From Gammaproteobacteria bacterium (GTDB lineage: Bacteria; Pseudomonadota; Gammaproteobacteria; UBA6186; Azoamicaceae), in contig JABDCL010000001.1 in NCBI GenBank assembly GCA_013288135.1, positions 186,001 through 250,000 on the forward strand: DNA of 64,000 nt, written 5' to 3'. Positions 1 to 64,000 of the stretch are shown piece after piece (within the stretch, counting starts at the first letter, position 1; each line of letters opens with the position of its first letter). The position numbers and the translations under genes are program-made. The notes under the pieces were generated by a model. The model did not search any database, was not told the origin of the DNA, and saw nothing but the letters and a program-made list of their open reading frames with translations.

Positions 1-2
1 GT

Positions 3-320
3 GGAACAGCTCATTCACTCAGTCAAGGCATACGGTATCAAATGGCAGGAAAAACAGGAACAGCTCAAGTTTTCAATTTAAAGCAAAATGAAAAATATGA
101 AGTGAACAAAGTAAAAGACCATTTAAGAGATCACTCCTGGTTTATAGCCTTTGCGCCTGTTAATGAACCTAAAATTGCCATTTGTGTATTAATCGAAAAC
201 AAACATAAAAAAAGTGCCAAAGAAATAGCTAGAATTGTTCTCGATTGTTTTTTTGAACAAGAAAACTTACGTAATCCTTCCCCTCAACTGGGAGTGGGCG
301 TTCTTCAACTTCAGGAATAA
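3..320 (+). CDS. mrdA: Penicillin-binding protein 2, C-terminal part (peptidoglycan transpeptidase)
   Basis: This is the 3' end of a gene whose start lies before the window. The open frame runs from base 3 to the stop at 320. The visible protein contains MAGKTGTAQVF, the KTG box of the transpeptidase domain, followed by HSWFIAFAPV and the final beta-strand and helix typical of class B penicillin-binding proteins. PBP2 cross-links lateral-wall peptidoglycan at the inner membrane during elongation and works with the RodA polymerase, whose gene starts 4 bases downstream. The mrdA-mrdB order supports the assignment. The SxxK and SxN motifs lie outside the window. Confidence 0.93.
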   Translation, partial: GTAHSLSQGIRYQMAGKTGTAQVFNLKQNEKYEVNKVKDHLRDHSWFIAFAPVNEPKIAICVLIENKHKKSAKEIARIVLDCFFEQENLRNPSPQLGVGVLQLQE

Positions 321-323
321 AAA

Positions 324-1421
324 ATGTATTATCGCAATTCCAACTCGAATAAATCAATCCTGCATATCGATTGGCCACTTCTTTTAGGCCTGATAATACT
401 CTCTGGTTTAGGATTATTTATTCTTTACAGTGCTAAAGAAACCATTGGACCTTTATATCAACAATTGATGAAGCTTGGCCTTGCGACTTTATTAATGGTA
501 GGGACTGCACAAATTCCACCTCGATTTCTCCGTGCTGTCGCACCTTGGCTTTATTTTAGTGCTCTTATTTTACTGATGTGTGTACTTTTCATTGGTATTA
601 TCGCAAAAGGAGGACAACGTTGGCTTGATTTATGGATTGTTCGATTCCAACCAGCTGAATTGATGAAGCTCGCGGTTCCTTTAATGCTCGCTAGATATTT
701 AGATGATCAAATTTTGCCACCAAAATTTAAAACCTTAATTATTCCATCTATAATCATAGCAATTCCTGTCATTTTAATTGCAAAACAACCTGATCTTGGC
801 ACCGCCTTACTTATCTTAAGTGCGGGACTGTTCGTTTTATTTTTTTCTGGGGTAACTTGGAAGCTTATCTTATCATTCAGTGCTATCGTTATCTCTGCCA
901 TACCTCTATTATGGCCTTTTATGCATGAATATCAGCGGCAACGGATCTTAACTTTATTAGATCCAGACCAAGATCCTTTGGGAAAAAGTTACCAAATCAT
1001 CCAATCTAAAATTGCCGTGGGATCTGGTGGTCTGTCTGGTAAAGGTTGGTTAAATGGCACTCAGTCTCATCTTGAATTTCTTCCTGAACGTGCAACAGAC
1101 TGTATTTTTGCGGTATTTGGAGAAGAGTTTGGCTTGCTAGGCAGTTTGGTCTTGCTTGCTATTTATTTGTATATTATTATTCGAGGGTTAATTATCGGCG
1201 TGCAAGCTCAGAATACTTTCTGTAGACTGTTAGCGGGTAGTTTAGTCATGACATTTTTTGTGTACATAACTGTAAACATTGGAATGGTAACTGGTATTTT
1301 ACCTGTTGTCGGAATACCACTTCCCTTAGTCAGTTATGGAGGTACATCATTGGTCACACTCATGATAGGGTTTGGTATGCTTATGTCCATACAAACGCAT
1401 CGAACATTACTTTATAAATAA
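324..1421 (+). CDS. mrdB: RodA, peptidoglycan glycosyltransferase of the elongasome
   Basis: A 365-residue polytopic membrane protein of the SEDS family (RodA/FtsW/SpoVE). It polymerises lipid II into glycan strands with PBP2. About ten hydrophobic segments are visible. Family signatures include GGQRWLDLWIVRFQPAELMK near residues 92-112, KQPDLGTALL near 155, GSGGLSGKGWLNGTQSHLEF near 233-252 (which includes the SEDS loop) and the C-terminal GIPLPLVSYGGTSL. Length matches the family. It starts 3 bases after the mrdA stop, so the two are co-transcribed and probably translationally coupled. Confidence 0.97.
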   Translation: MYYRNSNSNKSILHIDWPLLLGLIILSGLGLFILYSAKETIGPLYQQLMKLGLATLLMVGTAQIPPRFLRAVAPWLYFSALILLMCVLFIGIIAKGGQRWLDLWIVRFQPAELMKLAVPLMLARYLDDQILPPKFKTLIIPSIIIAIPVILIAKQPDLGTALLILSAGLFVLFFSGVTWKLILSFSAIVISAIPLLWPFMHEYQRQRILTLLDPDQDPLGKSYQIIQSKIAVGSGGLSGKGWLNGTQSHLEFLPERATDCIFAVFGEEFGLLGSLVLLAIYLYIIIRGLIIGVQAQNTFCRLLAGSLVMTFFVYITVNIGMVTGILPVVGIPLPLVSYGGTSLVTLMIGFGMLMSIQTHRTLLYK

Positions 1422-1459
1422 CTTCCCATGAGGTTAATACAATCTTTAAAGGAAAATCA

Positions 1460-2506
1460 ATGTCAAAATATTTATCTGGAATGCAGCAAGTATTTTTTTT
1501 TCTATTTGTAAATGTTCTACTTTTAAGTGTAAATAGTGCGCATGCCAGTACCAATAAAATGTTATTTAAAAAATCCTTTGCTGATCGAAAAGACGTACAA
1601 GCCTTTATTTTAGAAATGGAAAAAAAACATCAATTTGATCCACAACAATTAAAAGCCTTATTTAAATCGATTGCTTCAGAACCCAAAGTATTGAAAGCCA
1701 TTTCTAAACCTTATGAACGCCTTCCTTGGTATCGTTATCAAAATAGTGTGGTCTCGGATAAACGTATTCAAGGGGGTGTAAAATTCTGGAAAGAAAATGA
1801 AGCTGCTCTAAAAAAAGCAGAGGTCCAATTTGGTGTTCCTGCTGAAATCATTGTTGCCATTATTGGGGTTGAATCTAAATATGGTACAATTAAGGGAAAA
1901 TTTCCCGTCTTACAAACTTTAGCCACACTGGCGTTTGATTATCCTCGACGCGCAAAATTTTTTCGTAAAGAGTTAGAAGCTTTTCTCTTGTTAACAAAAG
2001 AGCAAGGGTTTGATCCTCTTAAGATGCTTGGATCTTACGCAGGTGCTATGGGCAACCCTCAATTTATGCCCAGCAATTACAGACAATATGCAACCAATCT
2101 TTCGGGTCAGGGTCCAAGTGATATTATTAATAACATGAATGATGCGATTGCCAGCGTTGCTAATTATTTTAAAGCGCATGGTTGGAAAAACGGCGAGTCC
2201 ATTGCACATTCTGCTAAAATATCAGGCACTCAGCATCTATCTTTAAATAAAAAAGATCGCAAAAACCCTAAGCCTGCTATTTCTCTAAAAAATCTTGCGA
2301 AATATGGGGTTCATCCTGCAGAAAAAATAAAACTACCGAATAAAGAAGCATTGACCGCATTTATCACTCTTGAAAGTGCCAATGATAATGAATATTGGTT
2401 AGGATTTAATAATTTTTATGTTATCACACGCTATAATCCCAGCACCCATTATGGCATGGCCGTCTTTCAACTCAGTGAACACATTCGGGCGTTGCATGAA
2501 AGTTAG
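1460..2506 (+). CDS. mltB: Membrane-bound lytic murein transglycosylase B
   Basis: A 348-residue GH103 lytic transglycosylase that cleaves the MurNAc-GlcNAc bond with 1,6-anhydro product formation. The N-terminus is a hydrophobic export signal (about residues 9-29, ending SAHAS). I see no convincing lipobox, so a soluble periplasmic (Slt35-like) form is possible. The catalytic glutamate is in IIGVESKYG (near residue 138), and AGAMGNPQFMPSNYRQYA and the C-terminal FYVITRYNPSTHYGMAV are family signatures. It is 38 bases after mrdB, in the same elongasome operon, and overlaps the next gene by 11 bases. Confidence 0.95.
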   Translation: MSKYLSGMQQVFFFLFVNVLLLSVNSAHASTNKMLFKKSFADRKDVQAFILEMEKKHQFDPQQLKALFKSIASEPKVLKAISKPYERLPWYRYQNSVVSDKRIQGGVKFWKENEAALKKAEVQFGVPAEIIVAIIGVESKYGTIKGKFPVLQTLATLAFDYPRRAKFFRKELEAFLLLTKEQGFDPLKMLGSYAGAMGNPQFMPSNYRQYATNLSGQGPSDIINNMNDAIASVANYFKAHGWKNGESIAHSAKISGTQHLSLNKKDRKNPKPAISLKNLAKYGVHPAEKIKLPNKEALTAFITLESANDNEYWLGFNNFYVITRYNPSTHYGMAVFQLSEHIRALHES

Positions 2507-3395
2507 CAGCAATATTAATAGTGTTCCATTATTAAGAACTGGATTAGTTCTGGTGTTGACCTGTATTATTGCCCTCAGTTTGAATGGCTGCGGAAAAAAA
2601 CGTTCGATTAAAAGAGATGGTCCTCCCCCTAAACATCTTATTCCAAACATTCATAAGATACCCGATGCGGTTCCTAAAGTAGAACCTATTCACGGTAGTA
2701 AGGGAAATCGATTTGGTAAATCGAATACTTATAAAGTAAAAAATAAACGCTACACAGTTTTAAAAACCAGCAAAGGATATGTCGCGAGAGGTCATGCGTC
2801 CTGGTATGGTACTTTATTTCATAAACGAAAGACATCGAGTGGTGAACCCTATGATATGTTTAAAATGACGGCTGCACACCCAACTTTACCCATTCCTACC
2901 TTTGTAAGAGTCACGAATCTTGAAAATGGAAAATCGGTGATTGTGAAAATTAATGATCGAGGTCCTTTTCGTTGCAAACGTTTAATTGATCTTTCTTATG
3001 TGGCTGCAGCAAAATTAGATATTTTAGGTCGAGGAACAGGACATGTAGAAGTTAGATCGGTTGATCCCAGGGATCATGGAATGCACGCTGCCAAAAAGTT
3101 ACTTGCAAAAAATAACGAACCCGCTCCCAAATCCAAAAAACAAAAAGTACTTGCTCAGAATGCTCAAAAAATGTATCTACAGTTTGGCGATTTTCAACAA
3201 AAAACAAAGGCAGATGAATTAGTACGTAAAATTGGGAAATTATCTAAAGCACCAATCCAAATTACGCAATCCAAGAAATCTAAATCCCCTACCTTCTTGG
3301 TTCATATAGGTCCACTGCGCGATCATGAGGCGATAAAATTAACACAGCAACTTGCCAGTTCGAAATTACCCTCTCCGACGGTGATTACGAAGTAG
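2496..3395 (+). CDS. rlpA: RlpA family septal lipoprotein (lytic transglycosylase, SPOR domain)
   Basis: About 299 residues. The open frame extends further upstream, but I chose the ATG at 2496 because it gives a clean lipoprotein signal (MKVSSNINSVPLLRTGLVLV then SLNGC, Cys as lipidation site) and only an 11-base overlap with mltB. The double-psi beta-barrel core is visible as GHASWYGTLFHKRKTSSGEPYD, TLPIPTFVRVTNLENGKSV, VKINDRGPF and LSYVAAAKLDILGRGTGHVEV. A C-terminal SPOR-like region (YLQFGDFQQKTKADELVRKI to the end) would bind denuded septal glycan. RlpA family members digest naked glycan strands or act as septal structural lipoproteins. Confidence 0.93.
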   Translation: MKVSSNINSVPLLRTGLVLVLTCIIALSLNGCGKKRSIKRDGPPPKHLIPNIHKIPDAVPKVEPIHGSKGNRFGKSNTYKVKNKRYTVLKTSKGYVARGHASWYGTLFHKRKTSSGEPYDMFKMTAAHPTLPIPTFVRVTNLENGKSVIVKINDRGPFRCKRLIDLSYVAAAKLDILGRGTGHVEVRSVDPRDHGMHAAKKLLAKNNEPAPKSKKQKVLAQNAQKMYLQFGDFQQKTKADELVRKIGKLSKAPIQITQSKKSKSPTFLVHIGPLRDHEAIKLTQQLASSKLPSPTVITK

Positions 3396-3399
3396 AAGG

Positions 3400-3537
3400 C
3401 TAACATCCCCCCGAATAAGTCTCGCAAGCTCGACTTATCCGGCCCCCTATGAAGGGGGCGATGGAACGTCTTACACCCCCTTCATAGGGGGTCGATGTCG
3501 CCGAGCGAAAAGTAAGGCGGCATCGGGGGGATGTTAG
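3400..3537. repeat. Nested inverted-repeat element (MITE/BIME-like) between convergent genes
   Basis: The element is bounded by perfect 15-bp inverted termini, CTAACATCCCCCCGA at 3400-3414 and its complement at 3523-3537. Inside are a second perfect 16-bp inverted pair (CCCCCTATGAAGGGGG at 3443-3458 against 3476-3491) and shorter stems at 3416-3438 and about 3493-3524. It has no coding capacity. It lies between rlpA (+) and a minus-strand gene, so it can also act as a two-way terminator. It is likely a non-autonomous mobile or REP-type element. Confidence 0.75.
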
Positions 3538-3565
3538 GCTTAGGTTACAGAATTGACCCTTCTCC

Positions 3566-4276
3566 CTAAATATCAAAAACAACCCCCACCTCAACCTGGC
3601 TAACGGTAGGTTTAATAGTTGTATTCTTCGTCACTGGATCAACAGCAACAAACATTTTTGCTTTTCTGTAAGCTGTATGACTATAATCTAACCTCACTGA
3701 AAATCGCTCACTGACTGCTTGACGAATCCCCACCCCATAACGAAAACCACAACGATACTTATTTATATTCACTAAGGTATTATCTGTCGTCATAATTGAT
3801 AACTTTCTTTTGGCGTAAGCCAATCGACCATAAAACAAGGTATCATCTGTCACTAAAAAGCCTGGTAATACACTGACTCCAAAACTACGACCCATTTTAT
3901 AGGTTGTTGTATTGAGAGTCATATGGACCCTTTCAAAATTAGAATATTTAAATTTATCTGAACCGGTATTTACATTGATTTCCCCAGCCAAATATAGATT
4001 TTTACGATCTCCCTCGCGAGCTGCAAACTGCATTGCGTAACCCCCAAAAAGAGAACCGAACCATCCTTTTCCAGCTTGTTGGATTTTATCGGTTACATTA
4101 AAATTCTGAGCAACTGATATTATCCTAGAATTCTTTTGAAAGAACACCGTTTCAGGCCCAGTACCCAACCCTACATAAAACCCCTCGGTACTGATAGCAT
4201 CCCAGTCGATGCTACCCCAGCAAGAAGTGGAAAATACCAACAACATGCCCCCTATCAATCCTGTTGTCCTTAACAT
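3566..4276 (-). CDS. Outer-membrane beta-barrel protein (porin-like)
   Basis: A 236-residue protein with an N-terminal signal peptide (MLRTTGLIGGMLLVFSTSCWG). The mature part starts with GFYVGLGTG and alternates short amphipathic strands with charged turns. It closes with VEVGVVFDI, the usual C-terminal barrel strand. The fold resembles small OmpA/Opa-type or P44-like surface proteins. Function beyond an outer-membrane barrel cannot be read from the sequence. It is a single gene, divergent from dacA and convergent with rlpA. Confidence 0.72.
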   Translation of the reverse strand: MLRTTGLIGGMLLVFSTSCWGSIDWDAISTEGFYVGLGTGPETVFFQKNSRIISVAQNFNVTDKIQQAGKGWFGSLFGGYAMQFAAREGDRKNLYLAGEINVNTGSDKFKYSNFERVHMTLNTTTYKMGRSFGVSVLPGFLVTDDTLFYGRLAYAKRKLSIMTTDNTLVNINKYRCGFRYGVGIRQAVSERFSVRLDYSHTAYRKAKMFVAVDPVTKNTTIKPTVSQVEVGVVFDI

Positions 4277-4349
4277 TTTTTTCTCCCTAGGCTAAGTTAT
4301 ATAGGATAATTATAGACGACACTTTCCATAAGCGTGAATTCAATAATCA

Positions 4350-4358
4350 TGGTATACT
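4350..4358 (+). promoter_or_regulatory. Candidate extended -10 promoter of the dacA operon
   Basis: TGGTATACT is an extended -10 element (TGN followed by TATACT) 41 bases before the dacA start, in the divergent region between dacA and the barrel protein gene. No strong -35 box is seen, which is usual for extended -10 promoters. Confidence 0.4.
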
Positions 4359-4398
4359 TAAACATAACATTAGCTTTGCCATTGGGGGTTATAACAAG

Positions 4399-5589
4399 AT
4401 GCAACTGAAACCAAAATTTCTTACTTTTTGTGTATTATTCTTTTTGCCCATCACCGTTTTCGCTAGTCTCCCTCCGCTACCTCCCCCTGTACCTATTGTT
4501 CCGGCACCCCCCACATTAGCCGCTAAATCTTATCTACTCATTGACTTCTTAAGTGATGCAATCATTGCGCAACAAGACATTGACCAACATTTAGAGCCTG
4601 CCAGTCTCACTAAAATGATGACTGCTTTTGTCATAGATCAATCCATCAAAGATGGAAAAGCTAAGCTTACCGACTTAGTTCACATCAGTCAAAAAGCATG
4701 GCATGCCCCAGGTTCACGTATGTTTTTAGAGGTCAATACAGAAATACCTTTGGAAGATTTATTACGCGGCATTATTATTCAATCTGGGAATGATGCCTCA
4801 ATTGCAGTAGCAGAGCATATTGCCGGCGATGAAAGTACATTTGCCGAATTGATGAACTATTATGCACAACAGCTAGGAATGACGAATACCCACTTTGTCA
4901 ACGTCACAGGACTTCCACATCCCAACCACTACAGCAGTGCAAAAGACATGGCCCTCTTAGCAAAAGCACTGATTCGACATTTCCCCGAGTCCTATAAAAT
5001 CTATTCAGAAAAAGAATTTACCTACAAAAATATTAAACAGATTAACCGCAATCGCTTATTGTGGAGAAACGAACTCGTCGACGGCATAAAAACAGGTCAC
5101 ACGGATACAGCAGGATACTGTTTAGTTGCTTCGGGACAAAAAAATGGAATGCGTTTAATTGCGGTTGTCATGGGTGCTAAAACCGATGAAATTCGAGTGG
5201 AAGAAACCAACAAGTTGTTAACTTATGGTTTCCGATTTTATGAAACACGTAAATTGTATCCTGCAGGAACTTCTCTCAAACAATCGCGAATTTGGATGGG
5301 TACCGAAAAACAAATAAACCTAGGATTAAAGGATGATCTTTATATCACCATTGGACAAGGTCAATATGAAAGACTAAAAGCCATTGTTAACGTCGACAAA
5401 GAGATCAAAGCGCCTACAACTGAAGGTGCGGTGTTGGGTTCACTGAAAGTCCAAGTAGAAGATAAACTCATCATTGAAAGACCCATTGTTGCATTGCACC
5501 CCGTGGCAAGTGGCGGGTTCTTAAGTAGAACTTACGACCGCCTTGCGCTCTCCGTGCAAACACTTTGGGAAAAAATCACTGTCCAATGA
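4399..5589 (+). CDS. dacA: D-alanyl-D-alanine carboxypeptidase (PBP5/6 type)
   Basis: A 396-residue low-molecular-weight penicillin-binding protein that removes the terminal D-Ala from peptidoglycan stem peptides in the periplasm. It has a signal peptide (about residues 1-22) followed by a proline-rich stretch. The active-site motifs are SLTK (S69, K72), SGN (129-131) and KTG (231-233, in GIKTGHT). The C-terminal beta-sandwich domain follows, and the end has an amphipathic membrane-anchor-like helix (SRTYDRLALSVQTLWEKI). It overlaps the next gene by 4 bases (ATGA), heading a dacA-dat-ybeD-lipB-lipA operon. Confidence 0.96.
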   Translation: MQLKPKFLTFCVLFFLPITVFASLPPLPPPVPIVPAPPTLAAKSYLLIDFLSDAIIAQQDIDQHLEPASLTKMMTAFVIDQSIKDGKAKLTDLVHISQKAWHAPGSRMFLEVNTEIPLEDLLRGIIIQSGNDASIAVAEHIAGDESTFAELMNYYAQQLGMTNTHFVNVTGLPHPNHYSSAKDMALLAKALIRHFPESYKIYSEKEFTYKNIKQINRNRLLWRNELVDGIKTGHTDTAGYCLVASGQKNGMRLIAVVMGAKTDEIRVEETNKLLTYGFRFYETRKLYPAGTSLKQSRIWMGTEKQINLGLKDDLYITIGQGQYERLKAIVNVDKEIKAPTTEGAVLGSLKVQVEDKLIIERPIVALHPVASGGFLSRTYDRLALSVQTLWEKITVQ

Positions 5590-6464
5590 GCATCATTGCT
5601 TATTTGAATGGTAAATTTATTCCAGCCGAAGAAGCATCCATTTCTCCCTTAGATCGGGGAATGGTATTTGGAGATGGGGTATACGAAGTTATTCCGGTTT
5701 TTAATCGAAAAATCTTGTATTTAGAAGAACATTTAGATCGCTTAAATCAAAGTTTACAGGGGATCCGCATGACGCTTCCCCATACTCACGCTGAATGGAA
5801 ATCTTTATTAACCACATTGGTTGAAGAAAACAACTTAAATCATGGCGGAGAACATCAATGGATTTATCTACAAGTGACTCGAGGTTTTCAACTGGTTCGC
5901 GACCACCAAATTCCAAATAATTTAACCCCAACCGTTTTTGCCATCAGTTATCCTAAGATCCTCACTTCAAAAGAGGAACAAGCTCAAGGCATTAAAGTCA
6001 TTGCAACCACAGACATTCGTTGGAAATATTGTTACATTAAAACCACAGCACGATTAGCGTACACTCTCATGTATCAAGAAGCAAAAGATGCAGGCGTCGA
6101 TGAAGCCATCATCATTAACAATGGTTATGCTCTAGAAGGAACCTCCAGTAATTTTTTTATGGTTCGTCACGGAGTTATCAGCACTCCTCCCAAAGGACCT
6201 CTGTTATTAAGCGGTATTACCCGAGATAAAATCCTTGCACTGGCTGAAAAGCACAAAATTCCTTATCGCGAAAATAAAATTTCTGAACGAGAATTATTAA
6301 AAGCCGATGAGATCTGGATCACCAGTTCAATACGGGGGATTTATCCTGTTGTAGAATTTAATGGAGAACCCATAAGCAATGGTAAAGCAGGGCCTTTTTG
6401 GAGCAAAATGTGGGATTATTATGCAGAAGACATTACTAACCTTTCCTTGTCAGTTTCCAATTAA
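5586..6464 (+). CDS. dat: D-amino acid aminotransferase, PLP fold type IV
   Basis: A 292-residue class IV aminotransferase. I use the ATG at 5586, which overlaps the dacA stop as ATGA, rather than an earlier in-frame ATG inside dacA. PLP binds through a lysine in CYIKTTARL (K152). SPLDRGMVFGDGVYEV and GYALEGTSSNFF are class IV signatures. It interconverts D-alanine and D-glutamate with 2-oxo acids and so can supply or recycle D-amino acids for the wall, which suits its place behind the carboxypeptidase. A branched-chain aminotransferase or aminodeoxychorismate lyase role is less likely given this context. Confidence 0.88.
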   Translation: MSIIAYLNGKFIPAEEASISPLDRGMVFGDGVYEVIPVFNRKILYLEEHLDRLNQSLQGIRMTLPHTHAEWKSLLTTLVEENNLNHGGEHQWIYLQVTRGFQLVRDHQIPNNLTPTVFAISYPKILTSKEEQAQGIKVIATTDIRWKYCYIKTTARLAYTLMYQEAKDAGVDEAIIINNGYALEGTSSNFFMVRHGVISTPPKGPLLLSGITRDKILALAEKHKIPYRENKISERELLKADEIWITSSIRGIYPVVEFNGEPISNGKAGPFWSKMWDYYAEDITNLSLSVSN

Positions 6465-6681
6465 AATTGTAGGCCCTGCAAACGAATCATTTGAAGGATT
6501 AGTCGTGGGTATTGTAAGACAGTATGTTCCCGATCTAGGCGAAGGCGCAATTACAGTTCGATACAGTGAAAATGGCAAATATATCTCTATGACTGCTACA
6601 ATTAATGCAAAAAGCCAAGAACAATTAGATAATTTGTATCGTGCCTTAAGTGGAAATTCAGATATTTTAATGGTCCTATAA
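6421..6681 (+). CDS. ybeD: DUF493/YbeD family small protein
   Basis: An 86-residue protein starting at ATG 6421 (MQKTLLTFPCQFPIKIVG), which overlaps the end of dat by 44 bases. It has the DUF493 pattern: PCQFPIKIVG near the start, ESFEGLVVGIVRQYVPDL, YISMTATINAKSQEQLDNLYRALS and a short hydrophobic end. The fold is an ACT-like alpha/beta domain. The exact role is unknown, although it is regularly found between dacA and lipB as here. A longer start at 6379 is possible but would deepen the overlap. Confidence 0.9.
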   Translation: MQKTLLTFPCQFPIKIVGPANESFEGLVVGIVRQYVPDLGEGAITVRYSENGKYISMTATINAKSQEQLDNLYRALSGNSDILMVL

Positions 6682-6720
6682 AACTAATGGCTTTATGAAA
6701 TTTGACTCTAGGAAAAAAAC

Positions 6721-7386
6721 TTGCGTGAAAAACTTACCATCCGTCACTTTAAACTAACACCCTATGAAACTTCCTGGCGTGCAATGCAAACATTTACGGA
6801 ACAACGTTTGCCAACAACGCCTGACGAACTGTGGATCCTCGAACATCCTCCCGTTTTTACGCAAGGTTTGGCCGGAAAACCGGAACATGTTTTACAAACA
6901 ACTCATATCCCTGTCATTAAAACTGACAGAGGGGGTCAAGTCACTTACCATGGTCCCGGACAATTAATAATTTATGTATTACTCGATCTGCATCGATTAA
7001 AATTAAGTATTCGAACGTTGATCTGCACCCTCGAACGTGCAGTGATTGACATGTTAAACGATTTTGGCATTCATGGACACACGATACCCCATGCACCCGG
7101 TGTTTATGTCAACCATGCCAAAATTTGTTCCTTAGGGCTTAGAATTCGTCGAGGATACAGTTACCATGGTTTAAGTTTTAATGTTGCCATGGATTTAACA
7201 CCGTTTTCCTATATTAACCCATGTGGATATAAAGATTTAAAAATTTTACAATTCAGTGACTTAATTGGAGCAACAGCTATTTCAAAAGCTGCGCCTGCTT
7301 TAATTCTTCACTTAACAAAACATCTGGGCTACACTGACATTCTGCATACTAAAAGCAATCTGCATACTGAAGGGCTATTTGCATGA
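6721..7386 (+). CDS. lipB: Octanoyl-[acyl carrier protein]:protein N-octanoyltransferase
   Basis: A 221-residue LipB. It moves the octanoyl chain from ACP to the lipoyl domains of 2-oxoacid dehydrogenases and the glycine cleavage H protein. Motifs are [55 protein letters not shown] (the conserved K and the catalytic Cys region) and [20 protein letters not shown]. The start is TTG at 6721 with GGA 7 bases upstream. No in-frame ATG would keep the conserved N-terminal strand. It overlaps lipA by 4 bases. Confidence 0.96.
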
Positions 7387-8366
7387 TACAAGTCGACAAA
7401 CTCAATCCCAATCAAAATCCAACAGATCCCAATAACAAACAACGGGGTCAAGCTAAAATGGCGCGGATCCCTATAAAAATTGAACCCACTGAACATTTTT
7501 TACCTAAACCCGATTGGATCCGTATAAAAGCCTCCAGTTCAGCTCAAGTTGCTAAACTTAAACGTTTGTTACGTGAACATAAACTTCATACCGTGTGTGA
7601 AGAAGCCTCTTGTCCTAATTTAAATGAATGTTTTGGCCATGGTACAGCAACTTTTATGATCATGGGTGACAAATGTACACGTCGTTGTCCTTTTTGTGAT
7701 GTCGCGCATGGTCGACCTGATCCACTTGATCAAAATGAACCCATCAATCTTGCTAAAGCCATCCAAGCAATGGAATTACGTTATGTGGTTATCACCTCAG
7801 TCGATCGCGATGATTTGCGTGATGGTGGTGCTACTCATTTTGCCAATTGCATTCGAGAAACCCGAGCTTTAAGTCCTAACACCCAAATCGAAATTTTAGT
7901 CCCCGATTTTCGAGGACGCATGATGCTTGCTCTAGACAATCTCTCGCTCTTCCCCCCTGATGTATTTAATCACAATGTTGAAACAGTTCCTCGTTTATAC
8001 AAAGCAATAAGACCTGGCTCAGATTTTTTATGGTCTCTACAATTAATCCAAGAATTTAAAGCGCGCTTTCCTAACATTCCAACAAAATCCGGATTAATGT
8101 TAGGCTTAGGTGAAACCGACGAAGAAATAAAAGAAGTGTTGATAGAAATGCGCAAATATAACTGTGATCGATTAACGCTCGGCCAATACCTTCAACCCAG
8201 TAAATTTCATGCACCACTCGATAGATATGTAACGCCTGAAACTTTCAATGCACTCGGAGAATTTGCTCGCTCCATCGGTTTTGAAAATGTAGCCAGTGGC
8301 CCCTTGGTGAGATCTTCTTACCACGCGGATTTACAAGCTGCAGGACAATTTGGAAATGATGTCTAG
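7383..8366 (+). CDS. lipA: Lipoyl synthase (radical SAM)
   Basis: A 327-residue radical SAM enzyme that inserts two sulfurs into protein-bound octanoyl groups. The auxiliary cluster motif is [12 protein letters not shown] (near residue 77) and the SAM cluster motif is CTRRCPFC (near 103). [13 protein letters not shown] and [10 protein letters not shown] are further family blocks, and the C-terminal RSSYHAD carries the serine ligand. The first 35 or so residues are polar and poorly conserved. The ATGA overlap with lipB shows coupled translation. Confidence 0.97.
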
Positions 8367-8387
8367 CAATAATGCCTAATGACCTCG

Positions 8388-9089
8388 TTAATTTCCTCGC
8401 ACTATCCCTGCACCCTGACCAAATAAAATTTTCTTAGCTTCTGCTGAAAGTGTCGTTTCTGGATTCATTTCCCGAGCAATATCATAGGCACGTCTTACAG
8501 CAGGTCGCGCTTCAATTAATTTAAACCATTTTTTAAGGTTTGGAAAATTCTCTAGATCCTGTTGTTGTTTCTCATAAGGGACAATCCAAGGATAGCAAGC
8601 CATATCGGCAATAGAATATTCATCTGCAATATAATCCCGATCTTTAAGATGTTTATCCAAGACGGCATATAAACGAGAAGTTTCTTTGGTATAACGTTCA
8701 ATGGCATAAGGAATTTTTTCTGATGCATACTGAGTAAAATGATGCGTTTGCCCAGCCATGGGTCCAAGTCCTGCAACCTGCCAAAATAACCATTGCACTG
8801 TATGATAACGATTATGTAAATTTTTTGACAGAAACTGACCAGTTTTTTCAGATAAATATAAAAGAATAGCCCCAGACTCAAAAAGAGAAATGGGTTCACC
8901 CCCTCCGGACGGATTATGATCAACTATCGCAGGAATTTTGTTATTAGGAGATATTTTTAAAAATTCAGGTTCAAATTGTGCACCTTGCCCAATATTGACT
9001 GGGATTATTTTATAAGGTAATCCAGATTCTTCCAAAAAAATGGTTATTTTATGACCGTTTGGTGTAGTCCAATAATAAAGATCAATCAT
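8388..9089 (-). CDS. yfcG: Glutathione S-transferase-like disulfide-bond oxidoreductase (YfcG type)
   Basis: About 233 residues, with the start placed at ATG 9089 (MIDLYYWTTPNGHKITIFLEE) behind GGAGG. A 30-residue longer start exists but lacks family similarity. It has a thioredoxin-like N-terminal GST domain with TPNGHKI, SPNNKIPAIVD and LFESGAILLYLSEKT, then the all-helical domain with WLFWQVAGLGPMAGQTHHF and DYSIADMACYPWI. The YfcG/YghU group reduces disulfides with glutathione and lacks the classical catalytic Tyr or Ser. It is a single gene, convergent with lipA. Confidence 0.88.
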   Translation of the reverse strand: MIDLYYWTTPNGHKITIFLEESGLPYKIIPVNIGQGAQFEPEFLKISPNNKIPAIVDHNPSGGGEPISLFESGAILLYLSEKTGQFLSKNLHNRYHTVQWLFWQVAGLGPMAGQTHHFTQYASEKIPYAIERYTKETSRLYAVLDKHLKDRDYIADEYSIADMACYPWIVPYEKQQQDLENFPNLKKWFKLIEARPAVRRAYDIAREMNPETTLSAEAKKILFGQGAGIVRGN

Positions 9090-9327
9090 GTCGCCTCCAT
9101 TCATCAAGGGTTCAAATTTGAACTTCGGACAAAGTATGTCAAATCCAGATTCGAGCCCGTCATCATTCAAAGATTCCATCCTAACAATAAAAATCTGTTA
9201 AGAGTAATTCCAAGAAGTTAATGTTGTTCGTATTGTATCAGAAGCTGGCGGTCTTAGAAATAGCCAAGCTAGTTTTACTAGGAGCAAAAAATAGGCATCT
9301 TGACTTAATGAAATATATCTTTTTATA

Positions 9328-9885
9328 TTATTTTTTATTAACATTTTCATATAGATCTTCTAGAGAAACCGAAAAAATATGACTTAAATCCGCAATTAGA
9401 TTTTCTTGAGAATAAGAAGGTTTTGGCATCCAAAAATATTCTGTATAGTGATTTGCTTTGAGGTTTCCCATTACCCCTTTTATTTTTTCTTTACTAATTT
9501 CCAGCTCTTTAATTAGCTGTGATTCAAAAAAAACAGGACAAATGCGAACAAAACTCTGTGAACCTTCCGTTCTTTGTTCGCAATCACATTCATTGGATAA
9601 AATCATTCCAAGCTGAGGGTTTGATACAAAAGCTGAAAGAATTCCTTTTGAATCCTTTGCAAGCCAGGTTGGCGTAAGATTATCTAAAATGTCTCCTTGT
9701 AAAAAGCCACCCGAATGCTCTGGAGTTAGATAAAATTCTGAGGCTTTCTCTAATAAAGGTCTATCATCACCTTCTATGCCTCGTACTTCTTTTCCTCTAA
9801 AATGTCGAAAAATATCTTTAAAAAATTCAAAATTTTTAGGAATAACTATATTTTTACTCAGTAAAATTTCTTTTAGGTCTGCCAT
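9328..9885 (-). CDS. Uncharacterised protein, second gene of a possible toxin-antitoxin pair
   Basis: A 185-residue protein I cannot assign firmly. The middle (about residues 60-115) reads GFLQGDILDNLTPTW, then FVSNPQLGMILSNECDCEQ and FVRICPVFF. This GDI...LSNxCDxE...PVF arrangement recalls small beta-barrel domains of the PemK/MazF kind and proteins of defence loci that contain a 'vlSxxCD' strand, but I cannot confirm the family. The C-terminal third is helical. It starts inside the upstream gene (32-base overlap), so the two are made together. It is a candidate toxin by context. Confidence 0.55.
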   Translation of the reverse strand: MADLKEILLSKNIVIPKNFEFFKDIFRHFRGKEVRGIEGDDRPLLEKASEFYLTPEHSGGFLQGDILDNLTPTWLAKDSKGILSAFVSNPQLGMILSNECDCEQRTEGSQSFVRICPVFFESQLIKELEISKEKIKGVMGNLKANHYTEYFWMPKPSYSQENLIADLSHIFSVSLEDLYENVNKK

Positions 9886-10372
9886 GTTTTTTAGTTACCT
9901 TTTGAGCAGTTGAATGAAGTGTCTTTCTTGCGCTTGTTCTTATTTCTGATGGTGTAGATTGAACGCCATGTTTAAATAGACCCGTTGCTACCCCAAGAAT
10001 TGCATCCATTAATTCCGCAAATGGAGAAGTTTCAGGGCTTTCAGAAACAATTTTTTCAAGTGTACCAGTAATTTCTAGTTTTAGTTCTTCAATATGGAGT
10101 TTATGCCCGTCTGGAATTTTAGGTAATATCTGATTGACTATTAGCATTTTTTTAAATAAATCTTTGAAGGTTTCTTGGAAACGTGAATACTGATTGTAAT
10201 TGACAAGAACCGCTCGTTTTATACCTCCTATTGAAACAATTTGTGGACCTTGTTCCAATGAGGAGGAGAGAGAACTACTAGATATTTTTTGTAATTCTCT
10301 AGTTCCTATAATTTTGCTTTCTAAAGTAAGAAAAGGAAGCTTTTTTTCCGAGTCTGATTTGGAAATAGCCAT
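9854..10372 (-). CDS. Phd/YefM-like antitoxin with long C-terminal extension
   Basis: A 172-residue protein. Residues about 24-70 contain RELQKISSSSLSSSLEQGPQ, then IVSIGGIKRAVLVNYNQYSRFQE, which follows the Phd/YefM pattern (S-R-E-L...L...V..G..V.V...G...AVLVSY.DY). That domain usually binds operator DNA and a cognate toxin. The remaining 100 residues are helical and unusually long for a Phd antitoxin. A GGGGG ribosome site lies 5-6 bases before the ATG. An upstream antitoxin followed by an overlapping partner is the classical layout of a type II module. Confidence 0.6.
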   Translation of the reverse strand: MAISKSDSEKKLPFLTLESKIIGTRELQKISSSSLSSSLEQGPQIVSIGGIKRAVLVNYNQYSRFQETFKDLFKKMLIVNQILPKIPDGHKLHIEELKLEITGTLEKIVSESPETSPFAELMDAILGVATGLFKHGVQSTPSEIRTSARKTLHSTAQKVTKKHGRPKRNFTE

Positions 10373-10468
10373 TTTAACCCCCTGATTTTAAAAAATACCA
10401 TATATTTATGTAAAAGTATACATAATATATACATTTATTTCAAGCCATAAAAACTAGGGAATATACAC

Positions 10469-10936
10469 TCAAAGGGTGGGATCAAACACCATCGTAAAAA
10501 CCATTGCATCTTCTCGAATACCCGTAGTAGGCGAAGGTGGATAGTACTCTTTTCTTTCACCCGTATGTATAAATTGAAGTTTTTTGTATAATTCAATCGC
10601 TCGATAATTAGAGACACGAACTTCTAAATAGACACTGTTTACGTGCATTGCCTTGGCTGTTTGAATTAAATGTTGCATCATGCGATAACCATAACCTTGA
10701 TGCTGAACTCTGGGTTTGATACAAAGATTTAAAATATGCGCTTCTCCCGCGCCTGCTGAAAGTAAACCATAACCCAACACTTCGTTAGTTTCATCATCTG
10801 CAAATACCCAACAACTGTACCCCACTTTGACACAATCGCTAAAAATACTGGCAGTCCAAGGCGCCTCAGCAACCACCTCTTCAATCTCCATCACACCGGG
10901 AACATCTTCTACTAGCATAGGGCGTAAAACTATCAT
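10469..10936 (-). CDS. rimI: Ribosomal protein S18 alanine N-acetyltransferase
   Basis: A 155-residue GNAT protein. It opens with IVLRPMLVEDVPGVMEIEE, and the acetyl-CoA motif A is LCIKPRVQHQGYGYRMMQHLI (Q/RxxGxG/A). It ends with YLEVRVSNYRAIELYKKLQF and GERKEYYPP, both hallmarks of RimI, which acetylates the N-terminal Ala of ribosomal protein S18. It follows a HolD-like gene with a 4-base overlap, the same holD-rimI order known in enterobacteria. Confidence 0.92.
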   Translation of the reverse strand: MIVLRPMLVEDVPGVMEIEEVVAEAPWTASIFSDCVKVGYSCWVFADDETNEVLGYGLLSAGAGEAHILNLCIKPRVQHQGYGYRMMQHLIQTAKAMHVNSVYLEVRVSNYRAIELYKKLQFIHTGERKEYYPPSPTTGIREDAMVFTMVFDPTL

Positions 10937-11430
10937 AGGGTTTCTCTCAATAATTGTTGTTTAAGACATAATAAATCCTGATACGCTTTAGATTTATTTT
11001 TGGGATCGATTTGTAATTCACGAGGGTGATACGTCATTTGCACCCAAGCATTTGAAGAAGGTAAAGTATGAATATCTTTTCTCATCTTTTCCATAGACAT
11101 CTCAGAGTTTAAAAGTGTTTGAGCAAATGCTTCCCCCATAATTAATATAGTATAGGGTAACCAGTGTTTTATAAATTGACCTATAGCTAAAGAACAATTC
11201 TTTTCCAAAGGTTTTTTAGCCCAAGCGATGGTCAACTGCTCTTTACCCAATTTTAAAACGCTTAACATCCCAGTAAAAATTTTTTTTTCTTCACTGTTCT
11301 CTTCAAGTTTATAAGGTAATAAAACCAAACACGGTGCACACATCAAGGGTGGATGTAAAATTAAAGAAGCAGATTCTTGTCGTTGCATCCAAAGTGAAAC
11401 GCCCAAAGTATCCAACAAATGATAACGCAT
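10933..11430 (-). CDS. holD: DNA polymerase III psi subunit-like protein (HolD-like, uracil-glycosylase-type C-terminus)
   Basis: About 165 residues from ATG 11430. A TTG at 11463 would overlap pssA. The N-terminus MRYHLLDTLGVSLWMQRQ matches the beginning of psi proteins, which link the clamp loader chi subunit and gamma complex. The C-terminal QMTYHPRELQIDPKNKSKAY followed by QDLLCLKQ closely resembles the final motif of family 4 uracil-DNA glycosylases (HP..L...P..K...W.DL), and the centre is glycosylase-like in layout (ILIMGEAFAQ). The active-site motif is not visible, so a catalytic role is doubtful. Position directly upstream of rimI supports holD. Confidence 0.62.
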   Translation of the reverse strand: MRYHLLDTLGVSLWMQRQESASLILHPPLMCAPCLVLLPYKLEENSEEKKIFTGMLSVLKLGKEQLTIAWAKKPLEKNCSLAIGQFIKHWLPYTILIMGEAFAQTLLNSEMSMEKMRKDIHTLPSSNAWVQMTYHPRELQIDPKNKSKAYQDLLCLKQQLLRETL

Positions 11431-11438
11431 TTGATCGT

Positions 11439-12218
11439 TCAAGCAGCTGATGATCCTTTCCAATACCGATTTTTAATCCAAAGTCCTGGACCTGATAAAG
11501 CAAATAAAATGGACATCACAAATAAAATGACTGGAGGATCCCAGGCAATAACACTAAAAAGTAAAACAACGGCTAAAACAGCAACAAAAGGAACACTCCC
11601 TTTAAAATCAATTTCTTTAAAACTGTAATACCGTAAATTACTCACCATTAAGATACCCATCATCACTGTAATCAAAGCAACAATAACACTAATACGCTCT
11701 CCAGATATTTCTAGTTCAACGCCCATCCACACCATCCCAGCAACAACAGCTGCAGCAATCGGACAAGGTAACCCCACAAAATAACGTTTATCCGCACTAC
11801 CCAGTTGAGTATTAAATCGCGCCAAACGTAACGCTGTCGCAGCTGCATAAATAAATGCGGCTAACCAGCCTGGTTTACCTAAACTCGATAACCCCCAATT
11901 ATAACTTACCAAAGCTGGAGTTAAACCAAAACAAACCATGTCTGAGAGACTATCGTACTGAGCACCAAAAGCACTTTGAGTCCCTGTTAAACGAGCTACC
12001 CGTCCATCCAAGGTATCCATAATCATAGCGACGAAAATTGCAATGGCGGCATGCTCAAAATGTGCCTGCATACCCGCTACGATGGCATAAAACCCCGCAA
12101 ACAAAGCACCAGTAGTAAGTAAGTTGGGCAACAAATATATTCCACGGCGACGGGCCGACTCTATATTATTGATATTACTAATATTATTGAGATTTGGAGT
12201 ATTTTCAGGTTCAATCAT
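11439..12218 (-). CDS. pssA: CDP-diacylglycerol-serine O-phosphatidyltransferase
   Basis: A 259-residue integral membrane enzyme of the CDP-alcohol phosphatidyltransferase class. It makes phosphatidylserine, the precursor of phosphatidylethanolamine. The catalytic motif D-x2-D-G-x2-A-R-x8-G-x3-D-x3-D is seen as MDTLDGRVARLTGTQSAFGA then QYDSLSD (near residues 66-93). Several hydrophobic helices follow (IAAAVVAGMVWMG, VPFVAVLAVVLLFSVIAW). The N-terminus NLLTTGALFAGFYAI is typical. The gene lies between murA and holD-rimI on the same strand, 106 bases after murA. Confidence 0.92.
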   Translation of the reverse strand: MIEPENTPNLNNISNINNIESARRRGIYLLPNLLTTGALFAGFYAIVAGMQAHFEHAAIAIFVAMIMDTLDGRVARLTGTQSAFGAQYDSLSDMVCFGLTPALVSYNWGLSSLGKPGWLAAFIYAAATALRLARFNTQLGSADKRYFVGLPCPIAAAVVAGMVWMGVELEISGERISVIVALITVMMGILMVSNLRYYSFKEIDFKGSVPFVAVLAVVLLFSVIAWDPPVILFVMSILFALSGPGLWIKNRYWKGSSAA

Positions 12219-12285
12219 AATTTTATCCTAGTCTCTGGTAAACCCCTCAAGAGACCATCATTATACAATAGAATGTATTAAAATA

Positions 12286-12300
12286 TAGGGGCAGCCCCTT
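12286..12300 (-). terminator. Weak hairpin after murA
   Basis: On the minus strand AGGGG-CTG-CCCCT is followed by TATATTTTAAT, a short GC stem plus an A/T-rich tail 25-40 bases after the murA stop. The stem is only five pairs, so it is a tentative terminator that would separate murA from pssA. Confidence 0.35.
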
Positions 12301-12324
12301 GTGTCGTCCGCCCAAAAATCAAAC

Positions 12325-13885
<1,561 letters not shown>

Positions 13886-13889
<4 letters not shown>

Positions 13890-14503
13890 CGATTAGAACC
13901 TCCACGACTTTGATTATGTTGGCGAATTTTTTCAATCACCGCCGTTAGCCCTCCTCGACGAGCATCATTTGCAAACTGTGCCCGATAACCTTGCACAATG
14001 CTCACCCCTTCAATAATAATATCGTACACACGCCAGCCGTCACCCTCACGTAATAAACGATAGTCAAGATGAAGAGGACTTTTACCACTCTCTTTAATTA
14101 ACGATGAGACTTGCACTCGTTCGCCTGCGGATTTTCGCATCGGTAAAAATTCTATTTGTTGATCGGAATATCCCAAAAGTGAACTCGCATAAGTTCTAAC
14201 AACCAAAGTTTTAAACTCTTGTATAAAGGATTCTTGTAATGCTGCATCCGACTGCTGCCACACTGTTCGTCCAACAACCCATCGACCCATTTCGGCAAAA
14301 TCGACATGCGGGATAATCAGGTGATTCACAAGGCCATAAAGTTTGCTGGGATTTCTTTTTAACTCCGCACGATTAGCTTTAAGTTCTGATATTACTTGGC
14401 TCGTAACTTGATCTAACATCTGAACAGGATCTTCTGCCAAAACAACTCCAGACATTAGAAACAACCAAAATCCTACCAAAAAAGATGTTCTTAAAGATCG
14501 CAT
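13886..14503 (-). CDS. mlaC: Periplasmic phospholipid-binding protein of the Mla pathway
   Basis: A 205-residue MlaC (Ttg2D) protein. It shuttles phospholipids between the outer-membrane MlaA complex and the inner-membrane MlaFEDB transporter. It has a signal peptide (about residues 1-23, ending VVLAE). Family blocks are IIPHVDFAEMGRWVVGRTVW, SSLLGYSDQQIEFLP and WRVYDIIIEGVSIVQGYRAQ. It follows mlaD by 37 bases and overlaps mlaB. Confidence 0.95.
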
Positions 14504-14540
14504 AAACTTTACTCCTGTTAGATGAGGGCAACCAACATTT

Positions 14541-15074
14541 TCAATTTCCCTTCTCCCGTTTTACGGGAGAAGGTGGCGCGGCAGCGCCGGATGAGGGGGG
14601 TTCTTTCGACGCTTGCCCCGCAAGAAATTGAGAAACTAAGTTTTCTAAAACTATAGCAGAATCTGTATTCTCTGCAGGAATCACATCCCCCTCTTTAAGA
14701 AAAGCATGCTGATCGAACCCAGGTGTTAAACTAATATAATTGTCCCCTAATAAACCCGCTGTTTGAATGCTGGCCCGAGTATCTAAAGGGAGATAGGTAA
14801 CCTTAGGATTAATAGTTAAGGTCACTGTCGCATTAAATGATTGGGGTTCTAATTCAATATGAGACACTCGTCCTATGACAACACCTGCTAAAGTAACTCT
14901 GCCACGGATCTTAAGTCCCCCAATATTCGCAAAATCTGCTTTAATTTTATAACCAGGCTCTTCTCTTAAAAAATGACTCAGACCGCTTACTTGAAGCGAA
15001 AGCATTAACAAAGATAAAATACCCGCAATTAGAAATAAACCTACCGTGATTTCCACTGTTCGCATTTTAATCAT
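14541..15074 (-). CDS. mlaD: MCE-domain substrate-binding subunit of the Mla transporter
   Basis: A 177-residue protein with one N-terminal membrane helix (about 9-30) and an MCE domain (about 38-117; IKADFANIGGLKIRGRVTLA then GVVIGRV). MlaD hexamers form the periplasmic lipid channel on top of MlaE. It starts directly after the mlaE stop. The last 20 or so residues (SSGAAAPPSPVKREKGN) are encoded by a REP-like palindrome (14550-14572), so the tail looks acquired rather than conserved. Confidence 0.94.
   Translation of the reverse strand: MIKMRTVEITVGLFLIAGILSLLMLSLQVSGLSHFLREEPGYKIKADFANIGGLKIRGRVTLAGVVIGRVSHIELEPQSFNATVTLTINPKVTYLPLDTRASIQTAGLLGDNYISLTPGFDQHAFLKEGDVIPAENTDSAIVLENLVSQFLAGQASKEPPSSGAAAPPSPVKREKGN
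14550..14572. repeat. REP-like palindrome inside the 3' end of mlaD
   Basis: Arms CTTCTCCCGT and ACGGGAGAAG with a TTT loop form a perfect 10-bp stem, followed at once by GGCGC/GCGCC and then GGATGAGGGGGG. This is the layout of a repetitive extragenic palindrome. It has been captured into the mlaD reading frame and encodes its tail. Confidence 0.6.
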
Positions 15075-15860
15075 TTAAGTATCCCCAAACATCACTGCTG
15101 TCAGGAAAAAATCTAAACCTAATGTAGCTAATGAAGAATAAACAACCGTACGAGTCGTCGCACGTCCTATTCCTTCCGCTGTTGGTTCACATTCTATCCC
15201 TTGATAAACTGCTATCCAGGTAACCACTGTACCAAAAACAATGCTTTTAATAATGCCATTGACCACATCAGTATCAAAATCCACCGCAGCTTGCATATTG
15301 GCCCAAAAAGCACCTGAATCAACTCCCAACCATTCTACCCCAACCATATAACCGCCTAAAATTGCAACAGCGGTAAAAATAAGTGATAACACCGGCATGG
15401 CAATTTGTCCCGCCCAAAACCGAGGCGCAATCACTCGTTTCAGAGGATCAACCCCCATCATCTCCATTGAAGATAATTGCTCTGATGATTTCATTAAACC
15501 AATTTCAGCAGTCAAGGCAGATCCTGCACGTCCAGCAAAAAGTAAAGCACCCACCACCGGTCCTAATTCTCTAACCAAACTTAAAGCAATAAGTTGACCT
15601 AAGGCTTGTTCTGCCCCAAATTTAACCAATGTCGTATAACCTTGCAAAGCCAAGACCATGCCAATAAATAATCCAGACAAGGTAATAATCAATAAAGACA
15701 AAACACCCACAAAATAAAGTTGTTTAATTAAACGTTCTGTCCCATGAATAAAGTCTGGACGTCCAACAAGAGAATTAAATAAAAATAAAGAAGTATGCCC
15801 CGCATCTTGCACAAAGGCTAAACCTGATCGACCTAAAGCTTGAATGCGCCGCACAATCAT
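15075..15860 (-). CDS. mlaE: Permease subunit of the Mla phospholipid ABC transporter
   Basis: A 261-residue MlaE (YrbE) permease with about five or six membrane helices. Family signature regions are [40 protein letters not shown] and [20 protein letters not shown] followed by [14 protein letters not shown]. It acts in the inner membrane with MlaF, MlaD and MlaB. It overlaps mlaF by 4 bases and abuts mlaD. Confidence 0.96.
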
Positions 15861-16681
15861 ACATTTTCTCCCACTCTTTCTCCCAATAAATCACGCGCAT
15901 AATCTTGAGCAGGATAATGAAAAGGAACTGGACCATCGGGTAACCCTTGAATAAATTGCTTAACCCAACCCGTTGCACTTTCCATCAAAGTTTTAGGCGT
16001 TCCTTGACCGATAACACGACCGTCTGCGATGACATAAACATAATCAGCAATCGTCAATGTTTCCTGTACATCATGAGATACAATAATGGTGGTCATACCA
16101 AGAGAATCATTCAACAATCGAATCAGTTTAACAAGTACCCCCATGGTAATTGGATCTTGACCTGCAAAAGGCTCATCAAACATAATCAGTAAAGGATCAA
16201 GTGCAAGCGCTCTTGCCAAAGCAACTCGCCTGGCCATTCCTCCCGATAACTGAGAAGGCATCAATTCTCGAGCGCCTCTCAAACCTACTGCTTGGAGTTT
16301 CATTAAAACCAAATCGTAAATCATGGATTCTGGCAACTGAGTGTGTTCCCTAAGAGGGAAAGCAACGTTTTCAAATACAGTGAGATCTGTAAACAAAGCA
16401 CCACTTTGAAATAACATACCTATCCAACGACGAACTTTATATAACTGAACACGCGACAAAGTAGGTATATTCTCACCTTCAACTTTTATAATGCCTGAAT
16501 CCGGTAACAACTGCCCACCAATTAAACGTAACAAGGTCGTCTTACCTGAGCCGCTGGGCCCCATCACTGCGGTTACTTTACCTCTTTTAACATCAATATC
16601 GATACCATCAAAAATAACGCGGGTCCCACGACTAAAGTGTAAATCTCGAATTTCAACAATAGTATCTAAATTTTGTTTCAT
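15857..16681 (-). CDS. mlaF: ATPase subunit of the Mla phospholipid ABC transporter
   Basis: A 274-residue ABC ATPase. It has Walker [11 protein letters not shown] (about 41-50), the Q-loop [11 protein letters not shown], signature [16 protein letters not shown], Walker [14 protein letters not shown] and the switch His in IVSHD. It powers lipid movement through MlaE to maintain outer-membrane asymmetry. It is the first gene of the mlaFEDCB operon. The 189 bases upstream hold the operon promoter region. Confidence 0.96.
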
Positions 16682-16752
16682 AACTAAAAATTCATAACTT
16701 TAGCCATAAACTATATAACTATGTATCTATATAACTACATAGCTACACTAAT

Positions 16753-16780
16753 TAATGGCCATCTTATAAGATGGCTATTA
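16753..16780. promoter_or_regulatory. Palindrome in the divergent mlaF / MFS promoter region
   Basis: GCCATCTTATAAGATGGC (16758-16775) is a perfect 18-bp palindrome. The pairing extends to 16753-16780 with one G/T mismatch. It sits between divergent genes and has no T-run, so an operator or protein-binding site is more likely than a terminator. The rest of 16682-16870 is A/T-rich with a TATAAT at 16856-16861 that is too close to the following ATG to be certain. Confidence 0.45.
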
Positions 16781-16870
16781 AATAGGCATCATTTTTAAGT
16801 GTACAAGATCTTGGTAGAATACTTGACTAGACTCCTATTTGTCCATCACATGCCGTATAATACTTAGCCT

Positions 16871-18127
16871 ATGACTTATGTCACAAACAAACGATCACTT
16901 TCTGCCCTACCTTGGATCATTTGGGGACTCGGCACTATTACATTCTTTGTTGAATATCTAATACGGGTATCCCCCACCTCTATGGTTCCCAGTTTAATGG
17001 AATCCTTTCATGCCTCCTCCACAGAAATCAGCACCTTAGCTGCTTATTTTTTATATGCCTATGTCGCTATGCAAATTCCAGTCGGAATCCTCGTTGATCG
17101 CTTTGGATCGCATCTTTGCCTTGCTCTATCAACCTTACTCTGTGCCGGCAGTATTTACTTATTTGCTTCCACTGAACATCTACACATTGCTCAACTAGCC
17201 CGGTTCTTATTTGGTTTGGGTGCTGCTTTTGCTTTAGTTGGAACTCTAAAACTAGCGGCAAATTGGTTCAAACCCCAACAATTCAGCATATTAGTCGGTA
17301 CAACCCAAGCTCTTGGTATGGTAGGTGGTGCCTTTGGCGCTGGAATCATGGGTAGGCTGGTCGAGGCACAAGGTTGGAAACAAAGTACACTTCTCTTCGC
17401 ACTAATACTTGCTGTTATCGCCTTACTTCTTGCACTCATTGTGCGTAATGGTCCTGAACAAAATGAAACGCCCCCCGTCAAAATTCTATCCAGTTTAAAA
17501 GTTGTCTTTAAAAGTTCACAAACCTGGTTAATTTCTATCTTCAGCGGACTGCTTTTTATGCCCACTGTGGTGTTCGCTGAATTGTGGGGAAGTTTTTACT
17601 TAATAACCACACACAATAATATCGGTCCCACTACCGCCAACGATGGCATCGGACTTATTTTTATGGGTTGGGCAATGGGTGGTCCATTGGCTGGATTATT
17701 AGCCAATCGCTTTGGAAGACAAAAAGTGATGATGTTCTCAGCATTGTCCGGGGTTCTTCTCATTCCATGCATATTATATTTATCCCAGTTACCCATTTTA
17801 ACTTTATTTATTTTATTATTTCTCTTTGGTTTTTTTAATTCTGGCATGGTGGTGGCCTACACTGCAGTCACTGAAATTAATCCTAAACAAATTGCAGGCG
17901 TTGCCTTAGGTTTTGCTAATGGTTTATCGGTGGTTGTCGGTGCTTTTTGCCAACAATGGGTGGGTGTTATCATTGATTTTCTCCGTGAAAAACGAGACCC
18001 TATTGGAACTTTAGATTACACAGCAGGCGAACTCAAAATTGCCATGACAATTATTTTCATTGGTGTTTTTATCGCTTGGATAATGAGTTTTTTCATTAAA
18101 GAAACTTTACATTTAAACAGAGAGTAA
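16871..18127 (+). CDS. MFS transporter
   Basis: A 418-residue major facilitator protein with twelve predicted membrane helices. The N-terminal half contains MVPSLMESFHASSTEISTLA, GILVDRFGSHLCLALS (MFS loop 2-3) and RFLFGLGAAFALVGTLKLAA. The second half has the repeated loop GLLANRFGRQKVMMF. The overall pattern matches Legionella/Coxiella nutrient MFS proteins (Pht-like and nitrate/hexuronate types). The substrate is not evident. It is followed 12 bases later by another MFS gene on the same strand, so the two probably form an operon. Confidence 0.85.
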   Translation: MTYVTNKRSLSALPWIIWGLGTITFFVEYLIRVSPTSMVPSLMESFHASSTEISTLAAYFLYAYVAMQIPVGILVDRFGSHLCLALSTLLCAGSIYLFASTEHLHIAQLARFLFGLGAAFALVGTLKLAANWFKPQQFSILVGTTQALGMVGGAFGAGIMGRLVEAQGWKQSTLLFALILAVIALLLALIVRNGPEQNETPPVKILSSLKVVFKSSQTWLISIFSGLLFMPTVVFAELWGSFYLITTHNNIGPTTANDGIGLIFMGWAMGGPLAGLLANRFGRQKVMMFSALSGVLLIPCILYLSQLPILTLFILLFLFGFFNSGMVVAYTAVTEINPKQIAGVALGFANGLSVVVGAFCQQWVGVIIDFLREKRDPIGTLDYTAGELKIAMTIIFIGVFIAWIMSFFIKETLHLNRE

Positions 18128-18139
18128 AGAGAGATTACC

Positions 18140-19471
18140 ATGCAACACTTAAAACTTATTTTAACAGCAACCTTAGGCACTGCTTTAGAATGGGCAGAGT
18201 ATACTTTTTTTGCCTATATGGCAGATCAACTGTCCACCAAATTTTTTTCCATTACCGATCCCTCCGCTGCTCGTTTAAAAACCTATGCTATTTTTGCAAC
18301 CGGTTATTTTATGCGTCCCTTAGGTGCTATTCTTTTTGGCACCTTGGGAGATAAAATAGGCAGAAAACCTGCTTTGGTGGGTGCTATGAGCTTAATGGCA
18401 TTTGCAACAACCGCGATTGGATTTCTCCCCACTTATGCTGACATTGGCATTTATGCTGCACTGCTTTTAATGAGCTGTCGCCTGCTACAAGGATTGGCTG
18501 TTGCAGGAGAATTCAACGGTGCTGCTGTTTTCATGCTAGAACACATAGAAACCCGCCCCTTCTGGATAGGCTGTTTTATCCCATTTGCTGCTACCTTAGG
18601 TATGGTTTTTGGCGGATTGACCGCAACCATCACCGCACTACCCAATATGCCCGATTGGGCTTGGCGTTTCCCATTTTGGTTTAGCGGCGTTGGTTTCTTG
18701 ATTGCACTTTACTTAAGACAAAGTTTAACAGAAACACCAGCGTTTAAAGCTTTTCTAAAAGCACAGACACAATTTTCTGCCTCTGGGCCGGGACTAGCCC
18801 CCACCCCTACAAAATCTACTCATACATTTCCCTTGTTTTCTGTTTTCAAAGAAAATAAAAAAGCATTATTCACAACGATGGCGATGGCCATGTTTGTGAC
18901 TGTGTATGTTTATATCGGTAATATTTATTATAAAACTTTAAGTATTCAAGTGGGTGGCTTGCCCCCCAATATTGCTTCGCAAATTATTACTTTCGGCCAA
19001 TTGCTGGCTGCATCACTCACTGTAGTATTTGGTTTTTTTGCCGATCGATTGGGTGGAAAAAGAATGTGTTTAACAGGATTACTCATTGCTATGGCATGCG
19101 GTCCTATTATTATGATCTTCGCACGAACAGGGGATATCACGTTCACCCTGATTGGACAAATCATTTATGCAGTAATCAATGCTTTGGTCTCAGCCACTTT
19201 CATGGCACTTATTATTAAACCTTTTCAAATCCAAAACCGCTATACCGGTAGCTCATTCGCATGGAGTATTTCAGCCGCACTGTTTGGCGGAACGGCTCTC
19301 ATGGTATCCGAATGGTTAACGAGTTATCTTGAATTCACACAAGGCCCAGGATTATACATGTCCTTAGTTGCATTGATCGCATTTGTGTCAATAAGGAAGG
19401 GGTCAAGTCTTTTTTCAGGACACCCTCATAAAGTCGAAGGGGTCAAATCTGGTTTCTGGACACCTTCATAA
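18140..19471 (+). CDS. MFS transporter, metabolite:H+ symporter (ProP-like)
   Basis: A 443-residue MHS-family transporter. ATLGTALEWAEYTFFAYMAD, TGYFMRPLGAILFGTLGDKI and GRKPALVGAMSLMAFAT match ProP/KgtP/ShiA type symporters, and LQGLAVAGEFNGAAVFMLE is the family motif near helix 4-5. The natural C-terminus is replaced: the last 25 or so residues (SSLFSGHPHKVEGVKSGFW...) are encoded by two copies of a dispersed repeat that also gives the stop codon. Substrate unknown; proline/betaine or dicarboxylate are typical for the family. Confidence 0.85.
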   Translation: MQHLKLILTATLGTALEWAEYTFFAYMADQLSTKFFSITDPSAARLKTYAIFATGYFMRPLGAILFGTLGDKIGRKPALVGAMSLMAFATTAIGFLPTYADIGIYAALLLMSCRLLQGLAVAGEFNGAAVFMLEHIETRPFWIGCFIPFAATLGMVFGGLTATITALPNMPDWAWRFPFWFSGVGFLIALYLRQSLTETPAFKAFLKAQTQFSASGPGLAPTPTKSTHTFPLFSVFKENKKALFTTMAMAMFVTVYVYIGNIYYKTLSIQVGGLPPNIASQIITFGQLLAASLTVVFGFFADRLGGKRMCLTGLLIAMACGPIIMIFARTGDITFTLIGQIIYAVINALVSATFMALIIKPFQIQNRYTGSSFAWSISAALFGGTALMVSEWLTSYLEFTQGPGLYMSLVALIAFVSIRKGSSLFSGHPHKVEGVKSGFWTPS

Positions 19472-19577
19472 ATATTTAGTAGCTTAAAAATACAATGAAA
19501 ATACACTCAAAAATAGTAGGTTTGTCTTGGCATCAAAAAAGATGGGGGCAAATCTGGATTTTGGACACCTTCATAAA
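19398..19577 (+). repeat. Three copies of a 34-35 bp repeat at the 3' end of the MFS gene
   Basis: The unit reads GGGGTCAAATCTGG, then TTTCTGGACACCTTCATAAA. Copies lie at 19398-19431, 19438-19472 and 19544-19577. The first two are translated as the tail of the MFS protein and the third is intergenic. The core GGGGTCAAATCT is related to the GGTGTCAAATCTTGACA repeats found elsewhere in the window. Confidence 0.7.
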
Positions 19578-19621
19578 ATACTTAGTAATACTTAATATCA
19601 AGATTTAATAAAGGATTCAAT

Positions 19622-21775
19622 ATGGCTACAAACTATCCTTTCTCTGCAACTCCTGATGCTGCTGCGGCATTACACACAACAAACAGTAGTGATTCAAAAC
19701 GTAAGGCAGAGGAAACTCCAGACGCTGAAGAAGAATGGAAATATTTTACTACATTTAAGATAAAAGATTTTGATGATATTAATGATGATACTAGACTATA
19801 TCATAACCCAAGTCTATATGGGGCCACACATTATATCTATTTAGATAGCCAAGCTGATCTTTTTGATAATGAAGAATGGTTACGTTTCATAGCCATTATT
19901 GAAAAAAGGCAATTACAAATTCAGTTCAATTTAGATATAGATATAGGACCACTCCCGCCACCTGAATCAACATTTGGAAGACTACTCCGCGGCCATCCAC
20001 AGGTCACAATTCTAAAATTAGTGGACGAAGAGCATGAAAATGAAGAATGGGAAATACAAAGATATAACAACACTATGGAACAAATATTTTCTATAGCATC
20101 CAGCTCTCCTGAAAACCCCGGCTATCTCAAAACAATTATTATAAAAGGTCCAATATCCGATAAACTCTGCAAGGTTGCCCTTGGTGCTTTCATACGAAAA
20201 AATGCTGCTTCTTTACAACACTTCCAATTACTACCTAGATTGGGACTACAAAGTGACCTAGAGCTTGTTCCCAGCCTAGGCGTACCAGATTTTATCTCAG
20301 GTGTCCCAGATAAAGTAAATGTTTTTCCCCCATTTTTTTCTGAGGCTTTACTGAGTTGTCCGAATCTCAATACCCTTGCATTGATCACAAAGAATTCTCC
20401 CTTTACGAATTACACCTATATACAACAATTGGATAAAGTGTTAATGGGATCTAAAAAACTTAAGAGCTTAGCGATGGGAGGTTCGCTTTGTGGCGATGCA
20501 GAACTAATATTTGCAGTACTAAATAGTACATTGGAAGTTTTGGACTTGTCCAAATTGGAGAGAGTGGACACCGCCTTCAATAACCCTGAATTTATCCCTG
20601 GATTAGGCAGACATGCTTCTCTCAGGAGTCTTGCTCTTCCCCGTGGCTTATCTCCAGCCGATATGCAGAGATTTATGGAAAGTAGAATTTCCAATACAAC
20701 ATCACGTCTGTGGGAACTGCAGATTACACATGATTCTGATTATCATGAAGAACAAGATGAAGTCATTGAACAATATAGTATTTGTACTATGGGTATAAAA
20801 CACGGATTGCCTTTCCACATACTGAGTATTCATTTCCACTCACGGGATCCAAGACCTGTAATGCCTTCGATACTTTCTATTATGTCGACTTCTTCCTATC
20901 TTCAAACACTTTCTTTAAGGCGGGATCTTCGAGTTTACGGTTGTTATGACTCTTTTGTCCCAAATGATGAAGAGGCTAAATGTTTAGCAGAATGCCTGCA
21001 AGAAAATTTAGCTAAAAATAAAAATTTAATTAGATTAGATCTTGGCATCAATAGCTTCATGAGAATGTCTCCATCGGCAAAAAATATCCTGGAAGGAGCC
21101 ATTAAAAAAAATCCGGCATTACAATATCTCACTCCACTAAGAGGTGAAACAACAGAAAGTAATGTACAATTTATACCCCTAAAACCCCCTGTTCTTTCCC
21201 CTCGCTTAATGGCGCCACATCAAGTAATGTACGATCACATAAAAGGTAATCGTTGGCGACCCCTAATAGCCATGTTAGCAGGAAGAATAAGCACCAATTC
21301 TAGATCTGCAATATGGAATTGGTTCCATCATAAACAGTATGACCGTCTGTTATTAAAAATGATTTTTAGTGATCTTCCGGGACGACCACAATTAAAAACC
21401 TTGCCCTCAGTGCGCACTACTCACCTTACTGAACCTCAAACTGCAAGAAGTTCCAGCGTGTCAGTTTCTCTACCAACCCCCACTAACTTGGCTGCTCGCT
21501 CATCTGCATCTTCTCTCGCTGATATGAGGGCTACGTCTTCTTTCTCTTCTTCAGAAAGTAGATTTGAGCCTCTAACCGCAGCATTTGATGATTTCAGGAA
21601 AAGAAATGTTGCAACCTCATCCGGAAGTTCAAGTGTATCCGCAACAAGTGTGCAGCCAGCACCAGCTGTGTTAGAACCAACAGCAAGAGAATTGACACAA
21701 TCTGAGCTTGTTGCAGATTCAGATCCAAAAGATTCAGAAATATCGGTGGTTAAAAAGAAAGTGCGGGCTTCCTAG
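19622..21775 (+). CDS. Large leucine-rich-repeat-like protein with F-box-like motif, paralogue 1 (candidate effector)
   Basis: A 717-residue protein, unlike ordinary bacterial enzymes. It has no signal peptide. An N-terminal low-complexity Thr/Ala/Ser and acidic segment (1-45) is followed by about 480 residues with irregular leucine-rich repeats of the ribonuclease-inhibitor kind (LNTLALITKN, LKSLAMGGSLCGDAELIFAV, LEVLDLSKLE, SLRSLALPRG, LIRLDLGINSF). Next comes IWNWFHHKQYDRLLLKMIFS ending LPGRPQLKTL, which resembles an F-box (L...LL..IF..L....L..L). The tail is Ser/Thr/Ala-rich. LRR plus F-box-like architecture in a Legionellales-type genome suggests a host-directed secreted protein; this is inference. 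A paralogue lies 3 kb downstream. Confidence 0.6.
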   Translation: MATNYPFSATPDAAAALHTTNSSDSKRKAEETPDAEEEWKYFTTFKIKDFDDINDDTRLYHNPSLYGATHYIYLDSQADLFDNEEWLRFIAIIEKRQLQIQFNLDIDIGPLPPPESTFGRLLRGHPQVTILKLVDEEHENEEWEIQRYNNTMEQIFSIASSSPENPGYLKTIIIKGPISDKLCKVALGAFIRKNAASLQHFQLLPRLGLQSDLELVPSLGVPDFISGVPDKVNVFPPFFSEALLSCPNLNTLALITKNSPFTNYTYIQQLDKVLMGSKKLKSLAMGGSLCGDAELIFAVLNSTLEVLDLSKLERVDTAFNNPEFIPGLGRHASLRSLALPRGLSPADMQRFMESRISNTTSRLWELQITHDSDYHEEQDEVIEQYSICTMGIKHGLPFHILSIHFHSRDPRPVMPSILSIMSTSSYLQTLSLRRDLRVYGCYDSFVPNDEEAKCLAECLQENLAKNKNLIRLDLGINSFMRMSPSAKNILEGAIKKNPALQYLTPLRGETTESNVQFIPLKPPVLSPRLMAPHQVMYDHIKGNRWRPLIAMLAGRISTNSRSAIWNWFHHKQYDRLLLKMIFSDLPGRPQLKTLPSVRTTHLTEPQTARSSSVSVSLPTPTNLAARSSASSLADMRATSSFSSSESRFEPLTAAFDDFRKRNVATSSGSSSVSATSVQPAPAVLEPTARELTQSELVADSDPKDSEISVVKKKVRAS

Positions 21776-21786
21776 GATTAGATCTG

Positions 21787-21815
21787 ACTTAGCAGCATTG
21801 GTGTCAGACACCAAA
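21787..21815. repeat. Dispersed GGTGTCAGACACC palindrome, copy 1
   Basis: A 29-bp sequence (ACTTAGCAGCATTGGTGTCA followed by GACACCAAA) identical to 27683-27711. Its centre TGGTGTC-A-GACACCA is a near-perfect palindrome. It lies just after the first LRR-like gene. Confidence 0.7.
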
Positions 21816-21904
21816 ATGCTTTTAGTAACTTCAAAACACAAGGGAACACACTCAAAAAATGATTCATTTTGAGTATATCTTAACTTCGGCAGTTCGAAAA
21901 TTAA

Positions 21905-22472
21905 TCATTTTTGATGAAACCAACTTTCTATTCCATACAAAGGAATCTCAACTAAGGATGGTTGATTTCCAAAATAACCTTCAGAAATCTTTAAGCCATA
22001 GGGAGACTTGGGATGTGTTTCCAAAAATGAATGTAGACTTTTCATCCCGCCCTGAGTTCCAGATTTTACTTCAACCGGAATAATTTTATTATTTTTAATA
22101 CAAAGAAAGTCTATTTCAGCATTACTGCTTCTGGCTTCTCGATGCCAGTAATAAAGTGATACAGGCTTGTTTTTATCTGCATAAGCAATAAATTCTTCTG
22201 CGACAAACTGTTCAGCAATGCCTCCTAAAGTTTTAAGAGCCAATGGTTCTACAACCCATTCAGACAAATTGAGTCCCAACATTCGCTGAGCAAGTCCCAC
22301 ATCCAGAAAAAAAACTTTAAATTTATTATTGTCTTTCTACATTTGAAAAAGATTTGGCAAATTCTTTTACTATCCAGGATTTTCCAACTTGACGCGCTCC
22401 TCTTATAATTAAAGGAACCCGAGAAATACTGGTTTTCCATCTAGTTAAACTTTCAAATAAATCACGTCTCAT
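21905..22472 (-). pseudogene. Decayed AAA ATPase with DUF4143 domain
   Basis: The 5' part (ATG at 22472) encodes MRRDLFESLTRWKTS then PLIIRGARQVGKSWIVKEFA, the P-loop start of this ATPase family, and stops after about 48 codons. The 3' part, in another frame from about 22316, encodes FKVFFLDVGLAQRMLGLNLS and the DUF4143 nuclease-like end with AEIDFLCIKNNKIIPVEVKS. Full-length members have around 400 residues; about 200 in the middle, with Walker B and the sensor, are missing. The gene is therefore dead by deletion and frameshift. Such ATPases are common accessory or defence-like genes. Confidence 0.8.
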
Positions 22473-22533
22473 TATTTAATAACCTATCTATATAAAATTT
22501 AAAGGATTATTTATAATATACCTCATTTTTTTC

Positions 22534-22614
22534 AAATAATCAAAGTAATAATTAAAATATTTTTTAAATAATCAAAGTAATAATTTTTATTAATTTTACA
22601 CAATCAAGGTAATA
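22534..22614. repeat. Iteron-like direct repeats upstream of LRR paralogue 2
   Basis: AAATAATCAAAGTAATAATT occurs identically at 22534-22553 and 22566-22585 (32-base period). A diverged third copy (CAATCAAGGTAATAT) starts at 22601. The stretch 22473-22723 between the ATPase remnant and the next gene is otherwise A/T-rich and non-coding. The regular spacing suggests a DNA-binding site array. Confidence 0.55.
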
Positions 22615-22723
22615 TAGTTGATTTTGTTAGCTGCATGCATTGACTTAAGGAAACAAATTTTGATAATATGGTAAGCAAATTAAAGACTAATTAAATACTT
22701 AACATCAAAGTTTGGGGGTTCAA

Positions 22724-24961
22724 ATGGCTACAAACGATCCTTTATCTACAGCTTCGTCAACGATGGCACCCGTTACAACATCAAGAACACCTGCTGTGGC
22801 ACCACCCACAACGACAATGACAGTTGCGACATCTCCACACACAACCGACACAGATTCTAAACGTATGGCGGAAGCCGAGCATTCTGATAATGAGGGCTAT
22901 ACGAGCAATGGTGACGAGCATTCTGATAATGAGGGCTATACGAGCAATGATTTTGAGTCTTCTGATGATGAGGAAGAAAACCAATGGAAAAAATTTACTG
23001 GATTTAAAATAAGAAGTTTTCATGAAGAAGATAATCATTGTTTTGGTGATAATGGTTACTTAGATGGTAATCTAAATCTATACGAAGCCTCACATTATAT
23101 CGATTTATATCCTACCGATCTTTTTAACGAAAAAGAAATGGCACGTTGCATAAAAATTATTGAAGAAAGGCGATTACAAATTCAATTAGAGTTAATAGTG
23201 ATCGGATCGGAATCACTCCCTCCCATTACATCTCCATGTTGGAAACTACTCAGCCATTCGCAGGTTCCAATTTTAAAAATACATAATAATGGAGAATGGA
23301 GTAACCGCGAAGATGGAGAATTAATAATGCCAAGGCATTATTCTCTTATGACACAGATATTCTCTACACTATCTCATCTCGCTGAACCCGGACATCTCAA
23401 AGTACTTATAATAAATGGGCCAGTACCTAATAAACCCTACATAAATGCCCTTTGCTCTTTTATACAAAAAAATAATAAATCTTTACAAAACATCCAATTA
23501 ATGTTTAATGAAGGACTGAGAAGTAACTTAGTAGGTATTCCCAACGTAGGGATAGTAAATCTCTTTCCCTCAGATTTTTCCGAGGCCTTGCAGACATGTA
23601 GGCATCTCAACACCCTTGTGTTAAATACAAAGCAAAACATCTATATACAAAAATTGGGTAAAGCCTTGGAGAAACTTAATAAACTTGAAAATTTAAACAT
23701 GAGTGGTCGGTTATGTTGGGATGAAGAACTAACATTCGGATTACTAAACAGTAAATTGAAATCCTTGGATTTAGGGGATTTAGAGATACCGGAATCGAAC
23801 GAGATTTTCTTCAACAACCATAGGCTTTTCTTGGGATTGGGCCAGCACGCTTCTCTCATGAGCCTTGCTCTTCCTCGCATATCAGCCCCCCAGATGCGCC
23901 TATTTATGGAAGGTAGATTTACCAATGAAACATCAAAACTAAGGGACTTGCAGATTACGGCTGATGTTGGATTAACGGGGGCTCCTCCAGAATTAGGATA
24001 TAATTCTATTGTGGAATTCACCGCCAGTGCTTTGGGTAAAGAATATGGGCTACCTTTCCACACACTAAGTATTCATTTTGGAAGAGGAGTCCTCCCACCT
24101 GCTGTAAGGCTTGCGATACCTCACATTATGTCCTCTTCTCATCTGCAATCACTTACTTTACGCCGCTGGCCTGCGCGTAACACGAGGGATGATTTTAGCT
24201 TTGTTCCAAATGTTGATGAGGCTCGCTGTTTAGCAGATGGTATACGAAATAATTTTCAAGGAAACAAAAATTTAATCAGATTAGATCTTGGATACCATGG
24301 TCTGGAGCGAATGTCTGAACCAGCATTAACTATATTGAAACCAGCCATTTTAAAAAGTCCCACATTACGGTATCTAAATCCACTTAAAGGTGAAACGAAC
24401 ACAGTTCCTGTATATTTTATACCATTAAGATCACCCGATCGCCCTCATCGTATTCAAGAATCTAATAAAATTATGTATGATCACACCTTGGCTAATCGGC
24501 AACGACCTCTAATGGCCATGTTAACAGGAAGAAAGAGAGAAAATTCTGGAACTAAAATATGGAAATGGTTCCATCATGAAAAATTTAGTCCTAATGTGCT
24601 AAGAATGATTTTTAGTTTTCTAGGGTGGCCACAGTTAAAAACCTTGAAAGATACCCCTATCTCTGTGGAACCTCTAACTCTAACTGCAAGAACTTCAACT
24701 GCACTTGCTGCTCCTGCTGCTCCTACTTCTTCACCAGCTCCCATTGGCATGGCTGCTCACTCATTTGCATCACCTTTTCCTACCGCTGCGATGACTAGCA
24801 CTGCATCTCCTTCATTGGAGGATAGTCATCTCCGTCCTCTAACCACCGCATTTGATGCTTTAAGAGTAGGAACTGTTGCGACTTCACCGGTAAGCACAAG
24901 TGCACCAACTGCAGCTGCAGCACCTATTCCTGCAAAACGAAATCAGAGTCGAAGGGGTTAG
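22724..24961 (+). CDS. Large leucine-rich-repeat-like protein with F-box-like motif, paralogue 2 (candidate effector)
   Basis: A 745-residue paralogue of the gene at 19622. Both begin MATN-P at an ATG preceded by a similar leader. I take ATG 22724 behind GGGGG rather than an upstream TTG. It has a Thr/Pro-rich start, then two copies of a 13-residue acidic repeat (EHSDNEGYTSN..), and a conserved KFTGFKIRSF block. LRR-like segments follow (LNTLVLNTKQN, LENLNMSGRL, LKSLDLGDLE, LMSLALPR, LIRLDLGYHG), then IWKWFHHEKFSPNVLRMIFS and FLGWPQLKTL, a good F-box-like match. The tail is Ala/Ser/Pro-rich. No signal peptide or membrane helix. A host-targeted role is inferred. Confidence 0.6.
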   Translation: MATNDPLSTASSTMAPVTTSRTPAVAPPTTTMTVATSPHTTDTDSKRMAEAEHSDNEGYTSNGDEHSDNEGYTSNDFESSDDEEENQWKKFTGFKIRSFHEEDNHCFGDNGYLDGNLNLYEASHYIDLYPTDLFNEKEMARCIKIIEERRLQIQLELIVIGSESLPPITSPCWKLLSHSQVPILKIHNNGEWSNREDGELIMPRHYSLMTQIFSTLSHLAEPGHLKVLIINGPVPNKPYINALCSFIQKNNKSLQNIQLMFNEGLRSNLVGIPNVGIVNLFPSDFSEALQTCRHLNTLVLNTKQNIYIQKLGKALEKLNKLENLNMSGRLCWDEELTFGLLNSKLKSLDLGDLEIPESNEIFFNNHRLFLGLGQHASLMSLALPRISAPQMRLFMEGRFTNETSKLRDLQITADVGLTGAPPELGYNSIVEFTASALGKEYGLPFHTLSIHFGRGVLPPAVRLAIPHIMSSSHLQSLTLRRWPARNTRDDFSFVPNVDEARCLADGIRNNFQGNKNLIRLDLGYHGLERMSEPALTILKPAILKSPTLRYLNPLKGETNTVPVYFIPLRSPDRPHRIQESNKIMYDHTLANRQRPLMAMLTGRKRENSGTKIWKWFHHEKFSPNVLRMIFSFLGWPQLKTLKDTPISVEPLTLTARTSTALAAPAAPTSSPAPIGMAAHSFASPFPTAAMTSTASPSLEDSHLRPLTTAFDALRVGTVATSPVSTSAPTAAAAPIPAKRNQSRRG
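22878..22955 (+). repeat. In-frame 39-bp tandem duplication
   Basis: GAGCATTCTGATAATGAGGG and the next bases CTATACGAGCAATG occur twice with a 39-base period inside the LRR paralogue 2 gene, giving two EHSDNEGYTSN units. Paralogue 1 lacks it. Confidence 0.8.
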
Positions 24962-25120
24962 CTTGGGGGACTCTAGATCTTGGAATCAAGATCATTGTGA
25001 TAAGATAATATTAGCATTGTTTATGCCGTATTTCTTGTACGTATTTTTCCCGGACAGACAATTATTTATTTTATTTTAAAATAATCCTTCAATCTAAAAA
25101 GTGATTAGGAGGAAGAATCA

Positions 25121-25930
25121 ATGATGCTATTGCCCTGGAAAACCAAACAAGCTCAATTAATCGAAAAAAATCTAGAAAATGCTTTTATTGCAATGTCCAC
25201 ACAACAAAAACAATATCAAGATAGTAGATACATTTTTTCTAAAATACCTCACCCCGTTTTTAATTGTGTTATCAGAGCAAGAACAACTGAACATGCAGCT
25301 GAAGAAACCATTCAAACCATCCTTCAAGATTATAAAGCACACAACACACCCCACTGCTGGTGGATAACGGAAAATTCTGAGCCCCAAGAAATCTCGAAAC
25401 ATCTAAAAAAATTAGGCTTTCAAAAAGGACCAAATTACAGAGGCATGTATGCAAAATTAAATGATATCAATCTTGATTTTGAAATATCTTCAAAGATCCA
25501 AATTCAAGAGATTACTGAAATTAATACTTTTGATGCCTGGGTTAGGCCTTTAGCAGAAAGTTTCGAGTTTACACCCGATGTTGAAAAAGCATTTTCTAAT
25601 TGTTATCAGGATTTATTTTATCGCGACAAACGTTTTATTAGCTATATCGCTTTTTATGATAATCACCCTGCAGGCGCCACCACTTTGTTTTTAGATAATG
25701 ATTCAGCAGGTTTGTATAATGGAGGCGTTTTTACTCAATTTCGAGATAAAGGAGTTCTGTCACATCTAGGAAGAACCATGTTGTTAGAAGCCAAAAAAAG
25801 AGGAGTAGAAGAAGTGGTTGTTCAAGTAAGTGAAGCTGCCCATAACATGGCGATCAAAGCCGGATTTAAAGAATATATTAATTTTCAGTCTTACTTAAGC
25901 CCTGTTTTTAATAACATATTAAAGTTCTAA
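25121..25930 (+). CDS. GNAT family N-acetyltransferase (copy A)
   Basis: A 269-residue protein with a C-terminal GNAT domain. GAATLFLDNDSAGLYNGGVF is the beta-4 region, TQFRDKGVLSHLGRTMLLEA is the acetyl-CoA-binding helix region (R..G....L), and NMAIKAGFKEYINFQSY is the end motif. The N-terminal half (PWKTKQAQLIEKNLENAF..) is a separate alpha/beta domain, as in fused GNATs. AGGAGG lies 8 bases before the ATG. The substrate is unknown. It is convergent with the lysR gene and nearly identical to the gene at 41583. Confidence 0.8.
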   Translation: MMLLPWKTKQAQLIEKNLENAFIAMSTQQKQYQDSRYIFSKIPHPVFNCVIRARTTEHAAEETIQTILQDYKAHNTPHCWWITENSEPQEISKHLKKLGFQKGPNYRGMYAKLNDINLDFEISSKIQIQEITEINTFDAWVRPLAESFEFTPDVEKAFSNCYQDLFYRDKRFISYIAFYDNHPAGATTLFLDNDSAGLYNGGVFTQFRDKGVLSHLGRTMLLEAKKRGVEEVVVQVSEAAHNMAIKAGFKEYINFQSYLSPVFNNILKF

Positions 25931-25964
25931 ACGGCACATCTCTTAAATTAAAGGGTTGAATTTA

Positions 25965-26897
25965 CTAGCTCATGTATTTTGTATCCAATAAACTATCGCG
26001 TACTTCTTGCTTGTCCAATTTTTCCAAAAGCCAAACTAATATTTCACTATTTGAATCTGTGCGCCATGCTACTTTAAGATGGCCAGTGGTTTTAAGTCGT
26101 TCGACAGTTCGTTCAATCAGTTTGCCATTTTTAAGTAGGTGCTCAATACGATGACGAGGCAAATAACCCACACCTAACCCTTGAACTTGAGCGAGTATTT
26201 TCGCATTCATGTTGGGCACAACAATCACCGATTGACCAGGATAAGTCCCGGAAGATCTGGCAGCGAGATTCATAGAGGTATCAGATATTACAACACTATG
26301 AGCCATCATAAGATCATCCAAAGTTAAGGGATCTGGATAATTAGCCAAAGGGTGATGGGGTGCAAGTGCAAATACAAAGCTGACTGTTCCGAGATTTTTT
26401 TGAGCACAGGGAAGATCAATCGGTGGCTCCCCTGATGCTCCCAAAGCGAGGGTAACCCGATTGTGGGCTAAGGCATCCCAACACCCATTCATGACTTCCC
26501 GATATATCTTAATCGATACTGTGGGAAATATTTCTTGAAAATCCTTAATTAAAGCATACACTCCCTTGCATGAAAGCAAGTCATCGTAGGCAATGCTGAA
26601 TTCTAATTCTTGTCCTTTTTGTACTAAATGCAGATCGGATTCAAGCCGTTCCATTTGCTTTAAAATATGTCGACCCCGTTGCAGTAACAATCGCCCTTCT
26701 TGTGTAAACGTCAATAAATAACCTGATCTATCAAAAACTGGAAATCCTAATAAATTTTCTAATTTATGTACGCTTTGTGTGATAGCTGAAGGTGTGCGAT
26801 GTAAATATTCAGCGGCTTTAGCAAAAGTTCCATGTAATTCAATGGCTTGTAAGATCTGCAAATCCCTAAAATCAATTTTCATTGCTTTAAAGCCCAT
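25965..26897 (-). CDS. LysR-family transcriptional regulator (copy A, intact)
   Basis: A 310-residue regulator. The N-terminal winged helix reads FRDLQILQAIELHGTFAKAA, EYLHRTPSAITQSVHKLENL and LGFPVFDR (about 9-58). The effector-binding domain runs from about 95 to the end. ATG 26882 (MKIDFRDL) is an alternative start. It is divergent from the exported rhodanese gene, with 142 bases between them, and so probably controls it. A second copy at 42427 is broken by a 175-base deletion. Confidence 0.88.
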   Translation of the reverse strand: MGFKAMKIDFRDLQILQAIELHGTFAKAAEYLHRTPSAITQSVHKLENLLGFPVFDRSGYLLTFTQEGRLLLQRGRHILKQMERLESDLHLVQKGQELEFSIAYDDLLSCKGVYALIKDFQEIFPTVSIKIYREVMNGCWDALAHNRVTLALGASGEPPIDLPCAQKNLGTVSFVFALAPHHPLANYPDPLTLDDLMMAHSVVISDTSMNLAARSSGTYPGQSVIVVPNMNAKILAQVQGLGVGYLPRHRIEHLLKNGKLIERTVERLKTTGHLKVAWRTDSNSEILVWLLEKLDKQEVRDSLLDTKYMS

Positions 26898-27039
26898 GCT
26901 TAATTTTAATGATGTTTAGAATATCTTAACATCATAATTAAAATAATTCAATTTCAATTATCTGAAAAATAGTTTATCGTAAATAATCTTGATTTAATTA
27001 AAGTTTTTAAAGTTTATCATGTATTTTAGGAGGCAAACT

Positions 27040-27525
27040 ATGTTAAAAAAACTTACTGTAGGCATCACTATAGCCATTTTTTCAATTCTTATGGGGGTAT
27101 TACCTATGCACACCGTATTAGCTGCTTCAAGCGATAACGCTATACAGGATACAAAAAAAGCAGCTCAATACTTTGAGGATGAGTTAAATTTTAAAACGAA
27201 TCCTTATGGTGTTAAAAATATACTAGATAGTAAAGTTAAAAATGTGACCATCGTGGATGTTCGTGCGGCAAAAGACTATGCAGAAGGACATATTCCTGGC
27301 GCTATCAATGTGCCTTATGAAAAATACAATAGTTTTAATGGTGACGAAACTGAATTTCCAGGCTTAAGGAAAGATGGTTTTAACTATGTTTATTGTTATG
27401 AACTATTATGCAATTTAGGACAAAAAGCGGGTAAAAAATTTGCTGCTGCAGGTTATCCTGTCAAGGAAATTGTCGGTGGCTTCGAATCTTGGAAAGAAAA
27501 AGATTACCCCATTGACCGCTCATAA
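27040..27525 (+). CDS. Exported rhodanese-domain protein (copy A)
   Basis: A 161-residue protein. I use ATG 27040, 6 bases after AGGAGG, which gives a clean signal peptide (MLKKLTVGITIAIFSILMGV, cleavage near VLAAS). The rhodanese domain shows VTIVDVRAAKDYAEGHIPGA, INVPYEKYN, and the active-site loop YCYELLCNLGQKA with a cysteine at the sulfur-carrier position, then VKEIVGGFESWKEKDYPI. It is periplasmic, probably for sulfur or redox chemistry. A near-identical copy is at 43327. Confidence 0.85.
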   Translation: MLKKLTVGITIAIFSILMGVLPMHTVLAASSDNAIQDTKKAAQYFEDELNFKTNPYGVKNILDSKVKNVTIVDVRAAKDYAEGHIPGAINVPYEKYNSFNGDETEFPGLRKDGFNYVYCYELLCNLGQKAGKKFAAAGYPVKEIVGGFESWKEKDYPIDRS

Positions 27526-27560
27526 TTAATCTTAGGTAATTGTATAGACTGAGTAGGCCA

Positions 27561-27574
27561 TGGTGTCTGACACC
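27561..27574. repeat. Dispersed GGTGTCTGACACC palindrome, copy 2
   Basis: TGGTGTCTGACACC lies directly after the broken right edge of long repeat copy A. It is the complement-type version of the palindrome at 21799 and 27695. Confidence 0.65.
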
Positions 27575-27682
27575 GTATCCAAATGTATTCTGGCCCAAGC
27601 CTAAGCAAGTTAAGATCAAACCATACCCACTTTTGATGAAATCACGTCATTTTTACCATAAAAAACAAGGATTAAATGCTTA

Positions 27683-27711
27683 ACTTAGCAGCATTGGTGT
27701 CAGACACCAAA
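27683..27711. repeat. Dispersed GGTGTCAGACACC palindrome, copy 3
   Basis: Identical over 29 bases to 21787-21815. Its complement contains the codons for the final SDTFGV of the amino-acid permease and its TGA stop. Confidence 0.7.
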
Positions 27712-29133
27712 TGTGTCACTGGTATCGTAATAAGATAATGTTTTTAAAGAAACGGGCTTTTCCTCCTGAATAACCCGATCTCGTTTCTTAAAACAAAGAA
27801 TTTGAGGTATTAATAACAGGAAGGCCAAAATACCAAAAATAGTTAAACCATAATACCCTGGGTTCAGATTATCTTGCAAAGGAATAAAACCAACCAAAAT
27901 GGTCATAAAACAACCAAATATACCCAATCCTGCAATTATAAGATGGATTTTATTCCCCCCTGGGATTTTAAAAGTATAGTGAGATTCATTTTTTAATTTA
28001 ATAAAAGCAAAAAACATTAAAAGATACATGATCATATATAATTGAGAAGCTATAACTGTCATAAACCAATAAGCACTATTCACAGTTGGAAAAAATGAAA
28101 ATAGAATTACTAACAAAGTAACTACCACCATTTGAATTAAAAGGAAACTGACAGGGACACCTTGTTGATTGGTGGTATTCAATACCTTGGGCAATAAACC
28201 CTCTTTAGCAGCTTCTTGTAACCCTTGGATGGGTGCAATCAACCAATTATTCAAGGTACCTAAACTACCAATTACCGCTGCAAAAACAAAATATTTTAAT
28301 AATCCCAACAATCCATTTTCTTTTAAAAATACTTCTAAAGATTGGACAATGCCAGACACAAAACTAAGTTCATTGCTTGGAACAACTGCTGCAATAGAGA
28401 GGGATGCTAAAATTAATGTCACTAAAATGATAAAAGTAGATATCAAAAGAGCCCGGGGGTAATTTTTTTGAGGATGAGAAATTCTCTTAACATGAGCTGT
28501 CGTAATTTCAATACCACAAAGTGACATAATTACACTAGTCAAAGCTACCCAAACGTTAAAATCAAACAAATTAGGAATAAAAGCAGTATGAGTTATGGTA
28601 TTGGAAAGAGGTTTGCCAGACAAATACCAGTGAGCACCTAACCCAATAATTAGAAACATAGGTAAAATAAGACCAAAGACTGCGCATAAATTGCTTACTA
28701 TTGCTGACAATTTAAGACCATATAAATTCAAAAGTGAAATTCCATAAAAGCAAACTAATGAACTCGTCAATAAGTAATTGGATTGGAGAGAAAGTTCTGG
28801 AGAAATCCAATGTCCCAGAGTTCCAACTATAAAAGTAAGGAGAGTGGGATACCAAAAAAGATTTTCAGTCCATTGCAACCAAACGGCCGTAAATCCTACA
28901 CGAGGACCAAATGCTCTCTTTACCCAATGATAAATGCCATTTTCATTGCCTGGTAAAGAAGAAAGTTGAGCGGACACTAAAGCACATGGAATAAAAAAGA
29001 ATAAAGAAGCAAAAATATAAAAAAAAGGTATTTGCTTCCCAAATAAGGCAATCGAGGATAAATTACGAATATTATCAACAGCGCTAACCGTCATCAAAAT
29101 AAGAGAAATAATACTAATACTAGAGGTTAACAT
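27700..29133 (-). CDS. APC-family amino-acid permease (GadC-like)
   Basis: A 477-residue permease with about twelve membrane helices. PFFYIFASLFFFIPCALVSA, LSSLPGNENGIYHWVKRAFG and FTAVWLQWTENLFWYPTLLT resemble glutamate/GABA antiporters. Conserved loops include CGIEITTAHVKRISHPQKNY and GSLGTLNNWLIAPIQGLQEA. It is the last gene of the island operon, 14 bases after the amidase remnant. The extreme C-terminus and stop codon come from a dispersed palindrome, so the tail is not native. It may import amino-acid precursor for the pathway or act in acid stress. Confidence 0.85.
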   Translation of the reverse strand: MLTSSISIISLILMTVSAVDNIRNLSSIALFGKQIPFFYIFASLFFFIPCALVSAQLSSLPGNENGIYHWVKRAFGPRVGFTAVWLQWTENLFWYPTLLTFIVGTLGHWISPELSLQSNYLLTSSLVCFYGISLLNLYGLKLSAIVSNLCAVFGLILPMFLIIGLGAHWYLSGKPLSNTITHTAFIPNLFDFNVWVALTSVIMSLCGIEITTAHVKRISHPQKNYPRALLISTFIILVTLILASLSIAAVVPSNELSFVSGIVQSLEVFLKENGLLGLLKYFVFAAVIGSLGTLNNWLIAPIQGLQEAAKEGLLPKVLNTTNQQGVPVSFLLIQMVVVTLLVILFSFFPTVNSAYWFMTVIASQLYMIMYLLMFFAFIKLKNESHYTFKIPGGNKIHLIIAGLGIFGCFMTILVGFIPLQDNLNPGYYGLTIFGILAFLLLIPQILCFKKRDRVIQEEKPVSLKTLSYYDTSDTFGV

Positions 29134-29147
29134 ATTGATCTCCTAAT

Positions 29148-30415
29148 TTAATAAAAGTGAGGATCAACTTTTGACCACTCGGATGCAATTTGGAAAACAA
29201 TCAAGTCATCATAGGTATTACCAATAATCTGCATGCCTAATGGTATCCGTTCAGGAGTTAAGCCAATCGGCACATTCATTACTGGATATTGACCAAGCAT
29301 ATTCCAAGGCCAAGTAAAGGAATAAGTCCAAGTCTCTGCCGAATGAGATTTGCCATTGATTGTTACTACAGTGTTGGTAGAGGTACTACCCATATCGGCA
29401 GTAATATAAGGTGTAGCTAATGTAGGCATAACAATAGCTTTATACCCTCGACTTCTTCAACAATTGCACCTAGAGAACGTAATTTCTCAACAGCTGCCTT
29501 CATAGCTTTCTCAACTGTGATATCTAATGGCAAACCCCATCGTTTCATGGGATCATAGGCAATTCGCCATCCTTTGATATTTTCATATTGTTTTGGGTAC
29601 TCCAACCTCGGTCGCAGAGTGGGGATAGCAGCTGGACTCGGACCCGATATAGCATTTTGAAAAAGATTTATATCTTCAAATGTCCGTGCCAAAGGGCCCG
29701 AACTTTCATATTGAATCAATGAAGAAGGCACTCGACCAAAAGGGGGCTTAAATCCATAAAGCCCCGTTAATGCCGCTGGCACTCGAATAGATCCCCCCAT
29801 ATCTGATCCTGTTGCTAAAGTTGTGAAGCCAGCTGCTAATACTGCTGAGGATCCTCCTGATGAACCTCCTGGAGAATAAATAATGTTCCATGGATTGCGG
29901 GTGGTTCCAAAAAGTCGATTCCAGGTCACAAGATTACAGTAAAATTCTGGTACATTGGTCTGAATGTGCATGATTACACCAGCATTACGAAGAAAATTTG
30001 TCAAACCTGAATCATATTTTGAAGGTTTTGCATCCTTAAAAATTAATGACCCCATCGTGGAACGCCAACCTTTAACATCAACATCATCCTTAATTGCACA
30101 GGTTAAACCTTCAAGAGGTCGAGGGTTGTCCTGTTGATATCGCTTTTCAGATTCTTTTGCTTGTACCAAAGCCTCTTTATAATGTTTTATGGTGATTGCA
30201 TTAATGGAAGGGTTAAGAGCTTCAATACGAGCTATTTGCACTTTTAGAACATCAACCGGAGAGATTTCTTGAGCTCGAAACAAACGTAATAGTTCTGTAG
30301 CAGGTAAAAAACAAACTTCTTCTTGAGTGAGTTTATTCGAAAAAACAGGCTGTACAATTCCCCAAAAAAGTAAAAATACTATCAACGGCTTGATTATCCA
30401 TAGAGTTTTTTGCAT
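29148..30415 (-). pseudogene. Amidase (amidase-signature family), broken by frameshift and deletion
   Basis: The 5' part (ATG 30415, 5 bases after GGAGG, with an export signal) encodes the amidase core. It has AIKDDVDVKG with the catalytic lysine, SPGGSSGGSSAVLAAG with the cis-serine and GSDMGGSIRVPAALTGLYGF with the nucleophile. It goes out of frame after AIVEEVEGIK near 29430. The 3' part, in another frame, starts MPTLATPYIT and ends with NVPIGLTPERIPLGMQIIGN and the usual C-terminus. About 100 residues are missing between them. It lies between the exporter and permease genes of the island operon. Confidence 0.82.
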
Positions 30416-30425
30416 GCTAGCCTCC

Positions 30426-31616
30426 TTAAGAACGGTAAGCTTTTTCTTCATTTAACTTTCCTGCGAAGAAAAAACATACCATTGTCATCATAAATAATAT
30501 GAGTGCTAAGAAACATTGATTTCCCCCATGTATCCCAGAAAAAGCAAAAACCAATAAAGCTACGATTAGCATTTGTATTGCTCCAATAATAGCACCTGAT
30601 GCTCCAGGTATATTCTGCCGAACTAATAAAGCTTTGGCGGTCGCTACTGGAAAAACCAAACCTGTACCCAAATTAAATACTGACATCGAAAAAATAATTA
30701 ATACAGGCTCATTATATTTTAATATTGATGTTAGAATCATCATTCCTGATCCTATTGTCATAATGGAAAGTCCAACCAACATGTTTTTATATGCATTAAC
30801 TTTATTTTTTACATAATAAATAAAAAGACATCCGATAAGAAAAGTGCTGTCTGTTAATAAAAATGTAAGACCAAACTCAAAACTTGACAAACCCATTTGG
30901 TTTTGTAATATGAAAGGACTAACTCCATAATAAATAGTGACACAGGCTAAGGTAAGAGAAGAAATAAGCAAAAACAGCCAAAAGTCTTTTTGTTGCAGTA
31001 TTATGCTATAACTATGATACATGGCTAAAAAAACATTGTTTTTACTTCCTGTTCTTTCGTGAAAATTTGTTTCCGGCATAAAAATAAATAAAACAACCAA
31101 GGTAATTAAACAATATAAAAGAATTGCTAAAAAATTAGCTTGCCAAGAAAACAAAGAAATTAGGTACCCACCAATAATTGGCGATATCATTTGAGTTAAT
31201 ACCGAAATAATCATCACAACTGCTGTGGCGTTAATATAGAAATTACCTTTATAAACATCACTAAGTATAGATTTTGCTATAACGCTATAACAACCTGCAC
31301 CTAATCCTTGTAATAACCTAGCTAACAGCAAGGAATCTATAGAAGATGAAAATAAAGAGAAAATACTCCCAAAGACAAAAATAGTATTCCCCACTAAAAC
31401 CACAATACGTCTACCATATATATCTGATAAAGGACCATAAAAAAGCTGAGAAACTCCTAAACCCAATGTATATAAAACAATAATATTTTGAGCAATGCGG
31501 GGAGATACTGTAAAGTGTTCACTTATATTAGATAATGCAGGAATACAAATTGAATTTGAAAATAAATAAACAGAAACCATCAGGCATGCTATTTGTAAAA
31601 CAAAATTAGTGACCAT
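30426..31616 (-). CDS. Bcr/CflA-type MFS drug exporter
   Basis: A 396-residue twelve-helix MFS efflux protein. SICIPALSNISEHFTVSPRI, GVSQLFYGPLSDIYGRRIVV (motif A) and LARLLQGLGAGCYSVIAKSI are typical of Bcr/CflA multidrug exporters. The C-terminal half keeps GASGAIIGAIQM. It begins 10 bases after the FAD oxidase stop and is the sixth gene of the island operon. The likely role is export of, or self-protection from, the operon's product. Confidence 0.88.
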   Translation of the reverse strand: MVTNFVLQIACLMVSVYLFSNSICIPALSNISEHFTVSPRIAQNIIVLYTLGLGVSQLFYGPLSDIYGRRIVVLVGNTIFVFGSIFSLFSSSIDSLLLARLLQGLGAGCYSVIAKSILSDVYKGNFYINATAVVMIISVLTQMISPIIGGYLISLFSWQANFLAILLYCLITLVVLFIFMPETNFHERTGSKNNVFLAMYHSYSIILQQKDFWLFLLISSLTLACVTIYYGVSPFILQNQMGLSSFEFGLTFLLTDSTFLIGCLFIYYVKNKVNAYKNMLVGLSIMTIGSGMMILTSILKYNEPVLIIFSMSVFNLGTGLVFPVATAKALLVRQNIPGASGAIIGAIQMLIVALLVFAFSGIHGGNQCFLALILFMMTMVCFFFAGKLNEEKAYRS

Positions 31617-31626
31617 AATTTATAAC

Positions 31627-32706
31627 CTAAAAATTTTCAATTTTAAAAACCGCTTGTTTAGCACATTCAGGAGCTATTTTAAATCCGACACCGCTCCATC
31701 CACTACATATTAACAATCCACTTATCTCAGGTAAAAACTCCAACTTTCCTTCGCAATCCTTAGTATATGCATCTACACCACATCGTCCTCCCACCCAACA
31801 TTCATCATTAATCCATGAAGCAAATTTTGAAGCTACCTGCTTTATTTTTCTATTTACAGTGATCGAAAGAAGTTGATATGAATCATGATCTGGTTGTTCT
31901 CCTACCTCAGTTAATCCTATTAAACATCGACCCCCACCATAATCCCGGCCATATAGCCCTAAAGTTTTATCTGAAAATGTAGGAAATGGTAATACATTTA
32001 TTGGATATTTAAAAAAGGCAGTTTGAATAATTTTTTTTGTAAATATAGGGTCGTTACAACCTATTTTTTCAAGAAATCTGCCTGTCCAAGAACCTGTTGC
32101 AAGTACGACGCAAGGAGCTTCAAAATTTGAATAAGACGATTTTATGCCCGTAATCGTTCCATTCTTTGTTAAAACATCTATAACTTCAACATCTTCTAAA
32201 AAATCCCCTCCCAATTTAACTCCTGCTGACAAATATGCTCTACAAGTTTTGACAGGATCTGCGTAGCCACTATTTTTTTCATAGATTATAATATTATCAT
32301 TGGTAATTGGCATTTTTAAAAAACCAAAACGACTTACGGCTTCTCGACTTGTTAAACATTCTATGTCAAGTCCTAGGTTTTTAATAAGTTTCATATTATC
32401 TTCAATAACTGGTAAATTTTCTTTTAAATCAATGGTAAAGAATCCTGTTTTAACTAAACCACATGAAAAGCCTACTTTTTTTTCAAACTGATTAAACTCT
32501 TCAAAACTTTTTGCTGACAAATTACACAATCTAGAAGAAGAATGTAATAATCTAACAAACCCTCCTGAACTGCCTGTGGCTCCGTTACAAATCCTCTTCT
32601 TTTCTATCAAGAGTACTCGCTTCGATGTAGAACTTGAAAGATAATAAAATATGGCGGCACCAAAAATACCTCCACCGACAATTATTACATCATACTTGTT
32701 TTTCAT
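31627..32706 (-). CDS. FAD-dependent amine oxidase (DAO family), hydrazine-pathway partner
   Basis: A 359-residue DadA/ThiO/sarcosine-oxidase-type flavoprotein. The start is ATG 32706, which overlaps the stop of the upstream gene as ATGA; a longer start would have no flavin fold in front. The dinucleotide motif is VIIVGGGIFGAAI (residues 8-20), followed by RVLLIEKKRICNGATGSSGG, and the C-terminal LLICSGWSGVGFKIAPECAK is the second FAD block. By analogy with Spb39 of the s56-p1 pathway it would oxidise the lysine-glycine hydrazine adduct to release hydrazinoacetate. The context (next to the cupin-MetRS fusion) drives this call; alone it could be any glycine-type oxidase. Confidence 0.85.
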   Translation of the reverse strand: MKNKYDVIIVGGGIFGAAIFYYLSSSTSKRVLLIEKKRICNGATGSSGGFVRLLHSSSRLCNLSAKSFEEFNQFEKKVGFSCGLVKTGFFTIDLKENLPVIEDNMKLIKNLGLDIECLTSREAVSRFGFLKMPITNDNIIIYEKNSGYADPVKTCRAYLSAGVKLGGDFLEDVEVIDVLTKNGTITGIKSSYSNFEAPCVVLATGSWTGRFLEKIGCNDPIFTKKIIQTAFFKYPINVLPFPTFSDKTLGLYGRDYGGGRCLIGLTEVGEQPDHDSYQLLSITVNRKIKQVASKFASWINDECWVGGRCGVDAYTKDCEGKLEFLPEISGLLICSGWSGVGFKIAPECAKQAVFKIENF

Positions 32707-34736
32707 ATTGTTATTTTCTCTTTTCTTACTGTCTCGAAAAGTGCAATACTGATGGGCATAAAAGTACAACTTGATAAATTTTTTATTTCTGTATTCTTTG
32801 CTAACAAACGAACATCTGTTTCCCAATTTATTTTTTTTTTAAACCCCAATGCATTAAACAGTTTTTCAGAAAATTCTGGCATTATTGGTGAGCAAACCAT
32901 TGCATAATATTTTAAAGCTGTTAATTCTAAAACAAGTGTCGTCTGGTATTCTAATTTGCTAAAACTATTGTTAGCAATCAAGTAACTTCCTGTCAACGAA
33001 AGTTTTTTGACCCTAGAAACCAACTCTTTAAGTAATTTTATTATATTAGCCGGAGAAAAAAATGGTGGCTCATACGCTTGTGTAACCTCAATCAGAAATT
33101 TTTGCAAATATCTTACAAATTCTTCATGTTCTACTACCCATTCTCCACCATCTGGACAAATACCATTAAAATCAGAATTTATTCTTATTGCAAGATTACT
33201 AATCCAACCTGATAGTTCATCAGCTAAATCTGTATTAACTAATTTAACAAATTCTAAATAGGTAAATTGAGTTCTTTCAATTTCTGGCCGTGTTGCAGAT
33301 AAATAATACCGTAAAACATCACTCGTTACTTTTTTAATTATATCTTTTGCCCATACTGCATGACCACGACTTGTTGAAAATTTAAGTTTATCAAATAAAT
33401 AGAATTCATTATAAATAATTTCATCAGGTAATTTAATTGATTCATCAAACGCCAAATATAAGGCTGTCATTATTATCGTATAGAAATATGTATTATCAAA
33501 ACCAAAGAATAAGGTGATTTTTGAATTAGGATCTTTTAAAAAGTTTTTCCAATTCTCCTGTTCATTGACCACTTTATGAATTAAAAATAAATACCCTGGC
33601 GCCATTTCACACCACGAACAAAGCTTTTGCTCCTCAAATCCCTCAAAGGGTGCTGTGATTCCCCAATGACTTTGATGCGTAATAAGCAAATCGGGTAGTT
33701 TTTTATCCAAGGCAGTTCTAACCAATGCTCGAATATGCGCGGGTAAATTTATCCTCTCTAGATATTGTTTTATTTTTTGATGATAATTTTGTAAAGGTAA
33801 ATAAACTTGTTTTGTTTCTTTTAATATAGGTTTCTTTTTACAAAATTTACAAAATGAGTCTACCACATCTACACAAAGATTAGGTAAACCACAAGTTTCA
33901 CACGACCCACCTCCACAGGGTGAATTACAATGGGGACATAATCCACTCATGTGTGCCTCAAATAACCAAATATTACATTGTTCACAATATGGTTGAGAGC
34001 AAATTTTTGTTTTAATTATTGAGGAATCAAAAAGCTTTCTAAAAAATTCTACGACAAAATCAGTATAATCTTTATCATGTAAAGGACGGTAGAACAAATC
34101 TGGGTCAGCGTTATATTGCTTTAAAACGGACTGGATGTTCGATGAAAAATGATCAGCTACTAGATCAGAAGAAATCTGCATTTGTTTTGCCTTAAGTTCA
34201 ACATAGCTCTGATTGTCATCACTCCCTGAAAAGTATAAAACTTCATCCCCTCTTTGAAGATATGAACGTTTTAATATATCGGCAGAAAGGTAGGGACCAG
34301 AAATATGCCCTAAATGTAAATCTCCATTTGGCGTCGGGGGAGGGGAAAAAATTAATCTCTTAATGCCTGTTTTTTTAGAAAAATAATTTCTTTTAGATAT
34401 TACGGCTCCCTCGGAAAATGCCCACCACAAAGATGTGAATATTAATTTTTCATGTGCTTCTGTGTTTTTTAGAGTATGATAATCACCTGGCTCAAGATAT
34501 ATGATATCACCTAAGCCAACTTCTATTTTTTCATTTTCACCTTCCAATATTCCTTCCCCACTGATAATTACAAAACTCTCATGATCATGATGAGCATGTT
34601 TTCTTGTTGATTCTCCAGGTTTAAGGATCCCAAGCATAGAACCAAAGTGTACATTTTCACTGGGAACATCAATAAACTTACCCTGAATGCCATATATAGA
34701 TTCTATTGAATTAATCTCAAATTTTTCAAGCTTCAT
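32703..34736 (-). CDS. Hydrazine synthetase-like fusion: Zn-cupin + methionyl-tRNA-synthetase-like domain
   Basis: 677 residues. The N-terminal cupin (about 25-105) has both motifs: G41-x5-H47-x-H49-x3-E53-x6-G60, and GDIIYLEPGDYHTLKN with H87. From about 126 a class I synthetase domain resembles MetRS: PPPTPNGDLHLGH (HIGH-like, 141-144), a cysteine-rich zinc region (C246-C299) and a KMSKS-like KFSTSRG (452-458), ending with a helical domain. This is the architecture of Spb40-type enzymes, which activate an amino acid and join it to an N-hydroxylated amine, forming an N-N bond. It overlaps the N-hydroxylase gene by 11 bases and the FAD oxidase by 4. It is not a housekeeping metG. Confidence 0.93.
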   Translation of the reverse strand: MKLEKFEINSIESIYGIQGKFIDVPSENVHFGSMLGILKPGESTRKHAHHDHESFVIISGEGILEGENEKIEVGLGDIIYLEPGDYHTLKNTEAHEKLIFTSLWWAFSEGAVISKRNYFSKKTGIKRLIFSPPPTPNGDLHLGHISGPYLSADILKRSYLQRGDEVLYFSGSDDNQSYVELKAKQMQISSDLVADHFSSNIQSVLKQYNADPDLFYRPLHDKDYTDFVVEFFRKLFDSSIIKTKICSQPYCEQCNIWLFEAHMSGLCPHCNSPCGGGSCETCGLPNLCVDVVDSFCKFCKKKPILKETKQVYLPLQNYHQKIKQYLERINLPAHIRALVRTALDKKLPDLLITHQSHWGITAPFEGFEEQKLCSWCEMAPGYLFLIHKVVNEQENWKNFLKDPNSKITLFFGFDNTYFYTIIMTALYLAFDESIKLPDEIIYNEFYLFDKLKFSTSRGHAVWAKDIIKKVTSDVLRYYLSATRPEIERTQFTYLEFVKLVNTDLADELSGWISNLAIRINSDFNGICPDGGEWVVEHEEFVRYLQKFLIEVTQAYEPPFFSPANIIKLLKELVSRVKKLSLTGSYLIANNSFSKLEYQTTLVLELTALKYYAMVCSPIMPEFSEKLFNALGFKKKINWETDVRLLAKNTEIKNLSSCTFMPISIALFETVRKEKITI

Positions 34737-36069
34737 TTAATTCCTTCCTTACAATTTTTAAATTGTTTTTAATTGAACAACCATCATTCAAAATGGCTTC
34801 CAAAATTAATTCTGCCCTAGTGGACATGATCGCTAATGTGGAATCACTGGGTCCATGGGTGCTCTCACAGTAACCTTGTAAATAGACATTTGCATGCATT
34901 GATTTTTCTTTCTGAATTTGATAATTCTTAGAAACCAGATATTCTCCATCATCATTTTTTTTTAAATGCTCATTCAATTCATCTAAGAGTTTTGAATAAT
35001 TATCTTGTACATATCCTGTAGCCAATATAACTGCATCTCCTTTCATGGTTTCTGTGGATTCATTATATATATCTTTAAAATCAACCTGAACAATTGAGTT
35101 TGTCAGCATTATATTTTCAAGATTTAACCCAGGACAAATTTTCAATCTTTCCTTTCCCTGAAATAAATCAAGATATTGCTCTTTAAAAAGATCGTTAAGT
35201 AAATTCAAATCTACGACAGAATAATTTGATGTTCGTAAATCATGAAGTGCTTTAATCTTCAATGGATTACTTAACTTATAAAAACTATCTACAGCAGATT
35301 GATGGTAAACTAGATTTACAAAAGGGCTATTATCAATTGCATGCAATGAATAGTTTCGAAAGCACAAAGAGACTCTTGCATTAGGGTATTGTTTAAGCAA
35401 ATAGTATGCAGCTTCCCCAGCACTTTGCCCAGAACCAATAACAATAAAATGATAGTTTTCAAATGATTGTACAAAACGATTGGGTATTTTTTTTAGCAAT
35501 GAAGAAGTATGAACAATTCTATCATCTTCAAAATCATTAACACAAGGAGGGAAATAAGGTTCTCCACCAACTGATATAATAACATTTTCGGCAATACAGC
35601 TCTTTGTATTTTTATGTTTTTTATCAACGTAATTTATTTTTAGTTTTTTTATAATTCGATGATTTTCTTCCCACACTGGGGAAATTGATTTTACTTTGCA
35701 TCCGAATTTTGTAATATGAGATAATCTTTCACATACCCATGTCAAATAATCATGATATTCAACTCTACTTGGATAAAATGTTCTCAAGTTAATAAATTGA
35801 TCTAAACGATTCTTACTTTTCAAATAGTTTAAAAAAGTAAATGGACTCTGCGGGTTTCTTACCGTGGCCAAATCTCTAAAAAATGGCACTTGTAATTGCA
35901 TGCCTGGTATGAGCATCCCAGGATGCCATTGAAAATTACGGTTACTTTCAAGAAACAAACAATCAAAATTATCTTTGATTTTTAAATTTCTTTCTTCAAT
36001 TGCTGTTGCCAACGCTAAATTAGAAGGTCCAAGACCAACGCCTACAGCCTTTAATGGTTTCTCAATCAT
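34726..36069 (-). CDS. Flavin-dependent lysine/ornithine N-hydroxylase (SidA/IucD/PvdA family)
   Basis: 447 residues from ATG 36069, which has AGGAGA 7 bases upstream; a GTG at 36105 would overlap the previous gene. It has the FAD motif VGVGLGPSNLALA (9-21), FQWHPGMLIPGMQLQVPFFR and DLATVRNPQSPFTFLNYL typical of the family, NADPH-binding IGSGQSAGEAAYYL (211-224) and the late ATGY box (VILATGY). The enzyme hydroxylates the side-chain amine of lysine or ornithine with O2 and NADPH. Directly upstream of the cupin-MetRS gene, it most likely makes N6-hydroxylysine (Spb38 role) rather than a siderophore; no siderophore synthetase is present. Confidence 0.92.
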   Translation of the reverse strand: MIEKPLKAVGVGLGPSNLALATAIEERNLKIKDNFDCLFLESNRNFQWHPGMLIPGMQLQVPFFRDLATVRNPQSPFTFLNYLKSKNRLDQFINLRTFYPSRVEYHDYLTWVCERLSHITKFGCKVKSISPVWEENHRIIKKLKINYVDKKHKNTKSCIAENVIISVGGEPYFPPCVNDFEDDRIVHTSSLLKKIPNRFVQSFENYHFIVIGSGQSAGEAAYYLLKQYPNARVSLCFRNYSLHAIDNSPFVNLVYHQSAVDSFYKLSNPLKIKALHDLRTSNYSVVDLNLLNDLFKEQYLDLFQGKERLKICPGLNLENIMLTNSIVQVDFKDIYNESTETMKGDAVILATGYVQDNYSKLLDELNEHLKKNDDGEYLVSKNYQIQKEKSMHANVYLQGYCESTHGPSDSTLAIMSTRAELILEAILNDGCSIKNNLKIVRKELNEA

Positions 36070-36097
36070 TTCGATATCTCCTGCTTCTCTTAAACTC

Positions 36098-37339
36098 CTA
36101 AGCACACAATCTGTTTTCAGTTAGTTTTGGTTGCAATGTTAACATTACATTTTTAAGCACTCTTACCAAATCATAAATTTGATCTTCTGTATGATTTGCG
36201 GCTATACATATCCGTAATTGTGCTTTGTTTTTTGGAACAATTGGAAAAAAAACCACTGATACAAAAAATCCATTTATCAAAACCTGTTTACATAATTCCA
36301 CAGCGTTTTCCTCATTTCCAATCATAACCATTCTGATTGGACTAAACGGTAACGTTAGTTCCATTAATGAATCATATAAAGCAACATTCTGACGTAATTT
36401 ATCTTGTAGTTTTAGTACAGTTCCATCTCTATGTAGTTGAATAGAAGATAAACATGCCTTCGCAACTGAAAAATCTAATGCAGCAGAAAATGCGTATATT
36501 TGTCCATAAGTCCTAATGATACTTTCCTGAAAAACGCTGGGAACTAAAACGCCTCCTCCATTACATCCAAAGCCCTTAGAAAGACAAAAACTAATAAATA
36601 AATTTTCGGGTATTCCGTAGGGTAATTGGCTTAATACAGAGCCTTGCCCATATTCTCCAAAAATGGAAGTCCCATGTGCATCATCTAAATACATATAAAA
36701 CTCCAATTCATTAGACATTTTTAGAATTTCCTGAATAGGACATAACCCTCCCATTGAATAAATCCCATCAGCAACATAGACAGCAACTTCTCCTTTCATC
36801 TTGGCCATTACTACCGCTTCTCTCAGTGCATTTAAATCATTGTGAGCAATCACGGTAATTTCTGCCTCAGTTGCTAAAATTGGTTTTAGATATTGCATAG
36901 ATGAATGAGCATATTTATCAAAAACCATTCTTACCTTTGGAGGATTCTTTGGATTTAAAAGCATACCACTTGCAATCAAGGGGAGTACCGACATATTTGT
37001 TGTGGTTACCGATGGAAAAGTAATTGCCCTCCCACCAAATAACACTGATAATTCTTCTTCCAACTTTTGTAATGGCTCGATTGAAAATCTAGATCGAGCA
37101 CAACAAAAATTTACTCCCCAACTGTTATCTAGAGATTTACTTGCTGCAACTATGTTCGGGTGTAAATCTATTCCCAAATAGGAGCAATTAATAAATTCGA
37201 CGACTTCAGAGTTATTGGGCATAATAACTTTTTTCCCATTTCTTCCTCGTATGGTTACTTGCATCAAATCTTTTACTACTGCATTTTTATAATGCTTATC
37301 AGAGTATTCATACATAAAATTGGTATTTCTATGACTCAT
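36098..37339 (-). CDS. Alpha-oxoamine synthase (BioF/KBL-like PLP enzyme)
   Basis: 413 residues, PLP fold type I. Visible are GVNFCCARSRFSIEPLQKLE, DKYAHSSM with the stacking His (H145), YLDDAHGTSIFGEYGQG (cofactor Asp/His) and SFCLSKGFGCNGGG with the Schiff-base lysine (K255). The family condenses an amino acid with an acyl-thioester and loses CO2 to give an alpha-aminoketone. GGGAGG lies 5 bases before the ATG, 12 bases after the GNAT stop. No other biotin gene is nearby, and the enzyme lies in the hydrazine operon, so a role in natural-product assembly is inferred. Confidence 0.87.
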   Translation of the reverse strand: MSHRNTNFMYEYSDKHYKNAVVKDLMQVTIRGRNGKKVIMPNNSEVVEFINCSYLGIDLHPNIVAASKSLDNSWGVNFCCARSRFSIEPLQKLEEELSVLFGGRAITFPSVTTTNMSVLPLIASGMLLNPKNPPKVRMVFDKYAHSSMQYLKPILATEAEITVIAHNDLNALREAVVMAKMKGEVAVYVADGIYSMGGLCPIQEILKMSNELEFYMYLDDAHGTSIFGEYGQGSVLSQLPYGIPENLFISFCLSKGFGCNGGGVLVPSVFQESIIRTYGQIYAFSAALDFSVAKACLSSIQLHRDGTVLKLQDKLRQNVALYDSLMELTLPFSPIRMVMIGNEENAVELCKQVLINGFFVSVVFFPIVPKNKAQLRICIAANHTEDQIYDLVRVLKNVMLTLQPKLTENRLCA

Positions 37340-37351
37340 AACTTCCTCCCT

Positions 37352-37819
37352 TCATAACATTTCAATCGGAACACACAGTGAATAATTAATAAAATTTGTA
37401 TCCTTAATATACCCTTCAGATTCATATAGTTTTTGACCTGCAAAATTAGATGCTTCCGTAGAAAGATAAATTTTTTCTATACCTTCCTGCTTTGCGTACT
37501 CTCTTGCCGAGCGCACCAATAATCTCCCTATATTTCTTTTTCTATATTCAATATCAACGTATAAATCACTGAGAGTTAATATTCTTTGTGCCCCAATCGA
37601 GCCCCAACCCAAATATAACTGTGTAAAACCGATTCCAGGAAAATCTGGGGTTTTTTCATCTAATGCTAGAAATATAATTGATTCACTATTTCTTAATCTC
37701 TCCGTGATAAATTTTTCAGCCCTTAATATGTCAGATGATTGTTGATAAAACATTCTATAGGCATTAAATAAGGGTATTATTTTTCCAATGTGTCCTAAAT
37801 TTGCTCTGATAATTTTCAT
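37352..37819 (-). CDS. GNAT family N-acetyltransferase (first gene of the hydrazine operon)
   Basis: 155 residues. It has the GNAT core: LTLSDLYVDIEYRKRNIGRL then LVRSAREYAKQEGI (acetyl-CoA helix), followed by IYLSTEASNFAGQKLYESEG. AAGGGG lies about 10 bases before the ATG. It is 12 bases before the oxoamine synthase gene. In this setting it may acylate the hydrazine or amine product (tailoring or detoxification). The substrate cannot be read from sequence. Confidence 0.85.
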   Translation of the reverse strand: MKIIRANLGHIGKIIPLFNAYRMFYQQSSDILRAEKFITERLRNSESIIFLALDEKTPDFPGIGFTQLYLGWGSIGAQRILTLSDLYVDIEYRKRNIGRLLVRSAREYAKQEGIEKIYLSTEASNFAGQKLYESEGYIKDTNFINYSLCVPIEML

Positions 37820-37886
37820 TGATTACTTTACCCCTTAACAATATTCCTAGAATTAATTTATAAAAGTCTCCCTATTCATTCAATCC

Positions 37887-37897
37887 GTATTTTCCAC
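37887..37897 (+). promoter_or_regulatory. Partial copy of the island promoter motif
   Basis: GTATTTTCCAC matches GTATTTTCTAC of the site at 37969 in 10 of 11 positions, in the same orientation. It lies 68 bases before the biosynthetic operon start, between that operon and the divergent luxR gene. Confidence 0.35.
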
Positions 37898-37968
37898 ATA
37901 AAAATTGGTAAATTGATGAAATGTTATGTTATTAGTTATTAAATAAACTATATCCGATCCTTCATACT

Positions 37969-37983
37969 GTATTTTCTACGGAT
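37969..37983 (+). promoter_or_regulatory. Shared 15-bp motif in the divergent operon/luxR promoter region
   Basis: GTATTTTCTACGGAT lies 150 bases from the biosynthetic operon start and 88 bases before the luxR start. The complement matches 39212-39226 in 14 of 15 positions. The 252-base non-coding region 37820-38071 holds this site, a partial copy at 37887 and otherwise A/T-rich sequence. It is a candidate binding site for one of the two LuxR-type regulators. Confidence 0.45.
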
Positions 37984-38071
37984 CCAAAGTTCAAAAAAAC
38001 GTTTTATCATTTTATTGTGATGGTTATACAAGTGTTGAATATACGTTTGGAAAAAGAGAGAGGAAATGGCT

Positions 38072-38440
38072 ATGAAATTTACATCACTTGCCTTATTGAA
38101 CTTTCATGAAGAGGTTTTAAATAATAGTGGAAGTTATATCAATTCTGTTGAAATGCAGAATCAGATAGATAAATTAACTAAAGAAGGCTTATCCAATAGA
38201 GAAATCAGTGTATTAAGTTTTTGGATAAGTGGTTATTCCATCAAAGAAACAGCTAAAATATTGCATGCTAGCTTGAGAACAATTGAGGATTATCGGTCTA
38301 AAATCAAAGATAAACTGCACATAAAGGATAAAAAGAATCTATATAAAATCATCCGACATTTAGATTCTTTAGAGTTTTGCTTTGATTTTGCCATTCAGCA
38401 ATGCGAGACTTTAAAATTTTCTTATCCGAGTATATCGTGA
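38072..38440 (+). CDS. LuxR-type HTH transcriptional regulator (short)
   Basis: 122 residues, starting at ATG 38072, which has AGAGAGGA at a good distance; the ATG 6 bases earlier is too close. The C-terminal half is a GerE/LuxR helix-turn-helix: KEGLSNREISVLSFWISGYS, IKETAKILHASLRTIEDYRS and KIKDKLHIKDKKNLYKII. The N-terminal 40 residues are too short for an autoinducer or receiver domain. It is divergent from the hydrazine operon and a likely controller of it. A second LuxR-type gene lies at the other side of the island. Confidence 0.85.
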   Translation: MKFTSLALLNFHEEVLNNSGSYINSVEMQNQIDKLTKEGLSNREISVLSFWISGYSIKETAKILHASLRTIEDYRSKIKDKLHIKDKKNLYKIIRHLDSLEFCFDFAIQQCETLKFSYPSIS

Positions 38441-38526
38441 AACAATTAAACAGATAGCTTATAATAACTCAGTTTAAAAGAAATTTTATCATCTATTAAT
38501 TTATATTCCCCACCAAAACTTACTAG

Positions 38527-39096
38527 TTAATTATCACTATTCACTTCTAATGCTTGCGTTTGTGGAAAGAAAGCAATTATTGGAAAAAGATATAGGAAAA
38601 TAAATTCAAAATATAGTTTTAATGAAATAAATATGCTAACAATGACCATAACGCTCATTGTTCGTAGTAAAAATTCATCATAATTTTTATTGTTACAATA
38701 GAAATTATATATTACACCAAAAATTCTGCTTTTTATTCCTATTGAATTAATATTTGAGTGTTGTTCTATAACATGTCTTTGATCGCGCATGAAAATACTT
38801 GGTTCAAACAATGGAAATTGAAACAACAAATTAGCCAACCACAAACCCATTTTTTTATTTGGATAAAGAGACCCATGAATTGCCATATGACTTAACTCTT
38901 CTAACCTCCTATATCGATCAGTAACGAAAAGAATTAGTAAAAATTTTACAAAAATATTTCCCATTTCATGAAAAAAAACAATTGCTGCTATAATGCAAAG
39001 ATATATCCATAAAAAAGAGAAAGGTGCCAAAAAATTAGCAAACTTTTGATATCGTAGCTTACGTAAAAATTGATTTTCAGTATTTAATTCCAACAT
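38527..39096 (-). CDS. Truncated membrane fatty-acid desaturase/hydroxylase-like protein
   Basis: 189 residues with three or four hydrophobic segments. It has two histidine boxes, EELSHMAIHG (HxxxH) and QRHVIEQHSN, at the spacing of membrane di-iron desaturases. Family members have about 300 residues and a third box (E/H-x2-HH); here the protein ends at FFPQTQALEV just where that box would start. The next 86 bases contain no continuation that I can see. Either it is a C-terminally truncated, inactive remnant or a divergent short member. It is minus strand, between the luxR gene and an MFS gene. Confidence 0.55.
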   Translation of the reverse strand: MLELNTENQFLRKLRYQKFANFLAPFSFLWIYLCIIAAIVFFHEMGNIFVKFLLILFVTDRYRRLEELSHMAIHGSLYPNKKMGLWLANLLFQFPLFEPSIFMRDQRHVIEQHSNINSIGIKSRIFGVIYNFYCNNKNYDEFLLRTMSVMVIVSIFISLKLYFEFIFLYLFPIIAFFPQTQALEVNSDN

Positions 39097-39211
39097 TTTC
39101 CTGCCCTCCTAATACCATTTTTTTATGGAGATGACTTAAAAACATTTTTAACCATAGCAACAATAATTCAAAACATTTATAAAAAGTGTATCAAGATAAT
39201 TAAAAAGAAGA

Positions 39212-39226
39212 ATCCGTAGTAAATAC
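39212..39226 (-). promoter_or_regulatory. Second copy of the 15-bp island motif
   Basis: On the minus strand this reads GTATTTACTACGGAT, 116 bases before the desaturase-like gene. It has the same orientation relative to its gene as the 37969 site has to luxR, with one mismatch in 15. Confidence 0.45.
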
Positions 39227-39257
39227 GTATTATTTACAAATCAAGAATTAATAATTA

Positions 39258-40490
39258 TTAGCTAATTTTCTTAGATTGGTAATAGACAGACAATATAAGT
39301 AATGTAGTGATAAAAGCACAAACTAATAAATATAAAAAAGGAGAAACTACATTCTGTGTAATTTGAAATAGCTTCAAACTAATGCTAGGTGTAGTGCCCC
39401 CAAATAAACACATTCCTAGATTATAGCTTAATGAAGTTCCAAGATAACGAATTTCTTTGGGAAACAAAGTACTCATAATATAAGCACCGGGCGCAATAAA
39501 GGTGGATAAAATTACTGCTACCAATATCTCTACACATAGAATATTAAATAAAGAAGAAGAAGTTAAAAGATGAAATAAGGAATAGGATAATACTGCCAAT
39601 AAAATGGAGGCAATAAGCATCATTTTTAGATGACCCCATTTATCTGACAGCCATCCCATAAGAGGTAAAAAGATCATGTAAACAAAAAGACCAAAGGTTG
39701 TACACGCAGTAATTGAGGCTTGATCAATAGTGGTTACTTTAGGTAAAAAGCTATTAGGAAAAATAAAGTGCCCATAGAAAGTAGTACCAAGTAACATCCC
39801 TATGGAGGCAACTTGCAGAATAATTAAAGGATATTTGAGCAATGCTAATAATTCTTTAAAAATGTTATTTGTAGTTCTTGTGATAGGATAAGCATCAAAA
39901 GTTGTTTTTCGTAGATAGTAACCTACAAATCCAGCAAGTCCCCCAATTAAAAATAGCACCCGCCAAGATAAAGCATTTTCTGACATTACTGCAATACTGA
40001 TGGAAGAAGCTGAAAGCCAACCAAGTACCCCAGCTGAAATAATGGTGCCTGTAACAAAAGCAGGATACCGTGCTTGATATCGTTGTAAATGTTCTGAGGC
40101 AAATATCAATGAACCGCTAAATTCTCCACCCATGCAAAGACCTTGCAAAATTCTTAGTATACTTAAAATAATAGGTGCTAATATACCAATTTCAGCATAA
40201 ATGGGGATAAGTCCAATTAAAGCTGTTGCGATACCAGTACCCAAAATAGAATAGGAAAGTGCATACTTTCTACCATAACAGTCACCTATATATCCAAACA
40301 AAATGGCACCAATAGGCCTTGCAATAAATCCCATCGCAAAAATATTAAAAGCAAAAAATAACTGAGTAATTGAATCACTTTCAGGAAAAAAGAGCTTGGC
40401 TAAAATAGGTGTTAAAAATGCATAAAGGGAAAAATCATAAAATTCTAGGATATTTCCAATACTTGCTGCAATATAAATCTTTTTAGCCAC
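39258..40490 (-). CDS. MFS transporter, metabolite:H+ symporter family
   Basis: About 410 residues. I favour GTG 40490 (MAKKIYIAASIGNILEFYDF), overlapping the regulator stop by 8 bases; ATG 40526 is the alternative. Family motifs are IARPIGAILFGYIGDCYGRK and LQGLCMGGEFSGSLIFASEH, with twelve helices. It is distinct from the Bcr/CflA exporter at the other end of the island. It is co-transcribed with the LuxR-type regulator upstream, so it may be controlled by the signal that regulator senses. The substrate is unknown (organic acids, betaines or amino acids in relatives). Confidence 0.82.
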   Translation of the reverse strand: MAKKIYIAASIGNILEFYDFSLYAFLTPILAKLFFPESDSITQLFFAFNIFAMGFIARPIGAILFGYIGDCYGRKYALSYSILGTGIATALIGLIPIYAEIGILAPIILSILRILQGLCMGGEFSGSLIFASEHLQRYQARYPAFVTGTIISAGVLGWLSASSISIAVMSENALSWRVLFLIGGLAGFVGYYLRKTTFDAYPITRTTNNIFKELLALLKYPLIILQVASIGMLLGTTFYGHFIFPNSFLPKVTTIDQASITACTTFGLFVYMIFLPLMGWLSDKWGHLKMMLIASILLAVLSYSLFHLLTSSSLFNILCVEILVAVILSTFIAPGAYIMSTLFPKEIRYLGTSLSYNLGMCLFGGTTPSISLKLFQITQNVVSPFLYLLVCAFITTLLILSVYYQSKKIS

Positions 40491-41220
40491 CTTTAAGTTC
40501 CCAAACAATAAGATCAAATAAATCATGCCATAAATGAAACATACTTTCTTCCTGCATCAGTTCGATTAGGTGATTTTTGTTATGACATTGAAGCTTCATC
40601 ATGGCATTTCTAATATATTCCTCAACAGTTCTATAAGATATTTTGAGTTTTAATGCAGTCTTCTTTGCAGTATAACCATTTAATAGAAAACACAAGCATT
40701 CTATTTCCCTCCCTGTCAATTTCTTATCAAATTTCGGCAAATTCCCTAATTTTTCAATTAATAGATTTTTATCGTTATAAAGGATCTTTTGCTGCTCATA
40801 TTTTTCTCTCGCCAAAAAAAATCCCAGTTGTTCATAAATATTCAGCATATTCAAATTACAAAAATAACTGATAATTTCCTTATTATCATTGAAACAATAA
40901 ATTGAAGTCCCAGAATAAGTTATTTTTTTATGGGTGGGATTAATTAATTGAAAAGTATTATCATGGACACCAGTACAATGCCATTCACTAATAACAGTAT
41001 TCCCAACAATGGCAAGATTAACGTCAAAAACATGAATATCTGAAAATGCGTTTAACCAATTTAAGGTTGTGTTTTGCATGGATTCTCTACCAATTTTTTT
41101 TCCAAGCGGACTGTTGATGATGGCATTGGTAGAGAAAATTTGATGTGCTTCATCTAAATGTTTATCTTTAGAATTCCACACTTCATTTATGTAACCATAA
41201 GTTAATGAATGCAAATCCAT
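40483..41220 (-). CDS. LuxR-type regulator with NTF2/SnoaL-like N-terminal domain
   Basis: 245 residues. Residues 1-125 look like a SnoaL/NTF2-like ligand pocket (YINEVWNSKDKHLDEAHQIF, then SPLGKKIGRESMQ, and VISEWHCTGVHDN). Residues about 165-230 are a LuxR HTH (LTGREIECLCFLLNGYTAKK, TALKLKISYRTVEEYIRNAM, MKLQCHNKNHLIELM). No phosphorylation site or acyl-homoserine-lactone domain is seen, so it probably binds a small molecule. It overlaps the MFS gene behind it. Confidence 0.82.
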   Translation of the reverse strand: MDLHSLTYGYINEVWNSKDKHLDEAHQIFSTNAIINSPLGKKIGRESMQNTTLNWLNAFSDIHVFDVNLAIVGNTVISEWHCTGVHDNTFQLINPTHKKITYSGTSIYCFNDNKEIISYFCNLNMLNIYEQLGFFLAREKYEQQKILYNDKNLLIEKLGNLPKFDKKLTGREIECLCFLLNGYTAKKTALKLKISYRTVEEYIRNAMMKLQCHNKNHLIELMQEESMFHLWHDLFDLIVWELKGG

Positions 41221-41389
41221 ACTTATTCCTTGTTATCCGATCATCCAAAACATTGGCATAAAATTGATATGTTCAACAAAAACTCAAGCTATTTCATCCT
41301 CCTAATAAATAAACAAGTAATTGAACTCTAACTGGTTTAACTTTTACCTGTCAACAATAATTTTAGATTTTGGAAAAAAAATAAAAAAA

Positions 41390-41404
41390 GTTTCCTAATA
41401 GGAA
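41390..41404. promoter_or_regulatory. Inverted repeat in the 362-base gap upstream of the LuxR-NTF2 gene
   Basis: TTTCCTA-A-TAGGAAA is a perfect 7-bp inverted repeat. It lies 170 bases before the minus-strand regulator and 179 bases before the plus-strand GNAT gene. The gap 41221-41582 otherwise holds A/T-rich sequence and, from 41500, the start of long repeat copy B. Confidence 0.35.
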
Positions 41405-41582
41405 ATGATTTAATAATTTATAGTAAACTTCGGATTGGTTATAAAACTAAAATACTTTGTTAAGAATACCTTTTTGAGGTGGCAATATTCTTTATTATTT
41501 GTACGTATTTTTCCCGGACAGACAATTACTTATCTTATTTTAAAATAACCTTATTATCAAAAATGATTAGGAGGAATATTCA

Positions 41583-42374
41583 ATGATGCTATTACCTTGG
41601 AAAACTAAACAAGCTCAATTAATCGAAAAAAATTTGGAAAATGCTTTTATTGCAATGTCCTCACAACAAAAACAATATCAAGAAACTAGATATATTTTTT
41701 CTAAAATACCTCACCCAGTTTTTAATTGTGTTATCAGAGCCAGAACAACAGAATGTGAGCTAGAAAAAACCATTCAAACTATTCTTCAAGACTATAAAGA
41801 ACATAATACACCTCATTGTTGGTGGATAACGGAAAATTCTGAGCCCCAAGAAATTTCGAAATATTTGAAAAAACTAGGCTTTCAAAAAGGACCAAATTAC
41901 AGAGGAATGCATGCAGAAATGAAAGATATCAATCTTGATTTTGAAATATCTTCAAGGATCCACATTGAACAAATTACCGAAATTAATACCTTTGATGCCT
42001 GGGTTAGGCCTTTAGCAGAAAGTTTTGAGTTTACACCCAATGTTGAAAAAGCATTTTCTAATTGTTATCAGGATTTATTTAATCGCGACAAACGTTTTAT
42101 TAATTATATCGCTTTTTATGATAATCACCCTGCGGGCGCCACCACTTTGTTTTTAGATAATGATTCGACAGGTTTGTATAATGGAGGCGTTTTTACTCAA
42201 TTTCGAGATAAAGGAGTTCTGTCACATTTAGGGAAAACTATGTTATTAGAAGCAAAAAAAAGAGGAGTAGAAGAAGTGGTTGTTCAAGTAAATGAAGCTG
42301 CCCATAACATGGCAATCAAAGCTGGATTTAAAGAATATATTAATTTTCAGTCTTACTTAAGCCCTATTTCTTAA
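41583..42374 (+). CDS. GNAT family N-acetyltransferase (copy B)
   Basis: A 263-residue near-copy of the protein at 25121, with the same acetyl-CoA region (TQFRDKGVLSHLGKTMLLEA) and end motif. It differs at scattered positions (for example SSQQKQYQET for STQQKQYQDS) and has a shorter C-terminus (LSPIS). AGGAGG and leader are conserved. The frame is intact, and the scattered differences look mostly conservative, so both copies are probably functional. Confidence 0.8.
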   Translation: MMLLPWKTKQAQLIEKNLENAFIAMSSQQKQYQETRYIFSKIPHPVFNCVIRARTTECELEKTIQTILQDYKEHNTPHCWWITENSEPQEISKYLKKLGFQKGPNYRGMHAEMKDINLDFEISSRIHIEQITEINTFDAWVRPLAESFEFTPNVEKAFSNCYQDLFNRDKRFINYIAFYDNHPAGATTLFLDNDSTGLYNGGVFTQFRDKGVLSHLGKTMLLEAKKRGVEEVVVQVNEAAHNMAIKAGFKEYINFQSYLSPIS

Positions 42375-42426
42375 TGACATATTAAAGTCCTAAACCGCAC
42401 ATCTTTAAATTAAAGGGTTGAATTTA

Positions 42427-43184
42427 CTAGCTCATGTATTTTGTATCCAATAAACTATCGCGTACTTCTTGTTTGTCCAATTTTTCCAAAAGCCAAGCTA
42501 ATATTTCACTATTTGAATCTGTACGCCATGCTGCTTTAAGATGCGCTTTAGTTTTAAGACGTTCGACAGTTCGTTCAATCAGTTTACCATTTTTAAGTAG
42601 GTGTTCAATACGATGACGAGGCAAATAACCTACTCCCAATCCTTTAACTTGAGCTAGAATTTTCGCATTCATATTTGGCACAAGAATCACCGATTGCCCG
42701 GGATAAGTTCCAGAAGATCTGGCGGCGAGATTCGTAGAGGTATCGGATACCACAATACTATGAGCCATAATGAGATCATCCAACGTTAAGGGATCTGGAT
42801 AATTAGCCAAGGGATGATGGGGTGCAAGTGCAAATACAAAGCTGACTGTTCCGAGCATGAAAGCAAGTCATCGTAGGCAATGCTGAATTCTAATTCTTGT
42901 CCTTTTTGTACTAAATGCAGATCAGATTCAAGCCGTTCCATTTGCTTTAAAATGTGTCGCCCCCGTTGCAATAACAATCGCCCTTCTTGAGTAAACGTCA
43001 GTAAATAACCTGATCTATCGAAAACTGGAAATCCTAATAAATTCTCTAGTTTATGTACGCTTTGTGTGATGGCTGAGGGTGTTCGATGTAAATATTCAGC
43101 AGCTTTAGCAAAAGTCCCATGTAATTCAATGGATTGTAAGATTTGAAGATCTCTGAAATCAATTTTCATCGCTTTAAAGCCCAT
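42427..43184 (-). pseudogene. LysR-family regulator (copy B), disrupted by a 175-bp deletion
   Basis: The DNA-binding N-terminus is intact (MGFKAMKIDFRDLQILQSIE onwards). After YDDLLSC the sequence corresponding to 26394-26568 of copy A is missing, which shifts the frame and ends the protein about 20 codons later. The C-terminal effector domain continues in another frame (LGTVSFVFALAPHHPL...). A free HTH-only protein of 132 residues could still be made and might bind the same operators as copy A. Confidence 0.88.
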
Positions 43185-43326
43185 GCTTAATTTTAATGAT
43201 GTTTAGAATATCTTAACATCATAATTAAAATAATTCAATTTCAATTATTTAAAAATTAGCTTATTGTAAATAATCTTGATTTAATTAAAGTTTTTAGAAT
43301 TTATCATGTATTTTAGGAGGCAAACT

Positions 43327-43812
43327 ATGTTAAAAAAACTTATTGCAAGCATCACTACAGCCATTTTTTCAATTCTTATGGGGGTATTACCTATGCACAC
43401 CGCATTAGCAGCTTCAAACAACAACACTATACAGGATACAAAAAGAGCAGCTCAATACTTTGAGGATGAGTTAAATTTTAAAACTAATCCTTATGGTGTT
43501 AAAAGTATGCTAGATGGTAAAGTTAAAAATGTTACCATCGTGGATGTTCGTGCAGCAAAAGACTATGCAGAAGGACATATTCCCGGCGCTATCAATGTGC
43601 CTTATGAAAAATACAATAGTTTTAATGGGGATGAAACTGAATTTCCTGGCTTAAGGAAAGATGGTTTTAACTATGTTTATTGTTATGAACTATTATGCAA
43701 TTTAGGACAAAAGGCTGGGAAAAAATTTGCTGCTGCAGGTTATCCTGTCAAAGAAATTGTCGGTGGCTTCGCAGCTTGGAAAGAGAAAGATTACCCCATT
43801 GACCGTTCATAA
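43327..43812 (+). CDS. Exported rhodanese-domain protein (copy B)
   Basis: 161 residues, near-identical to the protein at 27040. The start is ATG 43327, 6 bases after AGGAGG, with a signal peptide (MLKKLIASITTAIFSILMGV). The rhodanese core IVDVRAAKDYAEGHIPGAIN and active-site loop YCYELLCNLGQKA are unchanged. It is followed by a complete hairpin terminator at 43828-43866. Confidence 0.85.
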   Translation: MLKKLIASITTAIFSILMGVLPMHTALAASNNNTIQDTKRAAQYFEDELNFKTNPYGVKSMLDGKVKNVTIVDVRAAKDYAEGHIPGAINVPYEKYNSFNGDETEFPGLRKDGFNYVYCYELLCNLGQKAGKKFAAAGYPVKEIVGGFAAWKEKDYPIDRS

Positions 43813-43827
43813 TTAATCTTCAATAAT

Positions 43828-43866
43828 TGTATAGACTGAGAAAATTCCATCCTCTCAGTCTATACA
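43828..43866 (+). terminator. Hairpin terminator after rhodanese copy B
   Basis: TGTATAGACTGAG at 43828-43840 pairs perfectly with CTCAGTCTATACA at 43854-43866 (13-bp stem, 13-base loop), followed by A/T-rich sequence. In copy A only the left arm survives. Confidence 0.7.
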
Positions 43867-43959
43867 GATAAATTAAATTTTATTATAATTATCAATAGGA
43901 TATGAAATATCATACTTCTCGATCTTGACATATATGGCAAAATCGCGCATTATGAATAA

Positions 43960-44727
43960 ATGAAACAAGATCAACAAATCATTGAAATTTTCCATTTACT
44001 TTTTCTAAAATCTTTAGAAAAGAAGATCGATAAATCATTATATTCTTTAAAAGGTGGATGTAACCTTCGATTTTTTTTTAAAAGTATCCGGTATTCAGAA
44101 GATATCGATTTTGATGTAATGACCATAGCTAAAGATACCTTACGGAAAAATATCAATGTCATCCTAAAAGGACCTTCTTTTCAAAAAATTCTCTCTTCTC
44201 AAGGAATAGAAATAGCAAATTTTTCAGAGCCAAAACAAACGGAAACAACACAACGTTGGAAATTGGGACTTATACGATTAGATTTAAATCGAAATCTTTA
44301 CACAAAAATAGAGTTCTCACGAAGAAAAATTGATGAAGGTTTGATCTTTGAACCCGTAGATAACCAAATTCTCCAAACTTATCATTTACAACCGGTACTT
44401 TGTAATCATTATATAAAAGAAACTGCTTTTGTCCAAAAAGTGAATGCACTCATCCATCGAACGGAAACTCAAGCCCGAGATATATTCGATATAAAGCTTT
44501 TGTTGGATTGCCAGCCTGATTTATCTAAGATAAAAACCCAGATTGAATTACATAAACTCGATCTTTCACGCGCTATCGAACATGCTCTCTCGATTGGATA
44601 TTCAGAATTTAAAGGTCAAGTTGTCTCCTTTCTTTTAACTGAATATCAAGATTATTATAATTCTGAAAAAATATGGAATTCTATCCTAGATGAAGTAATT
44701 CACATTCTAGAGCAATTGCAAGCATGA
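43960..44727 (+). CDS. abiEii: AbiEii/AbiGii-type nucleotidyltransferase toxin
   Basis: 255 residues, DUF1814 family. YSLKGGCNLRFFFKSIRYSE then DIDFDV is the nucleotidyltransferase GG/S...DxD site. IHRTETQARDIFDIKLLLD is the conserved later block. Type IV toxins of this family add nucleotides to tRNA ends or otherwise block translation and can give abortive phage defence. Here the toxin gene comes first and overlaps the antitoxin gene by 4 bases, the reverse of the classical abiEi-abiEii order. Confidence 0.85.
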   Translation: MKQDQQIIEIFHLLFLKSLEKKIDKSLYSLKGGCNLRFFFKSIRYSEDIDFDVMTIAKDTLRKNINVILKGPSFQKILSSQGIEIANFSEPKQTETTQRWKLGLIRLDLNRNLYTKIEFSRRKIDEGLIFEPVDNQILQTYHLQPVLCNHYIKETAFVQKVNALIHRTETQARDIFDIKLLLDCQPDLSKIKTQIELHKLDLSRAIEHALSIGYSEFKGQVVSFLLTEYQDYYNSEKIWNSILDEVIHILEQLQA

Positions 44728-45338
44728 AATTAATTGATGCTCAACAAAAACTTTTATCACTTAAAGTACCTATTCTAGAAACAGCTGATGCAGCTGCTTG
44801 TTTAAAAATTTCAATAACTCATGCTAGTCAAATTTTATCCCGATTAACAACCTCAGGTGCTTTTTTTAAACTTGGAAAAGGTAAATGGGCCACAACTCAA
44901 AAATTAGATCCTTTTATGCTCCCAGAATATTTAGTAGCGCCTTTCCCAGCTTATATTTCACTACAAAGTGCTCTTTATTACCATGGAATGATTTCCCAAA
45001 TCCCAGCTACCGTATATGCAGTTTCTCTTGCTCGGACAAAACAATACAAAACCCCTCTGGGAACAATTTCACTTCATCATCTTAATCCAGGATTCTTTTT
45101 TGGTTTTGATATCATCCCAAAAACACAAATCAAAATCGCAACTCCTGAAAAAGCTTTGTTAGATTTTTTATATTTATTTCCCACTCGTACCCATCTATTT
45201 AGGGCTTTGCCTGAGTTGGAAATATCGAAAAAATTAAATATAAAACTGATGTACAATTGGATTAATAAAATAGCCTTTAAGTCTCGTGCGGTTCTAATGC
45301 AAAAAAAACTAGACGCTATTTTGAGAGGTAAAAAATGA
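44724..45338 (+). CDS. abiEi: AbiEi-type antitoxin / transcriptional repressor
   Basis: 204 residues. The N-terminal winged helix (ADAAACLKISITHASQILSR then LTTSGAFFKLGKGKWA) and the C-terminal domain (YISLQSALYYHGMISQIPAT, KIATPEKALLDFLYLFP) match AbiEi antitoxins, which autoregulate and counter AbiEii. It overlaps both neighbours by 4 bases (ATGA at each junction). Confidence 0.83.
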   Translation: MKLIDAQQKLLSLKVPILETADAAACLKISITHASQILSRLTTSGAFFKLGKGKWATTQKLDPFMLPEYLVAPFPAYISLQSALYYHGMISQIPATVYAVSLARTKQYKTPLGTISLHHLNPGFFFGFDIIPKTQIKIATPEKALLDFLYLFPTRTHLFRALPELEISKKLNIKLMYNWINKIAFKSRAVLMQKKLDAILRGKK

Positions 45339-45646
45339 AAGTAATCAAAGGGACAGAATATATTGGTAATCGTGCTTGGGAAGCAATTAATATTACCAAA
45401 ATGAATGATGTAACAATCAGGTTACACTGGACAAACGAGCCCTATCGTTGGCATATCAATGATGGCGAAGAAGTATTTGTTGTTCTTTCAGGAATAGTTG
45501 AAATGCATTATAAGAAAAATCAAGAAATTAACAAAGTTAATCTATATCCTGGGGATATTTTTCATGCAGAAATTGGATGTGAACATGTTGCTCACCCTCA
45601 AGGCGAGGCCCGTATTTTAGTTATTGAAAAAGAAGGGTCAATTTAA
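45335..45646 (+). CDS. Small cupin-domain protein coupled to the AbiE pair
   Basis: 103 residues, single cupin. TNEPYRWHINDGEEVFVVLS then GIVEMHYKKN carries H...E, and YPGDIFHAEIGCEHVAHPQG is the second motif. The ATG overlaps the AbiEi stop (ATGA), which makes it the third gene of one translationally coupled unit. Function unknown. Confidence 0.78.
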   Translation: MKVIKGTEYIGNRAWEAINITKMNDVTIRLHWTNEPYRWHINDGEEVFVVLSGIVEMHYKKNQEINKVNLYPGDIFHAEIGCEHVAHPQGEARILVIEKEGSI

Positions 45647-45713
45647 ATTTCCTTTGTGGTAATATTAAAGTTACCTGATTTTTTATTAAATGCTTAGACT
45701 ATCTGGAGCTAAG

Positions 45714-46199
45714 ATGACCCAAAAATTTGAAATTAAACCAGCAACTATCTCGGATGTCCCGCTTATTTTATCTTTTATAAAAGATTTAGCCGAATATGAA
45801 AAATTGGCTCATGAAGTGGTAGCAACAGAAGCGATATTAAAAAAAACTCTTTTCGGAGATAATATTCATGCAGAAGTTATCTTTGGATATCTTGATGATA
45901 ACCCTGTCGCTTTTGCTCTTTATTTTCATAATTTTTCTACATTTCTAGGTCGTCCGGGTATTTATTTAGAAGATCTCTTTGTTAAACCTGAAGCGCGTGG
46001 TAATGGTATTGGTAAAAAAATGCTAGCATATTTAGCAAATTTAGCTATAAGTCGTAATTGTGGTCGTTTAGAATGGTGGGTGTTGGATTGGAATGAGACA
46101 GCAATCAACTTTTATAAACGTATTGGTGCAAAACCCATGGATGAATGGACTGTCTTTCGTGTTACTGATAGAGAATTAGAAGTTCTTGCTAAATCTTAG
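45714..46199 (+). CDS. GNAT acetyltransferase (diamine acetyltransferase-like)
   Basis: 161 residues from ATG 45714, 6 bases after GGAG. It resembles spermidine/spermine N1-acetyltransferase-type GNATs: RPGIYLEDLFVKPEARGNGI then GKKMLAYLANLA, and LEWWVLDWNETAINFYKRIG followed by MDEWTVFR. It would acetylate a polyamine or related amine in the cytosol. Confidence 0.85.
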   Translation: MTQKFEIKPATISDVPLILSFIKDLAEYEKLAHEVVATEAILKKTLFGDNIHAEVIFGYLDDNPVAFALYFHNFSTFLGRPGIYLEDLFVKPEARGNGIGKKMLAYLANLAISRNCGRLEWWVLDWNETAINFYKRIGAKPMDEWTVFRVTDRELEVLAKS

Positions 46200-46337
46200 A
46201 ATACAGAAACATAAAATTATATTACATTCCTTAAAAATGTGTTGGCAACTCCTTTTTAATGACTATAACATAATTATAATAAAAAAATTATTTAAACATT
46301 GAAAGTTAATGCCATGTTAGAAATCTAATATGAACAC

Positions 46338-46376
46338 TCAATCTCTATCTTCATTTAATACAAAGATAGAGATTGA
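46338..46376. terminator. Bidirectional terminator
   Basis: TCAATCTCTATCTT (46338-46351) pairs perfectly with AAGATAGAGATTGA (46363-46376), with an 11-base loop. It lies between the convergent GNAT (+) and glyoxalase-fold (-) genes and has A/T-rich flanks on both sides. Confidence 0.75.
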
Positions 46377-46388
46377 TTTATAAGTTTT

Positions 46389-46775
46389 TTACTTACGTAT
46401 AGATTCCCACAGAGCAATATGCGCACCTGTTGGATCGGTAATAATAGCAAAACGACCAAACTCCCCGGCATTAGCAGCAGGTTTCATGATGGAAGCCCCT
46501 TGTTTACTAGCTTTTTCTAGTGATTTCTGTAAGTCTTCAACTAAAATATAAGCCATCCAATGCGGTGGAATTTGTTTTTCTTTATCTTTAGGAATTGCCC
46601 ATATACCACCAAACTCCTTATCGTTATGCTTAATCATCGTATATGTCATATCCCCCATACTATGATCAGAAAATTCCCAACCAAATACTTTTCCATAAAA
46701 GTCTTTCGCTGATTGAACATTGGATGTTGCTAATTCAGTCCAACAAAATTCCCCTACTTTAGGCTTATCACTCAT
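46389..46775 (-). CDS. VOC/glyoxalase-fold protein
   Basis: 128 residues, one glyoxalase/bleomycin-resistance-like domain. GEFCWTELATSNVQSAKDFY, GKVFGWEFSD and IITDPTGAHIALWES match the group of 'lactoylglutathione lyase-related' enzymes of unknown substrate. It may be metal dependent. Confidence 0.85.
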   Translation of the reverse strand: MSDKPKVGEFCWTELATSNVQSAKDFYGKVFGWEFSDHSMGDMTYTMIKHNDKEFGGIWAIPKDKEKQIPPHWMAYILVEDLQKSLEKASKQGASIMKPAANAGEFGRFAIITDPTGAHIALWESIRK

Positions 46776-46853
46776 AACTGTCTCCTTAAAGTTTTTTAAA
46801 AAATCGTTCCTTAATTAAAATACACCAATATTTCCATTTATACTAGGTTTTTT

Positions 46854-47516
46854 TCAACAAGCCGCTTTGACAATCTCATCTCCTGAATAAATATGGATCC
46901 CTGGTGTATGTTGCATAGAAAGTTGCACCATTGCTTTAGCCACCATTTTTGCTTCAATTGCCCGATATTTTTTAAGAGGCCCTTGTAGTAGTGGGGATAA
47001 CACTTTCAGAACAAAAGCACCTAATTTTTCAATAGACCTAAATTCTTTTCGTTTACCTATCAAATAAGAAGGTCTTAAAATATACACACTCTTAAAATTC
47101 AATTGGCAAATGGCTTCTTCAAGTTGTCCTTTCACTCGACTATAGAAAAAAATTGCTTTGGAGTTAGCGCTTATAGCAGATATTAAAGAATATTGTTCGG
47201 CCCCATTTGCTAATGCGATTTTTCCGATTTCATAAGGATAATGATAGTCGATTTTAAAATATTCTTTTTGATTGGGAGATTTCTGTATGGTGGTACCAAT
47301 GCAACAGTAAATATCATCTCCCTTAATTTGTTCTTGGTATTGCTCTAACTTTTCAAAATCTATCACGTGTTGAATTAATTTAGGATGAACTCGCTCTAAG
47401 GGATGTCTGACTAATGCTATAACTTTACCATAAATTTCTTGTTGCAAAAGCATCTCTAAACAATGCCCTCCCACGAGTCCACTTGCACCTATTATTAAAG
47501 CACTCTTTTCATTCAT
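46854..47516 (-). CDS. NAD(P)-binding Rossmann-fold oxidoreductase (atypical SDR)
   Basis: 220 residues. SALIIGASGLVGGHCLEMLL is the GxxGxxG cofactor site. The protein resembles the HTATIP2/YbjT-like atypical SDR group (IYCCIGTTIQKSPNQKEYFK, YILRPSYLIGKRKEFRSIEK). Enzymatic activity is unknown. Confidence 0.82.
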   Translation of the reverse strand: MNEKSALIIGASGLVGGHCLEMLLQQEIYGKVIALVRHPLERVHPKLIQHVIDFEKLEQYQEQIKGDDIYCCIGTTIQKSPNQKEYFKIDYHYPYEIGKIALANGAEQYSLISAISANSKAIFFYSRVKGQLEEAICQLNFKSVYILRPSYLIGKRKEFRSIEKLGAFVLKVLSPLLQGPLKKYRAIEAKMVAKAMVQLSMQHTPGIHIYSGDEIVKAAC

Positions 47517-47650
47517 AAATCTCCCCCTAAATAATGGGATACTTTCTAAAAGCTATCTATTGACATCTGGATAATTATGCTTTAACCTAAAATTTGTATT
47601 CATTTTAACTTATAGGTGATGTATGTACAACATATTTTGTTTTATACACC

Positions 47651-47687
47651 CACCCTCGCAGGGTGAAATATCGATACTATATAGTAT
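47651..47687. promoter_or_regulatory. Two palindromes in the 408-base gap before the permease gene
   Basis: CACCCT-CGC-AGGGTG (47651-47665) and the perfect 14-bp palindrome ATACTATATAGTAT (47674-47687) lie close together. The gap 47517-47924 otherwise shows only A/T-rich sequence and no convincing gene. Operator or transcript-structure roles are possible. Confidence 0.35.
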
Positions 47688-47924
47688 TGGTGCATTTCTT
47701 TCCTCCTCAAAATCCCCTCTTTGCCTCAAACGTAAGCGCTAAGCGCGCATACTTTCTTTGTTTTAAAAAATTTATTTTTGTTTGATTGTGGATTTATTAT
47801 TATCCATGTGATTTTTATGTCTTATTTTCTAAGGCTAAAAATCTATTGATCTTAATACTTATCCTATTCATTCAAAATTGCTTTATTTTATTTTGTATTC
47901 GTTATTTTTATTTGGAGATATATT

Positions 47925-49247
47925 ATGCTGCCTCAGAGAAAAATGGGTTTTTGGTCTTTAACATCCCTTGTGGCGGGAAGTCAAATTGGATCGGGTATTT
48001 TTTTATTACCAGCAAGTCTCGCCATCTATGGCACTGCTGGATTAACAAGTTGGTTTATCACGGCAATAGGCGCAATGCTATTGGCACTGGTATTTGCACG
48101 CTTATCAGCGAAGATCCCTAAAACAGGAGGGCCACATACCTTTATTGAAAGCGCCTTTGGTAGAAAAGCAGGTTTTTTTTCTGCATGGACTTACTGGGTG
48201 ATTTCTTGGATGAGCACACCCATGGTAATCATTTCTATCGTAAGCTATTTAACCCCACTATTTGGCAACTTTGAACCTATGACAAGCCTTTTTATTGAAA
48301 TTGCTATTTTGCTGTCCGTGACTCTACTTAATTTAAAGGGTTGTACAACCGCAGGTCGAGCAGAGTTCATTTTTACGACTTTAAAACTGTTTCCTCTATT
48401 AATTGTTCCTTTGGGAGGCATTTTTTTTATAAACATGGACCATTTTACACCATTTAATCCAACAGAGAACTCGATATTCAGTACTATCAATGCCGCCGCA
48501 TTGCTAACTCTATGGGGTTTTATAGGTGTAGAATCTGCAACAACACCCGCGGAATCCGTGTTGAATGCAAAAAAAACCATTCCAAGAGCTCTAATCATTG
48601 GAACGCTGATAGTTTCGATTGTGTATATTTTAAGTAGTTTTGTCATTATGGGCATCATTCCCCCCGCTCTTTTATCCCAATCAAAAGCACCTTTTGCCGA
48701 CGCAGCAGCCATAATTTTCGGAGGAAGTTGGCATTTATTTATTTCTGTTGCTGCCTCTGTTGTTTGTCTAGGCACTTTAAATGCCTGGGTTTTGACAAGT
48801 GGACAAATTGCACTGGGTGCTGCAGAAGATGGTCATTTACCCAGTTTCTTTAAACGGAAAAATAAAAATGGGGCACCCTATTATGGGCTTTTGATTTCAT
48901 CACTGGGCATCATTCCAATTTTAATTTTTACTTTAAATGAAAATCTAATAAGTCAGATTAACATGATTATTGATATTTCAGTTACTGCTTTCCTATTTGT
49001 TTATGCACTTTCAGTTTTAAGCTATTTAAAACTTTTCTGGAGAAAAGAACATTCACAGCGCATAAATACACTAGGAATTGTCATTGGAGTTGCTAGTCTT
49101 ATCTTTTGTGCTTGGGCACTCTGGGCTTCGGGTATTAAAATGGTGGGGCTGGCATTGTTAATACCGTTAAGTGGCCTTCCACTGCGTCTCATCATGAGGA
49201 AAATGTCTGCCTCATCCTTGACCCTTATCAGTCAAGAAAATGCTTAG
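47925..49247 (+). CDS. APC-family amino-acid antiporter (AdiC-like)
   Basis: 440 residues, twelve membrane helices. MGFWSLTSLVAGSQIGSGIF carries the substrate-binding G-S/Q-G motif of helix 1. TGGPHTFIESAFGRKAGFFS, LTLWGFIGVESATTPAESVL and GQIALGAAEDGHLPSFF match arginine/agmatine-type antiporters (APA family). Legionellales rely on amino acids as carbon source, which fits. The substrate is not proven. Confidence 0.88.
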   Translation: MLPQRKMGFWSLTSLVAGSQIGSGIFLLPASLAIYGTAGLTSWFITAIGAMLLALVFARLSAKIPKTGGPHTFIESAFGRKAGFFSAWTYWVISWMSTPMVIISIVSYLTPLFGNFEPMTSLFIEIAILLSVTLLNLKGCTTAGRAEFIFTTLKLFPLLIVPLGGIFFINMDHFTPFNPTENSIFSTINAAALLTLWGFIGVESATTPAESVLNAKKTIPRALIIGTLIVSIVYILSSFVIMGIIPPALLSQSKAPFADAAAIIFGGSWHLFISVAASVVCLGTLNAWVLTSGQIALGAAEDGHLPSFFKRKNKNGAPYYGLLISSLGIIPILIFTLNENLISQINMIIDISVTAFLFVYALSVLSYLKLFWRKEHSQRINTLGIVIGVASLIFCAWALWASGIKMVGLALLIPLSGLPLRLIMRKMSASSLTLISQENA

Positions 49248-49261
49248 GGCCTAGTTTTGCA

Positions 49262-49831
49262 TCAGAGGTAGTTTTTTATTTTTTTATAACGGAAACAGGC
49301 TGTTGTATGGTCGTTAACCATACCAACAGCCTGCATAAATGCATAACAAACGGTACTTCCGACAAACTTAAATCCACGTTTTTTTAAATCTTTTGACAAT
49401 TTATCTGAAATTGGACTTGTAGCAGGCAATTGACCTAAATGATAATTATTTTGTACAGGCTTCCCTTCTACAAACGACCAAATATAATCTGAAAAACTAC
49501 CCAATTCTTTTTTTATTTGCAGAAAAGCTTTGGCATTTGTAATTGCCGATTGAATTTTTAATGTATTTCGAATAATACCAGGATTGGAAAGTAATTTATT
49601 GATTCTTTGTTGATCATACTTTGCTATTTTTTTAGCATCAAAATTATCAAAGGCGCTACGGAAATTATCTCTTTTCTTCAAAATGGTTAACCAGCTTAGG
49701 CCTGCCTGCATGCCTTCCAAAATTAAAAACTCAAATAATAGTCGTTCATCATAAATGGGAACACCCCATTCATGATCATGGTAATCAATATAAAGGGGAT
49801 CATCACTTACCCACGAACAACGTTTTAACAT
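49262..49831 (-). CDS. tag: DNA-3-methyladenine glycosylase I
   Basis: 189 residues. It removes 3-methyladenine from alkylated DNA. The N-terminal RCSWVSDDPLYIDYHDHEWG contains Cys and His zinc ligands, FEFLILEGMQAGLSWLTILK is the substrate pocket, and the C-terminal GMVNDHTTACFRY carries the remaining His and Cys ligands. It begins 5 bases after fabV in the same operon. Confidence 0.96.
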   Translation of the reverse strand: MLKRCSWVSDDPLYIDYHDHEWGVPIYDERLLFEFLILEGMQAGLSWLTILKKRDNFRSAFDNFDAKKIAKYDQQRINKLLSNPGIIRNTLKIQSAITNAKAFLQIKKELGSFSDYIWSFVEGKPVQNNYHLGQLPATSPISDKLSKDLKKRGFKFVGSTVCYAFMQAVGMVNDHTTACFRYKKIKNYL

Positions 49832-49836
49832 GTTAA

Positions 49837-51021
49837 TTAGTGCTCGAATCCAACAACGGGATCAACGTCTGCTTCATAGTCCACTGAAGGAAAACCAAAA
49901 CCAAAAAGTTTGAGGAAATCTGTCTGATATCCCTTAAAATCTGTTGTATTGTTAAGATTTTCAGTGGTCACTTTTTCCCAAAGCGCTTCAACGCTACTCT
50001 GAACAGCCGCATCCAGTTCTAAATCATCTAAGCGAAAACGCCCTGCATCATCTAATAACAATTTGTTTCCGTATAAATTCTTAGAAAATAATCGGTAAAC
50101 TTGTTCAATACAGCCTTCGTGCACACCCTTCTCTTTCATAACTTTATATAAAAGAGAAATATATAAGGGCATAATAGGTATGGCTGAACTGGCTTGAGTA
50201 ACAATGGCTTTCATCACAGCCACATGAGCACTGCCATTTAAAGCCTTTAAACGCTGATTGAGAGCTTTGGCGGCCCGATCTAAATCTTCTTTTGCCTTAC
50301 CAATGGCAGCCTGTCCATAGATAGGCCAAGTTTGTTTAGCACCCAAGTAGGTATACGATACTGTTTGACAACCTTTTGCAAGCAAATTTGCTCGATCAAG
50401 CGCATCAATCCACATCTCCCAATCTTCCCCACCCATAACAGCAACGGTCTCATTGATTTCATCCTGAGTGGCAATTTCAATCGTAACATTTTTTACTTCT
50501 GCCTTATCTGTATCTAAAGTTTTACCTGAATAAGGTTTACCAATGGGTTTTAATACAGATTTTGCAATATGACCCGTCTTCGGATGTGTTCGACGTGGAG
50601 AAGCAAGGCTATAAATCACAAGATCAACAGGCCCTACTTCTTCTTTTAGGATCTGAATGGTTTCAGCTTTTATGGCATCTGAAAAAGCATCTCCATTAAT
50701 ACTTTTGACATAAAGACCTTGTGCCTTAGCTATTTTTTCAAAAGCAACTGAATTATACCATCCCGCAGAAGCGGTAGAATTTTCTGTGGGCGCTTTTTCA
50801 AAAAATACTCCCACCGTGGTTGCTTGATTGCCAAAAGCTGCTGTAATACGAGAAGCAAGACCATATCCTGTGGAAGCACCAATAATTAAAACCTTTTTTG
50901 CAGCATTAGGAATGGTACCCCGAGATTTAACGTATTCTATCTGTTCAAGAACATTGGCCTCACAGCCCACGGGATGTGCAGTTGTGCAAATGAAACCTCT
51001 AATTTTTGGTTTAATGAGCAT
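49837..51021 (-). CDS. fabV: Trans-2-enoyl-ACP/CoA reductase (triclosan-insensitive)
   Basis: 394 residues, FabV family. It performs the last, NADH-dependent step of fatty-acid elongation. It opens with [20 protein letters not shown], has the Rossmann motif [16 protein letters not shown] (about 44-59) and the active site [20 protein letters not shown] (Y-x8-K spacing, with GKAKEDL following). The length is typical. It is likely the organism's enoyl reductase or a second one beside FabI. Confidence 0.96.
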
Positions 51022-51129
51022 TTAAGCATCCTCATAAAAAGTAAAAACCCTATCCTAACTCAAAAATTAGTTACTTCGCAACATTTTGTATTTTAAATGA
51101 TTTTTGAATGATATGTGGTCTCAATTTGT

Positions 51130-52002
51130 TTATCCTGTTGCACAATTTCGTCTCTTTTTTTGTTTAGACCCTGACGCATCATCCAACGACTCACCTGCTA
51201 CTATCTGGTTAGCTCTTTGCACTTGTCCATTGTCCACTCTTAAAGCCGCAGCAGCCGCTCTTGAGTCGGCTCTCGCTAACGCTGCAGCAGGAGCAAACGC
51301 CTTAAAAGCGCTTCTTTTATGGTCAGATACACCCTCTAAAGCTTGTGCAGCCTCTGTGGCTCGTCTGGGAATGTCGATCGTTTCGGCCTCCACCTTTGCT
51401 TCTGCAGCAGAAGCACCCTGTTCCCCAAAAGGAGCGGCCAATAATGGTATTGGTTTCGCAGGCAATTGTCGCAATGTATCTAAAGCGATATGACGCTCAG
51501 CATCATAAAGCCGTAACAGTTCAGGAGAGGGAGGTACAGAAAAAGCAGACATGGGCATAGGGGACGCACTAGCAATGGTAGCTGTCTCTATACATGTACC
51601 ATCAGGTAGTTGTGAAAAAGCAAGCACACTCACAGGACTAGGAGTTCCAGGTAATCCTCCTAGCAACTCATCGGCAGAAAAACTTGAAATTTCACTCATA
51701 GTGGAAGAAGCGACAATTGTACTGCTCCCACTTGGCGGTGTGATTTTTGAAGCAGAAGTAATCAGTACGGGTACTCTATGTGTGAATAATACCGGGCCAC
51801 GTGGTGGAGTGTTAAGAAGGGGTAAAGAAGGTTGGGGAGCAGCAGGTACTAATGGTGAAGATGGAGCTGCAGCAGCAAGATCTAATGGTGACATCGCCCT
51901 GCCCGCTCTTAACGCCGATTGATCTCTAGGGGATACTGATGCCATTTCTTCTGGAGAATTATCTGCTGCTGCTAGTGGAAAGTGTGATGGTTCTGCTGCC
52001 AC
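51130..52002 (-). CDS. Ala/Pro/Ser-rich protein with polybasic-Cys C-terminus
   Basis: 290 residues, not recognised. The first 180 residues are rich in Ala, Pro and Ser and probably disordered. Residues about 165-265 look helical (LYDAERHIALDTLRQL, AAEAKVEAETIDIPRRATEA). The end is KQKKRRNCATG: a basic cluster followed by Cys-Ala-Thr-Gly, which looks like a prenylation (CaaX-type) site with a non-ideal a2 residue. No signal peptide or membrane helix. Low-complexity, non-enzymatic character and local G/C richness unlike its A/T-rich flanks suggest a candidate secreted effector or surface-related protein. Confidence 0.5.
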   Translation of the reverse strand: MAAEPSHFPLAAADNSPEEMASVSPRDQSALRAGRAMSPLDLAAAAPSSPLVPAAPQPSLPLLNTPPRGPVLFTHRVPVLITSASKITPPSGSSTIVASSTMSEISSFSADELLGGLPGTPSPVSVLAFSQLPDGTCIETATIASASPMPMSAFSVPPSPELLRLYDAERHIALDTLRQLPAKPIPLLAAPFGEQGASAAEAKVEAETIDIPRRATEAAQALEGVSDHKRSAFKAFAPAAALARADSRAAAAALRVDNGQVQRANQIVAGESLDDASGSKQKKRRNCATG

Positions 52003-52228
52003 TTTAGTGCTCCTATTAGTAAAAATGAATATTGATTTACGCTAAAATTTGGAATACTGCAACACTCACATAAGTATGTCAAGACTTACCTCACTTAAAA
52101 ACGCATCTGTTTAATACTATGTCTTCAACGTACAACATTTTCGAAAATGAATATGACTATTTTCTTGACAACTTAAAAATATGTTCATATTCTAACTTTA
52201 GTTATTTCTATTATTTTTTTAAACTCAT

Positions 52229-52254
52229 GGTGTCAAATCTTGACATTAGACACA
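52229..52254 (+). repeat. Dispersed GGTGTCAAATCTTGACATT repeat, copy 1
   Basis: GGTGTCAAATCTTGACATTA then GACACA, in the gap 52003-52272, 20 bases after the EAL-protein stop. Related copies lie at 54982, 57145, 58023 (partial), 61046 and, inverted, 61095. The rest of the gap shows nothing recognisable. Confidence 0.7.
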
Positions 52255-52272
52255 ATTGTTGGAGGTATTTAC

Positions 52273-54009
52273 TCAGATTAATTTTTTAAAAAGTGCGGGG
52301 CAAAGATCCGCGGGGATTGGTTTGCTAAAATAATATCCTTGGATTTCGTCACAACCCCTTTCTTTTAAATAGAAAAGTTGTTCCTTGGTTTCAACGCCTT
52401 CGGCAACCACTTTTAAATCGAGACTATGGCCTAATAAGATAATAATGTCGACCAAGGATTTATCCGTCATCGGGCCTAAATCTTTTACAAACGATTGATC
52501 AACTTTTAATTTTTGAACAGGAAAACGCTTTAAGTAACTTAATGAGGAATACCCTGTTCCAAAATCATCCAAAGACAAGATGATGCCCAGATCATGAAAA
52601 GCATTCATGGTAACAATGGCCCTTTGAATGTTATTCATAACACCACTCTCAGTAATTTCAAGTTCTAAATACCGAGGTGGCAGTGCACTGTCCATAAGTG
52701 CACGATGAACAATGTCTACAATATTTTCCTGTTTAAATTGTATTGTCGAAAGATTAACAGCAACATTCAACTCCTTAAATCCCTCATCGTGCCAAAGCTT
52801 CGTTTGTTGACATGCGGTACGAAGGATCCACTCGCCTATAATCGTAATAAGCCCCGACTCCTCTGCAATAGGTATGAAATCACTCGGAGAGATTAATCCC
52901 TTTTCAGGATGTTCCCAACGGACCAAAGCCTCCAAGCCAACGAGCTTGCCCGTTTTTAGTCCTATCTTAGGCTGATAATATACGCGAAATTGATTTTGAT
53001 CGATTGCATAGTGTAGATCGACTAATAGAGTATGCTTGACTTCTATCGCTTGATTCATGCTGGACTCATAGAATTGATAGTTGTTAAGCCCTTGCGTTTT
53101 AGCTCGATTTAAAGCCAAATTTGCATTAGTCAATAAGAGATCTGCATTCTGCCCATCATGCGGATAGATAGCAACACCAAGATTGACAGTGGTTAAAATA
53201 TTTTGTTCAGCTATTTTCAAAGGGCTGGTAAAGAGATCAAGTATTAATTGTGCAATGGGGATAATCTGGTGAGGATTATTCAAGGCATTTTTAGAAATTG
53301 CAAATCGTGTGTAAGACAGATGTGCCACAACTGTGCCAGCAGAAGTATTTTGTGTCAACAACGATCCAACCTCTTTTAGAAACAGATCAGCAACATTATG
53401 GCCAAAAGCATCAATAATTTCATGAAAATCACGCAATTCCAACATCAATAAATAAGCATGTTTTTTATTTTCTTCAGCTTCTAAGATGAATTTCGCCAAT
53501 TCTACTTTCAATAAATTCTGGTTTGGTAATCCCGTTAGAAAATCGTAATTTGTGATCTGATCAAGAATTTGCGTTCTTTCTTCCACCCCTAACGCCATAA
53601 TGGCCTCATGTGCTTTAATAGTTTTAGCAGCTGCTTGAATACGTTTTAATTGAGTATTAAATATGATAAAAATATCTTGTAATTCATTTCCTCTGTCGGG
53701 AATAGGAAATGGTTTCAGTTCTTGTGAATTTTGTTCTGCCATCAAAATGTGGTTTCTAAACTGTAATAATGGGCCAAGCAATGTTCGATGAAAAATTATC
53801 ATTGTGAAGGCTGTAAAAATAAAGGCAAGGACACAGCTTGCAAGTGATAAAAACAAAATACTTAAATGAATTGATATTTCACCAAAATATAAAAATAAAG
53901 AGGTTAGAAATAGCGCTTCAGCAAGCAGAAATGAAAAAAATAAAATAAGAATAAATTTCAAGACCAAGCAATTGGGTTTTAAGGTGCCCGGTGTCCCTTG
54001 GTTTGACAT
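52273..54009 (-). CDS. Cyclic-di-GMP phosphodiesterase (EAL) with degenerate GGDEF domain
   Basis: About 578 residues from ATG 54009, 5 bases after GGAGG. Two N-terminal membrane helices (about 20-80) are followed by a HAMP-like linker and a GGDEF-type domain from about 150. There the signature is replaced by HLSYTRFAIS, so it cannot make c-di-GMP. The EAL domain (about 325-578) keeps the key motifs: LEALVRWEHPEKG, LEITESGVM, LDDFGTGYSSL, LKVDQSFV and VAEGVETKEQL. It is therefore likely an active c-di-GMP phosphodiesterase anchored in the inner membrane. Confidence 0.92.
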   Translation of the reverse strand: MSNQGTPGTLKPNCLVLKFILILFFSFLLAEALFLTSLFLYFGEISIHLSILFLSLASCVLAFIFTAFTMIIFHRTLLGPLLQFRNHILMAEQNSQELKPFPIPDRGNELQDIFIIFNTQLKRIQAAAKTIKAHEAIMALGVEERTQILDQITNYDFLTGLPNQNLLKVELAKFILEAEENKKHAYLLMLELRDFHEIIDAFGHNVADLFLKEVGSLLTQNTSAGTVVAHLSYTRFAISKNALNNPHQIIPIAQLILDLFTSPLKIAEQNILTTVNLGVAIYPHDGQNADLLLTNANLALNRAKTQGLNNYQFYESSMNQAIEVKHTLLVDLHYAIDQNQFRVYYQPKIGLKTGKLVGLEALVRWEHPEKGLISPSDFIPIAEESGLITIIGEWILRTACQQTKLWHDEGFKELNVAVNLSTIQFKQENIVDIVHRALMDSALPPRYLELEITESGVMNNIQRAIVTMNAFHDLGIILSLDDFGTGYSSLSYLKRFPVQKLKVDQSFVKDLGPMTDKSLVDIIILLGHSLDLKVVAEGVETKEQLFYLKERGCDEIQGYYFSKPIPADLCPALFKKLI

Positions 54010-54031
54010 AGTGCCCTCCAGAAAATAGCCA

Positions 54032-54059
54032 TTGTTTTCCACAAATGATTCGGTATAAT
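54032..54059 (+). promoter_or_regulatory. Candidate promoter of the alpha/beta hydrolase gene
   Basis: TTGTTT (54032-54037) and TATAAT (54054-54059) are spaced by 16 bases, a good sigma-70 arrangement. They lie 130 bases before the favoured hydrolase start and are divergent from the EAL gene. Confidence 0.4.
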
Positions 54060-54189
54060 ACTCTCAATTATAGACCATTACTGTAACCAACTGGAGAAAC
54101 CACTCAATTGCTACCATTACTGGCTGAAGATGTACAAATGGCATCAGCGGGTGGAAAATGGCAGATTATCTATTGGAGATCTAAATTTT

Positions 54190-54996
54190 ATGCTTTCTAT
54201 CGCAAAAGAAAGTGAGCAAGAATTAAATACTCTTCAACCCAGTGAAATAAAAATAGATAAAAAGCTGTTTATTCTCCTCCATGGCGCGTGGCACGCCAAT
54301 TGGTGTTGGAATCGGGTAACGCCGCTTCTGGAGAAACAAGGGCATACAGTTATTTCGCCTAATCTTCCAGGTCATGGTGATGATAAAATACCATTTACTG
54401 ACATTACATTAAACAGCTATGTAGACAGCATTATAAGAATAATCGAATCAAAGAAAGTACCGGTCGTTTTGGTTGGCCATAGTATGTCTGGTGTGGTTAT
54501 TTCTCAGGTTGCAGAAAAGGTTCCCGAAAAAATTAGTCACCTTGTTTATGTGTCTGCCTTTATACCAGATTTTGAAGGATCCTTAATACAAGAAGCATCA
54601 CAAAATAAACAATCCTCCATGGGTAAAGAAATGGTCATCAGTGAAAAAGAAAATGAAATTGCCTTAAAATTATCCCCTTTAATAAAAAGCTATTTTTACA
54701 ATACCTGTGAGGAGCAGGATGCATTATGGGCATTATCAAATTTACAAAAACAGCCACTTCGTCCATTTATGGATACTGTGAAACTTTCTAGTGATAGATT
54801 TGGGAAAATTCCAAAACTGTATATTGAGTGTTTGAGAGATCAAGCCATTCCAATAGAAGAGCAGAGGAGAATGCATGGAAAATTGTTTTGCAAGGTGGTA
54901 TCTTTGGATACTGATCACTCACCTTTTTTATCTGAGCCGTTTAAGCTAGCAGAAATGGTGTCTGATGGTGTGGTGTCTGATGGTGTCAAATCTTGA
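54190..54996 (+). CDS. Alpha/beta hydrolase (EstC/salicylate-esterase-like)
   Basis: 268 residues from ATG 54190 (GGAG 11 bases upstream). A longer start at 54130 adds 20 residues with no visible similarity. FILLHGAWHANWCWNRVTPL is the oxyanion-loop region, VLVGHSMSGVVIS the nucleophile elbow (GHSMSG), LRDQAIPIEEQRRM the acid region and DTDHSPFLSEP the catalytic His. Such enzymes cleave esters or act as hydroxynitrile-lyase-like enzymes. The last residues (VSDGVVSDGVKS) and the stop codon are encoded by dispersed repeats. Confidence 0.85.
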   Translation: MLSIAKESEQELNTLQPSEIKIDKKLFILLHGAWHANWCWNRVTPLLEKQGHTVISPNLPGHGDDKIPFTDITLNSYVDSIIRIIESKKVPVVLVGHSMSGVVISQVAEKVPEKISHLVYVSAFIPDFEGSLIQEASQNKQSSMGKEMVISEKENEIALKLSPLIKSYFYNTCEEQDALWALSNLQKQPLRPFMDTVKLSSDRFGKIPKLYIECLRDQAIPIEEQRRMHGKLFCKVVSLDTDHSPFLSEPFKLAEMVSDGVVSDGVKS

Positions 54997-55007
54997 CATT
55001 GGACAAA
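54982..55007 (+). repeat. Dispersed GGTGTCAAATCTTGACATT repeat, copy 2
   Basis: GGTGTCAAATCTTGACATTG then GACAAA. It supplies the hydrolase stop codon (GGT GTC AAA TCT TGA). It is identical over 26 bases to 57145-57170. Confidence 0.75.
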
Positions 55008-55011
55008 CTCC

Positions 55012-57003
55012 TTAGGGCTTGAATGGCCCCTTAATGCGAGCGAAGTGTTTGTTCATTTTTTCTACTTCTTCTTGTATTTCGTTATAAAACTCATCCCAAC
55101 TCTGAATTTCTTCCGTCCTTTTTTTCAAAAGGTTTTGGGTTATTTCTAATCTTTCAACAATTTCTTTTATCTGTTTTTCTCGCCTCTCCTTTGCTTTTTT
55201 CATATAAACATTTGAGGGATCGTCCTTAAGATCAGAGATAAATTCATCTCGTAAATGCTCAACATGCTCTTTCAAACGTTTATCAGCATCCGCTTGCATT
55301 AGAATAGCCTCACATTCTGTCTCTGCTATTTTTTTTCGAATACCACATAAATTCAACTTTAATTCTAATGATTCCCTTTCACTAAAAATTTCCTTTGCTA
55401 TTTTCTCATTCACACTTTCTTCCAATAAGGTTAAGTTATTTAAAATCCCTTGCCATTGTTCTATAATTGAAGTAAATCTATCTGCTGCACCTATTCCTTT
55501 TTTATAATACTCGAGATTCTCAGTAATTTTTTCCACCATCCCATGTAGCCAAACTACAATATTTTTCGCTGTTAAACCCTCTTGTTTTATGTACAATTGA
55601 GTCGCGCTTAAGCCATGTGGTTCTAACTCTCGGTTTGGTTCTGGCGGTTTTAATGAGGATTTTAGTTGAGAAATATCGGCTTGATTATTTGCTGTTGTAA
55701 TTCTTTTTTCCTGGGATGCCTTCTGTATCCTATTTTCAGCGAGTGAAACATTTAAGGCATTATAGCCTCTATTGGTGGAATATTGTTCAAATACTGAATC
55801 AAATTTAGAAAATTCACTTAATGGAAAATATATATCGCCCAAATAAATACCTTCAGCATCCGAATGAATGAGTTCTTGAGTAACATTACCATCAGCGTCT
55901 ATTTGACATAAAAAATAGTCATCATCAGTGCGAGTTATAAACAGTGAATTACGGGGAAATTTTTGGAGTTCCGATATTAAATAAAAAGACTCCCCTAAAT
56001 AGTAGTTGGATGAAGACAAGGTATGCTGAGCAATTATTTGATTAATTTTTTCGTTCTTTTTTGCTAAAGCAGCACTTAATATCTCAGAAGATAATGGCAA
56101 ACCTTGTTTCAAATAGATTGAGATAAATGTAGCAACAGTGACAACATCCTTCGTTGCAATAGCTGATAATAAGATATCCTTTCTTCCTGATAACTTAGAT
56201 TTAACGTTTAAATTTAAAAATATTTCATTAAATCTTCTTTTAAATAACTGAGCACTATATGGAGAATCAAGGCTCGCAACAGTTAGCATATTTTCTGGTT
56301 TTATGAAGGCTACATTTTCTGATTTATAGCGACTAGTTTCCCTATCATATTTTTCGATCCATTCTGTTACTTCTTTTTCATCCTTCTCAGGAGGTCTATT
56401 CATCCAAAGCCATTCTTCATAAAGTTTTTTCGTAACTTTTTCTCTGTAGAAAGGAAATTCATCTATGGTATAGCATTCATTTGACCCAAGCCAAGGATCT
56501 ATGTATGCGGTGACTAAAACTTCATTTCCAGATTCATCTTTTGTCTTCATATCGAGACGGATCATGGCATGATCAAACAAAGGCAACTTCTGAACAAAAA
56601 TACAAATATCTCCTCTAGCAAAAGCTTCAGAATACAGTGGTTGAGAGAGAAAATAATCACAAAGGAAAGATACTCCAACAGTACTCATTCCATAACAGTT
56701 TCCAGCTCTGTTATAAGAGTGACGCGCTGCAGCTATAGCCAGATTCTCAATTCTACTGTTCGAAGGTTGGTAAGGCGTGTCCCCCGGTGACGTTAGCCAT
56801 TTCCCTAGTATCTTATGTCCATATACCCTCTCGGTAAGAGATGCTTCAGATTCTAATATTGCGAGTGACGACTTGCCCATATCTGATCGCACATTACTTG
56901 AGCCTAGTAATTGAGTACGTGTTTTTCGACTAATTTGAAGCCCCAAATCTTTTAAAATTTTAGAAATTCTAGCTTTTTCTGTACTGGAAGTAGCTGCACA
57001 CAT
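55012..57003 (-). CDS. Large protein with possible Cys-His-Asp protease-like domain and coiled-coil tail (candidate effector)
   Basis: 663 residues, not assignable to a named family. Residues 98-175 contain NRAGNCYGMSTVGVSFL, then LFDHAMIRLDM and VTAYIDPWLGS. The GNC...DHA...DPW pattern (C103, H145, D169) is that of papain-like or transglutaminase-like domains found in many bacterial effectors. The middle has irregular helical and beta segments (300-430). The last 180 residues are strongly charged helices (EKIAKEIFSERESLELKLNL, KERREKQIKEIVERLEITQN) and likely a coiled coil. No signal peptide. The gene is monocistronic and flanked on both sides by copies of the dispersed repeat. A host-directed role is inferred. 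Confidence 0.6.
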   Translation of the reverse strand: MCAATSSTEKARISKILKDLGLQISRKTRTQLLGSSNVRSDMGKSSLAILESEASLTERVYGHKILGKWLTSPGDTPYQPSNSRIENLAIAAARHSYNRAGNCYGMSTVGVSFLCDYFLSQPLYSEAFARGDICIFVQKLPLFDHAMIRLDMKTKDESGNEVLVTAYIDPWLGSNECYTIDEFPFYREKVTKKLYEEWLWMNRPPEKDEKEVTEWIEKYDRETSRYKSENVAFIKPENMLTVASLDSPYSAQLFKRRFNEIFLNLNVKSKLSGRKDILLSAIATKDVVTVATFISIYLKQGLPLSSEILSAALAKKNEKINQIIAQHTLSSSNYYLGESFYLISELQKFPRNSLFITRTDDDYFLCQIDADGNVTQELIHSDAEGIYLGDIYFPLSEFSKFDSVFEQYSTNRGYNALNVSLAENRIQKASQEKRITTANNQADISQLKSSLKPPEPNRELEPHGLSATQLYIKQEGLTAKNIVVWLHGMVEKITENLEYYKKGIGAADRFTSIIEQWQGILNNLTLLEESVNEKIAKEIFSERESLELKLNLCGIRKKIAETECEAILMQADADKRLKEHVEHLRDEFISDLKDDPSNVYMKKAKERREKQIKEIVERLEITQNLLKKRTEEIQSWDEFYNEIQEEVEKMNKHFARIKGPFKP

Positions 57004-57144
57004 TATTAAAATCCTCCCCCCTTACCCTTGTTATACCTAGATTACATTCATTGAGACCCTATTTATTAACATAGATTCCCCTCACACAAGTTTTCGTCCC
57101 ACAGAAAAAGAGATGGGATCTCCATACAGATTCAAAAGAGTAAT

Positions 57145-57170
57145 GGTGTCAAATCTTGACATTGGACAAA
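57145..57170 (+). repeat. Dispersed GGTGTCAAATCTTGACATT repeat, copy 3
   Basis: Identical to 54982-55007 over 26 bases. It lies between the large effector-like gene and the small XRE regulator. Confidence 0.75.
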
Positions 57171-57182
57171 CCCCTTTTACAA

Positions 57183-57392
57183 TTAATTTCGATCTTGATA
57201 AGCGAGAATATCACCCGGGCTGCACTGCAAATGTTTACAAATTGCGGCCAAGGTCGAAAAACGAATCGCCTTTGCTTTACCTGTTTTTAAGATAGATAAA
57301 TTTTGCTCATTGATACCAATTAATTTTGCAAGTTCATTGGATCTCATTTTCCGCGTTGCCAACATGACATCTATGTTAATAACAATGCTCAT
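57183..57392 (-). CDS. XRE-family helix-turn-helix regulator (YozG-like)
   Basis: 69 residues, almost only a Cro/C1-type HTH: MLATRKMRSNELAKLIGINE, QNLSILKTGKAKAIRFSTLA, AICKHLQCSPGDILAYQ. It is the usual partner of DUF2975 membrane proteins. It begins 9 bases after the DUF2975 gene and likely autoregulates the pair. Confidence 0.92.
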   Translation of the reverse strand: MSIVINIDVMLATRKMRSNELAKLIGINEQNLSILKTGKAKAIRFSTLAAICKHLQCSPGDILAYQDRN

Positions 57393-57401
57393 AAAAACCT
57401 C

Positions 57402-57935
57402 CTAAATTGTTAATTCTTTGTCTTCTTCTAGTTTTCTGCCCTCTTCCATAATCCATGATATTAAAACTACGATTCCTCCAATGATCATGTTAGATAATTC
57501 ATCACTTCCAAATCCAACAGCAATGATATGTCCCCCTGAAGGCGCATCCATAGTCAAAACAAGACTTAACAAGGGTTGTGTAACCAAGGAAGCAGCAACC
57601 TGAGCGATGAGCGTATATCCGATTTTTTTAATAAAAAGTACATTCTGAATTCCAAATATATTATTCTTAGAATATAATGTAAACAATTGAATCAGATAAT
57701 AAAAACTCATCATCACGATTAAAGTCGGGATCATTTCAACCATACAAGCCAAAGCACGCACCATGAATCGCAACGATTGGATATCTACTTCTACAGGAAG
57801 TCTCACAAATGAAAGATAAGAAAGTGGAATTGTGATTGCACCCAACCACGTTGCAATAACCATCAATGGATATAAAAAAATCAATACTTTAAATAATAAG
57901 CCGAATCGATAACTAATTAAATTAATTCTACTCAT
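57402..57935 (-). CDS. DUF2975 membrane protein
   Basis: 177 residues with four membrane helices (FGLLFKVLIFLYPLMVIATW, VEMIPTLIVMMSFYYLIQLF, TLIAQVAASLVTQPLLSLVL, NMIIGGIVVLISWIMEEGRK). The last helix, followed by EGRKLEEDKELTI, is the DUF2975 hallmark. It is paired with a downstream YozG-like XRE regulator as in Firmicutes and other bacteria. Function unknown; such pairs are thought to sense a membrane or host signal. Confidence 0.88.
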   Translation of the reverse strand: MSRINLISYRFGLLFKVLIFLYPLMVIATWLGAITIPLSYLSFVRLPVEVDIQSLRFMVRALACMVEMIPTLIVMMSFYYLIQLFTLYSKNNIFGIQNVLFIKKIGYTLIAQVAASLVTQPLLSLVLTMDAPSGGHIIAVGFGSDELSNMIIGGIVVLISWIMEEGRKLEEDKELTI

Positions 57936-58056
57936 TTCATACTCTCCTTAATTTTTTACGATAAGTAAATCAAATCTTAGAATATGAAATTATCGATTGT
58001 CAATAAATATTTATTAAGTTATGGAGTCAAATCTTGAAATAATCTAATCTCTATTA

Positions 58057-58347
58057 TTAAAAAGTCCTTTTTGGCAAGGATGGAGGGGGATCCTGATGAC
58101 ACACGAGATGCCAATATGTCCATGATCTTGGATCAAAAATGCCCGGAGGAGCCTGTTTCAAAGCTTCTGAAAAGTCTTTAAGTGTTAGAAATTGACGTAC
58201 AATCTTAATATCTTCCTGAGTGCCATAAGTCATTAAATAAGCAAGAAAATGGTTCGGATTTTCTAAGGTATCTTCTGGTTTTTTGAACCAAACAACTCGT
58301 CTTGCCACTTTGAGTAATGCTGGTGTTTTAGGTAAATATAGGGTCAT
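58057..58347 (-). CDS. Small helical protein coupled to the AbiEii-type gene (possible antitoxin)
   Basis: 96 residues. The pattern LAYLMTYGTQEDIKIVRQFL followed by LKDFSEALKQAPPGIFDPRS and WTYWHLVC resembles small all-helical proteins (DUF6922-like) found next to nucleotidyltransferase toxins. It starts 1 base after the stop of the AbiEii-type gene, so the two are one unit. The antitoxin role is inferred from context. Confidence 0.6.
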   Translation of the reverse strand: MTLYLPKTPALLKVARRVVWFKKPEDTLENPNHFLAYLMTYGTQEDIKIVRQFLTLKDFSEALKQAPPGIFDPRSWTYWHLVCHQDPPPSLPKRTF

Positions 58348-58348
58348 A

Positions 58349-59017
58349 TTATTTTAATGCCCCTAATTTCTTTGCCTCAAGCTTCGATAATTTTTCCATA
58401 TCCAAATTTTCAACTAATTTTTTCAATCTTTTTTTAATTTCTGGGTCCAGATTTTTCAATTCGGGTTCATCAAAATAACACACTGCCTTTAATGTAATAT
58501 ACGGATTAAAAGAGTTTCCATAAACCGCCTGTCCACAAGCCAAGATCGTTTCTAAATTGATTTTACCCATTGTGACGAGTGCATCTATATCTAAATAATC
58601 TTTTAATTCGACTCGTTTCTGTATAACGGCTGCTTTAGTTCCTGCAAGATCTTGTAAACTTGCTACATGGATTTGATTAGATGCCACAAGAGATGGAAAA
58701 CAAACTTGCCCAATATTCAAACCTCCAAAAAAAGAAACAAGAACTTCTCCTTCTCGCTCAATTCTACAAGTCAAAGTATTCGTTGTTTGTTGCAAGATAA
58801 TTGAATCTTTAAGATAAGGTATTTCTCTGTATAATTGTTCTGGATCAAACTCATTAGATGAGAAAAAGTCAAAGTCAATAGAAACTCGATGCCCCAATCT
58901 AAGCGCTATTGCTGTTCCACCATATAAAATAAAATATTGCGGCGTATTGTACAGTTCCTCCCACAATTTTAATTGAGGCTTTGGTAAAATATTCAAATTG
59001 GGAATTAAGAGATCCAT
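58349..59017 (-). CDS. AbiEii/AbiGii-like nucleotidyltransferase (second copy type)
   Basis: 222 residues. YNTPQYFILYGGTAIALRLG then HRVSIDFDFFSS is the GG...DxD nucleotidyltransferase site. VASLQDLAGTKAAVIQKRVE and LKDYLDIDAL are the later conserved blocks. It is unlike the AbiEii at 43960 apart from these motifs. It forms a two-gene unit with the 96-residue protein behind it. Confidence 0.8.
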   Translation of the reverse strand: MDLLIPNLNILPKPQLKLWEELYNTPQYFILYGGTAIALRLGHRVSIDFDFFSSNEFDPEQLYREIPYLKDSIILQQTTNTLTCRIEREGEVLVSFFGGLNIGQVCFPSLVASNQIHVASLQDLAGTKAAVIQKRVELKDYLDIDALVTMGKINLETILACGQAVYGNSFNPYITLKAVCYFDEPELKNLDPEIKKRLKKLVENLDMEKLSKLEAKKLGALK

Positions 59018-59203
59018 TTGATTATTATAATAATTTTACTCAATAAAATCAAATGGCTATATTGCCGCCCTAACTTACACCGCGCTGACCCCTTGTATAG
59101 GATTCCATGAGTATGGTAAACTAACCTATTAAGTATTCTGGGATTTTGAGTACTTGATTGCATTATCTTAAAACAATTTTTTTAGAGTGTAAGGATTATC
59201 AAA

Positions 59204-59857
59204 ATGCGTGTAATTGTCGGTAAAAAAATTCGTGTTGTTGACCGTTGATGAGTCGAGGAGCTCTTAAGCTCTTATAATGATATCCATATCGACTTGGGTA
59301 CGGGTGACGGTTCCTACGTTATTCACCATGCTCGAAAATCGCCTAATAGCTTCTTTATCGGTATAGACAGTAACGCAGAGAATCTGTGTGATAACTCTCG
59401 TAAGACTTCTATATTCTCTGAAAAACGTGGTTTAAAAAACGCTTTATTTGTTCACGCGGGTATTGAAACACTGCCGGTAGAATTATTCGGTTTTGCATCT
59501 ACCCTTACCATTCTTTTGCCCTGGGGTTCTCTCTTATCAGCTGTTGCTAAACCAGAGATTTCTCTATTACATAAATTGACTGAGCTTTGCTGCAAACATA
59601 CCACTATCAGAATTATTTTTGGTTACGATCACGCCACGGAACAAAAAAAGATCGAGAAATTAGGTTTACCTGAACTAACTGCTGAACAGTTAAATCGTTT
59701 AGTGTATCAGTACTCTCTGGCCGGCTTGAACATTCGATGGCGAATGCTAGAACAGAAAGACATTAAAAATATTCCAACGACCTGGGCAAAAAAATTGGCT
59801 TATGGTAAAAAACGTCAATTCGTAGAAATCTATTCAACCATCAACAACAGCAATTAA
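59204..59857 (+). pseudogene. 16S rRNA (adenine-1408-N1)-methyltransferase-like gene (KamB/NpmA type) with tandem in-frame TGA stops
   Basis: ATG 59204, 8 bases after AAGGA, begins MRVIVGKKIRVVDR, then codons 15-16 (59246-59251) are TGA TGA. The frame continues as VEELLSSYNDIHIDLGTGDG, SYVIHHARKSPNSFFIGIDS, LTILLPWGSLLSAVAKPE and TTWAKKLAYGKKRQFVEIYS. GTGDG (SAM binding) and LPWGSLL are signatures of the KamB/NpmA aminoglycoside-resistance methyltransferases. A TTG at 59294 could start a 187-residue protein lacking the first strand. The rest looks well conserved, so the stop mutation may be recent. Confidence 0.8.
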
Positions 59858-59973
59858 AAAATGGACTAAAATAACAGAATTCCATTAATTAACTATTTGT
59901 GATATTCTAAAAAAATTAACAAGCTTGACAATGCAAAGAAAGGAAAATGTACAATCTTGTAGGGAGAATTACT

Positions 59974-60537
59974 ATGTTAAAGCTAGGCATCATCATTGGA
60001 AGTACTCGTCCAGGTCGAAAGGCAGAAACTGTAGCACGTTGGGTTTACGAAATAGCATCAAAGCGCAGTGATGCCGAGTTTGAAGTAGTAGATATCAAAG
60101 AATACAACTTGCCGTTACTGGATGAAGCTGTTTCACCAGCGATGGGGCAATATAGTCAGCCACATACAAAAACTTGGGCCGCAAAGATAGATACCTTCGA
60201 TGCCTTTGTGTTCGTCACCCCAGAATATAATCATGGTACCTCTGGCGCACTTAAGAACGCTATCGATTTCTTATATCGTGAATGGAACAACAAAGCAGCA
60301 GGTTTTGTGAGCTACGGTAGTATCGGGGGAGCTCGAGCTGTCGAGCATCTACGACTAGTCATGGCTGAGTTGCAAATTGCCGATGTGCGAGCCCAAGTGA
60401 TGCTCTCACTTTTCACTGATTTTGAGAACTTCACCGTATTCAAACCAGCATCACATCATGAAAAGTTGGTCCATACCATGCTAGATCAGGTGATCGCTTG
60501 GGGAGAGGCATTAAAACCTCTAAGAAAGAAATCTTAG
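59974..60537 (+). CDS. NADPH-dependent FMN reductase family protein
   Basis: 187 residues from ATG 59974, 8 bases after GGAG. It has a flavodoxin-like fold: LGIIIGSTRPGRKAETVARW is the FMN phosphate loop, VFVTPEYNHGTSGALKNAID the flavin-contact loop and GFVSYGSIGGARAVEHLRLV the end. It resembles chromate/quinone reductases (ChrR/YieF-like). Confidence 0.9.
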   Translation: MLKLGIIIGSTRPGRKAETVARWVYEIASKRSDAEFEVVDIKEYNLPLLDEAVSPAMGQYSQPHTKTWAAKIDTFDAFVFVTPEYNHGTSGALKNAIDFLYREWNNKAAGFVSYGSIGGARAVEHLRLVMAELQIADVRAQVMLSLFTDFENFTVFKPASHHEKLVHTMLDQVIAWGEALKPLRKKS

Positions 60538-60680
60538 AAAGATAAGCCCTCGTAATAATTGATGAGCAGGTGACAAATTCAAAAACAAAGGGTGTCAGAG
60601 CGGGCCATTGAAAGTAGTTAAAATGCTTGAAAAATCTACATTTTTATTTTTAGCGGCTTCTAATTTTCATATTTAATATG

Positions 60681-61022
60681 TTATGTCTTCTTTACAAACT
60701 CTGACTTTAATTTCATAGAACCAATTCCTTCAATTCTGCAATCAATATTGTGATCACCTTCAACCAACCTGATATTTTTTACCTTAGTGCCAACTTTTAC
60801 TACTTGTGAGGAGCCTTTCACTTTTAAATCTTTTATGACTGTAACAGTATCTCCATCCTGAAGAACATTACCATGTGCGTCTTTAACAATTAAACCAGTT
60901 TCAACTAATTTTTCATCATTCCCATGAGACCATTCATATGCACATTCCGGGCAAACAAAAAATGTACCATCTACATAAGTGTATTCCGAATTGCATTTTG
61001 GACATTTTGGCATAGGGTTCAT
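60681..61022 (-). CDS. yjdM: PhnA/YjdM family zinc-ribbon protein
   Basis: 113 residues. [16 protein letters not shown] and [11 protein letters not shown] form a four-cysteine zinc ribbon. The C-terminal domain ([20 protein letters not shown] then [20 protein letters not shown]) is the PhnA domain. Despite its old name it is not a proven part of phosphonate breakdown; the role is uncertain. Confidence 0.93.
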
Positions 61023-61045
61023 TATTTAGCCTCCTGTTGTGTTAT

Positions 61046-61118
61046 GGTGTCAAATCTTGACTATCTTGACATTGGACATAGCTGATGCCAGTTGTGTCCA
61101 ATGTCAAAATTTGACACC
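61046..61118. repeat. Inverted pair of dispersed repeats
   Basis: GGTGTCAAATCTTGAC (from 61046, with a short internal duplication CTATCTTGAC before ATTGGACA) faces an inverted copy, TGTCCAATGTCAAAATTTGA then CACC (61095-61118). The arms can pair into a long hairpin between the two minus-strand genes. The right arm encodes the last codons and stop of the gene at 61104. Confidence 0.75.
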
Positions 61119-61844
61119 AGGGAGGCTCGGACGACAAATGGGGTCTGAGCTGGGATCTGACCCGATCGTCACAGGTTCAGGCACTCCTTTCTTATCTTGA
61201 GTAAGACGCTCAAACTCATAAAGAATGCTCGCGCTGGCCTGTGATTTTGATAACTTTTCCATCATTTGCTTGAATGCCACTAATTGCGCATCAGTAAAAG
61301 AAACTGTACCAACAATGGCATTTAGTTGTTGAACAAATGGTATTGAAAGTGACCATTTAAAACAATACCCATTTTCGGCTGTAAAGCCTGCATCTGCAAG
61401 TTCCTTTTGAATTAATGTTTGAGTCTGCCTAAAACTCGAGTCCAGAGCCGGACTCACGGATAATCTTGCTTGGGAAACATCTCCATAATGAGCCGCACTC
61501 GGCCCCCATTCCCCCATACTGATTCTCAGTTGGGGTTCGAGAACAAAAGATCGGGAATCAACGGGATGAGCATTCAAAATACCTATGATTTTTCGAGTAA
61601 CTTCTGATCCTATTTTTTCTAAAGGTATCTCTTGTCCTGGTCGGTATTGGTAGGAAATACGAAATAATTCGATATAGAATTCTTTAGGTTTATAAGCTCC
61701 TGAAGATTTTAGAAATAAAGGAGGCATGTTATCGATTCCCTGAGCTGCAGCGATGATACTTTGGGCCATCGGATCGCTCTCCAGAAGTCTAAGCGTATAT
61801 GTTTCCAATGGATACACATATAAGTTATCTGAGCTGGCCGCCAT
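61104..61844 (-). CDS. Uncharacterised protein
   Basis: 246 residues, not recognised. It has no signal peptide or membrane helix and a mixed helical and beta composition. Features include LETYTLRLLESDPMAQSIIA near the start, LEPQLRISMGEWGPSAAHYG in the middle and TDAQLVAFKQMMEKLSKSQA near the end. The final GVKF and stop come from the inverted dispersed repeat. It lies downstream of two tRNA genes on the same strand. Confidence 0.5.
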   Translation of the reverse strand: MAASSDNLYVYPLETYTLRLLESDPMAQSIIAAAQGIDNMPPLFLKSSGAYKPKEFYIELFRISYQYRPGQEIPLEKIGSEVTRKIIGILNAHPVDSRSFVLEPQLRISMGEWGPSAAHYGDVSQARLSVSPALDSSFRQTQTLIQKELADAGFTAENGYCFKWSLSIPFVQQLNAIVGTVSFTDAQLVAFKQMMEKLSKSQASASILYEFERLTQDKKGVPEPVTIGSDPSSDPICRPSLPGVKF

Positions 61845-61870
61845 GAATTACATCCTTATTGTATCAATGG

Positions 61871-61892
61871 GGTCAGATCCATGGATCTGACC
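61871..61892. repeat. Perfect 22-bp palindrome
   Basis: GGTCAGATCCA followed by its exact complement TGGATCTGACC. It lies 10 bases beyond the tRNA-Arg 3' end. The sequence GGGGTCAGATCC resembles the dispersed GGGGTCAAATC repeats. There is no T-run. Confidence 0.6.
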
Positions 61893-61901
61893 AGAATTAA
61901 C

Positions 61902-61978
61902 TGGCGCGCCCGGACCGATTCGAACGGCCGACCGCCTGGTTCGTAGCCAGGTACTCTATCCAACTGAGCTACGGGCGC
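61902..61978 (-). tRNA. tRNA-Arg (anticodon ACG)
   Basis: The acceptor stem GCGCCCG pairs with CGGGCGC. The D-arm is AGCTCAGTTGGATAGAGT, the anticodon stem-loop is CCTGG-CTACGAA-CCAGG (ACG), and the T-arm contains GTTCGAATC. CCA is encoded (61904-61902). Confidence 0.97.
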
Positions 61979-61989
61979 TTAAAAACTAT

Positions 61990-62082
61990 TGGCGGAGAGA
62001 GAGGGATTCGAACCCTCGATGGAGCTATTAACCCCATACTCCCTTAGCAGGGGAGCGCCTTCAGCCTCTCGGCCATCTCTCC
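61990..62082 (-). tRNA. tRNA-Ser (anticodon GCT)
   Basis: The acceptor stem GGAGAGA pairs with TCTCTCC, with a long class II variable arm. The anticodon loop CTGCTAA (GCT) sits on stem CCC/GGG, the T-arm contains GTTCGAATC, and CCA is encoded. It lies 11 bases upstream of tRNA-Arg and is co-transcribed with it. Confidence 0.97.
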
Positions 62083-62203
62083 AACTCCTAAATCAAGAGC
62101 AAAAGTCTAACATAAAAGCTACAAGCCGGATAGGGATTGAGAGACTTGTGTCTAAAAGAATATTCGGAACCCTCGAGGTTTAAGCAATACGAGCCCTTTA
62201 TAA

Positions 62204-64000
62204 TTACTGTTGGTCTCCATTAGCACCCTGATTTTTCTGATACGCCATTGCAGCTAAAAGACGCAGTTGTAAAGAAGGTTCCGTCGATAATGGATAGGTG
62301 GTCCAATATTCCCAAGCTTTTTCAGGTTTACCCAATTTAATATGGGCAAGCAAGGAATATCCCAAAATGAGGGATTTATCTGCAAAAGCTTCATTCAAAT
62401 TCAAAAGGCTATTTGACGCTATTGATATCGCAGAATAATCTCGATACACAAGACCTTCAAACAACTTAAGCCAAGCTTGAATACGAGGCGAGGTATTAGC
62501 AATGCATTCATTCATTTTAATTTTATTCCACAGTGCATTAACTTGATGTCTAGGTAAATAAGGCACACTGTATTCCATGATTGCTTTAAGGGAAGTCAAC
62601 CATGCATCCTCACCGATGAGACCCTGACACAGTGCATGATTATTGATAATCTCACTAAGCGCAAAATGACTATTGGGATCATAAGAACGTGTTTTGGGAT
62701 CTTGAACTAGAGTCTTATAAATCCGCATGCCACGTTCAACTCGATAAGAGACAGAAAAAGAGGGATTAGGCGTAATGCTCTGAGGATTCATGGAATTATC
62801 CAAATCCAAAAGCAAAGATAAAGGCAGAGGACTATATTTTAAATCAATCAAATTTGCAGTTTGGGCTAAAAATCTTACTTTATTTGCATTTAAATCTAAA
62901 ACGGGAAAATAATCCGAATTGCTATTGATAGGAAAAGATTCAAAAAATGCTCCTAATGTCTTCCGATCTCCCAATCGATGTAATAATAGATCATCATTGC
63001 TTTTAACATAAACCCGTTCTAATGCTGTTTGCAGTGCCGGGATTGAAAAAATCTTACTGCTGGGAATTTGATTCAAATCCTCTTTGCTTGCAATGATTAA
63101 AAGATCCGTATTATCTGTTAAATACAGTGTATAAAAAGGAAAATGTTGCCCTACAGCCTTTAACACTGAAGCGATAAGAGTTGGTGACAAATCATATAAA
63201 TTAATCCACTGAGCAAAGACACCTTTGGGTGTCAAACTGCGTTTTGCAAGTTGATAAAACTCTTCTGTAAACAAATTGGAAACACCACTGACCCAAGGAT
63301 TAGAAGGCTCAGACATAATTAAATCGTATTGACTTTTAGATCTTGTAAAATAGGATCGTGCATCTTCTAATATCAGATGACTTCGCTTGTCCTCAAAAGT
63401 TAATTTTACTCGTTCTCCAAATAATTTAGCACCTTCTACCACCGCAGGTTCTATTTCAATAGTGTCAACTTGTTCAACGGATGGAATACTCAGAAAAGTA
63501 TGTGTTGACATTCCAGAACCTAAACCAATAACAGCAATTTTTCTTGCTTCTGGAAAGAGTGACCACGAAATCACAGGAAGCATAATTTGCGTGGATTCAT
63601 CGTTACCTGGAGGGCCCTGAAAAGCAATAGAGGCATCTGTTTTTCCATTGGTACTAATACCCAAACTATTCGCCCATTTTACAACAGCGATGGTGGCTGT
63701 TTTTCCGTCTTTGTGGAACACAACTTGATTTTTATCTTCAGTGAGAAGATGTCCTTGTCGAAAAACACCTGAAGCCATTTTAAGAGGATTTAAATGTACA
63801 AAACCCAAGACAGCAACAGAAGAAATAAGAGAAAGTGCACTGGCAGTGACAAAAGAAAGTTGTCGGAAAGTTTTAAAGCATAACCAAAGCATCCCTAGCC
63901 CAAGTCCAATATCAACCAATGCTCCCAATCCAACGCCTGCTTTTAAGCCAAAATTAGGCATTATCCATTGTTGTGCTAATATGGCACCCACAATAGCGCC
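62204..64000 (-). CDS. Spermidine-synthase-like membrane protein, C-terminal part (5' end beyond the window)
   Basis: At least 598 residues are visible; the frame stays open to the window edge. The N-terminal visible part has hydrophobic helices (VGLGALVDIGLGLGMLWLCF, FVTASALSLISSVAVLGFV). It is followed by a spermidine-synthase-like Rossmann domain: KIAVIGLGSGMSTHTFL is the SAM-type motif, VDTIEIEPAVVEGAKLF and EDARSYF come next, and LIMSEPSNPWVSGVSNLFTE is the hallmark of fused MFS/spermidine-synthase proteins. The C-terminal 200 residues are helical. Real aminopropyltransferase activity is doubtful for this group. Confidence 0.85.
   Translation of the reverse strand, partial: GAIVGAILAQQWIMPNFGLKAGVGLGALVDIGLGLGMLWLCFKTFRQLSFVTASALSLISSVAVLGFVHLNPLKMASGVFRQGHLLTEDKNQVVFHKDGKTATIAVVKWANSLGISTNGKTDASIAFQGPPGNDESTQIMLPVISWSLFPEARKIAVIGLGSGMSTHTFLSIPSVEQVDTIEIEPAVVEGAKLFGERVKLTFEDKRSHLILEDARSYFTRSKSQYDLIMSEPSNPWVSGVSNLFTEEFYQLAKRSLTPKGVFAQWINLYDLSPTLIASVLKAVGQHFPFYTLYLTDNTDLLIIASKEDLNQIPSSKIFSIPALQTALERVYVKSNDDLLLHRLGDRKTLGAFFESFPINSNSDYFPVLDLNANKVRFLAQTANLIDLKYSPLPLSLLLDLDNSMNPQSITPNPSFSVSYRVERGMRIYKTLVQDPKTRSYDPNSHFALSEIINNHALCQGLIGEDAWLTSLKAIMEYSVPYLPRHQVNALWNKIKMNECIANTSPRIQAWLKLFEGLVYRDYSAISIASNSLLNLNEAFADKSLILGYSLLAHIKLGKPEKAWEYWTTYPLSTEPSLQLRLLAAMAYQKNQGANGDQQ

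Follow-up and report, generated by a model that had tools for sequence, protein, structure and literature searches.

N–N bond-forming enzymes are scarce and sought after as biocatalysts. A 64,000-nucleotide stretch of a gammaproteobacterial contig (the window) carries three overlapping genes that an earlier note, made from the letters alone, had read as such a system: a side-chain amine N-hydroxylase, a fusion of a cupin with a methionyl-tRNA synthetase (MetRS)-like domain, and an FAD oxidase. We asked whether these genes encode a hydrazine-forming pathway, what it might make, and how widely it is distributed.

Open frames and Pfam matches confirmed that the three genes are real, overlap and lie where the note had placed them, but the gene unit it had drawn was too small. 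The cluster consists of six genes on the minus strand, in the order GNAT-AOS-NMO-fusion-DAO-MFS, running from 37819 down to 30426. A GNAT acetyltransferase comes first (37352..37819, 155 aa), followed by a PLP-dependent protein of alpha-oxoamine-synthase fold (AOS; 36098..37339, 413 aa) that scores above the cut-off of NCBIfam PRK07505, a SidA/MbtG-like flavin N-hydroxylase (NMO; 34726..36069 from its ATG start, with a GTG-started frame reaching 36105), the cupin-MetRS fusion of putative hydrazine-synthetase type (32703..34736, 677 aa, cupin at about 1–110 and MetRS-like domain at about 123–662), a Por10-like DAO-type FAD oxidase (31627..32706, 359 aa from an inner ATG, 399 aa from an upstream TTG) and, as the last conserved gene, a Bcr/CflA-type MFS exporter (30426..31616). 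The NMO and fusion genes overlap by 11 bases, the fusion and DAO genes by 4, and the remaining gaps measure 10, 12 and 28 bases; this tight cluster is likely an operon. A promoter scan stayed at chance level (41 sites, 39.8 expected), nine terminator-like sites were found where 3.5 were expected, none of them listed directly 3′ of the MFS stop, and an Rfam search of window positions 24000–64000 returned two tRNAs and nothing else. Two LuxR-type HTH proteins are encoded nearby (38066–38440 and 40483–41220), one with an N-terminal SnoaL-like domain; in their place, two related loci described below (L003 and L004) have a LysR-like gene divergent from AOS (Pfam was run on the one in L003).

In Pfam, the fusion matches tRNA-synt_1g (272 bits) and Cupin_2 (45 bits), the NMO matches Lys_Orn_oxgnase (322 bits) and the oxidase matches DAO (152 bits); the NMO gene adjoins the fusion gene, as in MetRS-cupin hydrazine synthetase sets. 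The cupin, HIGH-like and KMSKS-like motifs reported by the earlier note are present far beyond chance, with HLGH at 141–144 and KFSTS at 452–456. The note had allowed that the cupin residues might prove absent on alignment; the HxHxxxE...H set is complete, and H47, H49, E53 and H87, including the Glu, are invariant in all 40 aligned sequences, that of the window among them (PMC8664883 gives their counterparts in PyrN). A structure comparison with the modelled fusion, also suggested by the note, gave as best match the MetRS-cupin hydrazine synthetase PyrN (9l8v), with the solved structures 9vq4, 9vqj and 9vr2 scoring alike; the structure-alignment rows (VIA-align) cover fusion residues 122–675, so the cupin was tested by sequence and the MetRS-like domain by structure as well. 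That domain is nearer to PyrN than to true MetRS and has the KMSKS lysine, and the order cupin then MetRS-like, the metal and catalytic residues and this lysine are common to PyrN, Spb40, Por11 and the window protein. A chance match of motifs was considered and is ruled out by the Pfam scores, the invariant cupin residues and the structure match. The fusion is very likely a hydrazine-synthetase-type enzyme, predicted to form an N–N bond. One database protein (P0001, from a 7971-base source) has G where the window has R217 in the alignment, though it is listed as 100% identical.

We next consider the substrate pocket. Comparison positions were chosen here by alignment to MetRS and PyrN; the review PMC11705231 mentions eight specificity residues for cupin/MetRS enzymes. 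The 107 rows compared comprise 14 from the window's clade, 49 of PEM type, 40 others and four MetRS; the PEM-type rows include azaserine and N-nitroglycine producers and were selected by residues 376–378, so those three columns are uninformative. Residue 373 is C in 12 of the 14 window-clade rows, and all 14 have S or T at 374, Y at 382 and Y at 419; the 49 PEM-type rows have, without exception, W, V or A, F and H at these positions. Among the 40 other rows, 419 is H in 29 and Y in eight. The window's own pocket has C373, S374 and C376 around W375, together with Y419, where the PEM type has H and PyrN has R. In the HMMER alignment, PyrN further differs at 375 (A, against W in the window) and at 381 (R, against G). 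The amino acid substrate of PyrN is glutamate. With 373, 374, 382 and 419 differing from the PEM type and 375, 381 and 419 from PyrN, the pocket resembles neither that of PyrN nor that of the glycine/lysine-type enzymes.

The earlier note had proposed a phylogeny of the fusion as a check. The tree of 107 rows (the window, 80 loci, 22 of the 120 proteins listed and four MetRS, with L003 entering as its longer frame only) sets the window in a clade of 14 members (SH-aLRT 100), placed in neither the Por11 nor the NngM clade, and carries long-branch and composition warnings. By BLASTP the fusion is nearly equally close to Por11 (347 bits) and NngM (351 bits).

The two flavoproteins point more clearly to one known set. 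Here the Por9, Por10 and Por11 positions were assigned to proteins of P. orientalis (L038) from gene order and strain name, NngKLM to S. noursei (L034) and the azaserine clusters to S. fragilis (L032) and G. harbinensis (L039) from the organism, and the Spb side is represented by rows from azaserine and N-nitroglycine producers. The NMO rows number 76, from the window and those of the 80 loci with an extractable NMO frame. The Asn of an N-Y-S site occurs in 20 of them, including the window and the Por9-position protein, and is missing from the other 56, among them the azaserine and N-nitroglycine producers (S-D-G-I-S); in six of the 20 Asn-type rows, that of the window among them, R replaces a K found in SidA and MbtG. 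The best solved relative of the NMO is MbtG, a lysine enzyme. BLASTP gives 233 bits to the Por9-position protein vs 135 to the NngK-position protein for the NMO, and 112 bits to the Por10-position protein vs 36 to the NngL-position protein for the DAO, with identities to the P. orientalis proteins of 33% and 26%, respectively. The DAO motifs GxxxRxxH and G[FY]K (GFK in the window) are common to the seven rows shown of the window's side, and SAGxHFP and GYRLAP to all five shown of the other (Spb39/NngL) side.

In the trees of both proteins, which carry long-branch and composition warnings, the window and P. orientalis fall in one clade with SH-aLRT 100, of 19 rows for the NMO (after removal of three rows over 560 aa) and 18 for the DAO. 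The first DAO set, of 41 rows, was left after dropping frames over 450 aa and second matches per locus; for the tree, 23 rows were added from a second search, five of the 64, of at least 480 aa, were dropped, and some long frames were trimmed ahead of the FAD motif. Moving the window row to the base of the Spb side was not rejected by AU tests for the NMO (p = 0.443) or the DAO (p = 0.106, 41-row set); in the test given with the DAO result, moving the three Por rows was rejected (p = 0.009). By sequence, then, the NMO and DAO appear to be of the Por9/Por10 type and not of the Spb38/39 kind, with a deep attachment on the Spb side possible; the NMO is predicted to hydroxylate a side-chain amine and the DAO to cleave a C–N bond of the hydrazine intermediate.

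What this implies for the product depends on how the known sets act. According to the review PMC11705231, L-DABA is the substrate of Apy11, compound L-28 (N5-hydroxy-ornithine) is reported for Por9, which we read as ornithine hydroxylation, Por11 couples glycine with N-hydroxy-ornithine or -DABA, and Apy10 cuts the C-alpha–N bond, leaving a side-chain hydrazine, whereas Spb39 releases hydrazinoacetate; section 15 of that source gives no cleavage site for Por10. The nng genes of S. noursei make hydrazinoacetate (PMC13274452). Apy9–11, of actinopyridazinone, were compared with the window proteins through their description in PMC11705231. Given Por-type flavoproteins and the difference between Apy10 and Spb39, we lean towards an omega-hydrazino amino acid rather than hydrazinoacetate as the DAO product, by analogy and sequence type.

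The cluster differs from the known sets in its AOS. P. orientalis resembles the window in the NMO Asn site and the DAO motifs, but its order is NMO-DAO-fusion and its 21.8-kb locus has no AOS match, where the window has AOS-NMO-fusion-DAO. Spb38/39/40, NngKLM and the azaserine loci share the three enzyme classes, but their NMO/DAO sequence types and pocket are unlike those of the window, and these loci have no AOS match. The closest solved structure to the AOS is Alb29, an alpha-oxoamine synthase of albogrisin biosynthesis, and both the fold (modelled) and the PLP residues are present; in the window this enzyme is instead tied to a hydrazine-synthetase cluster. AOS and fusion occur together in 11 of the 14 clade members (three read directly, eight matched by contigs of equal length). 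The GNAT is less constant: it has matches in four of the 80 loci, one of them strong, with 40% identity to the GNAT portion of a fused GNAT-SDR protein from a Legionellaceae MAG (L060), and no match in L003 or L004. Since DobB, a GNAT of another pathway, succinylates hydrazinoacetate (PMC13061610), a hydrazine-acylating role is possible for the window's GNAT, which by this analogy may acylate the hydrazine. The L060 cluster (3011–15058) is itself a different hydrazine-synthetase cluster, encoding the GNAT-SDR fusion, NMO, DAO, DHDPS-like, HMGL-like and HAD proteins, a fusion, an amine oxidase and a second DAO-domain protein.

The genomic setting suggests acquisition. Direct repeats of about 2.4 kb each, containing GNAT-LysR-rhodanese genes, bracket a 14-kb island (left copy 25029..27553, right copy 41493..43840); they are 91.5–93.9% identical, and the right copy lacks 174 bases inside LysR, which breaks its frame. 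It is as if the island had arrived by recombination through a diverged copy of the repeat block. The six cluster genes have GC contents of 0.310–0.345; 13 further genes of the window were sampled from beyond the island, repeat copies counted in, and 10 of these have at least 0.36. The earlier note's Legionellales-like host is plausible by sequence: the genome's own MetRS has Candidatus Berkiella aquae as nearest genus-named relative (65%, nearer matches among the best 120 reaching 74%), and its RpoB shares 74% identity with the RpoB of the L060 MAG. The host likely lives inside cells. The genome is 54% complete, so its own inventory is partial. Beside the right repeat lies an AbiEii/AbiEi-type toxin-antitoxin pair (43960–45338), with a second AbiEii-like gene at 58349–59017, and near the island a small stand-alone cupin of 103 aa (45335–45646) has a weak Cupin_2 match below cut-off.

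The nearest clusters are found in other symbionts. Candidatus Paracaedibacter symbiosus (L003), a cytoplasmic symbiont of Acanthamoeba (PMC11909080), has AOS, NMO, fusion, DAO and MFS in the window's order at 80, 68, 65–68, 67 and 66% identity. An alphaproteobacterial MAG (L004) has AOS, NMO and fusion, 81, 70 and 67% identical, before its contig ends. For RpoB, the window genome shares 56% identity with L003 and 57% with L004, so similarity is higher in the cluster than between the genomes; with five genes in one order in a distantly related symbiont, it has likely been shared horizontally between unrelated symbionts. The matching genes of L003 show no GC contrast (0.349–0.389 vs 0.374 for the locus). 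Named AOS-linked members are Paracaedibacter, the alphaproteobacterial MAG, a Rickettsiaceae MAG and a Holosporales MAG. The distribution is patchy: the fusion (E 1e-60) was found in one of 11 genomes from the window's order, which all belong to a single family, and the AOS (E 1e-90 or 1e-100) in one of 369 genomes sampled from the window's class, one of 42 from the order of P. symbiosus and one of three from that of L004, each hit being already known. The earlier note knew the system from actinomycetes; relatives in Bacillota, Acidobacteriota and Alpha-, Beta- and Gammaproteobacteria do not support an essentially actinomycete system, and the family is widespread in bacteria (PMC8664883). The note's remark on different tailoring genes stands, the neighbours differing from those in the actinomycete clusters looked at. 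Among the matches listed, chiefly outside subscription journals, no paper dealt with hydrazine synthetases in protist endosymbionts.

Taken together, we think it probable that the cluster, likely a horizontally spread operon, makes and exports a hydrazine-derived small molecule, as predicted from sequence and models. Pfam, conserved residues, pocket comparison and structure match all favour the N–N cassette of the earlier note, but the lysine-plus-glycine route to hydrazinoacetate that it attached to the cassette does not hold as a default: the NMO site, the DAO motifs and the pocket argue against it. An Spb38/40/39-type route, with lysine N6-hydroxylation, glycine coupling and oxidative release of hydrazinoacetate, is unlikely, even though the three enzyme classes are identical, the best solved NMO relative acts on lysine, the AU tests are compatible with a deep attachment on the Spb side and the fusion is equally near NngM and Por11; the window lacks SAGxHFP/GYRLAP and the S-D-G-I-S site, and its DAO scores 36 bits to the NngL-position protein. 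A stronger competitor, though still the less probable course, is that the N–N trio acts as predicted while the AOS makes a separate block, such as a glutamate-derived aminoketone, to be attached at a later step or to condense chemically with the hydrazine. Alb29 takes L-glutamate with acyl-CoAs (PMC11906848 and PMC10230504). Of 391 genomes sampled from the S. noursei order, two have relatives of the AOS, at loci where the rest of the cluster has no match, so a hydrazine need not be its substrate. Against this, Pfam assigned none of the six genes to a ligase, NRPS or carrier protein that could join two blocks, and within the unit no protein is better conserved than the AOS (80–81%). At these two loci (L112, L113) the window-type AOS lies near an NDP-sugar epimerase-type gene with no N–N protein match, and in L113 also near a DAO-domain protein, a short-chain dehydrogenase and a UDP-glucose dehydrogenase.

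The HIGH and KMSKS-like motifs of its MetRS-like domain could also suit a modified MetRS (a paralogue, resistance copy or regulator) that forms no N–N bond, but we regard this as highly improbable. The fusion falls below the cut-off of each NCBIfam-listed MetRS model; the genome carries its own MetRS besides; and L15, Y17, P259 and H304 of that enzyme, which we take to be its methionine-pocket residues, are replaced in the fusion by P133, T135, A379 and Y419. A column that is presumably the anticodon-recognising Trp of MetRS is W in four of four MetRS, in seven of 103 fusion-type rows and not in the window. On these four grounds a housekeeping or duplicate MetRS was rejected as well. The fused cupin and the adjoining NMO likewise speak against a MetRS role. 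A decaying cassette that gives this strain no product seems improbable too, if less so: a neighbouring amidase gene and the right-hand LysR copy are broken, and the fusion frame is split in L003, but the window has all six frames open, with conserved catalytic-type residues in both the cupin and the AOS. The amidase gene (29148–30451) is broken in two frames, with about 100 profile positions between the matched parts. In Paracaedibacter the fusion lies in two overlapping frames (L003 10001–12039) and the longest NMO frame is short, so that copy may be decaying or mis-sequenced.

In the favoured reading, a predicted hydrazine-forming and exporting cluster, the NMO would act first, on ornithine, diaminobutyrate or lysine, hydroxylating the side-chain amine of this diamino acid. 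Another amino acid, activated as its adenylate by the MetRS-like domain, would be transferred by that domain to the oxygen of the hydroxylamine. The resulting ester would be rearranged by the zinc cupin to form the N–N bond, with E53 as key residue, as shown for PyrN. The DAO would then cut one C–N bond, more likely in the Apy10-like way that leaves an omega-hydrazino amino acid, the AOS would condense either this product or a different amino acid with an acyl-CoA, releasing CO2 and giving an alpha-aminoketone, and the MFS protein would export the product. This amounts to a known kind of hydrazine synthetase in a distinct, AOS-linked variant; the AOS link and the Paracaedibacter match are new relative to the earlier note. 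The distinct pocket and the AOS of most clade members make a new substrate pair likely and perhaps a new hydrazine-to-ring route. More tentatively, and with the odds against so specific a scheme, the omega-hydrazino amino acid and acyl-CoA may yield the alpha-aminoketone and then, by ring closure of its hydrazine onto the ketone, a cyclic hydrazone (a tetrahydropyridazine if from diaminobutyrate), in a module that intracellular protist symbionts exchange without being related. Were that so, bacteria inside protists would swap a complete small-molecule pathway across distant lineages, and secretion by symbionts into protist hosts would become a directly testable question. The window also encodes 717- and 749-aa proteins without a Pfam match (19622–21775 and 22712–24961), a diverged tandem pair whose DNA is 65% alike over 1.7 kb.
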